Part shown: positions 1-64,000 of the stretch, piece by piece
How the letters are laid out: each line of letters begins with the position of its first letter
Numbering within the stretch: position 1 is the first letter of the stretch
Assembly (NCBI RefSeq): GCF_026151205.1
Contig: NC_087078.1
Coordinates: 8,448,675-8,512,674 of the forward strand
DNA from: Bolinopsis microptera
Taxonomy: Eukaryota > Ctenophora > Tentaculata > Lobata > Bolinopsidae
Length of the DNA stretch: 64,000 nt
Reading direction: 5' to 3'
Translations under genes and position numbers: made by a program
The notes under the pieces: model-generated
The model's database searches: none
The model's input: only the letters and a program-made list of their open reading frames with translations
What the model was told of the DNA's origin: nothing

Positions 1-37
1 ATTCTAGATTGAATAAGCTCTTTAAAAAAGTAGCAAG

Positions 38-1359
38 GTGGACGATAACAACTGGGCACGTAGAATGGCCAATGACTTGGAGGAAGCTGCTAGAAAAGGT
101 CAGCAACGTGAGGTATGGCAGAAGATCAATGTCATATCTGGAAAGAAGAAGAAGCAGTCAACTGCAGTTAGAGACGTATCTGGCCAGTTGATTGCCGACC
201 CACATGCCCAGAAAGAAAGGTGGAAAGAGCACTTCTCTAGGCTATTGAACCCTCCCCCGCAAGAGGCCAATATTTCTGACCTAGACAACATCCCTCCGCA
301 ACCCAGTTTTGACGACCTTTCCGATTCGGATGAAGCTCCTACAAGAAACGAGATTGTTGATGCCCTCAAAAAACTCAAGAATCACAAAAGTCCAGGAGTG
401 GATGGTATCACCAACGAGCAACTTAAGTATGGACAGGATGGGTTGGTCGATCAACTAGTTGTGTTGTTCAAGAAAGTGTGGGAAGATGAGAAGATTCCTG
501 AGGATTGGTCCAAAGGTGTTATTATCATCGTTGGAAAGAAAGGTGACACCTCTCATTGCGCTAACAACAGAGGCATTACATTAAGATCCACAGCCTCGAA
601 GCTCCTGCAGATGATACTCCTGCGGAGACTTAGCAATGGAATGGAAAAATTCCTTCGGGAGAATCAAAGTGGTTTTAGACAGAATCGCTCATGTATTGAC
701 CAGGTTTATTCACTCCGCTGTATTATTCACCAATGCATTGAGTATAATATCCCTCTGTATATTAATTTTGTTGATTTCAAAGCAGCTTTTGATTCAATTG
801 ACAGGCAGTTCATTTGGAGAAGTATGCAGCACTACGGCTTACCTGACAAGTACATTAGAATTATGAAGGCGTTCTTCACTCACACAGTTAGTGCTGTTAG
901 GGTCAATGGTGAGGTCACAGGTTGGTTTGATGTCAACTCGGGTACTGGGCAAGGTGATATACAGGGACCACCAGTCTTCAACTTTTGTTTGAATTTTTCG
1001 GCATACCTTATGGAACTGAACAAGGTCATTAGCAAAGGGGCTTTATTACAGCTGCCAGCCCCCGGGGTAGAAGAAAAACATCTTTTGGACACTGATTACG
1101 CTGATGACATGGCCATGTTAGATAACTCAAAAGAGGGGCTGCAGGAAACCACTGACCTTCTCTGCAAATACAGTGCCTATGCAGGTCTGAAGATTAATGC
1201 TGGCAAAACACAGAGCATGGTTGTCAGCAAAAGTGCATCGCAGAGGCCGTATTCTAAAGACGACACTATGGACATCAATGTGGAAGGTCTCCCAATACAG
1301 CAGGTCAGCAATTTCACTTACTTGGGTGCAATCATCAGTGCGAATGGAACAATTGACAA
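38..1359 (+). CDS. LINE A reverse transcriptase domain (5' fragment)
   Basis: About 440 residues, entered from beyond the left edge, so the first methionine is not a real start. RT landmarks appear in order: a thumb/finger lead-in with KSPGVDG (about residue 118), motif A FVDFKAAFDSI (about 245-255), motif B GTGQGDIQGPP, and motif C YADDMAML (about 357-364). The frame runs into the satellite insertion and stops 10 bases later. The enzyme copies element RNA by target-primed reverse transcription. This copy is incomplete at both ends and cannot be active. Confidence 0.85.
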
Positions 1360-4300
1360 TCTAATCTAAGTAAACTATAGGTAAAAATATAATATTAATC
1401 ATAAGCTAAAATGTACTAATCTTTGTATTCTAAATGGGGAAAAAGAGGGCGCCCAAGAAAACAAAGATCAACCAAATCTCGGAACCAATGGCCGGGAGAG
1501 ATATACATGTAATTATAGAGCAATATCAAGAAAAGCTATCAATTATGTATCCAACGGGGCGGAAGAACCGACCACCAGTACTTGATACCATGATACGGAC
1601 GTAATCTAAGTAAACTATAGGTAAAAATATAATATTAATCATAAGCTAAAATGTACTAATCTTTGTATTCTAAATGGGGAAAAAGAGGGCGCCCAAGAAA
1701 ACAAAGATCAACCAAATCTCGGAACCAATGGCCGGGAGAGATATAAATGTAATTATAGAGCAATATCAAGAAAAGCTATCAATTATGTATCCAACGGGGC
1801 GGAAGAACCAACCACCAGTACTTGATACCATGATACGGACGTAATCTAAGTAAACTATAGGTAAAAATATAATATTAATCATAAGCTAAAATGTACTAAT
1901 CTTTGTATTCTAAATGGGGAAAAAGAGGGCGCCCAAGAAAACAAAGATCAACCAAATCTCGGAACCAATGGCCGGGAGAGATATAAATGTAATTATAGAG
2001 CAATATCAAGAAAAGCTATCAATTATGTATCCAACGGGGCGGAAGAACCGACCACCAGTACTTGATACCATGATACGGACGTAATCTAAGTAAACTATAG
2101 GTAAAAATATAATATTAATCATAAGCTAAAATGCACTAATCTTTGTATTCTAAATGGGGAAAAAGAGGGCGCCCAAGAAAACAAAGATCAACCAAATCTC
2201 GGAACCAATGGCCGGGAGAGATATAAATGTAATTATAGAGCAATATCAAGAAAAGCTATCAATTATGTATCCAACGGGGCGGAAGAACCGACCACCAGTA
2301 CTTGATACCATGATACGGACGTAATCTAAGTAAACTATAGGTAAAAATATAATATTAATCATAAGCTAAAATGTACTAATCTTTGTATTCTAAATGGGGA
2401 AAAAGAGGGCGCCCAAGAAAACAAAGATCAACCAAATCTCGGAACCAATGGCCGGGAGAGATATAAATGTAATTATAGAGCAATATCAAGAAAAGCTATC
2501 AATTATGTATCCAACGGGGCGGAAGAACCGACCACCAGTACTTGATACCATGATACGGACGTAATCTAAGTAAACTATAGGTAAAAATATAATATTAATC
2601 ATAAGCTAAAATGTACTAATCTTTGTATTCTAAATGGGGAAAAAGAGGGCGCCCAAGAAAACAAAGATCAACCAAATCTCGGAACCAATGGCCGGGAGAG
2701 ATATAAATGTAATTATAGAGCAATATCAAGAAAAGCTATCAATTATGTATCCAACGGGGCGGAAGAACCGACCACCAGTACTTGATACCATGATACGGAC
2801 GTAATCTAAGTAAACTATAGGTAAAAATATAATATTAATCATAAGCTAAAATGCACTAATCTTTGTATTCTAAATGGGGAAAAAGAGGGCGCCCAAGAAA
2901 ACAAAGATCAACCAAATCTCGGAACCAATGGCCGGGAGAGATATAAATGTAATTATAGAGCAATATCAAGAAAAGCTATCAATTATGTATCCAACGGGGC
3001 GGAAGAACCGACCACCAGTACTTGATACCATGATACGGACGTAATCTAAGTAAACTATAGGTAAAAATATAATATTAATCATAAGCTAAAATGTACTAAT
3101 CTTTGTATTCTAAATGGGGAAAAAGAGGGCGCCCAAGAAAACAAAGATCAACCAAATCTCGGAACCAATGGCCGGGAGAGATATAAATGTAATTATAGAG
3201 CAATATCAAGAAAAGCTATCAATTATGTATCCAACGGGGCGGAAGAACCGACCACCAGTACTTGATACCATGATACGGACGTAATCTAAGTAAACTATAG
3301 GTAAAAATATAATATTAATCATAAGCTAAAATGTACTAATCTTTGTATTCTAAATGGGGAAAAAGAGGGCGCCCAAGAAAACAAAGATCAACCAAATCTC
3401 GGAACCAATGGCCGGGAGAGATATAAATGTAATTATAGAGCAATATCAAGAAAAGCTATCAATTATGTATCCAACGGGGCGGAAGAACCGACCACCAGTA
3501 CTTGATACCATGATACGGACGTAATCTAAGTAAACTATAGGTAAAAATATAATATTAATCATAAGCTAAAATGCACTAATCTTTGTATTCTAAATGGGGA
3601 AAAAGAGGGCGCCCAAGAAAACAAAGATCAACCAAATCTCGGAACCAATGGCCGGGAGAGATATAAATGTAATTATAGAGCAATATCAAGAAAAGCTATC
3701 AATTATGTATCCAACGGGGCGGAAGAACCGACCACCAGTACTTGATACCATGATACGGACGTAATCTAAGTAAACTATAGGTAAAAATATAATATTAATC
3801 ATAAGCTAAAATGTACTAATCTTTGTATTCTAAATGGGGAAAAAGAGGGCGCCCAAGAAAACAAAGATCAACCAAATCTCGGAACCAATGGCCGGGAGAG
3901 ATATAAATGTAATTATAGAGCAATATCAAGAAAAGCTATCAATTATGTATCCAACGGGGCGGAAGAACCGACCACCAGTACTTGATACCATGATACGGAC
4001 GTAATCTAAGTAAACTATAGGTAAAAATATAATATTAATCATAAGCTAAAATGTACTAATCTTTGTATTCTAAATGGGGAAAAAGAGGGCGCCCAAGAAA
4101 ACAAAGATCAACCAAATCTCGGAACCAATGGCCGGGAGAGATATAAATGTAATTATAGAGCAATATCAAGAAAAGCTATCAATTATGTATCCAACGGGGC
4201 GGAAGAACCGACCACCAGTACTTGATACCATGATACGGACGTAATCTAAGTAAACTATAGGTAAAAATATAATATTAATCATAAGCTAAAATGCACTAAT

Positions 4301-6937
4301 CTTTGTATTCTAAATGGGGAAAAAGAGGGCGCCCAAGAAAACAAAGATCAACCAAATCTCGGAACCAATGGCCGGGAGAGATATAAATGTAATTATAGAG
4401 CAATATCAAGAAAAGCTATCAATTATGTATCCAACGGGGCGGAAGAACCGACCACCAGTACTTGATACCATGATACGGACGTAATCTAAGTAAACTATAG
4501 GTAAAAATATAATATTAATCATAAGCTAAAATGTACTAATCTTTGTATTCTAAATGGGGAAAAAGAGGGCGCCCAAGAAAACAAAGATCAACCAAATCTC
4601 GGAACCAATGGTCGGGAGAGATATAAATGTAATTATAGAGCAATATCAAGAAAAGCTATCAATTATGTATCCAACGGGGCGGAAGAACCGACCACCAGTA
4701 CTTGATACCATGATACGGACGTAATCTAAGTAAACTATAGGTAAAAATATAATATTAATCATAAGCTAAAATGTACTAATCTTTGTATTCTAAATGGGGA
4801 AAAAGAGGGCGCCCAAGAAAACAAAGATCAACCAAATCTCGGAACCAATGGCCGGGAGAGATATAAATGTAATTATAGAGCAATATCAAGAAAAGCTATC
4901 AATTATGTATCCAACGGGGCGGAAGAACCGACCACCAGTACTTGATACCATGATACGGACGTAATCTAAGTAAACTATAGGTAAAAATATAATATTAATC
5001 ATAAGCTAAAATGCACTAATCTTTGTATTCTAAATGGGGAAAAAGAGGGCGCCCAAGAAAACAAAGATCAACCAAATCTCGGAACCAATGGCCGGGAGAG
5101 ATATAAATGTAATTATAGAGCAATATCAAGAAAAGCTATCAATTATGTATCCAACGGGGCGGAAGAACCGACCACCAGTACTTGATACCATGATACGGAC
5201 GTAATCTAAGTAAACTATAGGTAAAAATATAATATTAATCATAAGCTAAAATGTACTAATCTTTGTATTCTAAATGGGGAAAAAGAGGGCGCCCAAGAAA
5301 ACAAAGATCAACCAAATCTCGGAACCAATGGCCGGGAGAGATATAAATGTAATTATAGAGCAATATCAAGAAAAGCTATCAATTATGTATCCAACGGGGC
5401 GGAAGAACCGACCACCAGTACTTGATACCATGATACGGACGTAATCTAAGTAAACTATAGGTAAAAATATAATATTAATCATAAGCTAAAATGTACTAAT
5501 CTTTGTATTCTAAATGGGGAAAAAGAGGGCGCCCAAGAAAACAAAGATCAACCAAATCTCGGAACCAATGGCCGGGAGAGATATAAATGTAATTATAGAG
5601 CAATATCAAGAAAAGCTATCAATTATGTATCCAACGGGGCGGAAGAACCGACCACCAGTACTTGATACCATGATACGGACGTAATCTAAGTAAACTATAG
5701 GTAAAAATATAATATTAATCATAAGCTAAAATGTACTAATCTTTGTATTCTAAATGGGGAAAAAGAGGGCGCCCAAGAAAACAAAGATCAACCAAATCTC
5801 GGAACCAATGGCCGGGAGAGATATAAATGTAATTATAGAGCAATATCAAGAAAAGCTATCAATTATGTATCCAACGGGGCGGAAGAACCGACCACCAGTA
5901 CTTGATACCATGATACGGACGTAATCTAAGTAAACTATAGGTAAAAATATAATATTAATCATAAGCTAAAATGCACTAATCTTTGTATTCTAAATGGGGA
6001 AAAAGAGGGCGCCCAAGAAAACAAAGATCAACCAAATCTCGGAACCAATGGCCGGGAGAGATATAAATGTAATTATAGAGCAATATCAAGAAAAGCTATC
6101 AATTATGTATCCAACGGGGCGGAAGAACCGACCACCAGTACTTGATACCATGATACGGACGTAATCTAAGTAAACTATAGGTAAAAATATAATATTAATC
6201 ATAAGCTAAAATGTACTAATCTTTGTATTCTAAATGGGGAAAAAGAGGGCGCCCAAGAAAACAAAGATCAACCAAATCTCGGAACCAATGGCCGGGAGAG
6301 ATATAAATGTAATTATAGAGCAATATCAAGAAAAGCTATCAATTATGTATCCAACGGGGCGGAAGAACCGACCACCAGTACTTGATACCATGATACGGAC
6401 GTAATCTAAGTAAACTATAGGTAAAAATATAATATTAATCATAAGCTAAAATGTACTAATCTTTGTATTCTAAATGGGGAAAAAGAGGGCGCCCAAGAAA
6501 ACAAAGATCAACCAAATCTCGGAACCAATGGCCGGGAGAGATATAAATGTAATTATAGAGCAATATCAAGAAAAGCTATCAATTATGTATCCAACGGGGC
6601 GGAAGAACCGACCACCAGTACTTGATACCATGATACGGACGTAATCTAAGTAAACTATAGGTAAAAATATAATATTAATCATAAGCTAAAATGTACTAAT
6701 CTTTGTATTCTAAATGGGGAAAAAGAGGGCGCCCAAGAAAACAAAGATCAACCAAATCTCGGAACCAATGGCCGGGAGAGATATAAATGTAATTATAGAG
6801 CAATATCAAGAAAAGCTATCAATTATGTATCCAACGGGGCGGAAGAACCGACCACCAGTACTTGATACCATGATACGGACGTAATCTAAGTAAACTATAG
6901 GTAAAAATATAATATTAATCATAAGCTAAAATGTACT
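1360..6937. repeat. 240-bp satellite array, 23.2 units, inserted in a LINE
   Basis: The sequence repeats with an exact 240-bp period from 1360 to 6937 with no indel anywhere (5578 bp = 23 units plus 58 bp). Units are nearly identical. I see a C instead of T in atg(t/c)actaat in units at about 2133, 2853, 3573, 4293, 5013 and 5973. That is one unit in three for most of the array and then one four-unit step, so there is a 720-bp higher-order repeat. The first units carry edge-specific changes (atacatg near 1742 becomes ataaatg; aaccaacc near 1808), and one unit has gtcggg at 4611. The flanks share ACAA (1356-1359 and 6938-6941). Because the insert begins and ends with the same 58 bp, a single founder would have had 58-bp direct terminal repeats. 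Confidence 0.95.
1434..1604 (+). CDS. 56-codon open frame present in every satellite unit (first copy)
   Basis: Each 240-bp unit holds an ATG-to-TAA frame of 57 codons (MGKKRAPKKTK at the start, MIRT at the end), with a TAA directly upstream of the ATG. The predicted peptide is basic and lysine/arginine-rich at its N-terminus, with no signal peptide or membrane segment. Two of the rare unit variants change an amino acid: His/Asn at about residue 25 in unit 1 and Arg/Gln near residue 45 in unit 2. I recognise no family. It may be chance, since every unit descends from one founder and conservation across units therefore proves nothing. Confidence 0.2.
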   Translation: MGKKRAPKKTKINQISEPMAGRDIHVIIEQYQEKLSIMYPTGRKNRPPVLDTMIRT

Positions 6938-6941
6938 ACAA

Positions 6942-7515
6942 AGAACTGTCAGCTCGAATTCAAAAGGCCTCTGGGGCATTCTATCAGCTCAGCAGTATAT
7001 GGTACAGTCGCAACATCAAAACTCCAACTAAAATCAGGATTTACAAAGCGGCTGTTCTCACTATACTGCTTTATTGAAGTGAGGTATGGAATACCACACA
7101 GACGCAGATGAAAAGATTTGAGGTGTTCCATGATAGATGTCTGAGGAGAATCCTGAAAATAAAATGGTTTTATCATGTATCTAATGCTGATGTACTTAAG
7201 CGGGCTAACATCGCCCCTGTTGATACTTTCGTACGAGCAGCTAGACTCCGATGGTTTGGCCATGTGGTGAGGATGCCAGAAGAAAGAATACCCAACTATC
7301 TACTGCACTGGATCCCAAAGCATGGTAAAAGGTCAAGAGGTAGACCTCGGAAAAACTGGTTGTCATGTGTCCGGGAGGATGCAGCAATCTTCACAGGTGT
7401 CGATAACATCACGATAGAAGATGCAGAACAACAAGCTACAGACAGGGTTCACTGGAGAGGTCTAATACACCGGAGAAAGGAGTTACTATGTGGTGCAGGC
7501 CACTCCAACGACTAG
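6942..7515 (+). pseudogene. LINE A C-terminal region (3' fragment)
   Basis: This continues the LINE frame after the satellite. It reads IYKAAVLTILLY, then TGA (7075-7077), then SEVWN, and is open to the stop at 7513-7515. The conserved post-RT features are visible: a FEVFHDRCLRRIL stretch, RWFGHVVRMPEERIP, and GKRSRGRPRKNW. The 3' tail after 7515 has the aagtaagtag type of ending common in such elements. The internal TGA and the split make this a relic. Confidence 0.8.
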
Positions 7516-8345
7516 GAGGAGACCTTTTCAAGTACAAGTAAGTAGAAGGAGGAATTTCACTGTAATTAATTAACACATGGCTAGCGTCGGACGCAGCATA
7601 ACATACGCTTCTTATACACTTAATTATAGGGGAGTGGTCTATATTCGATTATATTGCGAAGGAGCAGACTAGACTTTGGCGACACCGTAGGTCCATCGGG
7701 CCACCTCATATATCCAAACCCGATTACTTATTCCCTACGATCTTTTTGCCTTCGGCAAGAGTAGGGAAAAAATTAAAATAATTTTAAGAATAATTGACTT
7801 TGTTTTTTAAATTTTTAAAATGGACGGCGTTTTTGTAACTTGATTTGAAATACGCGGCGATATTAAACAAGAATTGCGCCCGTTGTTTCGTTTTGGCGGA
7901 CGCTAGATTTCCATTTCACTATAAGTATAACTATTAATATAAGCTCTAATCAGCTCACCTTATAATAATAATATTGAAACATCAGTAGACTACGCGTGCC
8001 ACATTCAAGTTGGGCTTATTACAAAATACTATACATTACTAGTATACATTAAAATACGCTAGTGCCGCGCATTCATTGACCACAGACTAGCTATACACCA
8101 CATCTCCGCAAGCAATCCCCGTGCGCGCGCGCGCGGCAAGTTGACATGGAAACGAACGGAAGCAAGTAAGGAACACGACATATATTTGACCCACCTACCG
8201 CTATTTCCAAAATCCACGTTTTTCTGCAAAAACGTCCATTCGTAACCTTTCACTATTGCCTTTTTTCAAAAGGGTGAAAAGGAAAAAATGTTGGCAGTGT
8301 AATTGATGAGATATGCGTCATGCGATGGATTTTATTGAGTGATGC
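7516..8345. other. Intergenic stretch without a recognisable gene; one hairpin
   Basis: I see no coding frame with family resemblance here. At 7731-7768 there is a short inverted repeat: ttccctac at one end, gtagggaa at the other, and an inner ttgcc-ttc-ggcaa stem. The purine/pyrimidine run gcgcgcgcgcg near 8124 is a small Z-DNA-prone tract. Confidence 0.5.
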
Positions 8346-9464
8346 TTAAGGGGGCATACACCAAATCTGTCCAGACCAAATGACCTCATAAACAGTTCAG
8401 TGACCTTCTAGCGCACCGTTTCCACACCAAAAAAATTATTTTGAGAATACCCATTTTTGTAATCGAGCATTTCCTGGGTGAGACGCTATAAGTTAATCAT
8501 TTCCTGCGGTATCGAGTTGAAATTTTGCTCGCCGTTTATTCACATCTATTTCAAGGTGTGTGTAAAATCTTGATATCGTATCTAAAAAGGCTGGTGTGTT
8601 ATGAATTTTTAAAGTCAAAAAGCTAAAATTGTCCTTTTCAGGCTTATTTTAACAAAAAGACAGTCAGGAAAGATCGGATTGAATTGATGCTTGACATCAA
8701 ATTGTTCTCTGAATTCTGGCGCAGTTTTTGATACCCTCAAAAATGTTTTTACTCATTCAGCTTCAGATTTTGGCTTTGCAGATAAAAAATCACATTTTCT
8801 CCCATAACTTCAAAGGGAAGCATTTTAGGGTGTTTTGTTGTTCATAACTCATATATAAATGTGCTAGTTGCGGTTATTTTGCACCCTTCAAAAAGTCACT
8901 AGCACATTCCTATCAAAATTTTAGAAAAATCAGTAAATTTTAAAAACGAAAAAATGTGCCTAAATTTGTTGTTTGGCTTTGAGGTCCAATAGATCTGAAG
9001 CTGAATGAGTAAAAACATTTTTGAGGGCATCAAAAACTACGCCAGAATTCAGAGAACAATTTGATGTCAAGCATCAATTCAATCCGATCTTCCCTGACTG
9101 TCTTTTTGTTAAAATAAGCCTGAAAAGGACAATTTTAGCTTTTTGACTTTAAAAATTCATAACACACCAGCCTTTTTAGATACGATATCAAGATTTTACA
9201 CACACCTTGAAATAGATGTGAATAAACGGCGAGCAAAATTTCAACCCGATACCGCAGGAAATGATTAACTTATAGCGTCTCAACCACAAAATAATTTTTT
9301 CCGAAAATTGCACTCTCAACCAGGAAATGCTCGATTACAAAAATGGGTATTCTCAAAATAATTTTTTTTGGTGTGGAAAGGGTGCGCTAGAAGGTCACTG
9401 AACTGCCTATGAGGTCATTTGGTCTGGACGGCACAAACCACTGTTTTGGTGTATGCCCCCTTAA
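8346..9464. mobile_element. Foldback element with TTAA target duplication
   Basis: The ends are TTAA-GGGGGCATACACCA at 8346 and its exact inverse TGGTGTATGCCCCC-TTAA at 9447-9464. The inverted arms are about 420 and 469 bp (8350-8769 and 8992-9460), with a spacer of about 220 bp. The right arm carries about 35 extra bases near 9285-9320 that the left arm lacks. TTAA duplication is the piggyBac signature, but no transposase is present, so this is a non-autonomous, hairpin-forming element mobilised in trans. Confidence 0.85.
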
Positions 9465-9564
9465 GTGTGTGCATATAATCTAAGATGTAGAGACAAGGTT
9501 ATTATCGCGGCATTTTGGTTTATGTTTTATAAATGTTCAGGTTAAATACCGTATTTAATTTAAC

Positions 9565-9664
9565 TACCTTGTCGGACTTTATTTGAGCGGACATTAAAAT
9601 GAACGCTAGGGCCTCCAGCGTCCAATTAATGTCCGTTCAAATAATTATAAAGTCCGATAAGGTA
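9565..9664. mobile_element. 100-bp hairpin MITE
   Basis: TACCTTGTCGGACTTTA at the left (9565) is mirrored by TAAAGTCCGATAAGGTA at the right, with further pairing inwards (ggacattaa/ttaatgtcc) to a small loop around 9613. It lies about 115 bp upstream of the start codon of the secreted-protein gene at 9781, so it is part of that gene's promoter-proximal DNA. Confidence 0.65.
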
Positions 9665-9780
9665 TATCTTTCATCCTGTGATTGTGAGACTGAGATACCA
9701 TAAACAAGGTGGTGAGATCATGCCGTCACTATTCCGTTTTAGTCTAACAAAAATTAACTCTCTGATGCCTCAGCAGAACT

Positions 9781-10505
9781 ATGGTCTTCCTGAAATTGAT
9801 GGTGTTCTCTGTGGTGATCATGCTCGCTTCAAGCAAGAAGGGGGGCAAGAAGGGGAGGTTCCGCAGTTTAACAGCTCTAGTCGAACAGCAGACAAAGAGG
9901 ATCAGTGAAATTACAAACAGACAGACAGTGATCGAGGAGAAATTAGTGAAGGAAATTGAAGCACTAAAAGAAACATTTGCCGAGGAATTGAAGTAAGTAA
10001 ACAGTTTATAGTATTAGTACTAGTTATTGTTAAACTTAATGTTATTTAAATTCACAAGGTAAATCCTAGTGGCATTGCAATTAATTCAAATTGAAGTTGA
10101 TTTATCAAAAGATAACTTGCAAATTTAAACCCTCTTCATCTCAGAGCCAGAAAGAATGACGTGATGGTGGTAAGCGGAGAGGAGGATCTGAGGGAGGAGC
10201 GCTGTGCGAAAGTGTGTGCTGGAACCTCAGGCAGAGGGGCTACCAACTGGGTGGATTACAGCTTGAACTCGAACGGACTTTACGCAGACGTTGACATCAG
10301 CAAGTGTGGGTTCCTGACAATTCCAACGGTGACTACCTCTCTTGAGTTCACCTCCTCTCATTGGAGTAGGATAGGGGCCTCGGAGATAACCAGAGTGACT
10401 ACCGGCAGTTTTAGGATCTTCCTGGCGCATCCACCTGCCAGAGGCGGTGCTGCGAATGAATGGGGTTGGAATGTGGAGTGGATCGCGGTGGGTTATACCT
10501 GCTGA
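9781..10505 (+). CDS. Secreted protein with coiled coil and CTHRC1-type C-terminal domain (two exons)
   Basis: Exon 1 is 9781-9992, the intron 9993-10144 (GTAAGT ... CTCAG) and exon 2 10145-10505. The split lysine codon joins in frame, giving 190 aa. Residues 1-17 form a hydrophobic signal peptide (KLMVFSVVIMLAS). A lysine/glycine-rich stretch follows, then a charged coiled-coil segment (about 28-72). The C-terminal 110 residues hold the pattern NWVDYS...GLYADVDISKCGF...TTSLEF...HW...FRIFLAHP...WNVEWIAVGYTC. That pattern matches what I know of the C-terminal, C1q-like domain of collagen triple helix repeat-containing protein 1, though no collagen repeat is present here. Secretion and coiled-coil oligomerisation are inferred. 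The start was chosen for the signal peptide; an overlapping frame at 9678 is a shadow. Confidence 0.7.
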
Positions 10506-10565
10506 AGTTTCTACTGGTTCCAAATGCATGAGCCTTTATTTAATTGTTAAACTTAAAGTTTTTAC

Positions 10566-10571
10566 ATTAAA
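10566..10571 (+). promoter_or_regulatory. ATTAAA polyadenylation signal
   Basis: An ATTAAA hexamer lies 60 bases past the stop codon of the two-exon secreted-protein gene, in an AT-rich stretch followed by an adenine run. It is the common second-best animal poly(A) signal and marks a plausible 3' end. Confidence 0.5.
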
Positions 10572-10773
10572 GAAAAGAATGATTAATAATGGATGTTTAT
10601 AGTTTTAAATTTTATTGCACGAACAGTAGTTTTATTGAAAAATACCATTTACTAATTATTCCATCGCCGACAAAAATTGAAATAAAAGTGATGTTGAATT
10701 GGTTTATTTTTTGTTCTAAGTCTAAACTTACTGGGCGCTGCACAACCTGTTATTCCGGAAAATCAGCCTATCA

Positions 10774-10975
10774 ATCACAGTGCTGGCAAGCACGACCGCC
10801 GCCATTATACTCACTATACTATTTACCCCGTATACTATTATACCCCCTTCACTGTTTTCCATACATTAAGACTCACCGAAAGTAGTTCAGCAGGCATATT
10901 TTAATTTCAAAACATTCTGCTTCAATATCAAAAATGACAGGAATAAGTAATTCAAAATACGCGCCAGCACTATGA
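10774..10975. mobile_element. TGCTGGC MITE, copy 1
   Basis: This begins ATCACAGTGCTGGCAAGC and ends GCGCCAGCACTAT, which are inverted termini. Inside is a run of ctatactatttaccccg motifs. The same unit recurs at 40271-40630 and 41803-42056, with a partial copy at about 46090-46290, in both orientations, so it is a transposed family. It lies between the secreted-protein gene and the nearest SLC35G-like exon. Confidence 0.7.
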
Positions 10976-11053
10976 CAATGCCCTCAAAAAGATATGTGTC
11001 TTTGTTTGATGATAGTCTCAGATAGTAACTATACTACTAGTGCTACTACGTAC

Positions 11054-13229
11054 CATATGAGCAATTTCTCCTTGAGGAAGAAGTAGGATAACAGCACTGT
11101 GAAGATAGGAGCAGTGGTCAGGAGAAGAGTGGCTTCACCTGCAGTAGTTTATTTAGGGGTACATATTACGTAATCAGCTTAGGGGGGAGGGGGTACATAT
11201 AACGTAATCAGCCGAGGGGGGGGGGGGGGGGGAGGGTCGCTTCACATGCAGTTGTTTATTTAGGGGTACATATTATTATTACGTAATCAGCCGAAGGGGG
11301 AGGGGGTACATATTACGAAATCAGCCGAGGGGGAGGGGGGGGGGGGTTCCCGAATGATCACGCTAGTGTAATTTTGACACAATAGCTATGTGTAAAACTA
11401 ATTCCAAAAAGTGATATTATGTGAACGACCCCTCAATAAATTTACCTGCTCAGTCTAGTCCAGTATAATTTTAATAGTTTATCTTTTTAATCGATATTAT
11501 TAGTTTTAAACTTATGGCAACACTAAAATCTATTAAATTTATAGAGTTTTATTATTTTATTAAAACTCATTTTTGGGTACTGGTAGAGTGGACTGCTGCC
11601 AGTGTCTCTCTTTCCAAAATTAAAGGAAATGATATCAATTTGAATAAATTTTGATATTTCAAAATGGGACAGAAATTTGAAAATAGTACTAGTTGTAAGC
11701 TTCCTCCGACCGGAATGAAACTTCCAGCACCTCAATTGTGTCCTATGCCACTTCATAATAGTTGACCGACTAATATTATAATTGGTCACCGGAAGAGAAA
11801 TTCGGTCAAAACTGTGAAATTTCGGTTCTAGAAATTTCATCTTCAAAAACTGAAAATGGAACTGAGAATGGGAAAATTAAATAATTTGTTTCACCTCTAA
11901 ATGAAAAGCTTTGATATAGTGATTGGTTGTTAAAACAAGCATACCAATTGGTAAATGTCGTAGAGCAAAGACAGTGGACATAGCAGTAAATGTACCAAGT
12001 AAGGCTGTTAGGAATATCATGTTGGTTTTGGGATACTCCATAGGGTTCTGGTATCTGAAATAATAATTACTACTAATAATTTCTACTAATTAGTTTTGAT
12101 GATAGTTTATTAAAACTGTAAAAGGTTTAAACATTAAAGATTGTAAGTTTAGGTTGAATCTTACCCTTTGTAGAAATTGATTAGAGACGTCAGAGCAAGT
12201 GTAAAGAAGAATCGCCACCACAAAATCTCTATTATTGGTAAACCGCTGATCAAATCTGAATGATAAATGAGCATTTAGCAAAGCTAGTTAGAAAATATAC
12301 ATTGCTGATCACGATTAATTTACAGTACGTCCACTGGTCAGCTGCGTTATTCTTACCACCTGACTTGATACACAACAAATTGACACAACGAATGGACCAA
12401 TCTGGGTGAATAGTCAAGTTTTTGCAAAGTACGTGATACTTGTACCCTGTACCCTGTACCCTGTACCCTGTACCCTGTACCCTGTACCCTGTACCCTGTA
12501 CCCTGTACCCTGTACCCTGTACCCTGTACCCTGTACCCTGTACCCTGTACCCTGTACCCTGTACCCTGTACCCTGTACCCTGTACCCTGTACCCTGTACC
12601 CTGTACCCTGTACCCTGTACCCTGTACCCTGTACCCTGTACCCTGTACCCTGTACCCTGTACCCTGTACCCTGTACCCTGTACCCTGTACCCTGTACCCT
12701 GTACCCTGTACCCTGTACCCTGTACCCTGTACCCTGTACCCTGTACCCTGTACCCTGTACCCTGTACCCTGTACCCTGTACCCTGTACCCTGTACCCTGT
12801 ACCCTGTACCCTGTACCCTGTACCCTGTACCCTGTACCCTGTACCCTGTACCCTGTACCCTGTACCCTGTACCCTGTACCCTGTACCCTGTACCCTGTAC
12901 CCTGTACCCTGTACCCTGTACCCTGTACCCTGTACCCTGTACCCTGTACCCTGTACCCTGTACCCTGTACCCTGTACCCTGTACCCTGTACCCTGTACCC
13001 TGTACCCTGTACCCTGTACCCTGTACCCTGTACCCTGTACCCTGTACCCTGTACCCTGTACCCTGTACCCTGTACCCTGTACCCTGTACCCTGTACCCTG
13101 TACCCTGTACCCTGTACCCTGTACCCTGTACCCTGTACCCTGTAGTGGGGCACTGACCTGTGAACAAGGAGCAGATAGCGAAGAAAAAGCAAGATAACAC
13201 AGTATAACCGTACACTTTAGTTTCGTCAG
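11054..13229 (-). CDS. SLC35G/EamA-like transporter gene, 5' portion (at least four exons)
   Basis: Four consecutive minus-strand exons join in phase: about 13229-13158, 12255-12165, 12054-11945 and 11138-11054, each with GT-AG borders. Joined, they read as drug/metabolite-transporter helices: YGYTVLSCFFFAICSLFT, then LISGLPIIEILWWRFFF, MIFLTALLGTFTAMSTVFAL, RHLPIGEATLLLTTAPIF and TVLLSYFFLKEKLLIW. This covers the first EamA repeat of a roughly ten-helix membrane carrier; the second repeat is not found in the window. The exon at 13158 may be preceded by one ending near 13421 (a gtaagt donor follows IEQSW), which is tentative. The substrate is unknown. The missing 3' half could lie beyond the window or be lost; a MITE sits where the next exon might be. 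Confidence 0.65.
11150..11346. repeat. G-rich minisatellite in an SLC35G-like intron
   Basis: Several copies of tttaggggtacatattacgt followed by aatcagccga and a guanine run; the longest runs are 17 G at 11216-11232 and 12 G at 11335-11346. The array lies in the intron 11139-11944 of the minus-strand carrier gene, so the transcript would be C-rich. Confidence 0.75.
11571..11845. repeat. Relic related to the foldback family at 38521 and 43284
   Basis: A stretch with tagagtggactgctgccag, gtgtctctctttcc and aaaggaaatgatatcaattt matches the terminal sequence of the foldback copies near 38550 and 43320 with scattered differences. It is a decayed interspersed copy inside the SLC35G-like intron. 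Confidence 0.5.
12441..13144. repeat. About 100 perfect copies of the heptamer TGTACCC, inside an intron
   Basis: TGTACCC repeats without a visible error for 704 bases (100.6 units). Because 7 is not a multiple of 3 and the unit contains no stop, several long frames cross it on both strands; none is a real gene. It fills most of the 902-bp intron (12256-13157) of the minus-strand SLC35G-like gene and starts 13 bases from the 5' splice site. In the transcript it reads (GGGTACA)n, with a GGG every seven bases, so G-quadruplex formation in the pre-mRNA is plausible. Confidence 0.95.
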
Positions 13230-13599
13230 AAACTCCGTTCACAGCTTCTGTAACCTTTCTGTTTAGCCTGATGGTGGAACCATTTCATTAATGATATAGA
13301 ATTAATCACCTAATCAATATTTTTGAAATAGTAAGAAAATATCAATATCTGCTTATTACCCTGAAATTTGGAACCAATAGTTCACTATTTCTACCACGAA
13401 TAGAATTTCAGTCAACTTACCACGACTGCTCGATGTAGAGGTACAAGTTTTGGACTAAATCTTTTACGCCCATAAACCATTTCTGAAAATGAATGCATTT
13501 TTTTCCTTCAAAACTGTAGACCAATATCAACGGCGACTTGTATAATAGTAAGTGCGGTACAGGATAGTAGATATCGCCCAGATGAACTTCATGATTCAC

Positions 13600-14850
13600 G
13601 TACTCTAGTTCGACACGCACTATACAGTTCGACACTATACAGTTCGCCAGATATCACCCCTGTCGAGCTTCGGTACGTGTCGAACTAAAGTCTAGGTAGC
13701 GTACTCTAGTTCGACAAATAGTTTCTGCTTGTGATCCAATAGCTATTGCCGGGTCCTCATCATAGGATCACAGGGTTCAATGGTAGATAAAACAATGTTC
13801 TGACATCTAGCAACCAGCGGTTAGAAATTCCAGAACCTTTCAGTATAGTTTCAATCCTCCTGTTTGCCACTCAGTTCTGGTCTAGCTAAAACGAAAATAA
13901 ATTGATATCCGACTGTTTCCGGTTCAGCAGCCAAATCTCTAGACCGGTACTCGGTTACTAGTCGTTTGTGATAATATAAAGTGTGCGTATGTGGTATATA
14001 TTTATATAACGTACTCTACAGTCTAGATCTTTGAAACGAAGTACGAGTTACCACGATAGTCTTTTAATTCTCCGCTAAGTTTATGGTCGACAATGCAATG
14101 CAATTCTGCTAACTAACAATTGAGTATGAGGTCAATTAGATGTTCATAGATATGGATTATATAGATTACATTCACACACACAGTTGAACAGCATGAGGCA
14201 AGTGGAAAAAAAAAACAAACGAATAGATTTCAAGCTCGTAAAGGATCGTTGCTTGAGATCGTAGATTTCAAAACTCTAGTTCGACAGTAAAAGTTCTCTC
14301 CTCGAACTTTAGTTCTTGTCGAACTTGAGTCCAGGTAGCGCACTTTAGTTCGACAGAGTCGAACCTTAGGGTTTGTCGAACTACAGTACATGTCGAACTA
14401 CAGTACGTGTCGAACTTTAGTTCTTGTCGAACTTGAGTCCAGGTAGCGCACTTTATTTCGACAGAGTCGAACCTTAGGGTTTGTCGAACTGCAGTACGTG
14501 TCGATCTACAGTCTACAGTACGTGTCGAACTTTAGTTCTTGTCGAACTTAAGTCCAGGTAGCGCACTTTAGTTCGACAGAGTCGAACCTTAGGGTTTGTC
14601 GAACTACAGTACGTGTCGAACTACAGTACGTGTCGAACTTTAGTTCTTGTCGAACTTGAGTCCAGGTAGCGCACTTTAGTTCGACAGAGTCGAACCTTAG
14701 GGTTTGTCGAACTACAGTACGTGTCGAACTACAGTACGTGTCGAACTTTAGTTCTTGTCGAACTTGAGTCCAGGTAGCGCACTTTAGTTCGACAGAGTCG
14801 AACCTTAGGGTTTGTCGAACTACAGTACGTGTCGAACTAGAGTACGTGTA
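13600..14850. repeat. 108-bp minisatellite built from TCGAACT motifs, with an outlying part
   Basis: Between about 14281 and 14845 a 108-bp unit recurs about five times; ccaggtagcg is at 14331, 14439, 14554, 14662 and 14770, and one unit is 7 bp longer. Each unit is made of shorter direct and inverted versions of gtcgaact(a/t)(c/t)agt. An older diverged stretch of the same motif lies at 13600-13725, separated from the main array by ordinary sequence. Confidence 0.9.
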
Positions 14851-16163
14851 CCGAACGTCCTACCGGCTACCTTAACAGTCAGATTGACCACACTGAGGTT
14901 GTCTTGAGTCCTCACGATGATATCCTTTATCCCTTCCTTAGCTCTGCCCCTGTACACTACCCAGTTGTAATACCATGTAGATTCGTCAACTCTCATGCTC
15001 TCCATACATCAAGCTTTGTGGTATATTGTAGACGCCAGGCAACTGAGTTGTGTATAGTTGATATATTGTAGTGTCATCATTGTTTTAACTTTTTAATTAA
15101 TGATTAAAACTTTAAACTTGGATTAGAAAAGTGCGAACTTTGAAACTAACTAAAACGGTTTTGTATTTACCTCAAATCAAAATGGTGATTTTACGAAGTA
15201 CTTAATAAAAGCAATAGTGTTGAAAGTAAAGCAGCGACACGCGGGTACAGAATGAGCAGCAGCACGAAATAACACGAGATTTTATAAAAACACAAGGAAA
15301 TTAGCCGTGATTAGTGAAGTGGTCTAACTCAAAATGCATTTTGGATGTTATAATCTGATTAAATATTCTCCCAGCAATCGTGATGTTGATTTTGACGGTA
15401 TTATTCATGCAGTAGGTAATTATCCTAAAGAGGGGAATAAATCAGTTATCGACTGAAGCATTAACGGGTGATACTCGTAAAATATCTGTTCCATATATTG
15501 GACCGTCGACGAGTCCAACTCGGCGCGCGTCCTGGTAGGTTGTAAACCTACAACTGAAGCATTAACTCAGATTTGATGCGATACGATTGATTGGGTCATG
15601 CCAATCGATCGTATGATAAAATTATAACTGTAAGGTGTTTTGTGAACATCAGTAGGAATATTATTATTGTAATATTTTGAGATCGATTTTAATCGCTCGC
15701 CCTGAAAATCGACCTTCAAAATCTATCTGCTCCTACAGTTTTTGTGCAATGACCCTGAAACTTTCAGGATATTATGTTCTAGGGATCATTTAGAAGAGAT
15801 TTCCCGAACAGAATGTTTAGATATGCCTTTCTTTAAATTGATTCGATTTTAAAATTGTATGAATATCGTGTTCCACAATTTGCTGCTAATAACAATAACA
15901 TAAGTTTAGATAAGTTGCACGAGCTTAACATTAATAATATAGCTCACCTATATAGTGTCAATAATTATGAAGACCCGCACGGTGGGACTACGAGCGTGAC
16001 GGTTATCCGTCGAAATGTTTGGTTTGCGTGACGACCGCAATGTGAGTCACGACAACGAATGATCTTGACTGATGCAGGTCATGTGCCAATAACGTATTCA
16101 CTGCTCTGAGAGTCTGAGACCCTATGAGGCTTAGTGTGGCCAGCCGCTGTTTTTATTTTGTTA
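14850..16163. other. No recognisable gene
   Basis: AT-rich sequence with no open frame that resembles a known family and no strong repeat. Small frames such as the one on - at 14820-15005 begin inside the 108-bp array and look accidental. Confidence 0.5.
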
Positions 16164-16470
16164 CGGGCCCGAATATACACCCCGATATACGGGCCCGAAT
16201 ATACACCCCGATATACGGGCCCGAATATACACCCCGATATACGGGCCCGAATATACACCCCGATATACGGGCCCCAATGTACACCCCGATATACGGGCCC
16301 GAATATACACCCCGATATACGGGCCTGAATATACACCCCGATATACGGGCCCCAATATACACCCCGATATACGGGCCCGAATAGCCGAATATACACTCCG
16401 ATATACGGGCCCGAATATACACCCCGATATACGGGCCCCAATATACACCCCGATATACGGGCCCAATATA
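16164..16470. repeat. 26-bp minisatellite, about 11.7 copies
   Basis: The unit is cgggcccgaatatacacccc followed by gatata. Variants have ccca for cccg at several positions, and a 7-base insertion (atagccg) falls near 16383. Overlapping frames on both strands through the array are by-products of a stop-free unit. Each unit contains the palindrome gggccc. Confidence 0.9.
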
Positions 16471-16937
16471 GCTGAAGTTGATTTTGTGTTGCTGTGTTGT
16501 GGTGCATTTAATGCATGGAAATATAATTGTCCAAAGAATTAAATCGAACTGTCGAAGACAGTTAACTTAGAAAGACAATTAACTTTGAAAGGAGTCATAG
16601 TCTTACGTAATGTTTTCAACTGAGTTTCATGCAGAAAATTCAAGATGCATAATTATAAACCAAAAACATATAATTATCCTCATAGTGCATAGAAGGTTTT
16701 AAAATTAGATGATCATACAATATTATGACTCAAAGTACTCGATTTCAATCTGTTGAGGGATTGTGATCCAGCTTGATAAGTTGCCCTCTTTTGTTTTTTA
16801 ATCAAATATTTAAAGCCTAAATCAGAATTCTGCACCATATCCTAATTCTACAAATAGTTTATTTTAAAACGCTCAGTGTAGTGCTTCACACAGGCATATT
16901 CAATACTTGAATAGGATTGTTCACAGTAGTTTGCTGG
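16471..16937. other. No recognisable gene; ends in a transposon target site
   Basis: AT-rich, with nothing recognisable in it. Its last eight bases, GTTTGCTG (16930-16937), are duplicated at 17883-17890 and mark the insertion site of the following foldback element. Confidence 0.5.
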
Positions 16938-17882
16938 GACCTTTACTGATAGTTGAAATTCGACATATGACGTCATCTAGCGTCATCTAGCGTCATCTAG
17001 CGTGAAATATCGCCAGATGATGATAGATGACGCTAGATGACGCTAGATGACGCTAGATGACGCCAATTAGCGACATTGTCGCTAAGTGCACGGCACCTTT
17101 CGAATGTCGCTATCTAGCGCTATCTAGCGCTATCTAGCGCTATCTAGCGCTATATGACGCTATATGACGCTAAGTGACGCGAGATGACGCGAGATGACGC
17201 GAGATGACGCTAGATGACGCTAAGCACGCAGCACTGACGCCAGGCGACAGATAGCGCTATTTTCATAAAATTTCCGCCCTTTTTTTTGCGACATCTAGCG
17301 GTATCTAGCGCTATCTAACGCTATATGTCGCAACGACATCTGACGCTATATAGCGCTATCTGGCGCTATATAGTGCTATATAGCGTGAACTGTCGTAAAC
17401 TGACTTATCCCGCTATCCAGCGCTTGATGTCGCCTGCGTCAGATGTCGTCGCGACAGATGTCGTCAGATGACGTCAGATATCGCTAGATGGCGTCAGATA
17501 GCGTCAGATGTCGCGGCAACATATGACGCTAGATGACGCTAGATGTCGTCCCTAGAATTTTTATGAAAATAGCGCTATCTGTCGCCTGGCGTCAGTGCTG
17601 CGTGCTTAGCGTCATCTAGCGTCATCTAGCGTCATATAGCGTCATATAGCGTCATATAGCGTCATATAGCGCTAGATAGCGCTAGATAGCGCTAGATAGC
17701 GCTAGATAGCGACAAACGAAAGTTGCCGTGCACTTAGCGACAATGTCGCTAATTGGCGTCATCTAGCGTCATCTAGCGTCATCTAGCGTCATCTATCATC
17801 ATCTGGCGATATTTCACGCTAGATGACGCTAGATGACGCTAGATGACGTCATATGTCGAATTTAAACTATCAGTAAAGGTCC
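16938..17882. mobile_element. Foldback-like transposon made of 10-bp TAGCGTCATC-type repeats, 8-bp TSD
   Basis: The 945-bp element is bounded by GGACCTTTACTGATAG and its inverse and flanked by an 8-bp duplication GTTTGCTG. Each arm (about 16938-17290 and 17545-17882) consists of tandem 10-mers such as ctagcgtcat, gctatctagc and gatgacgcta. The centre is built from related 10-mers. Drosophila Foldback elements are also known for long terminal inverted repeats composed of short tandem repeats. An 8-bp duplication fits the hAT or P classes, but no transposase is encoded, so the mobilising enzyme is unknown. Confidence 0.88.
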
Positions 17883-17890
17883 GTTTGCTG

Positions 17891-18236
17891 GTGGGGTTAC
17901 TGCCTGAAGACTTGTCATTATTCATAGCTGAAAGGGTACATCGTCTTGTTGTGACACCTCATACATACATGAAGAGGTCTCCTCCTAGTCGAGTTGGAGT
18001 GGCCTGCATCACAGTTCACACACATCTCTTCTACGGCGTAACATGTTCCTCCATTCCACTCGTTTTAAAGCTGTTTTAAAGCTGTTTTACTGTTTTACTG
18101 CGTCTCTGCTGAAATTATGTGATACCTTAATAAATATATTTAATTGTAACTGTGAAAATAGTCTGAAATAGTTTGAAATATATATACTTCTCACTCTCCT
18201 CATGTCCACATGAATGGTGTTTCTCTTGAGGCTAAT
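17891..18236. other. No recognisable gene
   Basis: Holds a short tandem of ttttaaagctg near 18062-18090 and otherwise nothing recognisable. It separates the foldback element from the MFS array. Confidence 0.4.
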
Positions 18237-18372
18237 ATAATATGTATAGACTATTAATATTAGACTTTAGTGTATATTATATTTAGTGAATATTATATAT
18301 ATATTGTGTGTATATTATTTATATTATATATAGTTTACACGCAACTCATTGTTCCTAGTGAAAGAAGTGCGA

Positions 18373-18564
18373 GTAAGTATCGTTAGTCAGAGAGCTAGAG
18401 AAAGGGTGGCTATTACCTGAATAATAAAGTTTCAACTTTGTTTGCTTGTTAGTTTTTTTGATAATTTGTTTTAACTGCCGTGTTTTTTTGCTAAATTCCT
18501 AGATTAGTGACAACAATTCCGTAACTACATGTATATATTCATTACCCATTTTATCCCACAACAG
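18373..18564 (+). promoter_or_regulatory. Candidate 5' leader intron of MFS copy 1
   Basis: A GTAAGT at 18373 follows gaagtgcga, and a strong acceptor (ttatcccacaacag) ends at 18564, four bases before the ATG. This gives a 192-bp leader intron. Copy 4 has the same pair at 43851 and 44042, also 192 bp. Copies 2 and 3 read cgaATAAGT at this donor, so GT is lost there. The acceptor beside the ATG would also suit a trans-spliced leader. Confidence 0.45.
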
Positions 18565-18568
18565 AAAA

Positions 18569-20005
18569 ATGGAATCGGAAAATAACGAAAAAAGTCTGCT
18601 GACAGCCGCAATTGAGCAGTCTTCAAGCTCGTCTAGGAAGTCACATACCATAGGCGAAGCTATAGAACGATTGGGATGTGGATTCGGTTCGGTTTTGTAC
18701 GGTTTAGGGCCATATTGTTTCTGCTTTATTTCCGGAGCCGAAGTGGCTGTAATGTCAGTAGTAAGCTTGATTTTGAAATGTGAGTGGGACCTGTCAACTT
18801 TCTTGACTTCAACACTTCAAATCATCAGTATGATTACTTCTACAATTTTCGCCCTCTTACTATCTCATCTTGGAGATAGGTATGGAAGGAGGATAGTATT
18901 AATTATCACAACCATCGCATTACTTTCATCAGGAATATTGTCAGGACTCGCTAGAAATCTTTGGCAGTTACTTATCTGCAGGGCCATTGTTGGGGATAGT
19001 GGAGGCATTGGAGGTGGTCCTGCGGCTGCCTATTCAGCAGAAATACCAACGATAAAATACAGGTCACTCAGCATGTCATCTGTAGGAATCGGCTGGGGTG
19101 TTGGAACAGCACTTAGCAGTGGATTGGCTTATCTTACGCTTGGACCATATGGATGGCGAGGCTACTTGATCATCACTGCACTTCTATGTTCACCAATCTT
19201 AGTTCTTCTCTTTATAATCAGAGAATCTCCAAGACATGACGTCCGGATGGGTAAATTGGAAAATGCCCAAGAAACTTTGAAAACACTAGCCTACTTGAAC
19301 TGCACTAAAGAACTGGAGGAGGTTGAAATTACCCTGGACAATAATTCTGAGGAACTGGAAATTACATCCTTTTATCAAAGCTATCAAATTTTGATGACTA
19401 CAGGCTATCTATCAGATTTTTGGAAGCTTGTGATCATAACATTGACGGGAGAGTTTGTTTACATGGGTATGCTTTATGCAGCTCCTCTCTTCGTGGACGA
19501 AGGTCCTTGTCATTCGGTGAAAATCACACAGAAACAGTCTTGTTCATTTGACAATTCTGTTTTATTTGATCTTGGGGTCATCGGACTAGCTGAACCAGTC
19601 AGTTTAGTTATAGGACTTCTTCTCCTTGATAAGATAGGGAGAAGAAACTTGTTTTTTATCTCCAGCCTTATTCCAGCTTTTGTTTTCATCCCACTATACT
19701 TTTGCATACCTTCCGCTTTAACGTTGACGGTCCTCCTTATGAACAGAGGTACACTGGCTGTAATGGGCTGGTTAAATTTCGTCATTGCTTCCGAATATTT
19801 TCCAACATCCGTCAGATCTTTTACATCTTCGATAATCGGCAGTTGTAGCAGCTTAACCAGTGTAATTGCTTCTTTTGCTGTCCAATATGCATATCACCAA
19901 AGTTCGGGTTTAGTTGTAATTATAATGCAAATCGCACTATTGGTTACAACCGGTGTGATATACAGTATAAAGAGGGAAATGACAGGTGAACAACTTGAAC
20001 AATAG
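18569..20005 (+). CDS. SV2/SVOP-like MFS transporter, copy 1
   Basis: A single-exon 478-aa major facilitator with about 12 hydrophobic helices. The family signatures are GDRYGRR in the loop after helix 2 (about 102-108), AAAYSAEIPT and a glycine-rich helix 5 (about 150-185), GPYGWRGY before helix 6, ESPRH after it, DKIGRR in the loop after helix 8, and ASEYFPTSVRSF after helix 10. This places it with SV2/SVOP and SLC22-type carriers of small organic solutes at a membrane; the substrate cannot be read. Copy 1 alone has aspartate at residue 143, in a GASGGIGGG-type stretch of helix 4 where the other copies have alanine. That could impair packing. The start is the ATG just after a candidate splice acceptor. 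Confidence 0.85.
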   Translation: MESENNEKSLLTAAIEQSSSSSRKSHTIGEAIERLGCGFGSVLYGLGPYCFCFISGAEVAVMSVVSLILKCEWDLSTFLTSTLQIISMITSTIFALLLSHLGDRYGRRIVLIITTIALLSSGILSGLARNLWQLLICRAIVGDSGGIGGGPAAAYSAEIPTIKYRSLSMSSVGIGWGVGTALSSGLAYLTLGPYGWRGYLIITALLCSPILVLLFIIRESPRHDVRMGKLENAQETLKTLAYLNCTKELEEVEITLDNNSEELEITSFYQSYQILMTTGYLSDFWKLVIITLTGEFVYMGMLYAAPLFVDEGPCHSVKITQKQSCSFDNSVLFDLGVIGLAEPVSLVIGLLLLDKIGRRNLFFISSLIPAFVFIPLYFCIPSALTLTVLLMNRGTLAVMGWLNFVIASEYFPTSVRSFTSSIIGSCSSLTSVIASFAVQYAYHQSSGLVVIIMQIALLVTTGVIYSIKREMTGEQLEQ

Positions 20006-20890
20006 AAATTTAGCTGATATCTGCCGCGGAGATTGATGCTGATAGAGACATATATAGATTGTAGATTTATTTGCTTCCTTTTTCCTGTAATATGTCTGTT
20101 TTTAGAATGTTTGAGACATTTAAAGAATTTTGTCGCCAATGTTGTGAAATGTGAATGTGTAATAGTAAAATTTCTTTTCAATTGTTAATAATAATATAAT
20201 TGATGTTTTGGGAGAAAATGAGTCTTCACTCAGTTTTTCAAACAAACAGTTGTCGACATTTCGGCCCACGCCTTTGTCATGAACGAGACGTTAAAATTAC
20301 GTTGCATAGCTGCAATTTACAATGTTAAAATAATATTTTATATAATTATTAATATCGTGAAATACCTACAATATTTTACAAAAATCTATACAATTACAAA
20401 AATTAACAAACAATAACGTGAAATAACTCCAAATTTATATCAAAAATCTTTACAATTCAAACATAACTAGCAATTTCATGAAATAAAAATCGCAAATTAT
20501 AAAAGAAACAAATGGTAAAGCTAAAGATATTTTTTTGGAAAACGAAATTAGATATATATAGAATAGTATTACAGGTTATATGTTATGAATATCATCATTG
20601 CAAAAATAAAAACCAGTCCTTGCACCATGGGACTGAAACAATTAGTTGACTTTCGATTCGAAAGAATTAAATTCTAAATCATCCATGTTAGATAATTCAT
20701 CGGTTTTATTTGAGGTATTTCTAGATCCTCTAATGCACAATAAAATTAATTTCCTAATTAAAAAACATAATTTACACCGATAATAATTTATGATATCGTT
20801 GTATTTCTGTTTCTTTTTATATGATGATGATTAATCAGTAATCACTCTACATTCGACTGTCACGTGAATTTTTCAACCCGTTCTCTAGTT
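20006..20890. other. 3' flank of MFS copy 1, with a Penelope-like relic
   Basis: Shared by segments 1-3. Near 20240-20295 the minus strand reads catgacaaaggcgtgggccg then aaatgtcgac. This resembles the 3'-terminal GAAACGTC hammerhead-like motif often seen in Penelope-like elements, but the catalytic CUGAUGA is not intact. The rest is AT-rich and without genes. Confidence 0.45.
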
Positions 20891-20914
20891 GGCCCTGAAC
20901 GACTATTTGAAACC

Positions 20915-20995
20915 CTAACCCTGTATTAATCTGATCCCAACCCTAACCCTAACCCAATCCTTAACAAAAGCATGAGCTGAAACCCTAACCCTAAC
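20915..20995. repeat. Interstitial telomere-type repeats (CCCTAA), segment 1
   Basis: Three short clusters of aaccctaaccctaac separated by unique DNA (for example gtattaatctgatcc and aatccttaacaaaagc). Segment 2 has the same arrangement at 29715-29805 with one repeat fewer, so the clusters predate the duplication. Confidence 0.75.
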
Positions 20996-21091
20996 GAGAA
21001 ATTAGACTAACTTCCTTATACGGTCATATCAAGTGATCGAGACAGTTTTTCGTCAATATCTCATCAGGGGAGCATTTAAACCCTATGTCAT

Positions 21092-21119
21092 GGGGGGGGG
21101 GGGGGGGGGGGGGGGGGGG
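21092..21119. repeat. Poly-G tract of 28, segment 1
   Basis: An uninterrupted run of 28 G after ctatgtcat. The equivalent tract in segment 2 is 35 G. The length may be affected by sequencing. Confidence 0.8.
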
Positions 21120-21120
21120 T

Positions 21121-21608
21121 GGTTCGAAATTACATCGATTGAAGTTGGTTTCAACTGTCGGGCGCCCTTTTAGAACAATCTCGAAGATCGACTGTCGAGT
21201 GATTCAGCACGCTCGCTTTTTATACGCAAGTTTGTTGCATATCAGTTTATCAAATGTCTTGGCTTGAGGTCGCATGCCACCCGTCACTGAGTAAACTAAT
21301 GGAGCGAACGATCTGTGCTCTACATTAAAAATTCTCTCGTTGTAACATCGTGATTTCTGTCTCTCGGCATTCTCCATGGTCTTCTTTGTTGAATGTTGAA
21401 GGTAGGAATTAGAATTAGGATTAATTACCTATTCACATCGAAAAAAACCACTTGGCCTGGTCACCCGTAAGTGTTGAGGACCCTGTGAACTGCGTTTTTC
21501 CGCATGGACATTGTGATGGTAAACGATCCAGATCTAAGTTGTATCGCAATCTGATAGAATCCTCGAATTCAGATTTATTTAGAACGAAACCATGTTTTCT
21601 TAGTGGTA
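21121..21608 (-). pseudogene. Retroelement C-terminal ORF relic (PD-(D/E)XK type), segment 1, 3' part
   Basis: On the minus strand, frames read CLPLRKHGFVLNKSEF, SQCPCGKTQF, STLTGDQA, then VERCHR-region shadows and NVEHRSF-type sequence. They match in order the intact protein at 30970-31725 but are broken. About 165 bp present in segment 2 (30317-30470) are missing, and the PD-containing stretch after TLTGDQA is deleted, as it also is in segment 2. The 5' half continues at 24842 on the other side of LINE B. Confidence 0.7.
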
Positions 21609-21715
21609 GACATGAGGATGGTGTGTTGCTGTGACGGGCACGCATTGGAGTAACTATTACGACCAGAACGTCTGACGCTTCCAAGAAGCCTACAGTTCTT
21701 CTTTTCAGCTTTGTT

Positions 21716-22840
21716 TTGTTCGGTTTTTTCACGGTGGCATCTCTCCACTTCGCCACATGGAATGTTAGAGGCATTAGTCAGGAACACTCGCAGCATCTAG
21801 CTGCAAATGATTGCAACAGATACAACTTGGATGTTATAGGCCTCCAAGAAACTAAGGTGTCTAAACACTCAGACACTGTTATACCCGGCAACCACAGGCT
21901 TCTTTTGTTTAACCAGAAGTTGTCTTGGCATGGCGGACTCGGTTTTATTATCAACAGTAAATTTGTATCAAATGTTGTCTCGTACCATCAAATCAGTGAC
22001 AGAGTAGCATACATGGACCTTTCTCTACCATCAAAGTGTCATGGGAAACCATCACTGAAAGCCCGTATTATAAACTGCTACAGTCCAACTAATGTCAAAT
22101 CTATACAGAACCCACGCATTGCTGATGAGTTTTACTGTGAGCTCCAGGAAGCTATCAGAATTCCTGCCAGACATGAACTTTTCATCATGGGTGATTTTAA
22201 TGCTAGGCTAGGGAAACGGACTAAATCAGATTTTGAAAGTGGTCTTCAAACTAACATGGGAAGACATGGTATTGGTCGGCGTAACGAAAATGGCGAAAGG
22301 TTGCTAGCTTTCATGATCACTAATGGACTCTATGCAGCCAACACTGCATTTTCACATGCGAGCAGACACACCAACACTTTTACAGGATGGATTAAAGACC
22401 GTAGATCCAAAAAGTCTGTACCCTGGTTTTCTCAAATTGATTATGTTTTATGTAGATCTAGAAGTACCCCTCTGCTTGTTGACGCTAGGTCTTACGCTGG
22501 TGCAAAACTTCAATCTGATCACAAAATTGTAAAAGCAACTTTTGACCTCAGTAAACGTTACAAACTTTACAGTACTGCCAAACACAAAGTCAAGCAGTAT
22601 AACACCAACTCATTGGTTTGTAGCAAAGATGTTCAAAGTTCTTTTCAACAAAATGCTGCTCAGAAGATTGAAACTGATACATCTGCTCAGTCAGTTACTG
22701 AAAGTTTTAACAACCTTTTCGAGGCGGTTAAAATTGCTGCATCTGAAACAGTGGGTATGAAAAGAAACACAGCCAAACGTCACAGAACATCAGACCCACA
22801 AGTCGTCTCTATGTCAGAAAAGAGACACCAATTACTATAA
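21716..22840 (+). CDS. LINE B apurinic/apyrimidinic-type endonuclease
   Basis: About 374 codons, open from beyond the nominal start. Exonuclease-endonuclease-phosphatase landmarks appear in order: FATWNVRG (residues about 12-19), IGLQETK (about 42-48), GDFNARLG (about 160-167), FSQIDYVLC and SDHKIV (about 276-281). The enzyme nicks target DNA to prime reverse transcription. The frame ends at a TAA (22838-22840); the RT resumes 23 bases on in another frame, so the original ORF was probably continuous. Confidence 0.85.
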   Translation: MFGFFTVASLHFATWNVRGISQEHSQHLAANDCNRYNLDVIGLQETKVSKHSDTVIPGNHRLLLFNQKLSWHGGLGFIINSKFVSNVVSYHQISDRVAYMDLSLPSKCHGKPSLKARIINCYSPTNVKSIQNPRIADEFYCELQEAIRIPARHELFIMGDFNARLGKRTKSDFESGLQTNMGRHGIGRRNENGERLLAFMITNGLYAANTAFSHASRHTNTFTGWIKDRRSKKSVPWFSQIDYVLCRSRSTPLLVDARSYAGAKLQSDHKIVKATFDLSKRYKLYSTAKHKVKQYNTNSLVCSKDVQSSFQQNAAQKIETDTSAQSVTESFNNLFEAVKIAASETVGMKRNTAKRHRTSDPQVVSMSEKRHQLL

Positions 22841-22862
22841 CATTTAAACGACAACAAAATGC

Positions 22863-24730
22863 GTGACAGAACTATCCTGCGTAGTGCGTAAGGAAATCAA
22901 CAGACTCAAGAATGACATTGCAAAGCGCCTTATTACACTTGAAACCGGTCATGCCGACCTTCTAGCTGAGACGATCAACTCCACTGATGATACCAGAAGA
23001 ATGTTCGAAGCAACCAGAGCAATTTCAAGCACAAAGGACACTCCTCCTATTTCAGTATTCCTACCAGAAACAGAAGAACTTGCTCTCAATGACGAAGATA
23101 AGGCAGACATAGTCAAGAACTGGTTCATGGAACATTACACAGGCCCAGAACCCCCACTAGAACCTTTTGTTGGAGCTGCTAAGCCATTAGATACGCCTAT
23201 AACTGCACTTGAAGTTGAGACAGCAGCCAAGAAACTAAAGAACGGTAAAGCCGTTGGTCCTGACAACCTCCCTAACGAATTCCTTAAGTATGCACCTCCT
23301 TCTTTCTACATGAAGTTTGCATCACTTATCAATGAGTCCTTTGAAAAACAAGAGCACGTTCAATCATTCACTGAGGGATATCTCACCCCCCTACAGAAGC
23401 CTGGAAAACCAAAAGGACCAGTTAAGAGTCTACGTCCCTTGTGCCTTCTCAATGGAACTAGGAAAATCCTTTCCATGATAACACTCCAGCGTATTCAACA
23501 ACAGATAGCAGACTACACTGGGCCATGGCAGAATGCCTATAAATCAGGACACAGCTGCTCTAATATTGTCTGGACACAAAGGGTTCTTATTTCGGTTGTC
23601 AAGGAGAAACATTGGGAGTTTAGTAAAATGGGGATAGACATGTCATCAGCTTTCGACACAATACATCGGTCAACTATCCTCAGGCTACTCGAAGATGCAG
23701 GATGCTCAGAAGATGACATATCATAGTTAGATATCTGCTCGCTAACACCAAGCTCAGAATTAAGATCAAAAAGACGACATCGGGAGAGTTCGAAGTCACA
23801 ATAGGAGCCTTTCAAGGTGACTGTTTGTCTGGCTCGCTGTTTACCATGTACCTAGCTGGAGCACTCTACCACCTTAGAGTTGTTGTTATACATCTACGCC
23901 CAAATCCCCCCATATCTGAAAGCTCCCTTCCTTTAGAATGGGAATATGCTGATGATGTGGACTTTGCTGATGAAGATGAGGATTCGTTACACCAGCTCCT
24001 TCCAATTTGCAAGGAAATTCTCTCAGAATGGAATTTGTTTGTAAATGAATCTAAAACCGAGTTTGTAAAGTGTTATCTGGCTGGAAGTAGTGAGAAGGAC
24101 GAAAAAGGAGAACCTCTAAGAAATAGAGAACCTTGGAGGAAGTGTGTGTCCCTAGGCTCTAAGCTATGTAGTAAAGAAGACATACAGCATCGTATAATCC
24201 TTGGAAATGTTGCATTCGAAAAATACAAGAAAGTTTGGATGCAAGGATCTAAGATTAATCTGAAGACTAAGATTAAGATATACGAAGCATACGTTACATC
24301 TGTTATGCTCTATAACTGCAATAGCTGGGCTACCCCTCAGAACCTATTTGACAAACTTGATGCATGTCATAGAAGACACCTGCGTCAAATATTGAAGATG
24401 ACTTATCCCATTATTATCAGTAATAAAGCACTCTATGAACGCTGTGGTGTAACACCGTTGTCAGAACGAGTGACATATGCTCGCTGGAAAATGCTTGGAC
24501 ATGTCCTTCGCAGTGACTGCTCATCACCAGCTCAGAGAGCTCTTCAATTTGCTGTTAATGCGTTATTTACCATGAAAGGACGTGTTGGTCGACACCAAAG
24601 TAATCTTTTAAAGTTTATTATAAATGATTTGAATAAAAGAAACCTACCATTACGTGATATTAATGATCTTTATGATTTTAGGGCTACTGCCTCTAACAGA
24701 GTTTTGTGGAGAAAATTATTTACCTCATAA
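22863..24730 (+). pseudogene. LINE B reverse transcriptase, broken
   Basis: The first piece (22863-23726) carries KAVGPDNLPNE, RPLCLLNGTRK and motif A GIDMSSAFDTI. It stops at a TAG near 23724, where a frameshift occurs. The frame continues as VRYLLANTKL and VTIGAFQGDCLSGSLF (motif B), then EYADDVDFADE (motif C, about 23940) and a post-RT region with VMLYNCNSW and RWKMLGHVLRSD, ending at 24730. At least two lesions make it inactive. Confidence 0.85.
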
Positions 24731-24841
24731 TTAACCTTTATTTTTCAGAGAACTTTTATGTTTTTTTGGGCACTTATCAGTCTCTTAAGACGTTTCTTTA
24801 CTATTTCGAGATTGTTTTAAAAGTTAGATAATAAGACATGA

Positions 24842-25135
24842 GAGCCAATTTGAGCTCCCTGGTTCCCTAATCTGCTCCAAAACCCTTGCAGTCTTCTCAT
24901 CAACCTTCTTAAGTATCTCCTCTTGTTGTTCTTTATATTCAGAAACGCGCTGTTTTAACATATCTTGAAGTTCATCTGTCAATTCCGTGTATGTTCTAGC
25001 AAGAGATTTGCCTTTCATGGAATTTACTAGGCCCCGGGTTACCAAAAGCGATGCAGCATGTTGAAAGAATCTACAAACGTAACAAAGTATGAACATTATT
25101 ATAATGAAATATGAATTACAAAAGTTTACCATGAT
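24842..25135 (-). pseudogene. Retroelement ORF relic, segment 1, 5' part (coiled-coil region)
   Basis: On the minus strand a frame reads AASLLVTRGLVNS, then a charged coiled-coil stretch (TELTDELQDMLKQRVSEYKE and on) ending EPGSSNWLS directly at the LINE B junction. Without the LINE the frame would run straight on into CLPLRKHGF. In the wider family I know, a helical region precedes SSWL..LP and a cysteine-rich motif. This copy is split, and its nuclease-like region is deleted. Confidence 0.7.
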
Positions 25136-25916
25136 TGCTTCTTCGTCAAATTCAAACTAAGTGTACAATTTTTTATAATACTAGCAAAGAGTGATTTTAT
25201 AACCAAATTCAGACAATTCTCTCACCCATCGCCTGAAATTTCAGGGTTTTTAACCCCTTTGAACCGGGTGCTTCTGGATTTATGCGGAAACCCATATTGG
25301 AAGAAAATACCCGATCTACAACTGCAAAGCACATTTTGATAACTTGAGCACAAAAACTAAAAAGCACAAAAAGCACAAAAAAAAGACCAAAGTAGTTGCC
25401 CAATTTAGTATTTTTCCTCACGCGTGTATCCAAAATTACTGATTTTTGTCAATATCTTAACAAATAAGCATTAAAGGGCTTATATTGCTTTATAAGTCGT
25501 CTATGAATGTGACGTTTTCGATCATTTTAAGCTAAAATTCAAGTTTGTATGACCTTCATAGTTCAAGTTTCCATAATTCAATGCCATTTTAGGTTCGCAG
25601 AGCCAAAAAAACAGTTTTTTGTCAATATCTATAAAACGAAATAGTGGAAGCCTTATGTTGCTTCATAATTTGTATAAAATATGGCTTTTCCGGTTGTTTT
25701 AAAATAAAATTTAAGTCTCTATGACCTTCAGGAGCTGAAATACAAAAATCCCATATACGCGACTAAGGGTAATTTAGAAAATGTGCCCTGTTACCTGAAG
25801 GGCTGTCTATAGCGATACAAATTGGGTACCTAAACGATTTTGGGTCAGAACGACCTAAAGAAGGAGCCAGTGGCGTCAAAATCGTGTACATCGAAGTGCA
25901 CACTCAACTCCGCTCC
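25136..25916. other. Segment 1 tail, no gene
   Basis: AT-rich DNA shared with the tails of segments 2 and 3, carrying repeated phrases such as tttttgtcaatatct and atgaccttca. It ends in acatcgaagtgcacactcaa, which is also found at 32845, 41769, 51938 (inverse) and 54965. It looks like one arm of a foldback-related interspersed family. Confidence 0.5.
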
Positions 25917-26190
25917 GTATGTATAGACTATGGATATTATACTACAGTGGATAGTTCACACGCAACTCATTGTCCCCATTGAAAGAAGTGCGAATAAGTG
26001 TCGTTAGTCAGAGAGCTAGAGAGAGGGTGGCTATTACCTGAATAATAAGGGTTCAACTTTGTTTGCTTGTTAGTTTTTTTGATAAATTGTTTTATATTGC
26101 CATTTTTTTTTGCTAAATTCCTAGATCAGTGACAACAATTCCGTAACTACATGTATATATTCATAACCCATTTTATTCCACAACAGAAAA

Positions 26191-27630
26191 ATGGAATCGG
26201 AATTAAATAACGAAAAAAGTCCGCTGACAGCCACAATTGAGCCGCCTTCAAGCTCGTCTAGGAAGTCACATACCATAGGCGAAGCTATAGAACGATTGGG
26301 ATGTGGATTCGGTTCGGTTTTGTACGGTTTAGGGCCATATTGTTTCTTGTTTATGTCCGGAGCCGAAGTTGCTGTAATGTCAGTAGTAAGCTTGATTTTG
26401 AAATGTGAGTGGGACCTGTCAACTTTCTGGACTTCAACACTTCAAATCATCGGTATGATTACTTCTACAATTTTCTCCCTCTTACTATCTCATCTTGGAG
26501 ATAGGTATGGAAGGAGGATAGTATTAATTATCACAACCATCGCATTACTTTCATCAGGAATATTGTCAGGACTCGCTAGAAATCTTTTGCAGTTACTTAT
26601 CTGCAGGGCCATTGTTGGGGCTAGTGGAGGCATAGGAGGTGGTCCTGCGGCTGCCTATTCAGCAGAAATACCAACGATAAAATACAGGTCACTCAGCATG
26701 TCATCTGTAGGAATCGGCATGGGTGTTGGAACAGCACTTAGCAGTGGATTGGCTTATCTTACGCTTGGACCATATGGATGGCGAGGCTACTTGATCATCA
26801 CTGCGCTTCTATGTTCACCAATCTTAGTTCTTCTCTTTATAATCAGAGAATCTCCAAGACATGACGTCCGGATGGGTAAATTGGAAAATGCCCAAGAAAC
26901 TTTGAAAACACTAGCCTACTTGAACTGCACTAAAGAACTGGAGGAGGTTGAAATTACCCTGGACAATAAATCTGGGGAACTGAAAATTACATCCTTTTAT
27001 CAAAGCTATCAAATTTTGATGACTACAGGCTATCTATCAGATTTTTGGAAGCTTGTGATCATAACATTGACGGGAGAGTTTGTTTACATGGGTATGCTTT
27101 ATGCAGCTCCTCTCTTCGTGGACGAAGGTCCTTGTCATTCGGTGAAAATCACACAGAAACAGTCTTGTTCATTTGACAATTCTGTTTTATTTGATCTTGG
27201 GGTCATCGGACTAGCTGAACCAGTCAGTTTAGTCATTGGACTTCTTCTCCTTGATAAGATAGGGAGAAGGAACTTGTTTTTTATCTCCAGCCTTATTCCA
27301 GTGTTTGTTTTCATCCCACTATACTTCTGCATACCTTCCGCTTTGAAGTTGACGGTCCTCCTTATGAACAGAGGTACACTGGCTGTAATGGGCTGGTTAA
27401 ATTTCGTCATTGCTTCCGAATATTTTCCAACATCCGTCAGATCTTTTACATCTTCGATAATCGGCAGTTGTGGCAGCTTAACCAGTGTAATTGCTTCTTT
27501 TGCTGTCCAATATGCATATCGCCAAAGTTCGGGTTTAGTTGTAATTATAATGCAAATCGCACTATTGGTTACAACCGGTGTGATATACAGTATAAAAAGG
27601 GAAATGACAGGTGAACAACTTGAACAATAG
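26191..27630 (+). CDS. SV2/SVOP-like MFS transporter, copy 2
   Basis: 479 aa, single exon, near-identical to copy 1. It has ELNNEK near the start (one extra residue), GASGGIGGG in helix 4, and methionine in place of tryptophan in the helix 5 stretch GIGMGVG. All signature motifs (GDRYGRR, ESPRH, DKIGRR, ASEYFPTSVRSF) are intact, so it is expected to fold as a membrane carrier. The upstream leader donor reads AT instead of GT at 25994, so if the leader intron is real this copy must be transcribed or spliced differently. Confidence 0.85.
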   Translation: MESELNNEKSPLTATIEPPSSSSRKSHTIGEAIERLGCGFGSVLYGLGPYCFLFMSGAEVAVMSVVSLILKCEWDLSTFWTSTLQIIGMITSTIFSLLLSHLGDRYGRRIVLIITTIALLSSGILSGLARNLLQLLICRAIVGASGGIGGGPAAAYSAEIPTIKYRSLSMSSVGIGMGVGTALSSGLAYLTLGPYGWRGYLIITALLCSPILVLLFIIRESPRHDVRMGKLENAQETLKTLAYLNCTKELEEVEITLDNKSGELKITSFYQSYQILMTTGYLSDFWKLVIITLTGEFVYMGMLYAAPLFVDEGPCHSVKITQKQSCSFDNSVLFDLGVIGLAEPVSLVIGLLLLDKIGRRNLFFISSLIPVFVFIPLYFCIPSALKLTVLLMNRGTLAVMGWLNFVIASEYFPTSVRSFTSSIIGSCGSLTSVIASFAVQYAYRQSSGLVVIIMQIALLVTTGVIYSIKREMTGEQLEQ

Positions 27631-27926
27631 AAATTTAGCTGATTTCTGCCGCGGAGATTGATGCTGATAGAGACATGTATTGATTGTAGATTTATTTGCT
27701 TCCTTTTCCCTGTAATATGTCTGTTTTTAGAATGTTTGAGACATTTAAAGAATTTTGTCGCCAATGTTGTGAATGTGTAATAGTAAAATTTCTTTTTAAT
27801 TGTTAATAATAATATAATTGATGTTTTGGGAGAAAATGAGTCTTCACTCAGTTTTTCAAACAAATAGTTGTCGAAATTTCGGCCCACGCCTTTGTCATGA
27901 ACGAGACGTTACAATTATGTTACATA

Positions 27927-29082
27927 GGGTAAGGCACGTAATTTTGTCAGGGTACCTAATTTTGTCATTTTGCTCTGAAAAACTGCCTCGGCTCGGAATT
28001 TCAGCTTGAAAGAAAAGGTTTGTGTATAAAAAGAAAGCTTAGACTTTGCTGAAACTGCTCCTACAAAGTTTAAGTTTCTAGCTCTTTTGCATCTGTGTCA
28101 AAAATGAAGGCGAAACTGTTAACCCGAAAAATAAATAAGATCCTTAAGGTTTTCTTAAGGAATTTTCAAAATTTTGATTTATTGCTATTTCAAAAGTAAT
28201 TGAGCTAGCTTCATGCCATTGCATATTTCAAATATCTTCTACAGCAGAAGTATACGTACAAATTTTCAAGTCTCTAGCGCAATTATTGTTCAAGTTACAG
28301 AGGGTGACAAAATTAGGTTCGATTTTGCCAAAAGTACCTAATTTTGTCAAAAAAATCGACCTTTCTCAAATTTCTTGTAAATCACAGATTGTGTTGAAAA
28401 TGGCCTTATACAACTATTCTGAAGTTTTTTTGCCCATAGGATATGTATAAGGCACTTATAATAGCATAACACTTATAATAACACATATTTTCGCCGAGAA
28501 ATATACTGTAATTCTGGGTTTTAAAGAGCTATTGGTAAATATAGTTTCGTGAATCAGTAACCAATATTGATTCATGCTTCATAGAAAGTTTATACTTCTA
28601 ACTTTTTCTAAAATGTATCCGTTTCCAAACACAGGAATATATTTTTAGCATATGTACTATTTTCTAAGATTAGATACCCAAAAAGTGTCATCTTTTCATC
28701 AAGCTACAAAACTATGAAAACATCATATCTTTGGGATTTTTGAGGTCAATGTTGGTAAAAAAAGCGCTCGAATGATGCATCCAGGTAGTCTAAAATACCG
28801 AGAAACGGTTACTTTTTGCACAATCTTCAAGTGACAAAATTAGGTTCGGGGTGACAAAATTAAGTAAAGTCACCTAATTTTGTCATTTTTTCAAAATAAT
28901 TTTTTTGAACATCTTCAACCCCAGCAATTTCGATCATTTTTGTGTTAGAACTTGCCTAGACTGTCTACTATAACATGGTGGAGGTTTCATCTAAATCGGA
29001 ATTTCAGACGAGGTTAAAACCCATGGTTTATATCAGGAAGTCGGAAAATTGCCAAAAAATGACAAAATTATGTGCTTTACCC
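27927..29082. mobile_element. Mariner-like MITE in segment 2, TA target duplication
   Basis: 1156 bp, with ends GGGTAAGGCACGTAATTTTG and its near-inverse (…GTGCTTTACCC), flanked by TA on both sides. Segment 1 has the empty site (gttgcatagctgc) with one TA. No transposase frame is present. The terminal phrase taattttgtca/tgacaaaatta recurs internally in both orientations (near 27955, 28305, 28335, 28832, 28852, 28875), which suggests clustered binding sites for the mobilising enzyme. Confidence 0.85.
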
Positions 29083-29300
29083 TAGCTGCAATTTACAATG
29101 TTAAAATAATATTTTATATAATTATTAATATCGTGAAATACCTACAATATTTTACAAAAATCTATACAATTACAAAAATTAACAAACAATAACGTGAAAT
29201 AACTCCAAATTTATATCAAAAATCTTTACAATTCAAACATAACTAGCAATTTCATGAAATAAAAATCGCAAATTATAAAAGAAACAAATGGTAAAGCTAA

Positions 29301-29368
29301 AGATATTTTTTTGGAAAACGAAATTAGATATATATATATATCTAATTTCGTTTTCCAAAAAAATATCT
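29301..29368. repeat. Perfect 68-bp palindrome created in segment 2
   Basis: The 34-bp arm agatatttttttggaaaacg... is followed at once by its exact inverse, centred at 29334/29335. Segment 1 (20531-20565) has only one arm and then continues, so the second arm is a local inverted duplication, as made by template switching during replication. Confidence 0.85.
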
Positions 29369-29714
29369 ATATATAGAATAGTATTACAGGTTATATGTTA
29401 TGAATATCATCATTGCCAAAATAAAAACCAGTCCATGGGACTGAAACAATTAGTTGACTTTCGATTCGAAAGAATTAAATTCTAAATCATCCATGTTAGA
29501 TAATTCATCGGTTTTATTTGAGGTATTTCTAGATCCTCTAATGCACAATAAAATTAATTTCCTAATTAAAAAAACATAATTTACACCGATAATAATTTAT
29601 GATATCGTTGCATTTCTGTTTCTTTTTATAGGATGATGATTAATCAGTAATCACTTTACACTCGACTGTCACGTGACTTTTTCAACCCGTTCTCTAGTTG
29701 GCCCTGAACGACTA

Positions 29715-29805
29715 TTTGAAACCCTAACCCTCTATTAATCTGATCCCAACCCTAACCCAATCCTTAACAAAAGCATATGCTGAAACCCTAACCCTAACGA
29801 GAAAT
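29715..29805. repeat. Interstitial telomere-type repeats (CCCTAA), segment 2
   Basis: The same clusters as at 20915-20995, with a slightly shorter central cluster (cccaaccctaacccaatcc). Confidence 0.75.
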
Positions 29806-29893
29806 TAGACTAACCCCTTATACGGTCATATCAAGTGATCGAGACAGTTTTTCGTCAATATCTCATCAGGGGAGCATTTAAACCCTATGTCAT

Positions 29894-29928
<35 letters not shown>
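29894..29928. repeat. Poly-G tract of 35, segment 2
   Basis: An uninterrupted run of 35 G at the position of the 28-G tract in segment 1, so the homopolymer changed length between copies. Confidence 0.8.
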
Positions 29929-29929
<1 letters not shown>

Positions 29930-29934
29930 GATTC

Positions 29935-30848
29935 GGAACCAGCGTTCGAAAATACATCGATTGAAGTTGGTTTCAACTGTTGGGCGCCCTTTTAGAACAA
30001 TCTCGAAGATCGACTGTCGAGTGATTCAGCACGCTCGCTTTTTATGCGCAAGTTTGTTGCATATCAGTTTATCAAATGTCTTGGCTTGAGGTCGCATGCC
30101 ACCCGTCACTGAGTAAACTAATGGAGCAAATGATCCGTGCTCTACATTAAGAATTCTCTCGTTGTAACACCGTGATTTCTGTCTCTCCACATTCTCCATG
30201 GTCTTCTTTGTTGAATGTTGAAGGTAGGAATTAGAATTAGGATTAATTACCTTCACATCGAAAAAAACCAATTGGCCTGGTCACCCGTAAGTGTTGAGGA
30301 CCTCGTGAACTGCTCTCCTTCTAGTTCTTGAAGCTGAGGTTCAACTTCCACGTCCGAGCAAACAGTCTTTAACAAGTCAGCTAAAACATTCCTAATTTCG
30401 TTGTGTCTGATAATGATGTAGCCACCAAGGACCAAGGTGGCAATTTAGAGAATGGTTCAAATAAAACGTTTTTCCGCATGGACATTGTGATGGTAAACCA
30501 TCCAGATCTAAGTTGTATCGCAATCTGATAGAATCCCTAAATTCAGATTTATTTAGAACGAAACCATGTTTTATTAGTGGTAGACATGATATGAGAGCCA
30601 ATTTGAGCTCCCTGGTTCCCTAATCTGCTCCAAAACCCTTGCGGTCTTTTTATCAACCTTCTTAAGTATCTCCTCTTGTTGTTCTTTATATTCAGAAACG
30701 CGCTGTTTTAACATATCTTGAAGTTCATCTGTCAATTCCGTGTATGTTGTAGCAAGAGATTTGCCTTTCATGGAATTTATTAGTCCCCGGGTTACCAAAA
30801 GCGATGCAGCATGTTGAAAGAATCTACAAACGTAACAAAGTATGAACA
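29935..30848 (-). pseudogene. Retroelement C-terminal ORF relic, segment 2
   Basis: Three minus-strand frames give, in order, the coiled-coil region ending EPGSSNWLS; LPLIKHGFVLNKSEF and SQCPCGKTFYLNHSLNC; GGYIIIRHNEIRN and STLTGDQA; then FFDVKVINPNSNSYL and NVEHGSFAPLVYSVTGG. It parallels the intact protein at 30970-31725. The stretch corresponding to the first nuclease aspartate is deleted here, as in segment 1, so the lesion is older than the duplication. At 30591-30595 there are five extra bases (catgaTATGAgagcc) exactly where LINE B sits in segment 1. Confidence 0.75.
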
Positions 30849-30865
30849 TTATTATAATGAAATAT

Positions 30866-31786
30866 TTTTTTTTGGAAAACAAATAGAATAATATATAACA
30901 ATATAATTTACAACAATGTATATCGACCAGATTTGAAACAACAATTAATTGAGTCCATGGGACTCATAATTAGCTAAGCTTTGATACAAAGCATGCGAAC
31001 TCAAAGTCGCTTTCACAACTTTTATCAACTGAATTGACAAAAGATCTGGTTCCTCTTATACACAGGAGAACCAGCTTCCTGATAATAAATGATAATTTAC
31101 ATCTTAAAAAATTTACAACATCTGAATAATTTTGTTGCGTCTTATAAGCTATTTTCTCACACAATAACTTTAAAAATGTTCTCGCTTCTGGCCCGCTGCC
31201 ACCCGTGACAGAGTACACCAGTGGACAGAAACTCCCATGTTCGACATTCAATATTCTCTCGTTGTATAACCTCCGCTTCTGAGTCTCAGCTCTCTCGTAT
31301 ATTTTTTCTGTTGATGATGAGAGATAAGACTCAGAATTGGGATTGAGAAACTTTATGTCGAAATAAGAGTTCTCTCCCGGACGATAGAATCCCCTGGCAC
31401 GGACGTCAGGGTGGGCATTGTCTCCTGTTAGTGTGGTACTTGTTGAGAAAGTCTCCCCGTCTAAAGTCTGTAGGTGGGGCTCACATTCTATGTCTTTGCA
31501 AACAGTTGATAGTTGTTTGGCTATGAGATCCCTAACTGAGTTGTGGCGGATGATGATGTAGCCTCCTCTTGGACAGTTTAGAGCATGGTTGATGTCCATT
31601 TTGGCCCCACAAACACAGGATTGAGGTACTCGTGGAAGGTCTTTGTTATATCGAAGAAGTAGACTATCCCTGAATTCCCCTTTGCTCAATGTGAACCCAT
31701 AAGACTTAAGAGGTAGGACAGTCAACCAACTTGAGCTTCCTTTTTCTCTTGCCTGATTAATTGCACGTGTAGATCTATCATTGCTT
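30866..31786 (-). mobile_element. 5'-truncated LINE C inserted in segment 2
   Basis: 921 bp flanked by a 17-base duplication TTATTATAATGAAATAT (30849-30865 and 31787-31803). Segment 1 has the single-copy site (25093 region). The + strand left end is a T run, which is a poly(A) tail on the minus strand, and the coding frame enters truncated at the other end. These are hallmarks of target-primed retrotransposition. It encodes the C-terminal ORF at 30970-31725. Confidence 0.85.
30970..31725 (-). CDS. LINE C C-terminal protein with cysteine-rich motif and PD-(D/E)XK-like nuclease motif
   Basis: 251 residues, open, 5'-truncated. Landmarks: GFTLSKGEFRDSLLLRYN; a CxC...H...C motif in SCVCGAKMDINHALNCPRGG; RHNSVRDLIAKQL; HPDVRARGFY followed 13 residues later by YFDIKFLNPN; then NVEHGSFCPLVYSVTGG. 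PD...DIK is the pattern of a PD-(D/E)XK nuclease, as used by restriction-like-endonuclease LINEs (R2/NeSL type) after their RT, although the exact family is not certain. This copy keeps the residues that the relics in segments 1 and 2 have lost. Confidence 0.7.
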   Translation of the reverse strand: MTVLPLKSYGFTLSKGEFRDSLLLRYNKDLPRVPQSCVCGAKMDINHALNCPRGGYIIIRHNSVRDLIAKQLSTVCKDIECEPHLQTLDGETFSTSTTLTGDNAHPDVRARGFYRPGENSYFDIKFLNPNSESYLSSSTEKIYERAETQKRRLYNERILNVEHGSFCPLVYSVTGGSGPEARTFLKLLCEKIAYKTQQNYSDVVNFLRCKLSFIIRKLVLLCIRGTRSFVNSVDKSCESDFEFACFVSKLS

Positions 31787-32303
31787 TTATTATAATGAAA
31801 TATGAATTACAAAAGTTTACCATGATTGCTTCTTCATCAAATTCAAACTAAGTGTACAATTTTTTATAATACTAGCAAAGAGTGATTTTATAACCAAATT
31901 CAAACAATTCTCTCACCCATCGCCTGAAATTTCAGGGTTTTTAACCCCTATGAACCGGGTGCTTCCGGATTTATGCGGACACCCATATTGGAAGAAAATA
32001 CCCGATCTACAACTGCAAAGCACATTTTGATAACTTGAGCACAAAACTTGTCAAAAAAAGACCAAATTAGTTGCCCAATTTAGTATCTTTCCTCACGGGT
32101 GTAGCCAAAATGACTGATTTTTGTCAATATCTTAACAAATAAGCATTAAAGGGCTTATATTGCTTTATAAATCGTATATGAATGTGACGTTTTCGATCAT
32201 TTTAAGCTAAAATTCAAGTTTGTATGACCTTCATAGTTCAAGTTACCAAAATTCAATGCAATTTTAGGTTCGCTGAGCCAAAAAAACAGTTTTTTGTCAA
32301 TAT

Positions 32304-32568
32304 ACATATATATTCAGACTCAGTTACATATCTTAGAAAGCGCTTGCGCTTTGAGGTATTAAAGACAACAGTTATTTCGATAAGGGGGGACAGAGGGCCC
32401 AAGTTGCGATATAAACCAGACAATATTGAAGATTTAGATTTAAATATTGAGCCCTGTGGCTAGAGAATACTTTCTTAGATATTTTGGACAATTTTTAACA
32501 TTGGTAATGTTAATGAATTGTAATTGATTGATATGTAATATTTAGGCCCGTGGCCAGTTCTCAAAAAA
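32304..32568 (+). mobile_element. 265-bp 5'-truncated retroinsertion with coding tail
   Basis: Flanked by a 15-base duplication GTTTTTTGTCAATAT (32289-32303 and 32569-32583) and ending in a short A run; segment 1 has the empty site. The insert opens with a frame reading VTYLRKRLRFEVLKTTVISI, RGDRGPKLRYKP and DLNIEPCG before a stop at 32461-32463, so it is the 3' end of some retroelement or retrocopied ORF. I do not recognise the parent protein. Confidence 0.75.
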
Positions 32569-33433
32569 GTTTTTTGTCAATATCTATAAAACGAAACACT
32601 GGAAGCCTTATGTTGCTTCATAATTTGTATAGAATATAGCTTTTCCAGTTGTTTTAAAATAAAATTTAAGTCTCTATGACCTTCAGTAGCTGAAATACAA
32701 AAATCCTATATACGCGACTAAGGGTAATTTAGAAAATGTGCCCTGTTACATGTAGGGTTGTCTCTAGCGATACAAATTGGGTACCTAAACAATTTTGGGT
32801 CAGAACGACCTAAAGAAGGAGCCTGTGGCGTCAAAATCGTGTACATCGAAGTGCACACTCAACTCCGCTCCGTATGTATAGACTATGGATATTATACTAC
32901 AGTGGATAGTTCACACGCAACTCATTGTCCCCATTGAAAGAAGTGCGAATAAGTGTCGTTAGTCAGAGAGCTAGATAGAAGGTAGCTATTACCAGGGGGT
33001 CCTTTCCGAAATGAAACTTAAGTTCTTACTTAGTTTAAGTAATCGCCAAGTAAAATCATGTTTGTCCTTACCGAAACACTACTTAAGTAAAGTGCAGCGT
33101 TTCCGAAACTTTTACTTAAAGTGTTTACGAAACGCGTCAAAGTTACAAATTTACACGTGCAAGTAACAAATGCGCGCCTAAAATGCGCGCAAAAACTCTG
33201 ATGACGTAATTCGTCATGCAATTGCTTGTTGGTGCGATCACGTGCTTGTTGGTGTGCCATGGATTTTGTTATCATGAATATAACCATTCATGTTGAGTTG
33301 AATTTGATATCGCAATTTGAATTTGATAATCAATAAATGTTAATTTTATGAGTTCTAATATTCACTATTGAAATTCGAATCTGCACTGTGATTAAATCTG
33401 AATCTCCCTAATTTGTTTCCTCGTAGTGTTACC

Positions 33434-34024
33434 ATGAGTGTGGCCGGCAAACAAAGAGCACGCTCGTTTACTTCTGAAGAGAAGACTTTACTGTTGCAAC
33501 TTGCTAATGCTGAGAAAGCTTATTTGAAAGGTCGCTTCGGGCCAACTATAACAAAGAAAGGGAAACAAGGAAAATGGAAACATATTGCTCAAGAAATTAA
33601 CGGGATGAATGGATACGGAGATAGGACTGGGGACGATTGTCTGAAAAAATACGATAATATGGTCAATGAAATTAAGAAACAAGAAAGAGACCGTATAAAA
33701 TATAGAAAGGCTACCGGAGGTGGGCCAGCCAGAAAGACTCAGGCTCTCTTAGAAGCCGAAACTGCATGCTTGTCCAATCTACCAGTAGAGCAAATAACTG
33801 GAATCGAAGGAGGACATGAGAGCGGCACACACTACAGATCTTGCCTCGATGATCTCGCAGCTAACACTGGCTGCTCGGTTCAAAGTGACTCGCAGGAGGA
33901 TCTTTTTGATCAGCAAACTGATGAACTTCTAGGATCTGAAGAATATTGCAATGAGGTAGAGGTACGAGAATCAGCATTTCAAAGCAGCGTGGCTTTCCAC
34001 ACGAGTCAGAAATTTGGAAAATAA
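33434..34024 (+). CDS. Harbinger A Myb/SANT-like protein
   Basis: About 196 aa from the ATG at 33434, which lies just after a possible acceptor ttcctcgtag; an upstream in-frame ATG at 33413 is less likely. The N-terminal 100 residues form the trihelix/Myb-like fold used by Harbinger accessory proteins: ARSFTSEEKTLLLQLA, LKGRFGPTITKKGKQGKW, DDCLKKYDNMVNEIKK and KATGGGPA. In autonomous Harbingers this protein helps the transposase enter the nucleus and bind the ends. Its last residues (SQKFGK) may be read-through past a deletion junction into transposase sequence. Confidence 0.75.
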   Translation: MSVAGKQRARSFTSEEKTLLLQLANAEKAYLKGRFGPTITKKGKQGKWKHIAQEINGMNGYGDRTGDDCLKKYDNMVNEIKKQERDRIKYRKATGGGPARKTQALLEAETACLSNLPVEQITGIEGGHESGTHYRSCLDDLAANTGCSVQSDSQEDLFDQQTDELLGSEEYCNEVEVRESAFQSSVAFHTSQKFGK

Positions 34025-34719
34025 TACTAATTAAAGAAGGATTTCTCAGTTATGGTGGTTTTCCCTGCTGTGTAGGTGCCATCGATGGCACACAGATCCG
34101 CATTAAGTCTCCTGTAGACAATGAAGAGATATATGTTAATAGGAAAGGAGAACACGCAATAAATGTACAGTTCGTATGTGACATGAATATGGTCATCACA
34201 GCATGTTCTATACGGTGGCCTGGGTCAGTTCATGACAGCACGGTCTGGAAAATGAGCAAAATTTGCAGAAATCTCAGCACTTCATCTGTATCCGGTTGGC
34301 TAATTGGCGACTCGGGTTACCCGTTGCGTGAGAGACTTATCGTTCCATTTCTGGATCCAAAATCAGAGGCAGAGAAGAGGTTCAATAAGTCCTTGAAACG
34401 GTGTAGATGTGTTATAGAACGAACAAATGGGGTGGTCAAATCACGATGGCGATGTCTTGACAGTAAAAATACGGGTGGTTTGCAATTCAAACCAAAAATT
34501 AGTTGCGATATCATTGCTGCATGCGTTGTATTTCATAATTACTGCCGTAATAGGAGAATTCGTGATCCAGAAATTTTGCCACACATTCTTCAAGATATGA
34601 GAGAAGAGCAAGCTGAACAATCCCGGCGGGCTGCCCCTCCAAGGCAGCCGAACGAGGCGGAAGAAATCAGAAAAGGAATTAATGTACGGAATAATATTGT
34701 TAATGATTACTTTTCTTGA
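34018..34719 (+). pseudogene. Harbinger A transposase, C-terminal DDE half only
   Basis: The frame from about 34018 reads GFLSYGGFPCCVGAIDGTQI (first D), SVHDSTVW, LIGDSGYPLRERLIVPFL (second D) and RCRCVIERTNGVVKSRW (E), ending HNYCRNRRI and a charged tail. The full HARBI1-type transposase in this window (48301-49509) has about 170 residues before its GAIDGT. Here that N-terminal part is absent, and the upstream Myb gene runs into this frame, so a deletion has fused the two. Confidence 0.8.
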
Positions 34720-35277
34720 TAAATGATAACTTTAAAATCCTTTTTAGAACCTAAACTGTGTATGATTCGCCTCTCCAAACAAATCTAAAGAAAATCCTTT
34801 TATGAACACTGAATTATTGTTCAAATTGTTCAATTCAATCAACTTGCAATGAAATTTGGGATATTAAGTAAAAACTTACAATTCTAAGGTTGGTCTGAAC
34901 CAAACTTAAAAAAATTAGCAAAAAATGAAAAATTGGAAGCAACTTAAGCAAAAAATAGCTCTTAAGTTGAAACTAAGCAAAAATCGAAGTAAAAACTTAA
35001 TTCAAAAATTTTGCTTGAAAATTTGCTAACTTTGTTACTTAAGTTGGTTTTCGGAACGGATTTTAGCAAAAAAGGGAAAACTAAGCAATATTTACTACTA
35101 AGTTTCATTTCGGAAAGGACCCCCTGAATAATAAGGGTTCAACTTTGTTTGCTTGTCAGTTTTTTTTTGATAAATTGTTTTAATTGCCATGTTTTTTTGC
35201 TAAATTCCTAGATTAGTGACAACAATTCCGTAACTACATGTATATATTCATAACCCATTTTATTCAACAACAGAAAA

Positions 35278-36717
35278 ATGGAATCGGAATTAAATAACGA
35301 AAAAAGTCCGTTGACAGCCGCAATTGAGCCGTCTTCAAGCTCGTCTAGGAAGTCACATACCATAGGCGAAGCTATAGAACGATTGGGATGTGGATTCGGT
35401 TCGGTTTTGTACGGTTTAGGGCCATATTGTTTCTTGTTTATGTCCGGAGCCGAAGTGGCTGTAATGTCAGTAGTAAGCTTGATTTTGAAATGTGAGTGGG
35501 ACCTGTCAACTTTCTGGACTTCAACACTTCAAATCATCAGTATGATTACTTCTACAATTTTCGCCCTCTTACTATCTCATCTTGGAGATAGGTATGGAAG
35601 GAGGATAGTATTAATTATCACAACCATCGCATTACTTTCATCAGGAATATTGTCAGGACTCGCTAGAAATTTTTGGCAGTTACTTATCTGCAGGGCCATT
35701 GTTGGGGCTAGTGGAGGCATTGGAGGTGGTCCTGCGGCAGCCTATTCAGCAGAAATACCAACGATAAAATACAGGTCACTCAGTATGTCATCTGTAGGAA
35801 TCGGCTGGGGTGTTGGAACAGCACTTAGCAGTGGATTGGCTTATCTTACGCTTGGACCATATGGATGGCGAGGCTACTTGATCATCACTGCACTTCTATG
35901 TTCACCAATCTTAGTTCTTCTCTTTATAATCAGAGAATCTCCAAGACATGACGTCCGGATGGGTAAATTAGAAAATGCCCAAGAAACTTTGAAAACACTA
36001 GCCTACTTGAACTGCACTAAAGAACTGGAGGAGGTTGAAATTACTCAGGACAATAATTCTGGGGAACTGGAAATTACATCCTTTTATCAAAGCTATCAAA
36101 TTTTGAGGACTACAGGCTATCTATCAGATTTTTGGAAGCTTGTGATCATAACATTGACGGGAGAGTTTGTTTACATGGGTATGCTTTATGCAGCTCCTCT
36201 CTTCGTGGACGAAGGTCCTTGTCATTCGGTGAAAATCACACAGAAACAGTCTTGTTCATTTGACAATTCTGTTTTATTTGATCTTGGGGTCATCGGACTA
36301 GCTGAACCAGTCAGTTTAGTTATAGGACTCCTTCTCCTTGATAAGATAGGGAGAAGAAACTTGTTTTTTATCTCCAGCCTTATTCCAGTTTTTGTTTTCA
36401 TCCCACTATACTTCTGCATACCTTCCGCTTTGACGTTGACGGTCCTCCTTATGAACAGAGGTACACTGGCTGTAATGGGCTGGTTAAATTTCGTCATTGC
36501 TTCCGAATATTTTCCAACATCCGTCAGATCTTTTACATCTTCGATAATCGGCAGTTGTGGCAGCTTAACCAGCGTAATTGCTTCTTTTGCTGTCCAATAT
36601 GCATATCACCAAAGTTCGGGTTTAGTTGTAATTATAATGCAAATCGCACTATTGGTTACAACCGGTGTGATATACAGTATAAAGAGGGAAATGACAGGTG
36701 AACAACTTGAACAATAG
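35278..36717 (+). CDS. SV2/SVOP-like MFS transporter, copy 3
   Basis: 479 aa, single exon, with all family motifs intact (GDRYGRR, GASGGIGGG, GIGWGVG, ESPRH, DKIGRR, ASEYFPTSVRSF). It differs from copies 1 and 2 at only a few positions (for example NFWQLL where copies 1 and 4 have NLWQLL and copy 2 NLLQLL, and ITQDNN for ITLDNN). The promoter-side region is interrupted by Harbinger A, which lies between the ctagatagaaggtagctatt leader and the gene, about 150 bp upstream of the ATG. Transcription may therefore depend on the transposon's sequence. Confidence 0.85.
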   Translation: MESELNNEKSPLTAAIEPSSSSSRKSHTIGEAIERLGCGFGSVLYGLGPYCFLFMSGAEVAVMSVVSLILKCEWDLSTFWTSTLQIISMITSTIFALLLSHLGDRYGRRIVLIITTIALLSSGILSGLARNFWQLLICRAIVGASGGIGGGPAAAYSAEIPTIKYRSLSMSSVGIGWGVGTALSSGLAYLTLGPYGWRGYLIITALLCSPILVLLFIIRESPRHDVRMGKLENAQETLKTLAYLNCTKELEEVEITQDNNSGELEITSFYQSYQILRTTGYLSDFWKLVIITLTGEFVYMGMLYAAPLFVDEGPCHSVKITQKQSCSFDNSVLFDLGVIGLAEPVSLVIGLLLLDKIGRRNLFFISSLIPVFVFIPLYFCIPSALTLTVLLMNRGTLAVMGWLNFVIASEYFPTSVRSFTSSIIGSCGSLTSVIASFAVQYAYHQSSGLVVIIMQIALLVTTGVIYSIKREMTGEQLEQ

Positions 36718-36799
36718 AAATTTAGCTGATTTTTGCCGTGGAGATTGATGCTGATAGAGACATATATAGATTGTAGATTTATTTGCTTGCATTTTTGCT

Positions 36800-37350
36800 G
36801 TATGGTATGAACTGCACAAACATTAGACATGATGAACCTGAAGAACAAGCGAATTTTGATTAATATTAACTGTGTATTAATAATTGTCATGGTACTTACT
36901 GAGAATACACATTTTAGATTAACCGTATTTGTTATTTGTAGATAAGTTTTTAAATAGATTCGAAATAAGCGTACAAAATAATTTGGTGTATTTTTTTCGA
37001 AATTTCAATAAAATTGAGAAAAAATTCGAAAAATTCCATTTATTTCGAAAAATAAAGCTCCAATCGTTCTGAAACTATCATTCGCCTGCCATAATGTGGC
37101 CATTGCGGTCATTTTGCACCCCCTATGGAGATCTCAAGACCTTCGGGAGCCGAATAACCAATATTAGGGGTGGCCGTGGGGCGTATGGGTTCCTGGAGAA
37201 AAATGACTATAAAAATTTTTGCCCAAAAGTTTCAGCTGGACGATTTTTTTTTGTGGTTCCTGGGACCATGGACAACACATTCCTGTAGACAAACCTTTGT
37301 TACGAATTTGTTCACAGATTGACCCATAAACAGCAATTCTTGCCCTAACT
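36800..37350. other. Insertion in the 3' flank of MFS copy 3, no gene
   Basis: About 560 bp absent from segments 1 and 2, between the shared phrases tttatttgctt and atgtctgttttta. It contains cattgcggtcattttgcacc and gatctcaagaccttcgggag, phrases related to the foldback arms at 51914-55005. No coding capacity is recognised. Confidence 0.45.
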
Positions 37351-37677
37351 ATATGTCTGTTTTTAGAATATTTGAGACATTTTAAGAATTTTGTCGCCAA
37401 TGTTGTGAATGTTTAATAGTCAAATTTCTTTTCAATTCTTGATAATAATATAATTGATATTTTGGGAGAAAATGAGAGTCTCCACTCAGTTTTTCAAACA
37501 AATAGTTGTCGACGTTTCGGCCCACGCCTTTGTTATGGACGAAACGTTACAATTACGTTATATAGCTACAATTTACAATGTTAAAATAATATTTTATATA
37601 ACTATCAATATCGTGAAATACCTTCAATATTTTACAAAAATTGGTAATCTTGTTTTGCTCTTATGAGTGGGTCAATC

Positions 37678-37760
37678 ATTTATTTTTAATTATAGTTGAC
37701 GAAATGAGAGTCTCCACTGAGTGGAGACTCTCATTTCGTCAACTACAATTAAAAATAAAT
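37678..37760. repeat. 83-bp palindrome in segment 3
   Basis: The arms atttatttttaatta... and their inverse meet around ctccactgagtggag at about 37719. One mismatch pair lies near the outer end (attatag/ctacaat). Part of the arm (gagagtctccactcag) also occurs at 37473 in the neighbouring flank, so this looks like a template-switch product. Confidence 0.75.
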
Positions 37761-38520
37761 TTTACAAAAATCTATACAATTACAAAAATTAACAAACAAT
37801 AACGTGAAATAACTCCAAATTTATACCAAAAATCTATACAATTCAAAAATAACTAGCAATTTCATGAAATAATAATTACAAATTATCAAAGAAACAAACG
37901 GTAGAGCTAAAGGGATCGGTTGAAAGAATCTACAAACGTAACAAAGTACGAACATTATTATAATAAAATATGAATTACAAAAGTGTACCATGATTGCTCC
38001 TTTATCAAACTAAGTGTAAAATTTTGTATAATACTAGTAAAGAGTGATTTCATAACCAAATTCAGACAATTGTCTCGCCCACTGCTTGAAATTTCAGGGT
38101 TTTTAACCCATGAACCGGGGGCTTCCGGATTTATGCCGAAACCCATATTGGAAGAAAACACCCGATCTACAACTGCAAAGCACATTTTGATAACTTGAGC
38201 ACAAAACTTATCAAAAAAAGACCAAATTAGTTGCCCAATTTAGTATCTTTCCTCACGGGTGTAGCCAAAATGACTGATTTTTGTCAATATCTTAACAAAT
38301 AAGCATTAAAGGGCTTATATCTCTTCTATAATTCAGAGAATTCTTTTTGTCTGTACGACCGCCCACGTGCAAATAGATGAGAAATAGGTAGTTGCATAAT
38401 AACCATGGTAACGAGGGTTATTACACGCACGTGCACGTGCAATGATTGGTTTAACGACATTTTGATCGGTTTTGTCGATATTACGCTGTGTTTAGTACGA
38501 ACAACATTTTAATTGGATTT

Positions 38521-39032
38521 ATTTGACCAAAACCCATAATCATGGGTAGAGTGGACCGCTGCCAGTGTCTCTCTTTCCCAAACAAAAGGAAATGATATTA
38601 ATTTGATTGACCGTTCTCAAATGCAAAATGATACCGAGAATGAAATCGGTCGCTCGCTTTTCCCATTCATTCACGGCTTACGAATTGTAATAAGTTTCGA
38701 TTGATTACATCAATCAGATGCTGTAAAAATCTCTTTGGGTTGCGTTCGGGTCGATACCTAGTATTTCGGGGTAAGGGTGGTAGTTATTAGTATTACTTAT
38801 TGAATTAGCTGAAGTTTATTGAATCTTCATTGCCGAGTACAGCTGCCTTTGGGTAGTTTTTCTTAATCTATTACAATTGTAAATGAATGGGAAAAGCGAG
38901 CGACCGATTTCATTCTCGGTATCATTTTGCATTTGAGAACGGTCAATCAAATTAATATCATTTCCTTTTGTTTGGGAAAGAGAGACACTGGCAGCGGTCC
39001 ACTCTACCCATGATTATGGGTTTTGGTCAAAT
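38521..39032. mobile_element. Foldback element ATTTGACCAAAACCC, copy 1
   Basis: The ends ATTTGACCAAAACCCATAAT and the exact inverse flank arms of about 170 bp that include gtagagtggaccgctgccag. The second copy is at 43284-43768 and a decayed relic at 11571. It is non-coding. Confidence 0.8.
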
Positions 39033-40270
39033 ATCATCTCTTTTTGATTATAATGTCAGGGTACTTTATAAAGTCGAAATATAAACTGATATCTTCATTA
39101 ATAAGGAGGAAGTTTTAACGATTTCGAAATCTATCCTTTAAAAACATTTCCTTGTGTTTAGGGAAGCATATCGGTCGATCACTGACTGAATATGCCACTT
39201 AATACTCATTCAAGTTGGCATTAAATTCATATATAATGACATTAAACTGTCGTGGCAAAGCAGAATTTGTTGGAAATCACGAATGAGCAAAATTCTCACC
39301 TTTCGCACGTGCAAACTTTGAGCAGACGTTGCGTGCGCATCCAATATTGAATCGCCGTAAATTTTTGCATGTAATTGTTTTATATATAGTTTGATAAGCA
39401 TGCAAAGTTTCAAAGTATTTTAAGAAGAACTGTAATCACAACGGCACTCTAAAGTTGACAGAAAATGACGAAAACAGCAATTTTCAGTGATTTTAGCAAT
39501 TTTCTATCAATTTGGGCGTGTCCCCACGTGTGCAACTTTTCGATTTTCAACTTTAAAACTAGCCTAATACACAATTTATACCTATAGGAAGCAGAACTGA
39601 GCTCCACAACCCAAGGCATGGCCCAACACCAGAGAATACTAAATCGCAAAATTGACGTTTTTATAAAATAATTCTTCAAAAAAGCACAAACTTCAATGAC
39701 GAATATCTTTATGAAGGAGCAAGCTAGAAAAACTTTCCGGTAGATTTTCAGAATGCTTGAACAATTATCTAAGGTAAAAATTTCCTCAGATTTTGAATAA
39801 AATTACTCCTTAATGGTTTAAAATTAATTTTAAAAGTTATTACTTTGTCAAAAATCAAGTTTTAAAAACGGTTAACTTGATGACGTCATCAAGGGGTGTT
39901 TATGACGTCATATAATTTTTTATACAATGTAAACTAAAGTATAAACAATTATTTGCAAGACCTGTGGTCGGAAATGGCTGTATCTTTTATACTTTTGAAT
40001 CTATGGACAATTAAATACAGGCTACAATTGACTGGCAAAGCGTCTATCCCTGAATAGCGTCTATCCCTGAATATATGTATCACGACAATCTATCGTAAAA
40101 CAGGGGTTCTAGAAAACCCACTTCCCGATGCTCCTGAAACCTGAAACTTTTTTTGCAGTCGATTTGGTCAACGTCTAGACGCCCTGAAAAATTTCAGATC
40201 TCTAACTCAATTTTAACATGGTTTTTAAGGCACCTGAATATGGCGATTTTGGGTTTTTTACCGAATTTCG

Positions 40271-40630
40271 TATAACAGTGCTGGCGAGTATTTTTACTAT
40301 TTTATGCAAATTTCTTAAAAATCTCAACATAACTATTTTTATTCCTGTCATCTTTGACATCAAATTAGAATGTTTTGAACTAAAAATAAATCTGCTGAAC
40401 GACTTCCGATGAGTCTTAATGCCTGAAAAACTCCTGCCGGAGGCGGCGGCCTTCGGCCGCCGCCTCCGGCCGGAGTGCACGCTTCGCGTGCACGAAAGAG
40501 GCTTCCGACGAGTACCAAAGGGGTTATAATAGTAAAGGGGGTATAATAGTAAAGGGGGTACAATTATAGTAAAGGGGGTACATAGTATAACCCCAATAAA
40601 GACACCGCTCGTGCTTGCCAGCACTGTGAT
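40271..40630. mobile_element. TGCTGGC MITE, copy 2, with nested GC-rich hairpins
   Basis: The ends are TATAACAGTGCTGGCGAG and CTTGCCAGCACTGTGAT. Inside, at 40436-40470, 16 bp of gccggaggcggcggcc pair perfectly with their inverse across a 3-base loop; next to it, 40475-40493 is an 8-bp-stem hairpin (gtgcacgc-ttc-gcgtgcac). Copies 1 and 3 lack this GC-rich block. Beyond it are four tandem tataatagtaaaggggg-type motifs. Confidence 0.75.
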
Positions 40631-41004
40631 CTTCGGTTGTGTAGGATATTTTTTGACGCGATTTAAACTTACTAACAAAAAATACTATTAGCGTCCTCCC
40701 TGTGACCACGGGTTTTCTAGTTGCTTTATAAATCGTATATGAATGTGACGTTTTCGATCATTTTAAGCTAAAATTCAAGTTTTTATGACCTTCCTAGTTC
40801 AAGTTACCAAAATTCAGTGCAATGTTTGGTTCGCTGAGCCAACAAAACAGTTTTTTTTTTTCAATGTCTTTAAAACGAAGCACTGGAAACCTTATGTTGC
40901 TTTATAATTTGAATATAAACATAGCTTTTCCGGTTGTTTTAAAATTAAATTGAAGCCTCTATGACCTTCAGGAGCTAAAATACAAAAATCCCATATACCC
41001 GACT

Positions 41005-41703
41005 GATGTGTAGTATCTGACCACCTGGATGGCGAGTAGTCAACCAGTGAGTTTGTCCAACTGCAGCTGTAGCCGGCGACCGGAGGGTTGTCCGGTATCA
41101 AAGCAAGAAAGTTCGAAAAACTACACTTAACTACTTAAACATGTCAAAGGATGAATCAGCCTTTACTGTGTGAGGCACTTTGTTTCACAGCTTCGGTCCT
41201 TGAACTGCAAAAGACCTGTCGTATAGTATTAGTGACTGGTTGCGTAAGGAACTTGTCTTTGACAATGAGGGTATGACAGCTACATCACCTTGTCTTGGTG
41301 TCACCTTGAACTTGATATCACAGCAGTCTGCGCTGTAGAGACATCAATTTAAGCTGTACGAGTCTTTCCCAGTAGTTGAGATGTTGAAGACCGCCAATAC
41401 GACTGGTGAAAGTTCTTTGCACCCCCTCTATCAGCTGTATTTCAGTCACCTTCGTAGGGCTCCAGAGGTGGCAGCAATACTCCAGTAAGCTTTTACTAGT
41501 GACTTGTAGAGAGTAGTCATTACGGTCTTGTCGTGAGTTTTGAACACACTGAATACCCAAGATAGCATGCTCCTCGCTTTGGGTACCATATTGCCGATAT
41601 GTGTCGACCAGCTAAGATCACTTGAAACCATAACTAAAGGGTAACAGGGTAAAGTATGTCCTGACTGGATACTTTGTAACGCAGTGTTTCGGCAATTTGT
41701 GCG
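41005..41703 (-). mobile_element. 5'-truncated CR1/Jockey-like LINE fragment
   Basis: On the minus strand frames read MVSSDLSWSTHIGNMV, KARSMLSWVFSVFKT, LLEYCCHLWSPTKVTEIQLI, GVQRTFTSRIGGLQ and YWERLVQLKLMSLQRR. A frame with DRSFAVQGPKLWN follows. This is the post-RT region typical of CR1/Jockey-class LINEs. It is broken by frameshifts and lies inside the segment 3 tail, between cgactgatg and gcgatacaaattg. Confidence 0.8.
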
Positions 41704-41796
41704 ATACAAATTGCGTACCTAAACGAGAATGACCTAGCGAAGGAGCCTGTGGCGTCAAAAATCGTGTACATCGAAGTGCACACTCAACTCCGCTCT

Positions 41797-43769
41797 GCTA
41801 CTATCACAATGCTGGCAAGCATGACCGTGCTTCTTATATTCACAATACTATTTACCCCCTTTACTATTTACCCCCTTTACTTTTATAAATATAACCCTTT
41901 ATTGTTTTTCGGGCATTAAGACTCATCGAAAGTAGTTCAGCAGGTATATTTAAGTTCAAATCATTCTAATTCAATGTTAAAGATGACAGGAACAAGAAAT
42001 AGTTATGTGGAGGTTTTTAAGAAATTTACGCAAAATACGCGCCAGCATGTTATACGAAATTCGGTAAAAAACCCAAAATTGCCATATTCAGGTGCCTTAA
42101 AAACCATGTTAAAATTAAGTTAAAGATCTGAAACTTTGCAGGGCGTCTAGACGTTGACCAAATCGACTGTAAAAAAAAATTCGTGTTTCAGGAGTATCGG
42201 GAAATGGGTTTTCTGGAACCCCTGTTTTACGATAGATTGTCGTGATACATATATTCAGGGATAGACGCTTTGCCAGTCAAATGTAGTCAATTGTAGCCTG
42301 AATTTAAGTGTCCGGAGATTCAAAAGTATAAAAGATACAGCAATTTCCGACCACAGGTCTTAAAGATAATTGTTTACACTTCAGTTTCAATTATATCAAA
42401 AAATAATTTAACGTCATCATCACCACTTGATGACGTCATCAAATTAAGTGTTTTTAAAACTTTATTTTTCACAAAATAACAACTTTTCAAACTGATTTTA
42501 CACCATTAAGAAGTAATTTTATTCAAAATCTGAGACATTTTTATATTAGATAATTGTTCAAGCATTCTGAAAATCTACCGGAAAGTTTCCCTACCTTGCT
42601 CCTTCATAAAGATATTTGCCATTGAAGTTAGTGCTTTTTTGAAGAATTATTTTATAAAAACGTCAATTTTGCGATTTAGTATTCTCTGGTGCTGGGCTAT
42701 CCCTTGGGTTGTGGAGCTCAGTTCTGCTTCCTATAGGTATAAATTGTGTATTAGGCTAGTTTTAAAGTTAAAAATCTAAAAGTTGCACACGTGGGGACAC
42801 GCCCAAATTGATAGAAAATTGCTAAAATCACTGAAAATTGCTGTTTTTACAATTTTCTGTAAACGTTGGTGTGCCGTTGTGATTGCAGTTCTTCTTGAAA
42901 TACTTTGAAACTTTGCATGCTTATCAAACTATATATAAAACACCAACACGCAAAAATTTACGGCGATTCAATATTGGATGCGCACGCAACGTCCGCTCAT
43001 AGTTTGAACGTGCGAAAGGTGATAATTTTGCTCATTCGTGATTTCGAACAAATTCTGCTTTACCACGACAGTTCAATGTCATTATATATAAATTTAATGC
43101 CAACTTGAATGAGTATCAAGTGGCAAATTCAGTCAGCGATCGACCGATATGCTTACCCAAACACAAGGAAATGTTTTCAAAGGAAAAATTTCGAAATCGT
43201 TGAAACTTCCTCCTTATTAATGAAGATATCAGTTTATATTTCGACTTTATAAAGTACCCTGACATTAATCAAAAAGCGATGATATTTGACCAAAACCCAT
43301 AATCATGGGTAGAGTGGACCGTTGCCAGTGTCTCTCTTTCCCAAACAAAAGGAAATGATATTAATTTGATTGACCGTTTTCAAATGCAAAATGATACCGA
43401 GAATGAAATCGGTCGCTCGCTTTCCCATTCATTTACAAATGTAATACCCGAAGACAGCTGTACTCGGCAATAAAGATTCAATAAACTTCAGCTAATTCAC
43501 TAACTACCACCCTTATCCCGAAATACTAGGTATCGACCCGAACGCAACCCAAAGAGATTATTACAGCATGTGATCGATGTAATTTATCGAAACCTATTGC
43601 AATTCGTATAAGCCGTGAATGAATGGGAAAAGCGAGCGACCGATTTCATTCTCGGTATCATTTTGCATTTGAAAACGGTCAATCAAATTAATATCATTTC
43701 CTTTTGTTTGGGAAAGAGAGACACTGGCAGCGGTCCACTCTACCCATGATTATGGGTTTTGGTCAAATA
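41797..43769. mobile_element. Composite 2-kb element in segment 3, right member of an inverted pair
   Basis: Begins with TGCTGGC MITE copy 3 (41803-42056), continues with about 1.2 kb that is the inverse of 39033-40270, and ends with the foldback copy at 43284-43768, abutting the start of segment 4. With 38321-40720 it forms a giant interrupted inverted repeat of about 5.4 kb. Confidence 0.7.
43284..43768. mobile_element. Foldback element ATTTGACCAAAACCC, copy 2
   Basis: The same inverted ends as copy 1 and slightly shorter (485 versus 512 bp). It lies directly upstream of the leader of MFS copy 4. Confidence 0.8.
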
Positions 43770-44046
43770 GTATGTATATAGACTATTATAATATTATACT
43801 ACAGTGGATAGTTTACACGCAACTCATTGTCCCCATTGAAAGAAGTGCGAGTAAGTGTCGTTAGTCAGAGAGCTATAGAGAGAGGGTAGCTATTACCTGA
43901 ATAATAAGGTTTCAACTTTGTTTGCTTGTTAGATTTTTGTTTGTTGATAAATTGTTTTAATTGCCGTGTTTTTTTTGCTAAATTCCTAGATTATTGACAA
44001 CATGTATATTATATATTTGTAACGCATTTTATTCCACAACAGAAAA

Positions 44047-45483
44047 ATGGAATCGGAAAATAACGAAAAAAGTCCGCTGACAGCCGCAATTGAGCCGTCT
44101 TCAAGCTCGTCTAGGAAGTCACATACCATAGGAGAAGCTATAGAACGATTGGGATGTGGATTCGGTTCGGTTTTGTACGGTTTAGGGCCATATTGCTTCA
44201 AGATTATGGCAGGAGCCGAAGTGGCAGTAATGTCAGTAGTAAGCTTGATTTTGAAATGTGAGTGGGACCTGTCATCTTTCTGGACTTCAACACTTCAAAT
44301 CATCAGTATGATTACTTCTACAATTTTCGCCCTCTTACTATCTCATCTTGGAGATAGGTATGGAAGGAGGATAGTATTAATTATCACAACCATCGCATTA
44401 CTTTCATCAGGAATATTGTCAGGACTCGCTAGAAATCTTTGGCAGTTACTTATCTGCAGGGCCATTGTTGGGGCTAGTGGAGGTATTGGAGGTGGTCCTG
44501 CGGCAGCCTATTCAGCAGAAATACCAACGATAAAATACAGGTCACTCAGCATGTCATCTGTAGGAATCGGCTGGGGTGTTGGAACAGCACTTAGCAGTGG
44601 ATTGGCTTATCTTACGCTTGGACCATATGGATGGCGAGGCTACTTGATCATCACTGCACTTCTATGTTCACCAATCTTAGTTCTTCTCTTTATAATCAGA
44701 GAATCTCCAAGACATGACGTCCGGATGGGTAAATTAGAAAATGCCCAAGAAACTTTGAAAACACTAGCCTACTTGAACTGCACTAAAGAACTGGAGGAGG
44801 TTGAAATTACCCTGGACAATAATTCTGAGGAACTGGAAATTACATCCTTTTATCAAAGCTATCAAATTTTGAGGACTACAGGCTATCTATCAGATTTTTG
44901 GAAGCTTGTGATCATAACATTGACGGGACATTTTGTTTACATGGGTATGCTTTATGCAGCTCCTCTCTTCGTGGACGAAGGTCCTTGTCATTCGGTGAAA
45001 ATCACACAGAAACAGTCTTGTTCATTTGACAATTCTGTTTTATTTGATCTAGGGGTCATCGGACTAGCTGAACCAATTAGTCTAGTCATAGCACTTCTTC
45101 TCGTTGATAAGATAGAGAGAAGGAACTTGTTTTTTATCTCCAGCCTTATTCCAGTTTTTGTTTTCATCCCACTATACTTCTGCATACCTTCCGCTTTGAC
45201 GTTGACGGTCCTCCTTATGAACAGAGGTATACTGACCATATTGGGATGGTTAACCTACGTCATTGCTTCCGAATATTTTCCAACATCCGTCAGATCTTTT
45301 ACATCTTCGATAATCGGCAGTTGTGGCAGCTTAACCAGTGTAATTGCTTCTTTTACTGTTCAATATGCATATCATGAAAGTCCGGGTTTAGTTGTAATTA
45401 TAATGCAAATCGCACTAGTGGTTACAACCGGTGTGATATATAGTATCAAGCGGGAAATGACAGGTGTACAACTTGAACAATAG
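44047..45483 (+). CDS. SV2/SVOP-like MFS transporter, copy 4 (divergent C-terminal half)
   Basis: 478 aa, single exon. The N-terminal half matches the other copies apart from CFKIMAGAEVAV near residue 51. The C-terminal half carries clustered changes: TGHFVYM for TGEFVYM, VIALLLVDKIERR for VIGLLLLDKIGRR (this loses the glycine of the conserved GRR loop), and RGILTILGWLTYVIASEYF for RGTLAVMGWLNFVIASEYF. Changes in helices 7-11 could alter substrate choice, and the clustering suggests gene conversion or selection. The leader intron donor is intact (GTAAGT at 43851). Confidence 0.85.
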   Translation: MESENNEKSPLTAAIEPSSSSSRKSHTIGEAIERLGCGFGSVLYGLGPYCFKIMAGAEVAVMSVVSLILKCEWDLSSFWTSTLQIISMITSTIFALLLSHLGDRYGRRIVLIITTIALLSSGILSGLARNLWQLLICRAIVGASGGIGGGPAAAYSAEIPTIKYRSLSMSSVGIGWGVGTALSSGLAYLTLGPYGWRGYLIITALLCSPILVLLFIIRESPRHDVRMGKLENAQETLKTLAYLNCTKELEEVEITLDNNSEELEITSFYQSYQILRTTGYLSDFWKLVIITLTGHFVYMGMLYAAPLFVDEGPCHSVKITQKQSCSFDNSVLFDLGVIGLAEPISLVIALLLVDKIERRNLFFISSLIPVFVFIPLYFCIPSALTLTVLLMNRGILTILGWLTYVIASEYFPTSVRSFTSSIIGSCGSLTSVIASFTVQYAYHESPGLVVIIMQIALVVTTGVIYSIKREMTGVQLEQ

Positions 45484-45540
45484 AAATTAAGGTGACATCA
45501 GCCGCGGAGATTGATAGAGACATGTAGATTTAATATTTTG

Positions 45541-46330
45541 AATTGATCCACTGATCCAGTCGTAAGCAACAGGTGATCACAATTCCTTCGGGTCGGTTCA
45601 AGCCACGTATGTCGAAGTGATCCACTTAGTCAGTCGTAAGCAGTAGATGATCCTAATTCCTATCACAGGCATCGTATAAAGTCATATCTCCGATTGGGAT
45701 AACAAGCTCATATGCTTGGGCCATATATTTATTATATGACATGTATTATAAGGTCACCATGATTCTACCGAAGCATCGAACAACATGTCCTCCACAGTCA
45801 CCTTCATTCCTGGACGTACTTTTGGTTCAAGAAACTTTATCATCGACGGATACCGCAACTGCCTGGATAAGAAGCGCGACGACACGACCTACTGAAGATG
45901 CATTAATAAGACCTGCTTCCGACGCCTCAATCTGATGAATGACACTACTGTGACGAATACGAAGCCTCATTCCCACCCTCCTACTCCTGCAGCGAACAGT
46001 CTACACAGCAAAACAGAACATGAAACGGAAAGCTTCAGATACTGACCTCCCTACGAAACACCTAATCGCTGACGCTGTTGGACCCCTCTCCTTCGAAGCC
46101 ATGTCAAATATGGCGATTTTGATCTTTCATCTTTGACATTAAATTATATTGTTTTGAACTTAAAATATGCCTGCTGACAACTTTCGATGAGTCTTAATGC
46201 CTGGAAAAACAGTAAAGTGGTATAATAGTATAGGGGTAAATAGTATAGTGAGTATATAATGCTGGCGGTCGTGCTTGCCAGCACTGTGATTTTGTTTTTA
46301 TCTTTTTAACAATAGAAATTCAGCTGATAC
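45541..46330. other. End of the MFS array, unassigned DNA and a MITE fragment
   Basis: Segment homology stops near 45540. The following DNA has a direct repeat: gatccactgatccagtcgta at 45545 and a variant at 45620. A small frame at 45741-45935 resembles nothing I know. From about 46090 to 46290 a partial TGCTGGC MITE runs in inverse orientation and ends CTTGCCAGCACTGTGAT. Confidence 0.5.
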
Positions 46331-47440
46331 AATGAAGAGTCTTGAGCTTTAAGATTGCTTACTTGGTATGTAATTTCTTTTCTCAGAGTAGATACTGTAC
46401 AGTGTACAACTATATCTACAATTTCAGATATTTCAAGTCTTTTAATGCTTAATATTGATTCAACAAAATCTCTCGGTTTAAGGAAAAACCGAGAAACAGT
46501 CGATCAGGTGATGACAAATCAAGACCATTACAATTCTATCAATAGAAGACAAAATTAACAATAGGATTATAAGTTGAAGAAGAAACACAGGTAATTGCCA
46601 GGCTTCATAACTCATAAGGTAAGGAGTAAGAACCTAGAACCTGACCCCATCCCAACTCTTAACCGATTTGGCTAATGTGAATAAAATAAATAAACTCATT
46701 GAATATACCCCACGAATTAAAAAAAAAAAATGAAAAACTTTGAATTGAATTATTAATATATTAATGAACCTTATAACTATATTAGGAAGGTGATCCATTA
46801 AGTCTGCGAATCAGACAACTCGACCACGGCACCCAATCCGCTCCTTTAAAAATTTCTTTGATTTAGGCCTCAAAATTTGGCGGTCAAATTCTGAAAAAAA
46901 ACCCTTAAAATTTTATTCGAGGCCTAAATCAAAATTATGATCAATAACATATAATAAGGTAATGAAGCCGTTGGTTATACATTGATTTTGAAAATTTCAT
47001 TCAATTATTCGGTCACTTTTTGGTTACTTTTTTGTGTTTTTAGTTTTTATGCCGTTGCCGGGGAAATTTCAACAAATCTAAAATATAATATAAACATGCG
47101 GTAGCTGCCTTAAAACCTTAAAATCAACCCTGACAATGACACAATACCCCTGTCTCAAACTCAAAGGATTGATCCAACTTTCCACAATCCACATAACCAG
47201 TGCGCTGTCCCTCCTGAAGTAGAACACCCAGATCGGAGCAATATTCATGCCCATATAAGGGATAACCACACCACAATAACTGGTTTGTTTCGTTACTACT
47301 TGTGATGACGTCACTAGCTGTCAGCTAATGTAATAGCTAATATCATAGCTCACAGTTTGTTTTATTATCTTGCTAGCTCCGGTTATTTCTTGTTAACCTC
47401 TTCTTTTCTACACCCAACTGATCTAGCCCGACTGTTTCGT
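46331..47440. other. No recognisable gene; one 80-bp hairpin
   Basis: Contains an inverted repeat at about 46857-46936 (tttgatttaggcctcaaaat against its near-inverse), possibly a small MITE. A phrase on the minus strand near 46810-46840 (ggtgccgtggtcgagttgtc) looks superficially like the 5' part of a tRNA, but no cloverleaf can be completed. Confidence 0.4.
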
Positions 47441-47447
47441 GGAGGAC

Positions 47448-47508
47448 TTGATCGTAACTGTTTCGTGGAGGACACCCTGGGTGTCCTCCACGAAACAGTT
47501 ACGATCAA
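47448..47508. repeat. 61-bp palindrome with GTTTCGTGGAGGAC
   Basis: ttgatcgtaactgtttcgtg and its inverse flank gaggacaccctgggtgtcct. The motif tttcgtggaggacacc reappears at about 55120, and gtttcgtggaca at 51879, near the ends of the Harbinger and foldback elements, so it probably belongs to transposon termini. Confidence 0.7.
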
Positions 47509-48300
47509 ACTTAGGCTGTAATATTTACGATCGTGAGACATCCACTGTCAAAGTTACTATCAATCTGTCCACGAAACGTTAATCGATTTAAGCCTTACGA
47601 TTGAACTTTAGCTACTTACGATATAACTTTACGATCTACATATGATATCCTACTACCACCTTATTAACCCAAATAAGGAGCGTGATGGTTGCGTGAGGTG
47701 AATCACGCGATCGTAGATTCAAAATTTGATCGTAAGTTGAACTTTTGGTTGATCGTAGAAATGGCCACTTACGATATAACTCACGACACCTATTTGTCAA
47801 CTTTTAGGGACTTACGATCAACTTAGAGGTCGATATTACGCTATTACCGAATCTTCTTCCTATATTCTTAAACGTTTAATGACTTTAAATGGTACTGATC
47901 AAAATAGTCTGTGATCGGATAAAAGTGTTTATAGTTATATTATTTCAATAACAATAGAGGACATGCTAATATACCCATTGAACGAAATTAAAAATTATTA
48001 CCATTCTGCTCATACGGGTAATGATAAAAATATGATGACCTCACAGTTAACAAAATATAATTGCGCATTTAACCAAAGAATAATCATTCTGACTCTGTGC
48101 TGTACTAATTGCTCAAGTATCAGTCTGCTGCACTGCCACTGTCGCTTTGTCACTGCCTGACCCTGCGCGTAAATTTATTAGTAGATAGTAAAAATTTTAC
48201 CATGATTAATATTTTGTCGAATTTTCATAGAAATATGGTTATTTTGAACCATGTGATATGATGTGTTATAGTCATCAAATAAAATACAATTATATTAAAC

Positions 48301-49509
48301 TTAAAGGTGTATTGAAATTAACCTTTTCTTGGAGCTGAAGTGAGTAACCATTAGTTTGTTTCTTGCCACGATCCCGCGGATGCTGAGCGTCTTATCGGAT
48401 TGTGAGATAGTAGGTGGTGGTCGGATCGACACATTAGCAATGTTCTCAAGTTCTATGCTCTTCTTCACATGCTCTGAAGTTGTCATCGGGAAATTCCGCT
48501 CAATGCAATAATTATGCAACACCATGCAGCTCACGATTATAGCGCATGCCATATCAGGTGCAAACATCAGGGCACCCCCACTCTCCTTGCAGAGGCATCT
48601 GAAGCGAGATTTTAGTGCCCCAAATGCCCGCTCAATTACACACCGAGACTTCTTGTGGCGTCCATTATATTTTACCTTTGCCGTGGAGTCCGGTTCAAGA
48701 TACGGTATCATCATTTCTTCTCTCTGAGCATACCCCGAATCCCCAATGAGCCAACCTTGGTAGTCAGAGGGTTTTGAAGCGAGGAAAAGCCCCAGTTCTT
48801 CTCTGAAAGAGCAATGCTCCCATATTGTAGAATCATTTACGCTCGCAGGCCACCGAACAGATGCTTCCAAAAACTTTAATCTATGGTCACAAATTGCCTG
48901 ACAGTTAATGTAGTGTCCGGGATGCCGACCCACATACGCATCTTCGTCAACTGACGGGGCTCTTATCTTTATCTTAGTCCCATCAATTGCCCCAAGACAC
49001 CCTGGAAACCCACCATAATCCAGGAAACCTTGTTTAGTCGCAACAACCGAGCTTGTTTCCCACGAGTTAGTGATATACTCACTCGCCAATGACGACAAGG
49101 CAACCGAAACATTCTTTACACAATTCTCGACAGAACCAAGTGACAGTTTGAGGTCGGCAGTGCTGCGAAGTGAGCGAAGTGAGTTGCCAGAGGAATAGAA
49201 GCTAAGGGCAACCATGAGCTGAGTCTCAACAGGGAGGCCAGATTGAGTCTTCCGCTCAATCAACTCGTGTTTTCTGATTTTTTCTGCGAAATGATGGATT
49301 CCGACTTTGTCTAAACGAAAATTATCTATTATTGAAGTATCAGTAGAGCGGTCAAGAAAGTCAGTAACAGACTGATGAGTTCGACTGACGACCGGATGGC
49401 TCTGGACGGTGACCCTGTTGCTATACCAATGATAAAATGCCATTATTGATTTCGTGAATTCCTTAAATGCAAATAAATTAAGTTGATTGTTGAGGGAGTG
49501 TGGTGTCAT
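48301..49509 (-). CDS. Harbinger B transposase (HARBI1-like DDE)
   Basis: 402 aa, uninterrupted. The N-terminal half contains an HTH-like region with GLPVETQLMVALSFYSSGNS and LSLGSVENCVKNVSVALSS. The catalytic half reads GFPGCLGAIDGTKIKI (first D, about residue 176), WPASVNDSTIWEH, GWLIGDSGYAQREEMMIPYL (second D, about 255) and SRCVIERAFGALKSRFRCL (E, about 291), ending MVLHNYCIERNFPM. It cuts and pastes the element at short target sites. The full length and intact triad mean it could be active or recently so. Confidence 0.88.
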   Translation of the reverse strand: MTPHSLNNQLNLFAFKEFTKSIMAFYHWYSNRVTVQSHPVVSRTHQSVTDFLDRSTDTSIIDNFRLDKVGIHHFAEKIRKHELIERKTQSGLPVETQLMVALSFYSSGNSLRSLRSTADLKLSLGSVENCVKNVSVALSSLASEYITNSWETSSVVATKQGFLDYGGFPGCLGAIDGTKIKIRAPSVDEDAYVGRHPGHYINCQAICDHRLKFLEASVRWPASVNDSTIWEHCSFREELGLFLASKPSDYQGWLIGDSGYAQREEMMIPYLEPDSTAKVKYNGRHKKSRCVIERAFGALKSRFRCLCKESGGALMFAPDMACAIIVSCMVLHNYCIERNFPMTTSEHVKKSIELENIANVSIRPPPTISQSDKTLSIRGIVARNKLMVTHFSSKKRLISIHL

Positions 49510-50314
49510 AAATTATAGTCATATGTGTATTTATTAGTTAAAATTCCTTATTATATATATACAATATATATATATGAAAGAGAAATATATATATATATAA
49601 TGATTATAATAGGTAATCAACTCAGAAAGTGCTGGAACTGATCCTGGAAGTAATGTAAGAATTCAAGTAATGTAAGCAAAATCACACACACTGAATTTGG
49701 TTTGGTTTGGTTTGGTTTAGAGAGCTTAGACGTGAGGTCTAAACTGGGTCGATTGAAAAGTGAGCTACAGATTAGCGGCTGGGAAAAACAAAGAGATGGA
49801 GATTAGTGATTAACTATGCTGGTAATCAGTACAGGTGCTGAGTGAACGTTTGGCAGACCATAAAAACCGGAAGAAAAACTGTTAATGACTTAAACATCCT
49901 AGAATTAAGTGCCACAACCATGAGGTTAAAGTCAAGAAGGTCTAAAATGGATCTAATTGTATAATGTGCTACCGAGAAAAGTACTTAGCAAAGTAACATG
50001 AGGAAATTAAACTACTATAAGGGGATAAATGGTGATCGTGAGATAATAACTACAAACCATGCCTCATGATAGACGATAAAGTGAGTATATGAATGGAAAG
50101 AGCTAAATAATTAACTCCGGTAATTAAATACTGGTATTACATAAAATAGTGAAGTCCACACGTTTAAAATTCTGTCCATTATAGAAACTGTGCCGGGGTA
50201 ATTTAAGCGGGAAAAAACTAACAGCAGGAGCCGGGATTATCAGAATCTATCCCGCCCGCCCGTTCTTCGCTCAAATTTGTTTTCTGTTATAATTATCAGT
50301 TATCAACCTTCATC
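49510..50314. promoter_or_regulatory. Divergent intergenic region of Harbinger B
   Basis: About 0.8 kb between the two transposon genes, presumably holding both promoters. It has a TA-rich stretch (49550-49600) and the short tandem ttggtttggtttggtttggt at 49698. No coding sequence is recognised. Confidence 0.4.
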
Positions 50315-51434
50315 ATGCAGACCGTATCTGATATTACCGCTATTACTCCACCTTCTGATCCTATAGACCGGCCTTCCTCATCCAATACTGAACAGATCTC
50401 ATCGGATTCGACAGGACCTCCTTTGGACACTGACCTAACTACTTTAGACGCTGACCTCGCTACTTTAGACACTGAACTCGCTAGAATTACATCAGATGAC
50501 GACCTCAATACTTCGGATAATGGAATAACCCCGCCGATAACCATCATCAATGCCTCACTAGGGAAAAGGAAAAGAAAGAAACAGAAGGCGGAGCCCGTAA
50601 CTGCAGTTGTCAAGAAGGAACGAGCACGGAACTTCACCTCGGAGGAGGTGCAAGTTATTATGCAGGAAGCGGGGAAGAACACAGCTATTATCAAAGGCCG
50701 ATTCACGCCTACTATAACCAGCGAGGCAAAGGAGAAATTGTGGTTAGCAATAACTAAGTCGGTGAACGCGATCAACGGTAAAGGAGACAGAGAATGGAAA
50801 GATGTTAGGAAGAAATGGATCGACACTTCATGCTCTGCTAGGTCCAAGCTTCGCAACATTGAAAAGGAGCAGCGAAAGACTGGTGGTGGCGCCAGCTCAG
50901 CCCCCCCCTCTCAGCAAGGTGGAAACCCTTGCTTTGGACAGTATATCAGGAACAACTGTTCGGGGTATTCCAGGAGGAATCGACACTGCAGATGTGTCAC
51001 GTTCTTGTGGAATCATTGGAAGTTTGATAGCTCACTCAAACCTGGTGCTAAACGACAGTAACGACTCGGAAATATCCTTTGACCTGAACAGAAACCCGAG
51101 ATCCAGCACCCCGAGTTCCAGCACCCCGAGATCCAGCACCCCGATTCCCTCCCCCGACTCCTCTATTCAGAGTCCCTTCTCTCTATCAACACCACCATCC
51201 TCCTTTCAACTGCAACCCTCTCCACTAGCCACACAAACCTCCTCTCAGAATCCTCCTGCTAGAGCTACAACTGGCTCGATCCGCTCAAGCAGAACGGTGA
51301 CAAGAGACGTCCGAAACGACGAGTTTAAGCAGTTGCTGGCAGAACAGAAACGGACAAACGACATCCAGGAAGGCATGCTTAGACTGCAACGAGCGAAAAA
51401 TAAACGATCAGTGAAATACATTTCATTGTGGTAG
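50315..51434 (+). pseudogene. Harbinger B Myb/SANT-like protein with a poly-C frameshift
   Basis: From the ATG at 50315 (50315-51061 frame), an acidic Ser/Thr/Asp-rich N-terminus leads to a basic patch GKRKRKKQK (a likely nuclear signal) and the Myb/SANT-like domain (ARNFTSEEVQVIMQEA, IIKGRFTPTITSEAKEKLW, REWKDVRKKW). After KTGGGAS a C run near 50902-50908 shifts the frame. The homologous continuation (LDSISGTTVRGIPGG, then a Pro/Ser-rich tail and a helical FKQLLAEQKRTNDIQEGMLR end) lies in the other frame up to 51434. One base in the homopolymer would explain it: a mutation or a sequencing error. Confidence 0.75.
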
Positions 51435-51913
51435 TTGTACATATCTCAGTGACTGAGCATATAATTATAAACGTTTGATCTATTATGGTATATATAATCT
51501 TTAATCTTACAGTTAAGTTACATGGTACGCATGGAATTTATCATATTATTTTATATTGTTGTAACATACTTGTTTATTTTTGTCTCTAGCTCTTGATGAA
51601 TGATTTAAAACGATTTAAATTACATTTTTATAACACATCAATAAACTTGATAGAATTACATTAGATACACTTGAAATAAAGTAAGAACAAGAAATAAAGA
51701 CCGCCATCAATTCTATTAACACAACGCAAAACGAGTTCAATTTATGATCAAAATGGCGTTATACAAGAGCTGCGCGTTCCGACTGCGTGAATTAACTTGT
51801 GTTGCGAATCTCCTATTGGTCAATGTACCGCGTCACGTGATAAAACAATTTGCTCTACGATCAACCTTGAACTGAGTTTCGTGGACAAGATTCCGGAGGC
51901 TAATTAAATTGAT

Positions 51914-54900
51914 TTACTCCAGTAGCAGGGAGGAGTTGAGTGTGCACTTCGATGTATAGAGTTTTTTGCTGCTGAATCGGGTTAAATAGGTCATTGGTAA
52001 CTCAAAAAATCGAGGGCCGCATGTTGTGTCGCTAGTCCCAACCCTGTGGAGCCACGCCCATATTTCATATCAGGTGCGTATATGGGAAATATGTATCTCA
52101 GCTTCTGAAGGTCTTAGAGACTCAAAATTGACTTTAAAATGACCGCAATGCACATGTTTATATTGGTACTATGAAGGTCATGAAAGCCCAAAATGCTTAT
52201 TTTTGGAAAAAAATCAGAAAAACCAATCGTCACTTGGGCGCGAGTAAAAAATCGACTCTTAGAAATTGAGTGAAAATCGAGTAAGCAGTTCAGTGTCTAC
52301 AACATTTCTAAACACAGGGTCCTCTGTTAGGTCATTCTAAATCAGAATTGATAAAGTAATCAAATTCTATTAGTAGTTTCAACCCTGTGGAGCCACGCCC
52401 ATATTTCATATTATGTGCGAATATGGGAAATTTGTATCTCAGCTTCTGAAGGTCTTAGAGACTCAAAGGTGGGCTTAAAATGACCGTAATGTACATGTTT
52501 ATATTGGCACTATAAGGGTCATGAAGGCCCAGAATGCTTATTTTTTGGAAAAATTCAGTAAAACCGATTTTCACTTGGGCGTGAGTAAAAATCGACTCTT
52601 AGAAGTTAAGTGAAATCGAGTATGAAGTTCAGTGTCTGCAACGTTTCTAAACACAGGATCCTTTGTAAGGTCATTCTGAATCAGAATTGATAAGGTACGC
52701 AAATTCTATTAGTAGTTTTAACCCTAGGGTGCAAAACTCCTAAATTACCACCAGGCGCAAATATATAATGACTTTTCTATCTCGGCTTCTGAAGTTCTGA
52801 ACGTTGTAGGGGCCTCTCTTTGAGCTCAAACTAACTGCGATGGCCACATTTATATACTCTATAGTGCTTAGTTTTTAAAAACTCATTAAAAACTGTTTTA
52901 ACCTTCATGCATCATAAAGTAGTAACATCAAACATGTACTTAATCATGGTATCTCGGGCTAAAAAAGTTTTATAGACATTTGCAGCACAGGAAAACGTTC
53001 AACATAAACACATTCGGATAACATTTATGGAGCAGCACATACCACCTAACTTTAATTTTGGTATAACTGCGAAAATACTCAGTTTCAGAAGCTCCTTCCA
53101 GCTATCTTAGGCTGCCTTCAGCTCCCTCTCTGGGGCTCTCTTCAGTACTGCTTGGCTATTATGGCTAATCAACTTGAATCCAACCTCATGTAGCAGAATC
53201 TACTTCTATAGCTACCTTCTGCTAACTCCATGTCAACTCTACCCAGCTACCACCACCAGTACGTTATAATTTTAGATCTTTCTAGCAACCTCTGATATGA
53301 GTGCTATCTTTTCCTTTATCCAGCTACTATACCACCAGATGGCAGAAACCACAAATTCCAGCTGTTTTCACCTACTTCGGCTACCTCTATTTAGCTACCA
53401 CCAAGGTTCCTCCAACTTCTGCTATTTCTAGCAACCTTAGCTTAAGCTATTGGGCTACGTCTTGCCCTGTCTAGCAACCATCAGCAACATTTTATTCTGG
53501 TGTTTAGAGGTTGCTAGAAACAGCAAATTTCCTCTTCCTTAATGAGCTGGAAATTGTTGGATGCAGCAAAGATAGTACTCATATCAGAGGTTGCTAGAAA
53601 GATCTAAAATTACAACGTACTGGTGGTGGTAGGCGGTACCTGGGTAGAGTTGACATGGAGTTAGCAGAAGGTAGCTATAGAAGTAGATTCTGCTACATGA
53701 GGTTGGATTCAAGTTGATTAGCCATAATAGCCAAGCAGTACTGAAGAGAGCCCCAGAGAGGGAGCTGAAGGCAGCCTAAGATAGCTGGAAGGAGCTTCTG
53801 AAACTGAGTATTTTCGCAGTTATACCAAAATTAAAGTTAGGTGGTATGTGCTGCTCCATAAATGTTATCCGAATGTGTTTATGTTGAACGTTTTCCTGTG
53901 CTGCAAATGTCTATAAAACTTTTTTAGCCCGAGATACCATGATTAAGTACATGTTTGATGTTACTACTTTATGATGCATGAAGGTTAAAACAGTTTTTAA
54001 TGAGTTTTTAAAAACTAAGCACTATAGAGTATAATAGACCCTACGGTTCTTTACAGTTGGTATATAAATGTGGCCATCGTAGTTAGTTTGAGCTCAAAGA
54101 GAGGCCCCTACAACATTCAGAACTTCAGAAGCCGAGATAGAAAAGTCATTATATATATTTGCGCTTGGTGGTAATTTAGGAGTTTTGCACCCTAGGGTTA
54201 AAACTACTAATAGAATTTGCATACCTTATCAATTCTGATTCAGAATGATCTTACAAAGGATCCTGTGTTTAGAAACGTTGCAGACACTGAACTTCATACT
54301 CGATTTCACTTAACTTCTAAGAGTCGATTTTTACTCACGCCCAAGTGAAAATCGGTTTTACTGAATTTTTCCAAAAAATAAGCATTCTGGGCCTTCATGA
54401 CCCTTATAGTGCCAATATAAACATGTACATTACGGTCATTTTAAGCCCACTTTTGAGTCTCTAAGACCTTCAGAAGCTGAGATACAAATTTCCCATATTC
54501 GCACATAATATGAAATATGGGCGTGGCTCCACAGGGTTGAAACTACTAATAGAATTTGATTACTTTATCAATTCTGATTTAGAATGACCTAACAGAGGAC
54601 CCTGTGTTTAGAAATGTTGTAGACAGTGAACTGCTTACTCGATTTTCACTCAATTTCTAAGAGTCGATTTTTTACTCACGCCCAAGTGAAAATTGGTTTT
54701 TTTGATTTTTTCCCAAAAATAAGCATTTTGGGCCTTCATGACCTTCATAGTACCAATATAAATATGTGCATTGCGGTCATTTTAAAGTCAATTTTGAGTC
54801 TCTAAGACCTTCAGAAGCTGAGATACATATTTCCCATATACGCACCTGATATGAAATATGGGCGTGGCTCCACAGGGTTGGGACTAGCGACACAACATGC

Positions 54901-55005
54901 GGCCCTCGATTTTTTGAGTTACCAATGACCTATTTAACCCGATTCAGCAGCAAAAAACTCTATACATCGAAGTGCACACTCAACTCCTCCCTGCTACTGG
55001 AGTAA
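51914..55005. mobile_element. 3.1-kb palindromic foldback element
   Basis: TTACTCCAGTAGCAGGGAGG at 51914 is matched by its inverse ending at 55005. The arms are about 1.40 and 1.44 kb (51914-53312 and 53568-55005) and highly similar; the right arm has about 30 extra bases near 54030-54060 (accctacggttctttacagt). The spacer is about 255 bp. Each arm contains two diverged tandem blocks (about 52020-52320 and 52380-52680) with ccctgtggagccacgcccat and cttctgaaggtcttagagac. Its end phrase acatcgaagtgcacactcaa also terminates the MFS segments. No transposase is present. Confidence 0.85.
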
Positions 55006-55150
55006 TTTACATGATCTCAGATTACAAAATGTTTCGTGGACACTTTTTAGGCGCGATCGTAAAGTTACGATCGATCTTAGAGTACACGATATAACTTACG
55101 ATATAACTTTCGTGGAGGACACCACGATTATTATCTTCGAAAACACTTAC

Positions 55151-55190
55151 TTTTTAAAAGTTTTACGGTACCGTAAAACTTTTAAAAAGC
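55151..55190. repeat. Perfect 40-bp palindrome
   Basis: ctttttaaaagttttacggt is followed directly by its exact inverse, centred on ggtacc. It lies 10 bp from the larger palindrome at 55201. Confidence 0.85.
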
Positions 55191-55200
55191 GTAAAATACT

Positions 55201-55350
55201 AAAGCGTAAAATACTAAATCCATCACTCAAAGCCGGGAAGGTCACGTATTCGGTATTGCAGATAAAACCTCTCACGTGAGAGGTTTTATCTGCAATACCG
55301 AATACGTGATCTTCCCGGCTTTGAGTGATGGATTTAGTATTTTACGCTTT
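55201..55350. repeat. 150-bp near-perfect palindrome
   Basis: The arms start aaagcgtaaaatactaaatc and meet at ctcacgtgag (55271-55280) with no spacer. One mismatched pair is seen (ggtcacg/cgtgatc). The phrase agcgtaaaatacta also occurs just outside the left arm (55189-55202). It would extrude a long cruciform. Confidence 0.88.
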
Positions 55351-57449
55351 GTTTCAAATTCAGGGAACACTCAACAGTCTTTTTTTGCCAAAAGTCACCT
55401 GAGTCACCTGATCGGACAAACGTCTGATACTACTTTTGTTGGGGTGCTTTTGTTTATTTTGAATTGATCTGCTTATATCATTATTTATAGCTATCAGTGT
55501 TATTACCTAAAGTTGACGACGAAATGAAATCCATCGGTTTATAATTATAACGAACAAGATTAGCAATACTAGTGCGGAGTGCCCAACTCAGCTTAATAAG
55601 CACGCCGAAGCCCAATTGACTATTGCGTCATTTTCATAGTTCATTTTGGTATAAATAACTAAATAATCATCATTAACGTTCGTACTATCCTAACATATTC
55701 ATAATAAGGTCATTACCTTCGTGGTCGATCACCCCACCATAATTGTGACCATTCACAAACAGTCTACATCTCACTAAGCTTCATGTCGTCTACATCTCGT
55801 TACATCACTTACCAGTCAGCCAATTATCTCACCAGCGGGAGCTCACTCAAAATAGCTTCTTTTCCTGGCACACACCACGTGACCTCACTTTCTCTCTAAA
55901 AACTTAGTCAGAACGTGATCTAACCTTAACAGGTAAACGTGAAGTTCCTAACGTTCCCCTCCTTCTTCTCTTCTTAAAAACATGAGGAGCCGGCGGACCC
56001 GCATTGTAACGCGTCTTATCATGTAGTAGTTATCATAACCACATTACGTAACACACACACATTACACACTGTAACCTGCATGTCACGTGACAAGCTTGCA
56101 GCAGCAGGAAACTAGCGGCTCTGTGCTGCTGCACGTATCATGTGTGCATAAAGCAGCACCAACTTCTACCTGCTGTTTGTCCTAGACTATATTATCGTGT
56201 GCTATTTTTAGATCCTCCACTGCACGACTTGTCCTTGCTCCTTGCACGTACTACTGAAGATATATCTGCTACACTGCATAGGACTATTTCGGTGGTACTG
56301 CCCGTTTATTTTAGAAGTTCGCGTTACTTCAGCTGAGACTGTGATTATTCCTGTTGGAGCTGGAATCCAATATAAGGCTGGACCTGACCATGATGGGCAT
56401 AAATGAATCTACAAAGTCACTGCTCAGGTCAGTTTATTGCTTGTTGTACGTCAAGTGTGTTAAATGTGATTTGCTGCTATCTTGGTTGTGCTATTTTCAG
56501 GTACAGCTGCATGTTTTAGTATCTGCCATCTGGAATATGCTTGGAACAGTTTTTAAGATTCAGATTGTGTCGAATCGTTAAGATAAATAACCACAAAACT
56601 ATTTTATAAGTTCTTTTAGTTGTAATTGTGTTACTCTGTGGTTTACTTGCTCCGTACTGTATCAATTAATCATAAACCTTACTTTGTTATTATAGTATTA
56701 TGACTTTGTTATTACTTTGTTGTAACTTTGTTATGATTTTGTTATGATTAACTACGACCTGTTTTACAATGCTAGACGCCTTTGCACAATCCCACTGCTA
56801 CTTTACTGATTAAATATTTGTGCGTATTCCTGTCATTAATTAATATTTTGATTCGTTATCTTCAACCCCGTACAAATGCTACAAATCCTCATATTATTAA
56901 TGATGATCAGCACTCTAAATTTACTGTTTAAGGTAATGACTAATGATATAATTATGTAATTGTTTATTGTAAGTATATATTATCTATCTTTAAATTGATT
57001 GTATTCGAATATCATATTAATAAAATACTGAAAACTTAAAATGTTTATGGTACATTTTTATGATATCTATATTTTAAGCTGCAACCTTTTTAGTCCATTA
57101 GAACAAACTTTATAGTATGCCTTGGTTGCAGGATCGTTCCAGTTTCCACTAATAAGCTATAGGTGCACTTAGGGACCGATATAATTGCTAAGTTCCTATG
57201 ACCAGTTTACTCGTCATTTGGTGTTTCGGTGTCCCTAATTTTGTTTACACTCATAAGTCACTTTTGTAAAGGCATGTACATTCTTGTGAAAAGGCCCTTT
57301 AGGTGTGAAATTGATCTGAATCGGTGTATTTTTGGACGCTGATTCCGAATCACCCCACATGACGTAGGGTAAAAATGCTTCCACGGAGAGTTATGGGCAA
57401 AAAACCGTTTTGGTCACGTGACAGGCTAGCAAAACATGAATTCGATTGT
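55351..57449. other. No recognisable gene
   Basis: Two kb with short unconvincing frames (for example 56142-56336 and 56354-56581). A possible splice pair (gctcag|gtcagt and attttcag|gta) occurs near 56425-56505, but no protein family is recognisable. It could hold non-coding exons; I cannot support that from sequence. Confidence 0.4.
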
Positions 57450-57585
57450 TTAGGGCTCGGGTTAGGGTTAGGATTGTGGTAAGGGTTATGGTTAGCTTCG
57501 GGGTTATGGTTATGGTTATGGTTAGCTTCGGGGTTATGGTTATGGTTATGGTTAGGGTTCCGGTTAGGGTTGGGATAAGGGTTTA
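57450..57585. repeat. Degenerate telomere-type array (TTAGGG/TTATGG)
   Basis: Runs of gggttagggttagg at the edges and ggttatggttatggttag in the middle, with the phrase ttagcttcggggttatggtt duplicated (57492 and 57522). It is on the strand opposite to the CCCTAA clusters in the MFS segments. Confidence 0.7.
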
Positions 57586-57739
57586 TGTAAAACCGTTTTG
57601 TACGGCTGCAAAACCATAAAAACCAAAGTCACGTGAAATTTTTGGGCGAGCGAATTAGTAAGAGCCGTCTTCCGGCGTATTTTCTTTGTAATAAAATTAA
57701 TAAAAATGATGTACTACTTTTGATGATACAAACTCAAAG

Positions 57740-57985
57740 TTACTGGACCATTATTACCAAGGTTACTGTAGCAGTATTATCAAGGTTACTGTACCATTAT
57801 TATCAAGGTTACTGTACCAGTGTTGTCAAGGTTACTGTACCAATGTTACCAAGGTTACTGTACCAGTGTTGTCAAGGTTACTGTACCATTATTATCAAGG
57901 TTACTGTACCAGTGTTGTCAAAGTTACTGTACCATTATTATCAAGGTTACTGTACCAGTGTTGTCAAAGTTACTGTACCATCTTA
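57740..57985. repeat. 23-bp minisatellite, left array
   Basis: About 11 units of ggttactgtaccattattat + caa, alternating irregularly with a second type (agtgttgtcaa or agtgttaccaa in the variable half). The same repeat in the same orientation occurs at 63360-63610, on the far side of the Penelope-like element. Confidence 0.9.
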
Positions 57986-58020
57986 CTATATATAAAGCGA
58001 GACGATATATATATATATAT

Positions 58021-59605
58021 TATGATTGGCTACTGGGACACGTCATACACACGGTTGGATTGTTAATTCGGTTGAAGTACCTTTACATCCATTATCACCA
58101 TAATCTGAACATGATTTATTAAAAATTTGCAATATCGAAAACGAAAAATCTGAATAAACTGAAAATTTTAAAACTGAAAGCTGCACTCAATTGATGGAAG
58201 GCAAAAATTTACTCATAACTAGCAAGGTAATAACTACAAATGAACAGCAGATTTATAAATCTGCTGATAAAAATTAGATAAAAGACAAGGTAACTGATAA
58301 GAGTTTTAAAATTACACGTAAGCAGATAAATTGTCTAAAATTTCTGTCTCAAATCAAGTTTATAGTGCATCATGAATTTAGGCTTGTTCGATCAAAGTTA
58401 TATTAGGAGATATTAGGAAAATAGTTCGGTCGGCCGGAAGGGAGTCCAGACTGAGTGTGGTGTGGAGGCAGGATCACCGAGAGACTCGAGATGCTTGTGA
58501 GAGTAGTGTACTCATCTAACCGCCATCCAGTATGTGCCACCGGTAGAAATACATATATTATGATTGGCTACTGGGACACGTCATACACACGGTTGGATTG
58601 TTAATTCGGTTGAAGTACCTTTACATCCATTATCACCATAATCTGAACATGATTTATTAAAAATTTGCAATATCGAAAACGAAAAATCTGAATAAACTGA
58701 AAATTTTAAAACTGAAAGCTGCACTCAATTGATGGAAGGCAAAAATTTACTCATAACTAGCAAGGTAATAACTACAAATGAACAGCAGATTTATAAATCT
58801 GCTGATAAAAATTAGATAAAAGACAAGGTAACTGATAAGAGTTTTAAAATTACACGTAAGCAGATAAATTGTCTAAAATTTCTGTCTCAAATCAAGTTTA
58901 TAGTGCATCATGAATTTAGGCTTGTTCGATCAAAGTTATATTAGGAGATATTAGGAAAATAGTTCGGTCGGCCGGAAGGGAGTCCAGACTGAGTGTGGTG
59001 TGGAGGCAGGATCACCGAGAGACTCGAGATGCTTGTGAGAGTAGTGTACTCATCTAACCGCCATCCAGTATGTGCCACCGGTAGAAATACATATATTATG
59101 ATTGGCTACTGGGACACGTCATACACACGGTTGGATTGTTAATTCGGTTGAAGTACCTTTACATCCATTATCACCATAATCTGAACATGATTTATTAAAA
59201 ATTTGCAATATCGAAAACGAAAAATCTGAATAAACTGAAAATTTTAAAACTGAAAGCTGCACTCAATTGATGGAAGGCAAAAATTTACTCATAACTAGCA
59301 AGGTAATAACTACAAATGAACAGCAGATTTATAAATCTGCTGATAAAAATTAGATAAAAGACAAGGTAACTGATAAGAGTTTTAAAATTACACGTAAGCA
59401 GATAAATTGTCTAAAATTTCTGTCTCAAATCAAGTTTATAGTGCATCATGAATTTAGGCTTGTTCGATCAAAGTTATATTAGGAGATATTAGGAAAATAG
59501 TTCGGTCGGCCGGAAGGGAGTCCAGACTGAGTGTGGTGTGGAGGCAGGATCACCGAGAGACTCGAGATGCTTGTGAGAGTAGTGTACTCATCTAACCGCC
59601 ATATA
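58021..59605. repeat. 538-bp tandem repeat, about three copies
   Basis: Units start with tatgattggctactgggaca at 58021, 58559 and 59097 and are virtually identical. The third is cut at gtagtgtactcatctaaccg in favour of a (TA)n tract. Phrases such as gaaactgaaagc/aaactgaaagctgc and the tttacatc(a/c)att region are shared with the 3' flank of the Penelope-like ORF (59680-59830), so the unit may be a diverged 3' terminal region of a related element. Confidence 0.9.
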
Positions 59606-60002
59606 TATATATATATTTCATGGCTGGACTTCTACACAATAAAAGAAAGCGGTTGTGATTAGATCGTCGAAAGTCTTTGCATCATTTATTTACATCAATT
59701 CTGAGAAATTATATCATTAAAGTAACTACAACAAATACGAATCATATACAATTGAGAATAAATACAAACTAAAAGCAGTGGGAAAATCCGATGAACTGAA
59801 ATTTAAAAAAGAAACTGAAAGCCGTTAAAAATGTACTCTTATCTTATCTCTTATCTAAATACTGATAACTGATTCTCGGAAAATCACTTTAAATCACAAC
59901 AAAAAACCTGTAAAATTAATACTAAAGTAAAAAATGTAGTATGCACGTCTCTGGAATAATGGTATAACTAAATAAAATCTACAAAATATACTAAAACTAA
60001 AA
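59606..60002 (-). other. 3' flank of the Penelope-like element
   Basis: AT-rich DNA downstream of the minus-strand ORF, beginning at a (TA)n tract. It shares short phrases with the adjacent 538-bp repeats. No further frame is seen. Confidence 0.45.
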
Positions 60003-62456
60003 CTAAGCTCCGGCAGATTTAAAAAGTATATGGTTACTATCAAGGGTGTTCATACCCCCAAACCGTTCAAGGGTTTTCAATTGGGTCTGGTAGAACCCCT
60101 CTCTAGCTTCCATAGCCTTTTCTTTGTCTGCTTTACTAATATTAGGCTCAAATACTAAAGCGTCTACTATAATGACAGAAAGGTGCTTACTAAGTGAGGA
60201 ATTATAGGAGGCTATGGTGCTAAAATCTAAATCATGATCAATATCTAAAAAATGGTTAACTAATTTACAACTTCTTATACCTTTCTTTATGTGACTCTTA
60301 TGGTTAGAGAATCTCTTAGGGAGATTTGAGGTAGTATAACCGACATACGACTGTTTACAAGTCTTACACTCCATTAAATAAATGAGGTTATAACTCTGAC
60401 AAGATATATACTTAGTTATAGGGAAAACTTGTTTAGAATGGTGACTACTAAAGTTGGAACAGGGGGACAGGAAATTTTGCTTACAAACATAGCATTTACC
60501 ACAAGCATGGCACCCTGGGTCGACAGCCCCGGGAACCGCCCTTAGACTTTCGGAGTCTGGTTCCTGGATCTGACTTGCAGTTGTTTCTCTCTCATTATCA
60601 CAGTTTAAAGTTCCACTGGCACGGTACTTATTGTGTACAAGCATGCCACCGATAGTTTGATTCTTTCGATGACTCACGAATACACTGTCCGCACGTACCA
60701 GCTTCTTCAGGGCCGGATCAAGGTTGAGAAGGTGCTTATACTTATGGATAATGCCCCCCATGTTGGGAAGTGCTGGATTTTGATCCATCACCATGGGTAT
60801 TAAACAGGCAGTCGACTCATCCTTGTCTTTAAGGGTATACAAGTTTTTCCTATTAGCTATATCACTAAATTTGTTAAAGGCATCTTCTATAATACTGGAA
60901 TGATAACCTCGGGCTAGAAGGTAACGTGTATAGACCTCTCTCTGCTCCAAGAAGTTAGTGTCTTCACTGTTGTTCTGTCTCACCCGCCTCGCCACTCCAA
61001 AAGGTATGTTTTTTACAACATGGTTCCTATGGCATGACGTGGGGATAAGGTAGCAGTGGGTGTCACTAGGTTTAGAGTAGAGTTTGGTGTGGACAACATC
61101 ACCAACAGCATAGACATAGGTGTCTAGAAACTCAACGCCGTCCCTAGAGTAGTCGTAAGTAAACAAAAGGTTTGGGTGGATACTATTGAGCCATTCCATG
61201 AATTGTAATAGTTCCTCAACAGTACCGGGCCAAGCCATATAAATGTCATCACGTAATCTACCCCAGAATGCTGGTCTATGAGGCGGGCCATATTCTAGAT
61301 CTCCTTCGTTAACTAAGATATCAATCTTATCCATAGCACAATCAGCATACTCACATGAGTTCTTAGGACCCATCGCTGCTCCACGCTCCTGGCGGTATGT
61401 TATACCGTTAAATGAAGCAATGTTGTAATCAAGAGTAATTTCTAGTGCTCTAATAATGCATTCTGTACTAAACAATTGATCACCACTACTCCTTTTATTC
61501 AGGTGCTTAGTGCATTGTTGGATCCCCATATCCCTAGGAATGTTGGTAAACATGTTAGATATATCGATGGCAACATGTATAACCTCCTTTCCCAACAATA
61601 TGCTAGACTCGTTCAGGCTATCAATCTTCCTCAGAAAGTGAGGGGTATCAATAATTCTATAATTCAAAGTGGCCTTCTTCAATTCATACGCAGTCAAGGC
61701 AGAAAGGTTTTCAATGTATGAACCACAGCCGGTGGTAATCATCCTCCCAGGATACAAAGGCGGTTTGTGTGCCTTGGGATTCAGGTACATGTTTCCAGGC
61801 TGGTTAAGCTCAGTACATGGAATAACCCACTCCTTGACCTTCTTGGACATACCTAATTCATCTTTAAACTCAATTGTCCAATGCGAAATTTTATCAATCA
61901 ATTCTACAACTAAATCATCTACATTATTTACAATACTATATACAGATCTATCATTTAAATGTACACCTATTCGTTGAATATAATCTTCTTCACTAAGAAG
62001 GAAGAATCCTACTCCTTTATCGAATGGTCTGATAACAATGTCTTTCCAACCTTTGACTTCTTTGAGAGCTGCTCTGATGGGCGCAGTGATGTTATCTGGT
62101 GAGACGAATTTCTGAGTTGGCCTGTGGAGGTCTACTTCTGCTCTGCAGCATTTTATAAATGCCTCAAGTGCAGGGTTTTTACAAGATTCGAAAGTACGTG
62201 ATGCATCAGTCTTTATAAGACAACGTTCCATGTCAGTAACTCTCTTATCTGCTTTGTTGGGTCCACATTTAAAGCTATCAAATACAACTTTAGCTCTCAT
62301 TTTAGAAAACCATCTACACAAATCGTTCTCGAAGCGGCTTAGATCTGGTAGGGGAGGTGTAGGTGCAAACTTGTGAGACAAGAAAAAGACATAGAGTTGC
62401 TCTTTACTAAGCTCTTTGTCTGTAAGATTTACAACTGTTCTGGACATGTTTTCCAT
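60003..62456 (-). CDS. Penelope-like element polymerase (RT + GIY-YIG endonuclease)
   Basis: A single intact ORF of 817 aa. The RT part has NMYLNPKAHKPP (about 222), GRMITTGCGSYIENLSA, HVAIDISNMFTNIP (motif A), RQERGAAMGPKNSCEYAD (motif B), LRDDIYMAWPG (motif C, with the RDD form seen in Penelope-like RTs) and FLDTYVYAVGD. A cysteine cluster CHACGKCYVC...C (about 655-670) leads to a GIY-YIG nuclease: NLIYLMECKTCKQSYVGYTT, PKRFSNHKSHIKKG. These are telomerase-related retroelements that move by target-primed synthesis. The intact frame points to recent activity. The ATG at 62454-62456 gives a full-length N-terminus. Confidence 0.9.
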   Translation of the reverse strand: MENMSRTVVNLTDKELSKEQLYVFFLSHKFAPTPPLPDLSRFENDLCRWFSKMRAKVVFDSFKCGPNKADKRVTDMERCLIKTDASRTFESCKNPALEAFIKCCRAEVDLHRPTQKFVSPDNITAPIRAALKEVKGWKDIVIRPFDKGVGFFLLSEEDYIQRIGVHLNDRSVYSIVNNVDDLVVELIDKISHWTIEFKDELGMSKKVKEWVIPCTELNQPGNMYLNPKAHKPPLYPGRMITTGCGSYIENLSALTAYELKKATLNYRIIDTPHFLRKIDSLNESSILLGKEVIHVAIDISNMFTNIPRDMGIQQCTKHLNKRSSGDQLFSTECIIRALEITLDYNIASFNGITYRQERGAAMGPKNSCEYADCAMDKIDILVNEGDLEYGPPHRPAFWGRLRDDIYMAWPGTVEELLQFMEWLNSIHPNLLFTYDYSRDGVEFLDTYVYAVGDVVHTKLYSKPSDTHCYLIPTSCHRNHVVKNIPFGVARRVRQNNSEDTNFLEQREVYTRYLLARGYHSSIIEDAFNKFSDIANRKNLYTLKDKDESTACLIPMVMDQNPALPNMGGIIHKYKHLLNLDPALKKLVRADSVFVSHRKNQTIGGMLVHNKYRASGTLNCDNERETTASQIQEPDSESLRAVPGAVDPGCHACGKCYVCKQNFLSPCSNFSSHHSKQVFPITKYISCQSYNLIYLMECKTCKQSYVGYTTSNLPKRFSNHKSHIKKGIRSCKLVNHFLDIDHDLDFSTIASYNSSLSKHLSVIIVDALVFEPNISKADKEKAMEAREGFYQTQLKTLERFGGMNTLDSNHILFKSAGA

Positions 62457-62509
62457 TATATATTTATCTGTGCCATTTTACTGACACCACGGCATCAACT
62501 TTAGGGAAA

Positions 62510-63107
62510 TTGGTAGATCACCGACCGGCTATAAGCCGGTTATAAGCCGGCTATAAACCGGCTTATAGCCGGCTACAATTTTTATAGCCGGCTATAAGCC
62601 GGCTTATAGCCGGTTAGTAGCCGCTTACATTTGTTGTTGAGCGACGGCTATTAGCCGGTTATAAGCCGGCTATTAGCCGTTTAGGTATCGAAAGTGGTTA
62701 TAAGCCGGCTATAAGCCGGCTATAAGATATTAACTTAACTTCATCGTACTGAACTGAGTTAATATCTTATAACCGGCTTATAACCACTTTCGATACCTAA
62801 ACGGCTAATAGCCGGCTTATAACCGGCTAATAGCCGTTTTCACTGAATTTCTTATAGCCGGCTCCTGACTATCGTTCAGTACGATGTAGTTGAGTTAATA
62901 TCTTATAACCGGCTTATAACCACTTTTAATACCAAAACGGCTAATAGCAGGCTTATAACCGGCTAATAGCCGTCGCTCAACAACAAATGTAAGCGGCTAC
63001 TAACCGGCTATAAGCCGGCTTATAGCCGGCTATAAAAATTGTAGCCGGCTATAAGCCGGCTTATAGCCGGTTAGTAGCCGGCTTATAGCCGGTCGGTGAT
63101 CTACCAA
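62510..63107. mobile_element. Foldback-like element made of TATAAGCCGGC motifs
   Basis: 598 bp with ends TTGGTAGATCACCGACCGGC and its inverse. The arms are filled with 10-11-bp palindromic motifs (ctataagccgg, ttatagccggc). Internally the block taatatcttataaccggctt occurs twice directly (62760 and 62898) and once inverted (about 62700-62735), so several fold-back states are possible. It starts 54 bp upstream of the Penelope-like ATG. No target duplication is evident. Confidence 0.8.
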
Positions 63108-63359
63108 CTGGCCCAACTTTAACGCAACTTTCCGCAAAAACCGTAAAAGATATACAACTGAAATTTTGTTGACTGAGTCAAATGCTTTTATGCTTTTCAA
63201 ATCAGCATGAAAAAATAAAAAATTGGCCAAGGAATAATTATTTTAGTGCCCAAAATTTGGACCCCCAAGTGGTGTCAAAAACGCGAATTAAATAGGTAAT
63301 AATTATTTTAGTCTCTTGAGTCTTGACACCACTTTAGAGTAATACGGGTTCCTGCTAGT

Positions 63360-63610
63360 TATTATAAAGGTTACTGTACCATTATTACCAAGGTTACTGT
63401 ACCAGTGTTGTCAAGGTTACTGTACCAGTGTTACCAAGGTTACTGTACCATTATTATCAAGGTTACTGTACCATTATTATCAAGATTACTGTACCATTAT
63501 TATCAAGGTTACTGTACCAGTGTTACCAAGGTTACTGTATCAGTACTATCAAGGTTACTGTATGTACCAGTGTTACCAAGGTTACTGTACCATTATTATC
63601 ACGAAGGTTA
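63360..63610. repeat. 23-bp minisatellite, right array
   Basis: About ten units of the same repeat as 57740-57985 in the same orientation, with a 4-base expansion (tgtatgtacc) near 63560. Confidence 0.9.
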
Positions 63611-64000
63611 CCTATTTTCAGAGTTAAGTGGTTTAATCGATGTTGTCAGGGGTAATTATAATTAATTATTTTCTTTGAAGTAGCAGTACCAGTACCGTAA
63701 CCAGTAAAACGAAGATTTGCGTGCTACGATCGATAAAGTACCGATTACCTAAAGTATTTATTTATCAGTTACAGTAGATGTACTTACGATAATTAATATT
63801 TAGACTCACTCTAACTCTATTTTGGTACTTGCTTACACCTTCATCAAATCTTTCAACCGCTACAAATATAAGTATTAGATGACAAATTATCATCAACATT
63901 TTCCTTGCAATCCGTGTATTTTGCCTTGACTGCTCGAATCTAAATTTCCTTGTATTATTTTAATCTTTGTCTAATGATCGATATTATTTTCTTATGGTAT
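63611..64000. other. No recognisable feature
   Basis: AT-rich DNA to the window edge. The short phrase agtaccagtaccgtaaccag near 63684 is weakly repetitive; nothing else stands out. Confidence 0.4.

Follow-up and report, generated by a model that had tools for sequence, protein, structure and literature searches.

How does a tandem array come to lie, almost free of variation, inside the coding frame of a LINE? The question is raised by a 64,000-nucleotide stretch of the Bolinopsis microptera genome (referred to here as the window; C7:8448675-8512674 in a searched assembly of 264.7 Mb and 232 contigs). TRF analysis of the window gives, for positions 1362-6938, a period of 240 bp, 23.2 copies, a 99% match and no indels. 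Unit-by-unit comparison, together with alignment to the parent element described below, places the array at 1362..6937, as 23 units followed by 56 bp, with the minus strand as its sense strand. The whole insert (1360-6937) is composed of 'TC', the 23 units and the 56 bp. The extra TC (1360..1361 on the plus strand, GA on the sense strand) is situated between a target duplication and the 3' end of the element, outside the 240-bp unit. The partial unit (6882..6937, minus strand), as judged from comparison of units and of edges, is the 5'-truncated end of the insertion. Over 5,577 bp the array departs from its consensus at nine sites in four columns. Units 1, 2 and 14 have a single departure each, and a T>C change at column 53 recurs in units 4, 7, 10, 13, 16 and 20, forming a three-unit pattern. 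In simulations, a run of five at spacing three has a probability of 0.001, and a run at any constant spacing 0.006. The phasing noted by a sequence-only reading of this DNA is borne out by the absence of indels, and the units are not fully uniform. A common polymorphism of the parent was considered as the origin of the column-53 variant and rejected, since T>C is found in 1 of 60 element contexts.

The target is a LINE whose reverse-transcriptase frame (RVT_1; Pfam and LINE matches) runs on the plus strand at 26..1359 before the insertion. Comparison of LINE copies shows that it continues on the same strand at 6942..7074 and then meets a premature stop at 7075-7077. The plus-strand tetranucleotide ACAA stands on both sides of the insert, at 1356..1359 and 6938..6941. 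The uninterrupted site ATTGACAAAGAACT, with the frame ...GTID/KELS..., is present in all 11 fetched LINE copies, which are the best left-flank matches after the window itself among at least 40 matches listed (the window's own counted). Because ACAA flanks the insert in the window and the empty site is found in 11 of 11 copies, a 4-bp target duplication is demonstrated. These data and the TRF result bear out two claims of the sequence-only reading, that a phased 240-bp array interrupts a once-continuous LINE frame and that ACAA is a target duplication. The direct repeat that it noticed at the insert ends is also real but shorter than the 58 bp stated: 56 bp belong to the array, and one further base, from the duplication, agrees by chance. 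The stop at 7075-7077 is absent at that codon from 10 of the 11 copies, and the eleventh (L050) is frameshifted there. Since the window's LINE has this stop, the copy was not necessarily functional at the time of insertion.

When 441 bp of the array were searched against the genome, 83 matches were returned: the array itself, a stretch on contig C10, and dispersed matches, most of which are interrupted at the same position in the unit. Alignment of the surroundings of the dispersed matches revealed a 3,829-bp element, best preserved in locus L013 (2086-5914), where it is bordered by more partial copies arranged head to tail. This element is a Penelope-like retroelement (PLE), and its sense strand corresponds to the minus strand of the window array. 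The 240-bp unit is made of its bases 1-157 and 3747-3829, which share two bases (TC) where they meet. It differs from the element at one of 240 positions, a site at which the fetched element contexts are themselves divided (39 C and 31 T). In unit 1, parent alignment places the last 83 bp of the PLE (element 3747-3829) at 1362..1444 and the first 157 bp (element 1-157) at 1445..1601, both on the minus strand, with 1445-1446 as the junction overlap. Splicing was considered as the source of the deletion and rejected, the junction not being GT-AG. A pattern for the deletion junction (up to 2 mismatches) has 25 matches in the genome, 23 in the window array and 2 at C10:155806-156804. Other 240-bp arrays, for which the sequence-only reading had pointed to the rest of the genome, did not appear: in the whole assembly this pattern detects no further array or family beyond the window array and a noisy duplicate of the same locus on C10.

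The parent PLE encodes a 924-aa ORF. A GIY-YIG nuclease is recognized at residues 70-116 of the 924 (PF01541, 25.6 bits; cut-off 22.6), and Pfam RVT_1 has no match on this ORF. A canonical Penelope-like ORF is situated elsewhere in the window, at 60003-62474 on the minus strand. By blastp, residues 29-115 of the parent ORF match the nuclease of the canonical protein (655-742; 1e-9) and residues 687-854 match its reverse transcriptase (RT; 326-494; 4e-4). The order in the parent, nuclease and then RT, is thus swapped relative to the canonical PLE, and the motif CDC, a possible instance of the CxC linker of Naiad-type PLEs, lies between the two domains. For the 924-aa protein, no solved relative was found at E values up to 1. 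The nuclease-first, permuted order is what we take to be the layout of Naiad-type PLEs, and the parent may accordingly be classed as Naiad-like, by domain order and not by a tree.

Both edges of the array can be compared with those of other copies. The edge at 1362 reads TTAGATTA and coincides exactly with the parent PLE's 3' end, which is common to other insertions: a 22-base pattern of this end (up to 1 mismatch) has 434 matches in the genome, including the window array's own, and a control pattern has 0. When the copies at the first 50 places listed among these matches are read from their 3' ends, 25 stop at scattered places within about 480 bp and 25 are longer (L097 and L099, whose flanks are identical, probably represent one event). 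Since PLE copies stop at scattered 5' points, the opposite end of the array, which lies 56 nt inside a unit, is a 5' truncation of the usual kind. Among 12 other two-ended PLE copies, a few (L036, L039, L044 and perhaps L031; judged by eye) show short extra bases and duplications of 4-7 bp, and the target-site duplications of most of the 12 are hard to read. Copies falling short of the head-to-tail junction end at bases 22-93 in 15 cases (14 of them at 22-69) versus 2 at bases 94-315, all of these counts being lower bounds from 40 scored copies among 53 candidates. The ends at bases 22-69 suggest that many templates were monomers starting there, which counts against the template proposed below.

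The head-to-tail arrangement is likewise a property of the undeleted element. A pattern for the junction between successive copies, TAGATTA/NGTCCG, has 43 matches with 0-1 mismatches (9 for a reversed control at up to 2 mismatches): 23 in the window array, 4 in the C10 duplicate and 16 elsewhere. Fourteen of these 16, at 13 loci, run into undeleted element, and the remaining two belong to a mini-derivative, L022. All PLE copies found to reach base 1 or 2 (at least 14) carry the junction, past which they end at varied distances (8, 58, 163-203, 337, 734 bp and more), and none among the junction-crossing copies seen ends exactly at base 1. Because undeleted PLEs show the same head-to-tail junction, the terminal repeat of the array is the standard partial-tandem insertion of a PLE, with a much shorter unit. 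The founder envisaged by the sequence-only reading, either an independent 298-bp unit with terminal repeats or a 240-bp circular DNA, is thereby replaced: the unit consists of fused PLE ends in a partial-tandem layout usual for a PLE. L022 is an independent deletion derivative, in which bases 2-92 are joined to 3782-3829 to give a unit of 137 bp; it too is tandem, with about 2.3 units, and is interrupted by another insertion. A related PLE family, with 39% amino-acid identity to the parent in the nuclease part, provides an array of full-length copies at C5:23559378-23570550 (3.3 copies of 3,350 bp, with three open frames of 959 aa). Comparison between its copies, over about 7.8 kb, finds a single variable column. 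The junction of this family occurs 10 times at 5 loci, including 3 times in the C5 array and 4 times at one C6 locus, C6:13645900-13659400, and 461-bp stretches of the C5 and C6 loci are 97% alike. This near-identical three-copy array of an undeleted PLE indicates that multimers arise without deletion.

The C10 stretch was considered as an independent second array and rejected, because the locus (L028) matches window positions 645-9458 at about 89.5% with scattered indels. The match takes in the LINE sequence on either side of the array as well as the extra GA, and adjoins a clean LINE stretch. Eighteen full units are present, and the 3'-most of them carries the unit-1 variant. By eye, the column-53 variant is seen in 3 of 17 aligned units, all where the window predicts it, with one of the other expected positions contradicting the prediction and one unreadable; the changes peculiar to unit 2 and to unit 14, also by eye, are absent from the stretch. 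C10 is thus a noisy second rendering of the window locus, which reflects either an allele of different length or an error in the reads or the assembly. Since it runs from one LINE flank through the array into the other, the array is physically present.

Taken together, these comparisons make it highly probable that the array is an internally deleted, non-autonomous derivative of a PLE, with respect both to its origin and to a PLE-type insertion. We propose that the template was a deleted RNA, in which element bases 1-157 are joined to 3747-3829; it would have been circular or multimeric, because the genome contains no array from which a linear multimer could have been transcribed. Target-primed reverse transcription by the PLE itself would then have placed the array into the LINE, the enzyme starting at the fixed 3' end, copying successive units and halting 56 nt into another. 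Later partial re-amplification in place, by steps of three units (720 bp), may have produced the period-3 variants. Insertion as an oligomer is somewhat favored over growth in place, because each of the two deletion derivatives seen is tandem and full-length elements also occur as an array. On the other hand, the period-3 pattern is not expected from a 240-nt circle copied once, so growth at the DNA level must have contributed, and the entire copy number might be due to it.

The best-surviving rival concerns this copy-number step alone. It supposes that a junction-crossing PLE, with a 56-bp upstream tail and a full element, was inserted, that a 3,589-bp deletion with a small overlap followed, and that unequal exchange then expanded the product to 23 units. 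A suitable precursor is known in L019, a PLE copy with 58 bp past the junction, and the 2-bp overlap suffices for such a deletion. The period-3 pattern and the 18 full units of the C10 duplicate, a possible length allele, also speak for expansion in place. Its cost is three successive steps (insertion, deletion and expansion), and these would be needed twice, as both deletion derivatives are tandem; the derivatives were sought among copies with the element's first bases, within base 315, with 40 of 53 candidates scored. Moreover, the undeleted array of three near-identical copies shows that multimers form without any deletion. Expansion in place is thus a serious alternative, although we regard it as the less probable one.

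A different origin is offered by retrozymes, in which a small circular RNA with a self-cleaving ribozyme in each unit is copied into tandem DNA. The size, the tandem layout and the suspected PLE link fit what is described for animal retrozymes (PMC7229834). The unit itself does not support such an origin. Neither at gathering scores nor at E values up to 10 does an Rfam search find a ribozyme in the 240-bp unit, hammerhead included, which upholds the statement of the sequence-only reading that the unit has no hammerhead core. Nor does the unit fold unusually (z = -0.16; 84 of 200 shuffles fold equally well or better), and the array occupies one locus. As there is no Rfam ribozyme and the folding is no better than that of shuffles, the likeness to small tandem retroelements suggested earlier is one of shape, and the tests by ribozyme, folding and number of loci went against it. 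The ribozyme-like match of the parent also falls in the deleted part. A retrozyme-type origin is therefore very unlikely.

Slightly less probable again is the capture of an outside satellite in the form of extrachromosomal circular DNA that entered the LINE as a concatemer: a concatemer with a single start point would presumably look alike, but its source array is not found in the genome, and integration of a circle predicts neither a left edge at the exact PLE 3' end (434 matches) nor a right edge formed by 5' truncation. Least credible is an assembly artefact, for although arrays misassemble easily and the C10 copy of the locus is noisy, that copy, with scattered errors of its own, spans both LINE flanks and the array and retains the unit-1 variant and, in part, the period-3 pattern, without the variants of units 2 and 14.

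The ribozyme-like match in the parent provides a lead about the template. At element 3603-3660, twister-P5 is matched with 28.8 bits and an E value of 0.0036, below the threshold of 37.6. The match recurs in 16 of 20 scanned parent copies (best score 31.1 bits), which are close relatives and not independent support. An inverted-repeat stretch of the window matches twister-P3 with 29.6 bits (E 0.0068), implying that scores of this size can arise by chance. In an Rfam scan of 8 loci, covering PLE families B, C, D and E and the region upstream of one family-A ORF, no ribozyme was detected. In favor of the lead, family C shows by eye a similar motif: between the parent family and family C, helix P2 changes (GGUG/CACC versus AGGG/CCCU), as does P4 (CCA/UGG versus UCA/UGA), with pairing kept in both helices. 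Helix P1 has no alignment between the two families, and MAFFT leaves P2 of family C unaligned. A motif pattern, written after both families had been viewed, picks out the family C motif and is absent from the window and from 20 shuffles. Twister cleavage was considered as the cause of the 5' ends of insertions and is unsupported: 2 of 25 truncated ends lie within 2 nt of the predicted cut, a U/A step near 3632/3633, and 15 of the 25 fall at element 3602-3721 without a peak at the predicted cut. The twister-like segment is missing from both the 240-bp unit and L022. From this sub-threshold match, a twister-like ribozyme in the parent PLE is a lead. On a bolder and rather doubtful extension, the Naiad-type PLEs here would use a twister-like ribozyme, not a hammerhead, and a circular or multimeric RNA template whose circumference equals the array period (3,829, 3,350, 240 and 137 nt); deletion of the ribozyme would leave RNA untrimmed to monomers, so that one retrotransposition could found a satellite.

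Naiad-type PLEs, reportedly described by Craig et al. in 2021, are said to have an N-terminal GIY-YIG. They resemble the parent in their nuclease-first order, their pseudo-LTR and tandem layout and in that no hammerhead was found; a 240-bp deletion derivative forming a long satellite-like array, and a parent with a twister-like match, set the present case apart. The Poseidon PLE of Anolis shares the tandem pLTR layout and a fixed RT start on the RNA, but has a hammerhead and a C-terminal nuclease (PMC11167929), and animal retrozymes share head-to-tail repeats of 150-450 bp and PLEs as suspected helpers, whereas the present array has no hammerhead, is not unusually self-paired, occupies a single locus and has a 4-bp duplication (PMC7229834). 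Satellites born from transposable elements are also similar, in that part of an element is amplified in tandem (PMC7004042, PMC12628747); what sets this locus apart is that the parent, the junction and the target can be seen together with each edge of the founding insertion. A further report (PMC7761336) mentions RTE elements with truncated twisters. The tandem layout of PLEs and the birth of satellites from transposable elements are thus already known. Within the open literature searched, as far as its text was accessible, we found no report of a twister inside a PLE, nor of a satellite-like array derived from a PLE deletion derivative with both its parent and its empty site.

The beginnings of satellites are usually lost, because later homogenization erases them. 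Here, the birth of a satellite is traceable: its parent is known, the junction left by the deletion can be read, the target is seen without the insert, and each edge of the insertion is preserved. Undeleted PLEs in arrays can be compared with it directly. The locus links the birth of a tandem array to PLE reverse transcription, and the idea of circular templates for PLEs becomes testable. If the twister-like motif cleaves, the use of ribozymes in PLEs would extend beyond hammerheads.

A twister-like ribozyme motif is situated in the 3' region of two families of Penelope-like retroelement (PLE). In the family of the 3,829-bp parent element of the 240-bp array, it is a sub-threshold Rfam match at bases 3603-3660 (L013:5688-5745, in the best genomic copy). 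In the second family the motif was recognized by eye (L109:about 444-503), and Rfam does not report twister there; by-eye comparison of the two families reveals paired changes in the P2 and P4 helices.

Undeleted PLEs of a related family form head-to-tail arrays with 959-aa open frames on two contigs. The array at C5:23559378-23570550 (L116+L117) has one variable column, and that at C6:13645900-13659400 is known solely from search tables and a single 901-base stretch (L111).

The window also carries a canonical PLE ORF with a C-terminal GIY-YIG domain (60003-62474, minus strand). The CCGGCTATAAG-type repeats upstream of it (62525-63092) give numerous sub-threshold matches to hairpin models, including a twister-P3. 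Elsewhere in the window, the 7-bp repeat TGTACCC runs for 100.6 copies at 100% match (12441-13144), and four transporter-like ORFs of 486-500 aa (18503-20005, 26167-27630, 35254-36717, and 44023-45483) share one orientation and resemble one another closely by eye.

On another contig, about 8 kb of noisy sequence (L028, C10:153000-162000) repeats window 645-9458 and adjoins a clean LINE copy; it probably stems from misplaced reads that had not been polished.

With 40 of 53 candidate insertions of the parent element scored, 15 ends fall within 72 bp close to its 5' end (element bases 22-93) versus 2 in the following 222 bp, and this cluster perhaps marks a transcript start zone.
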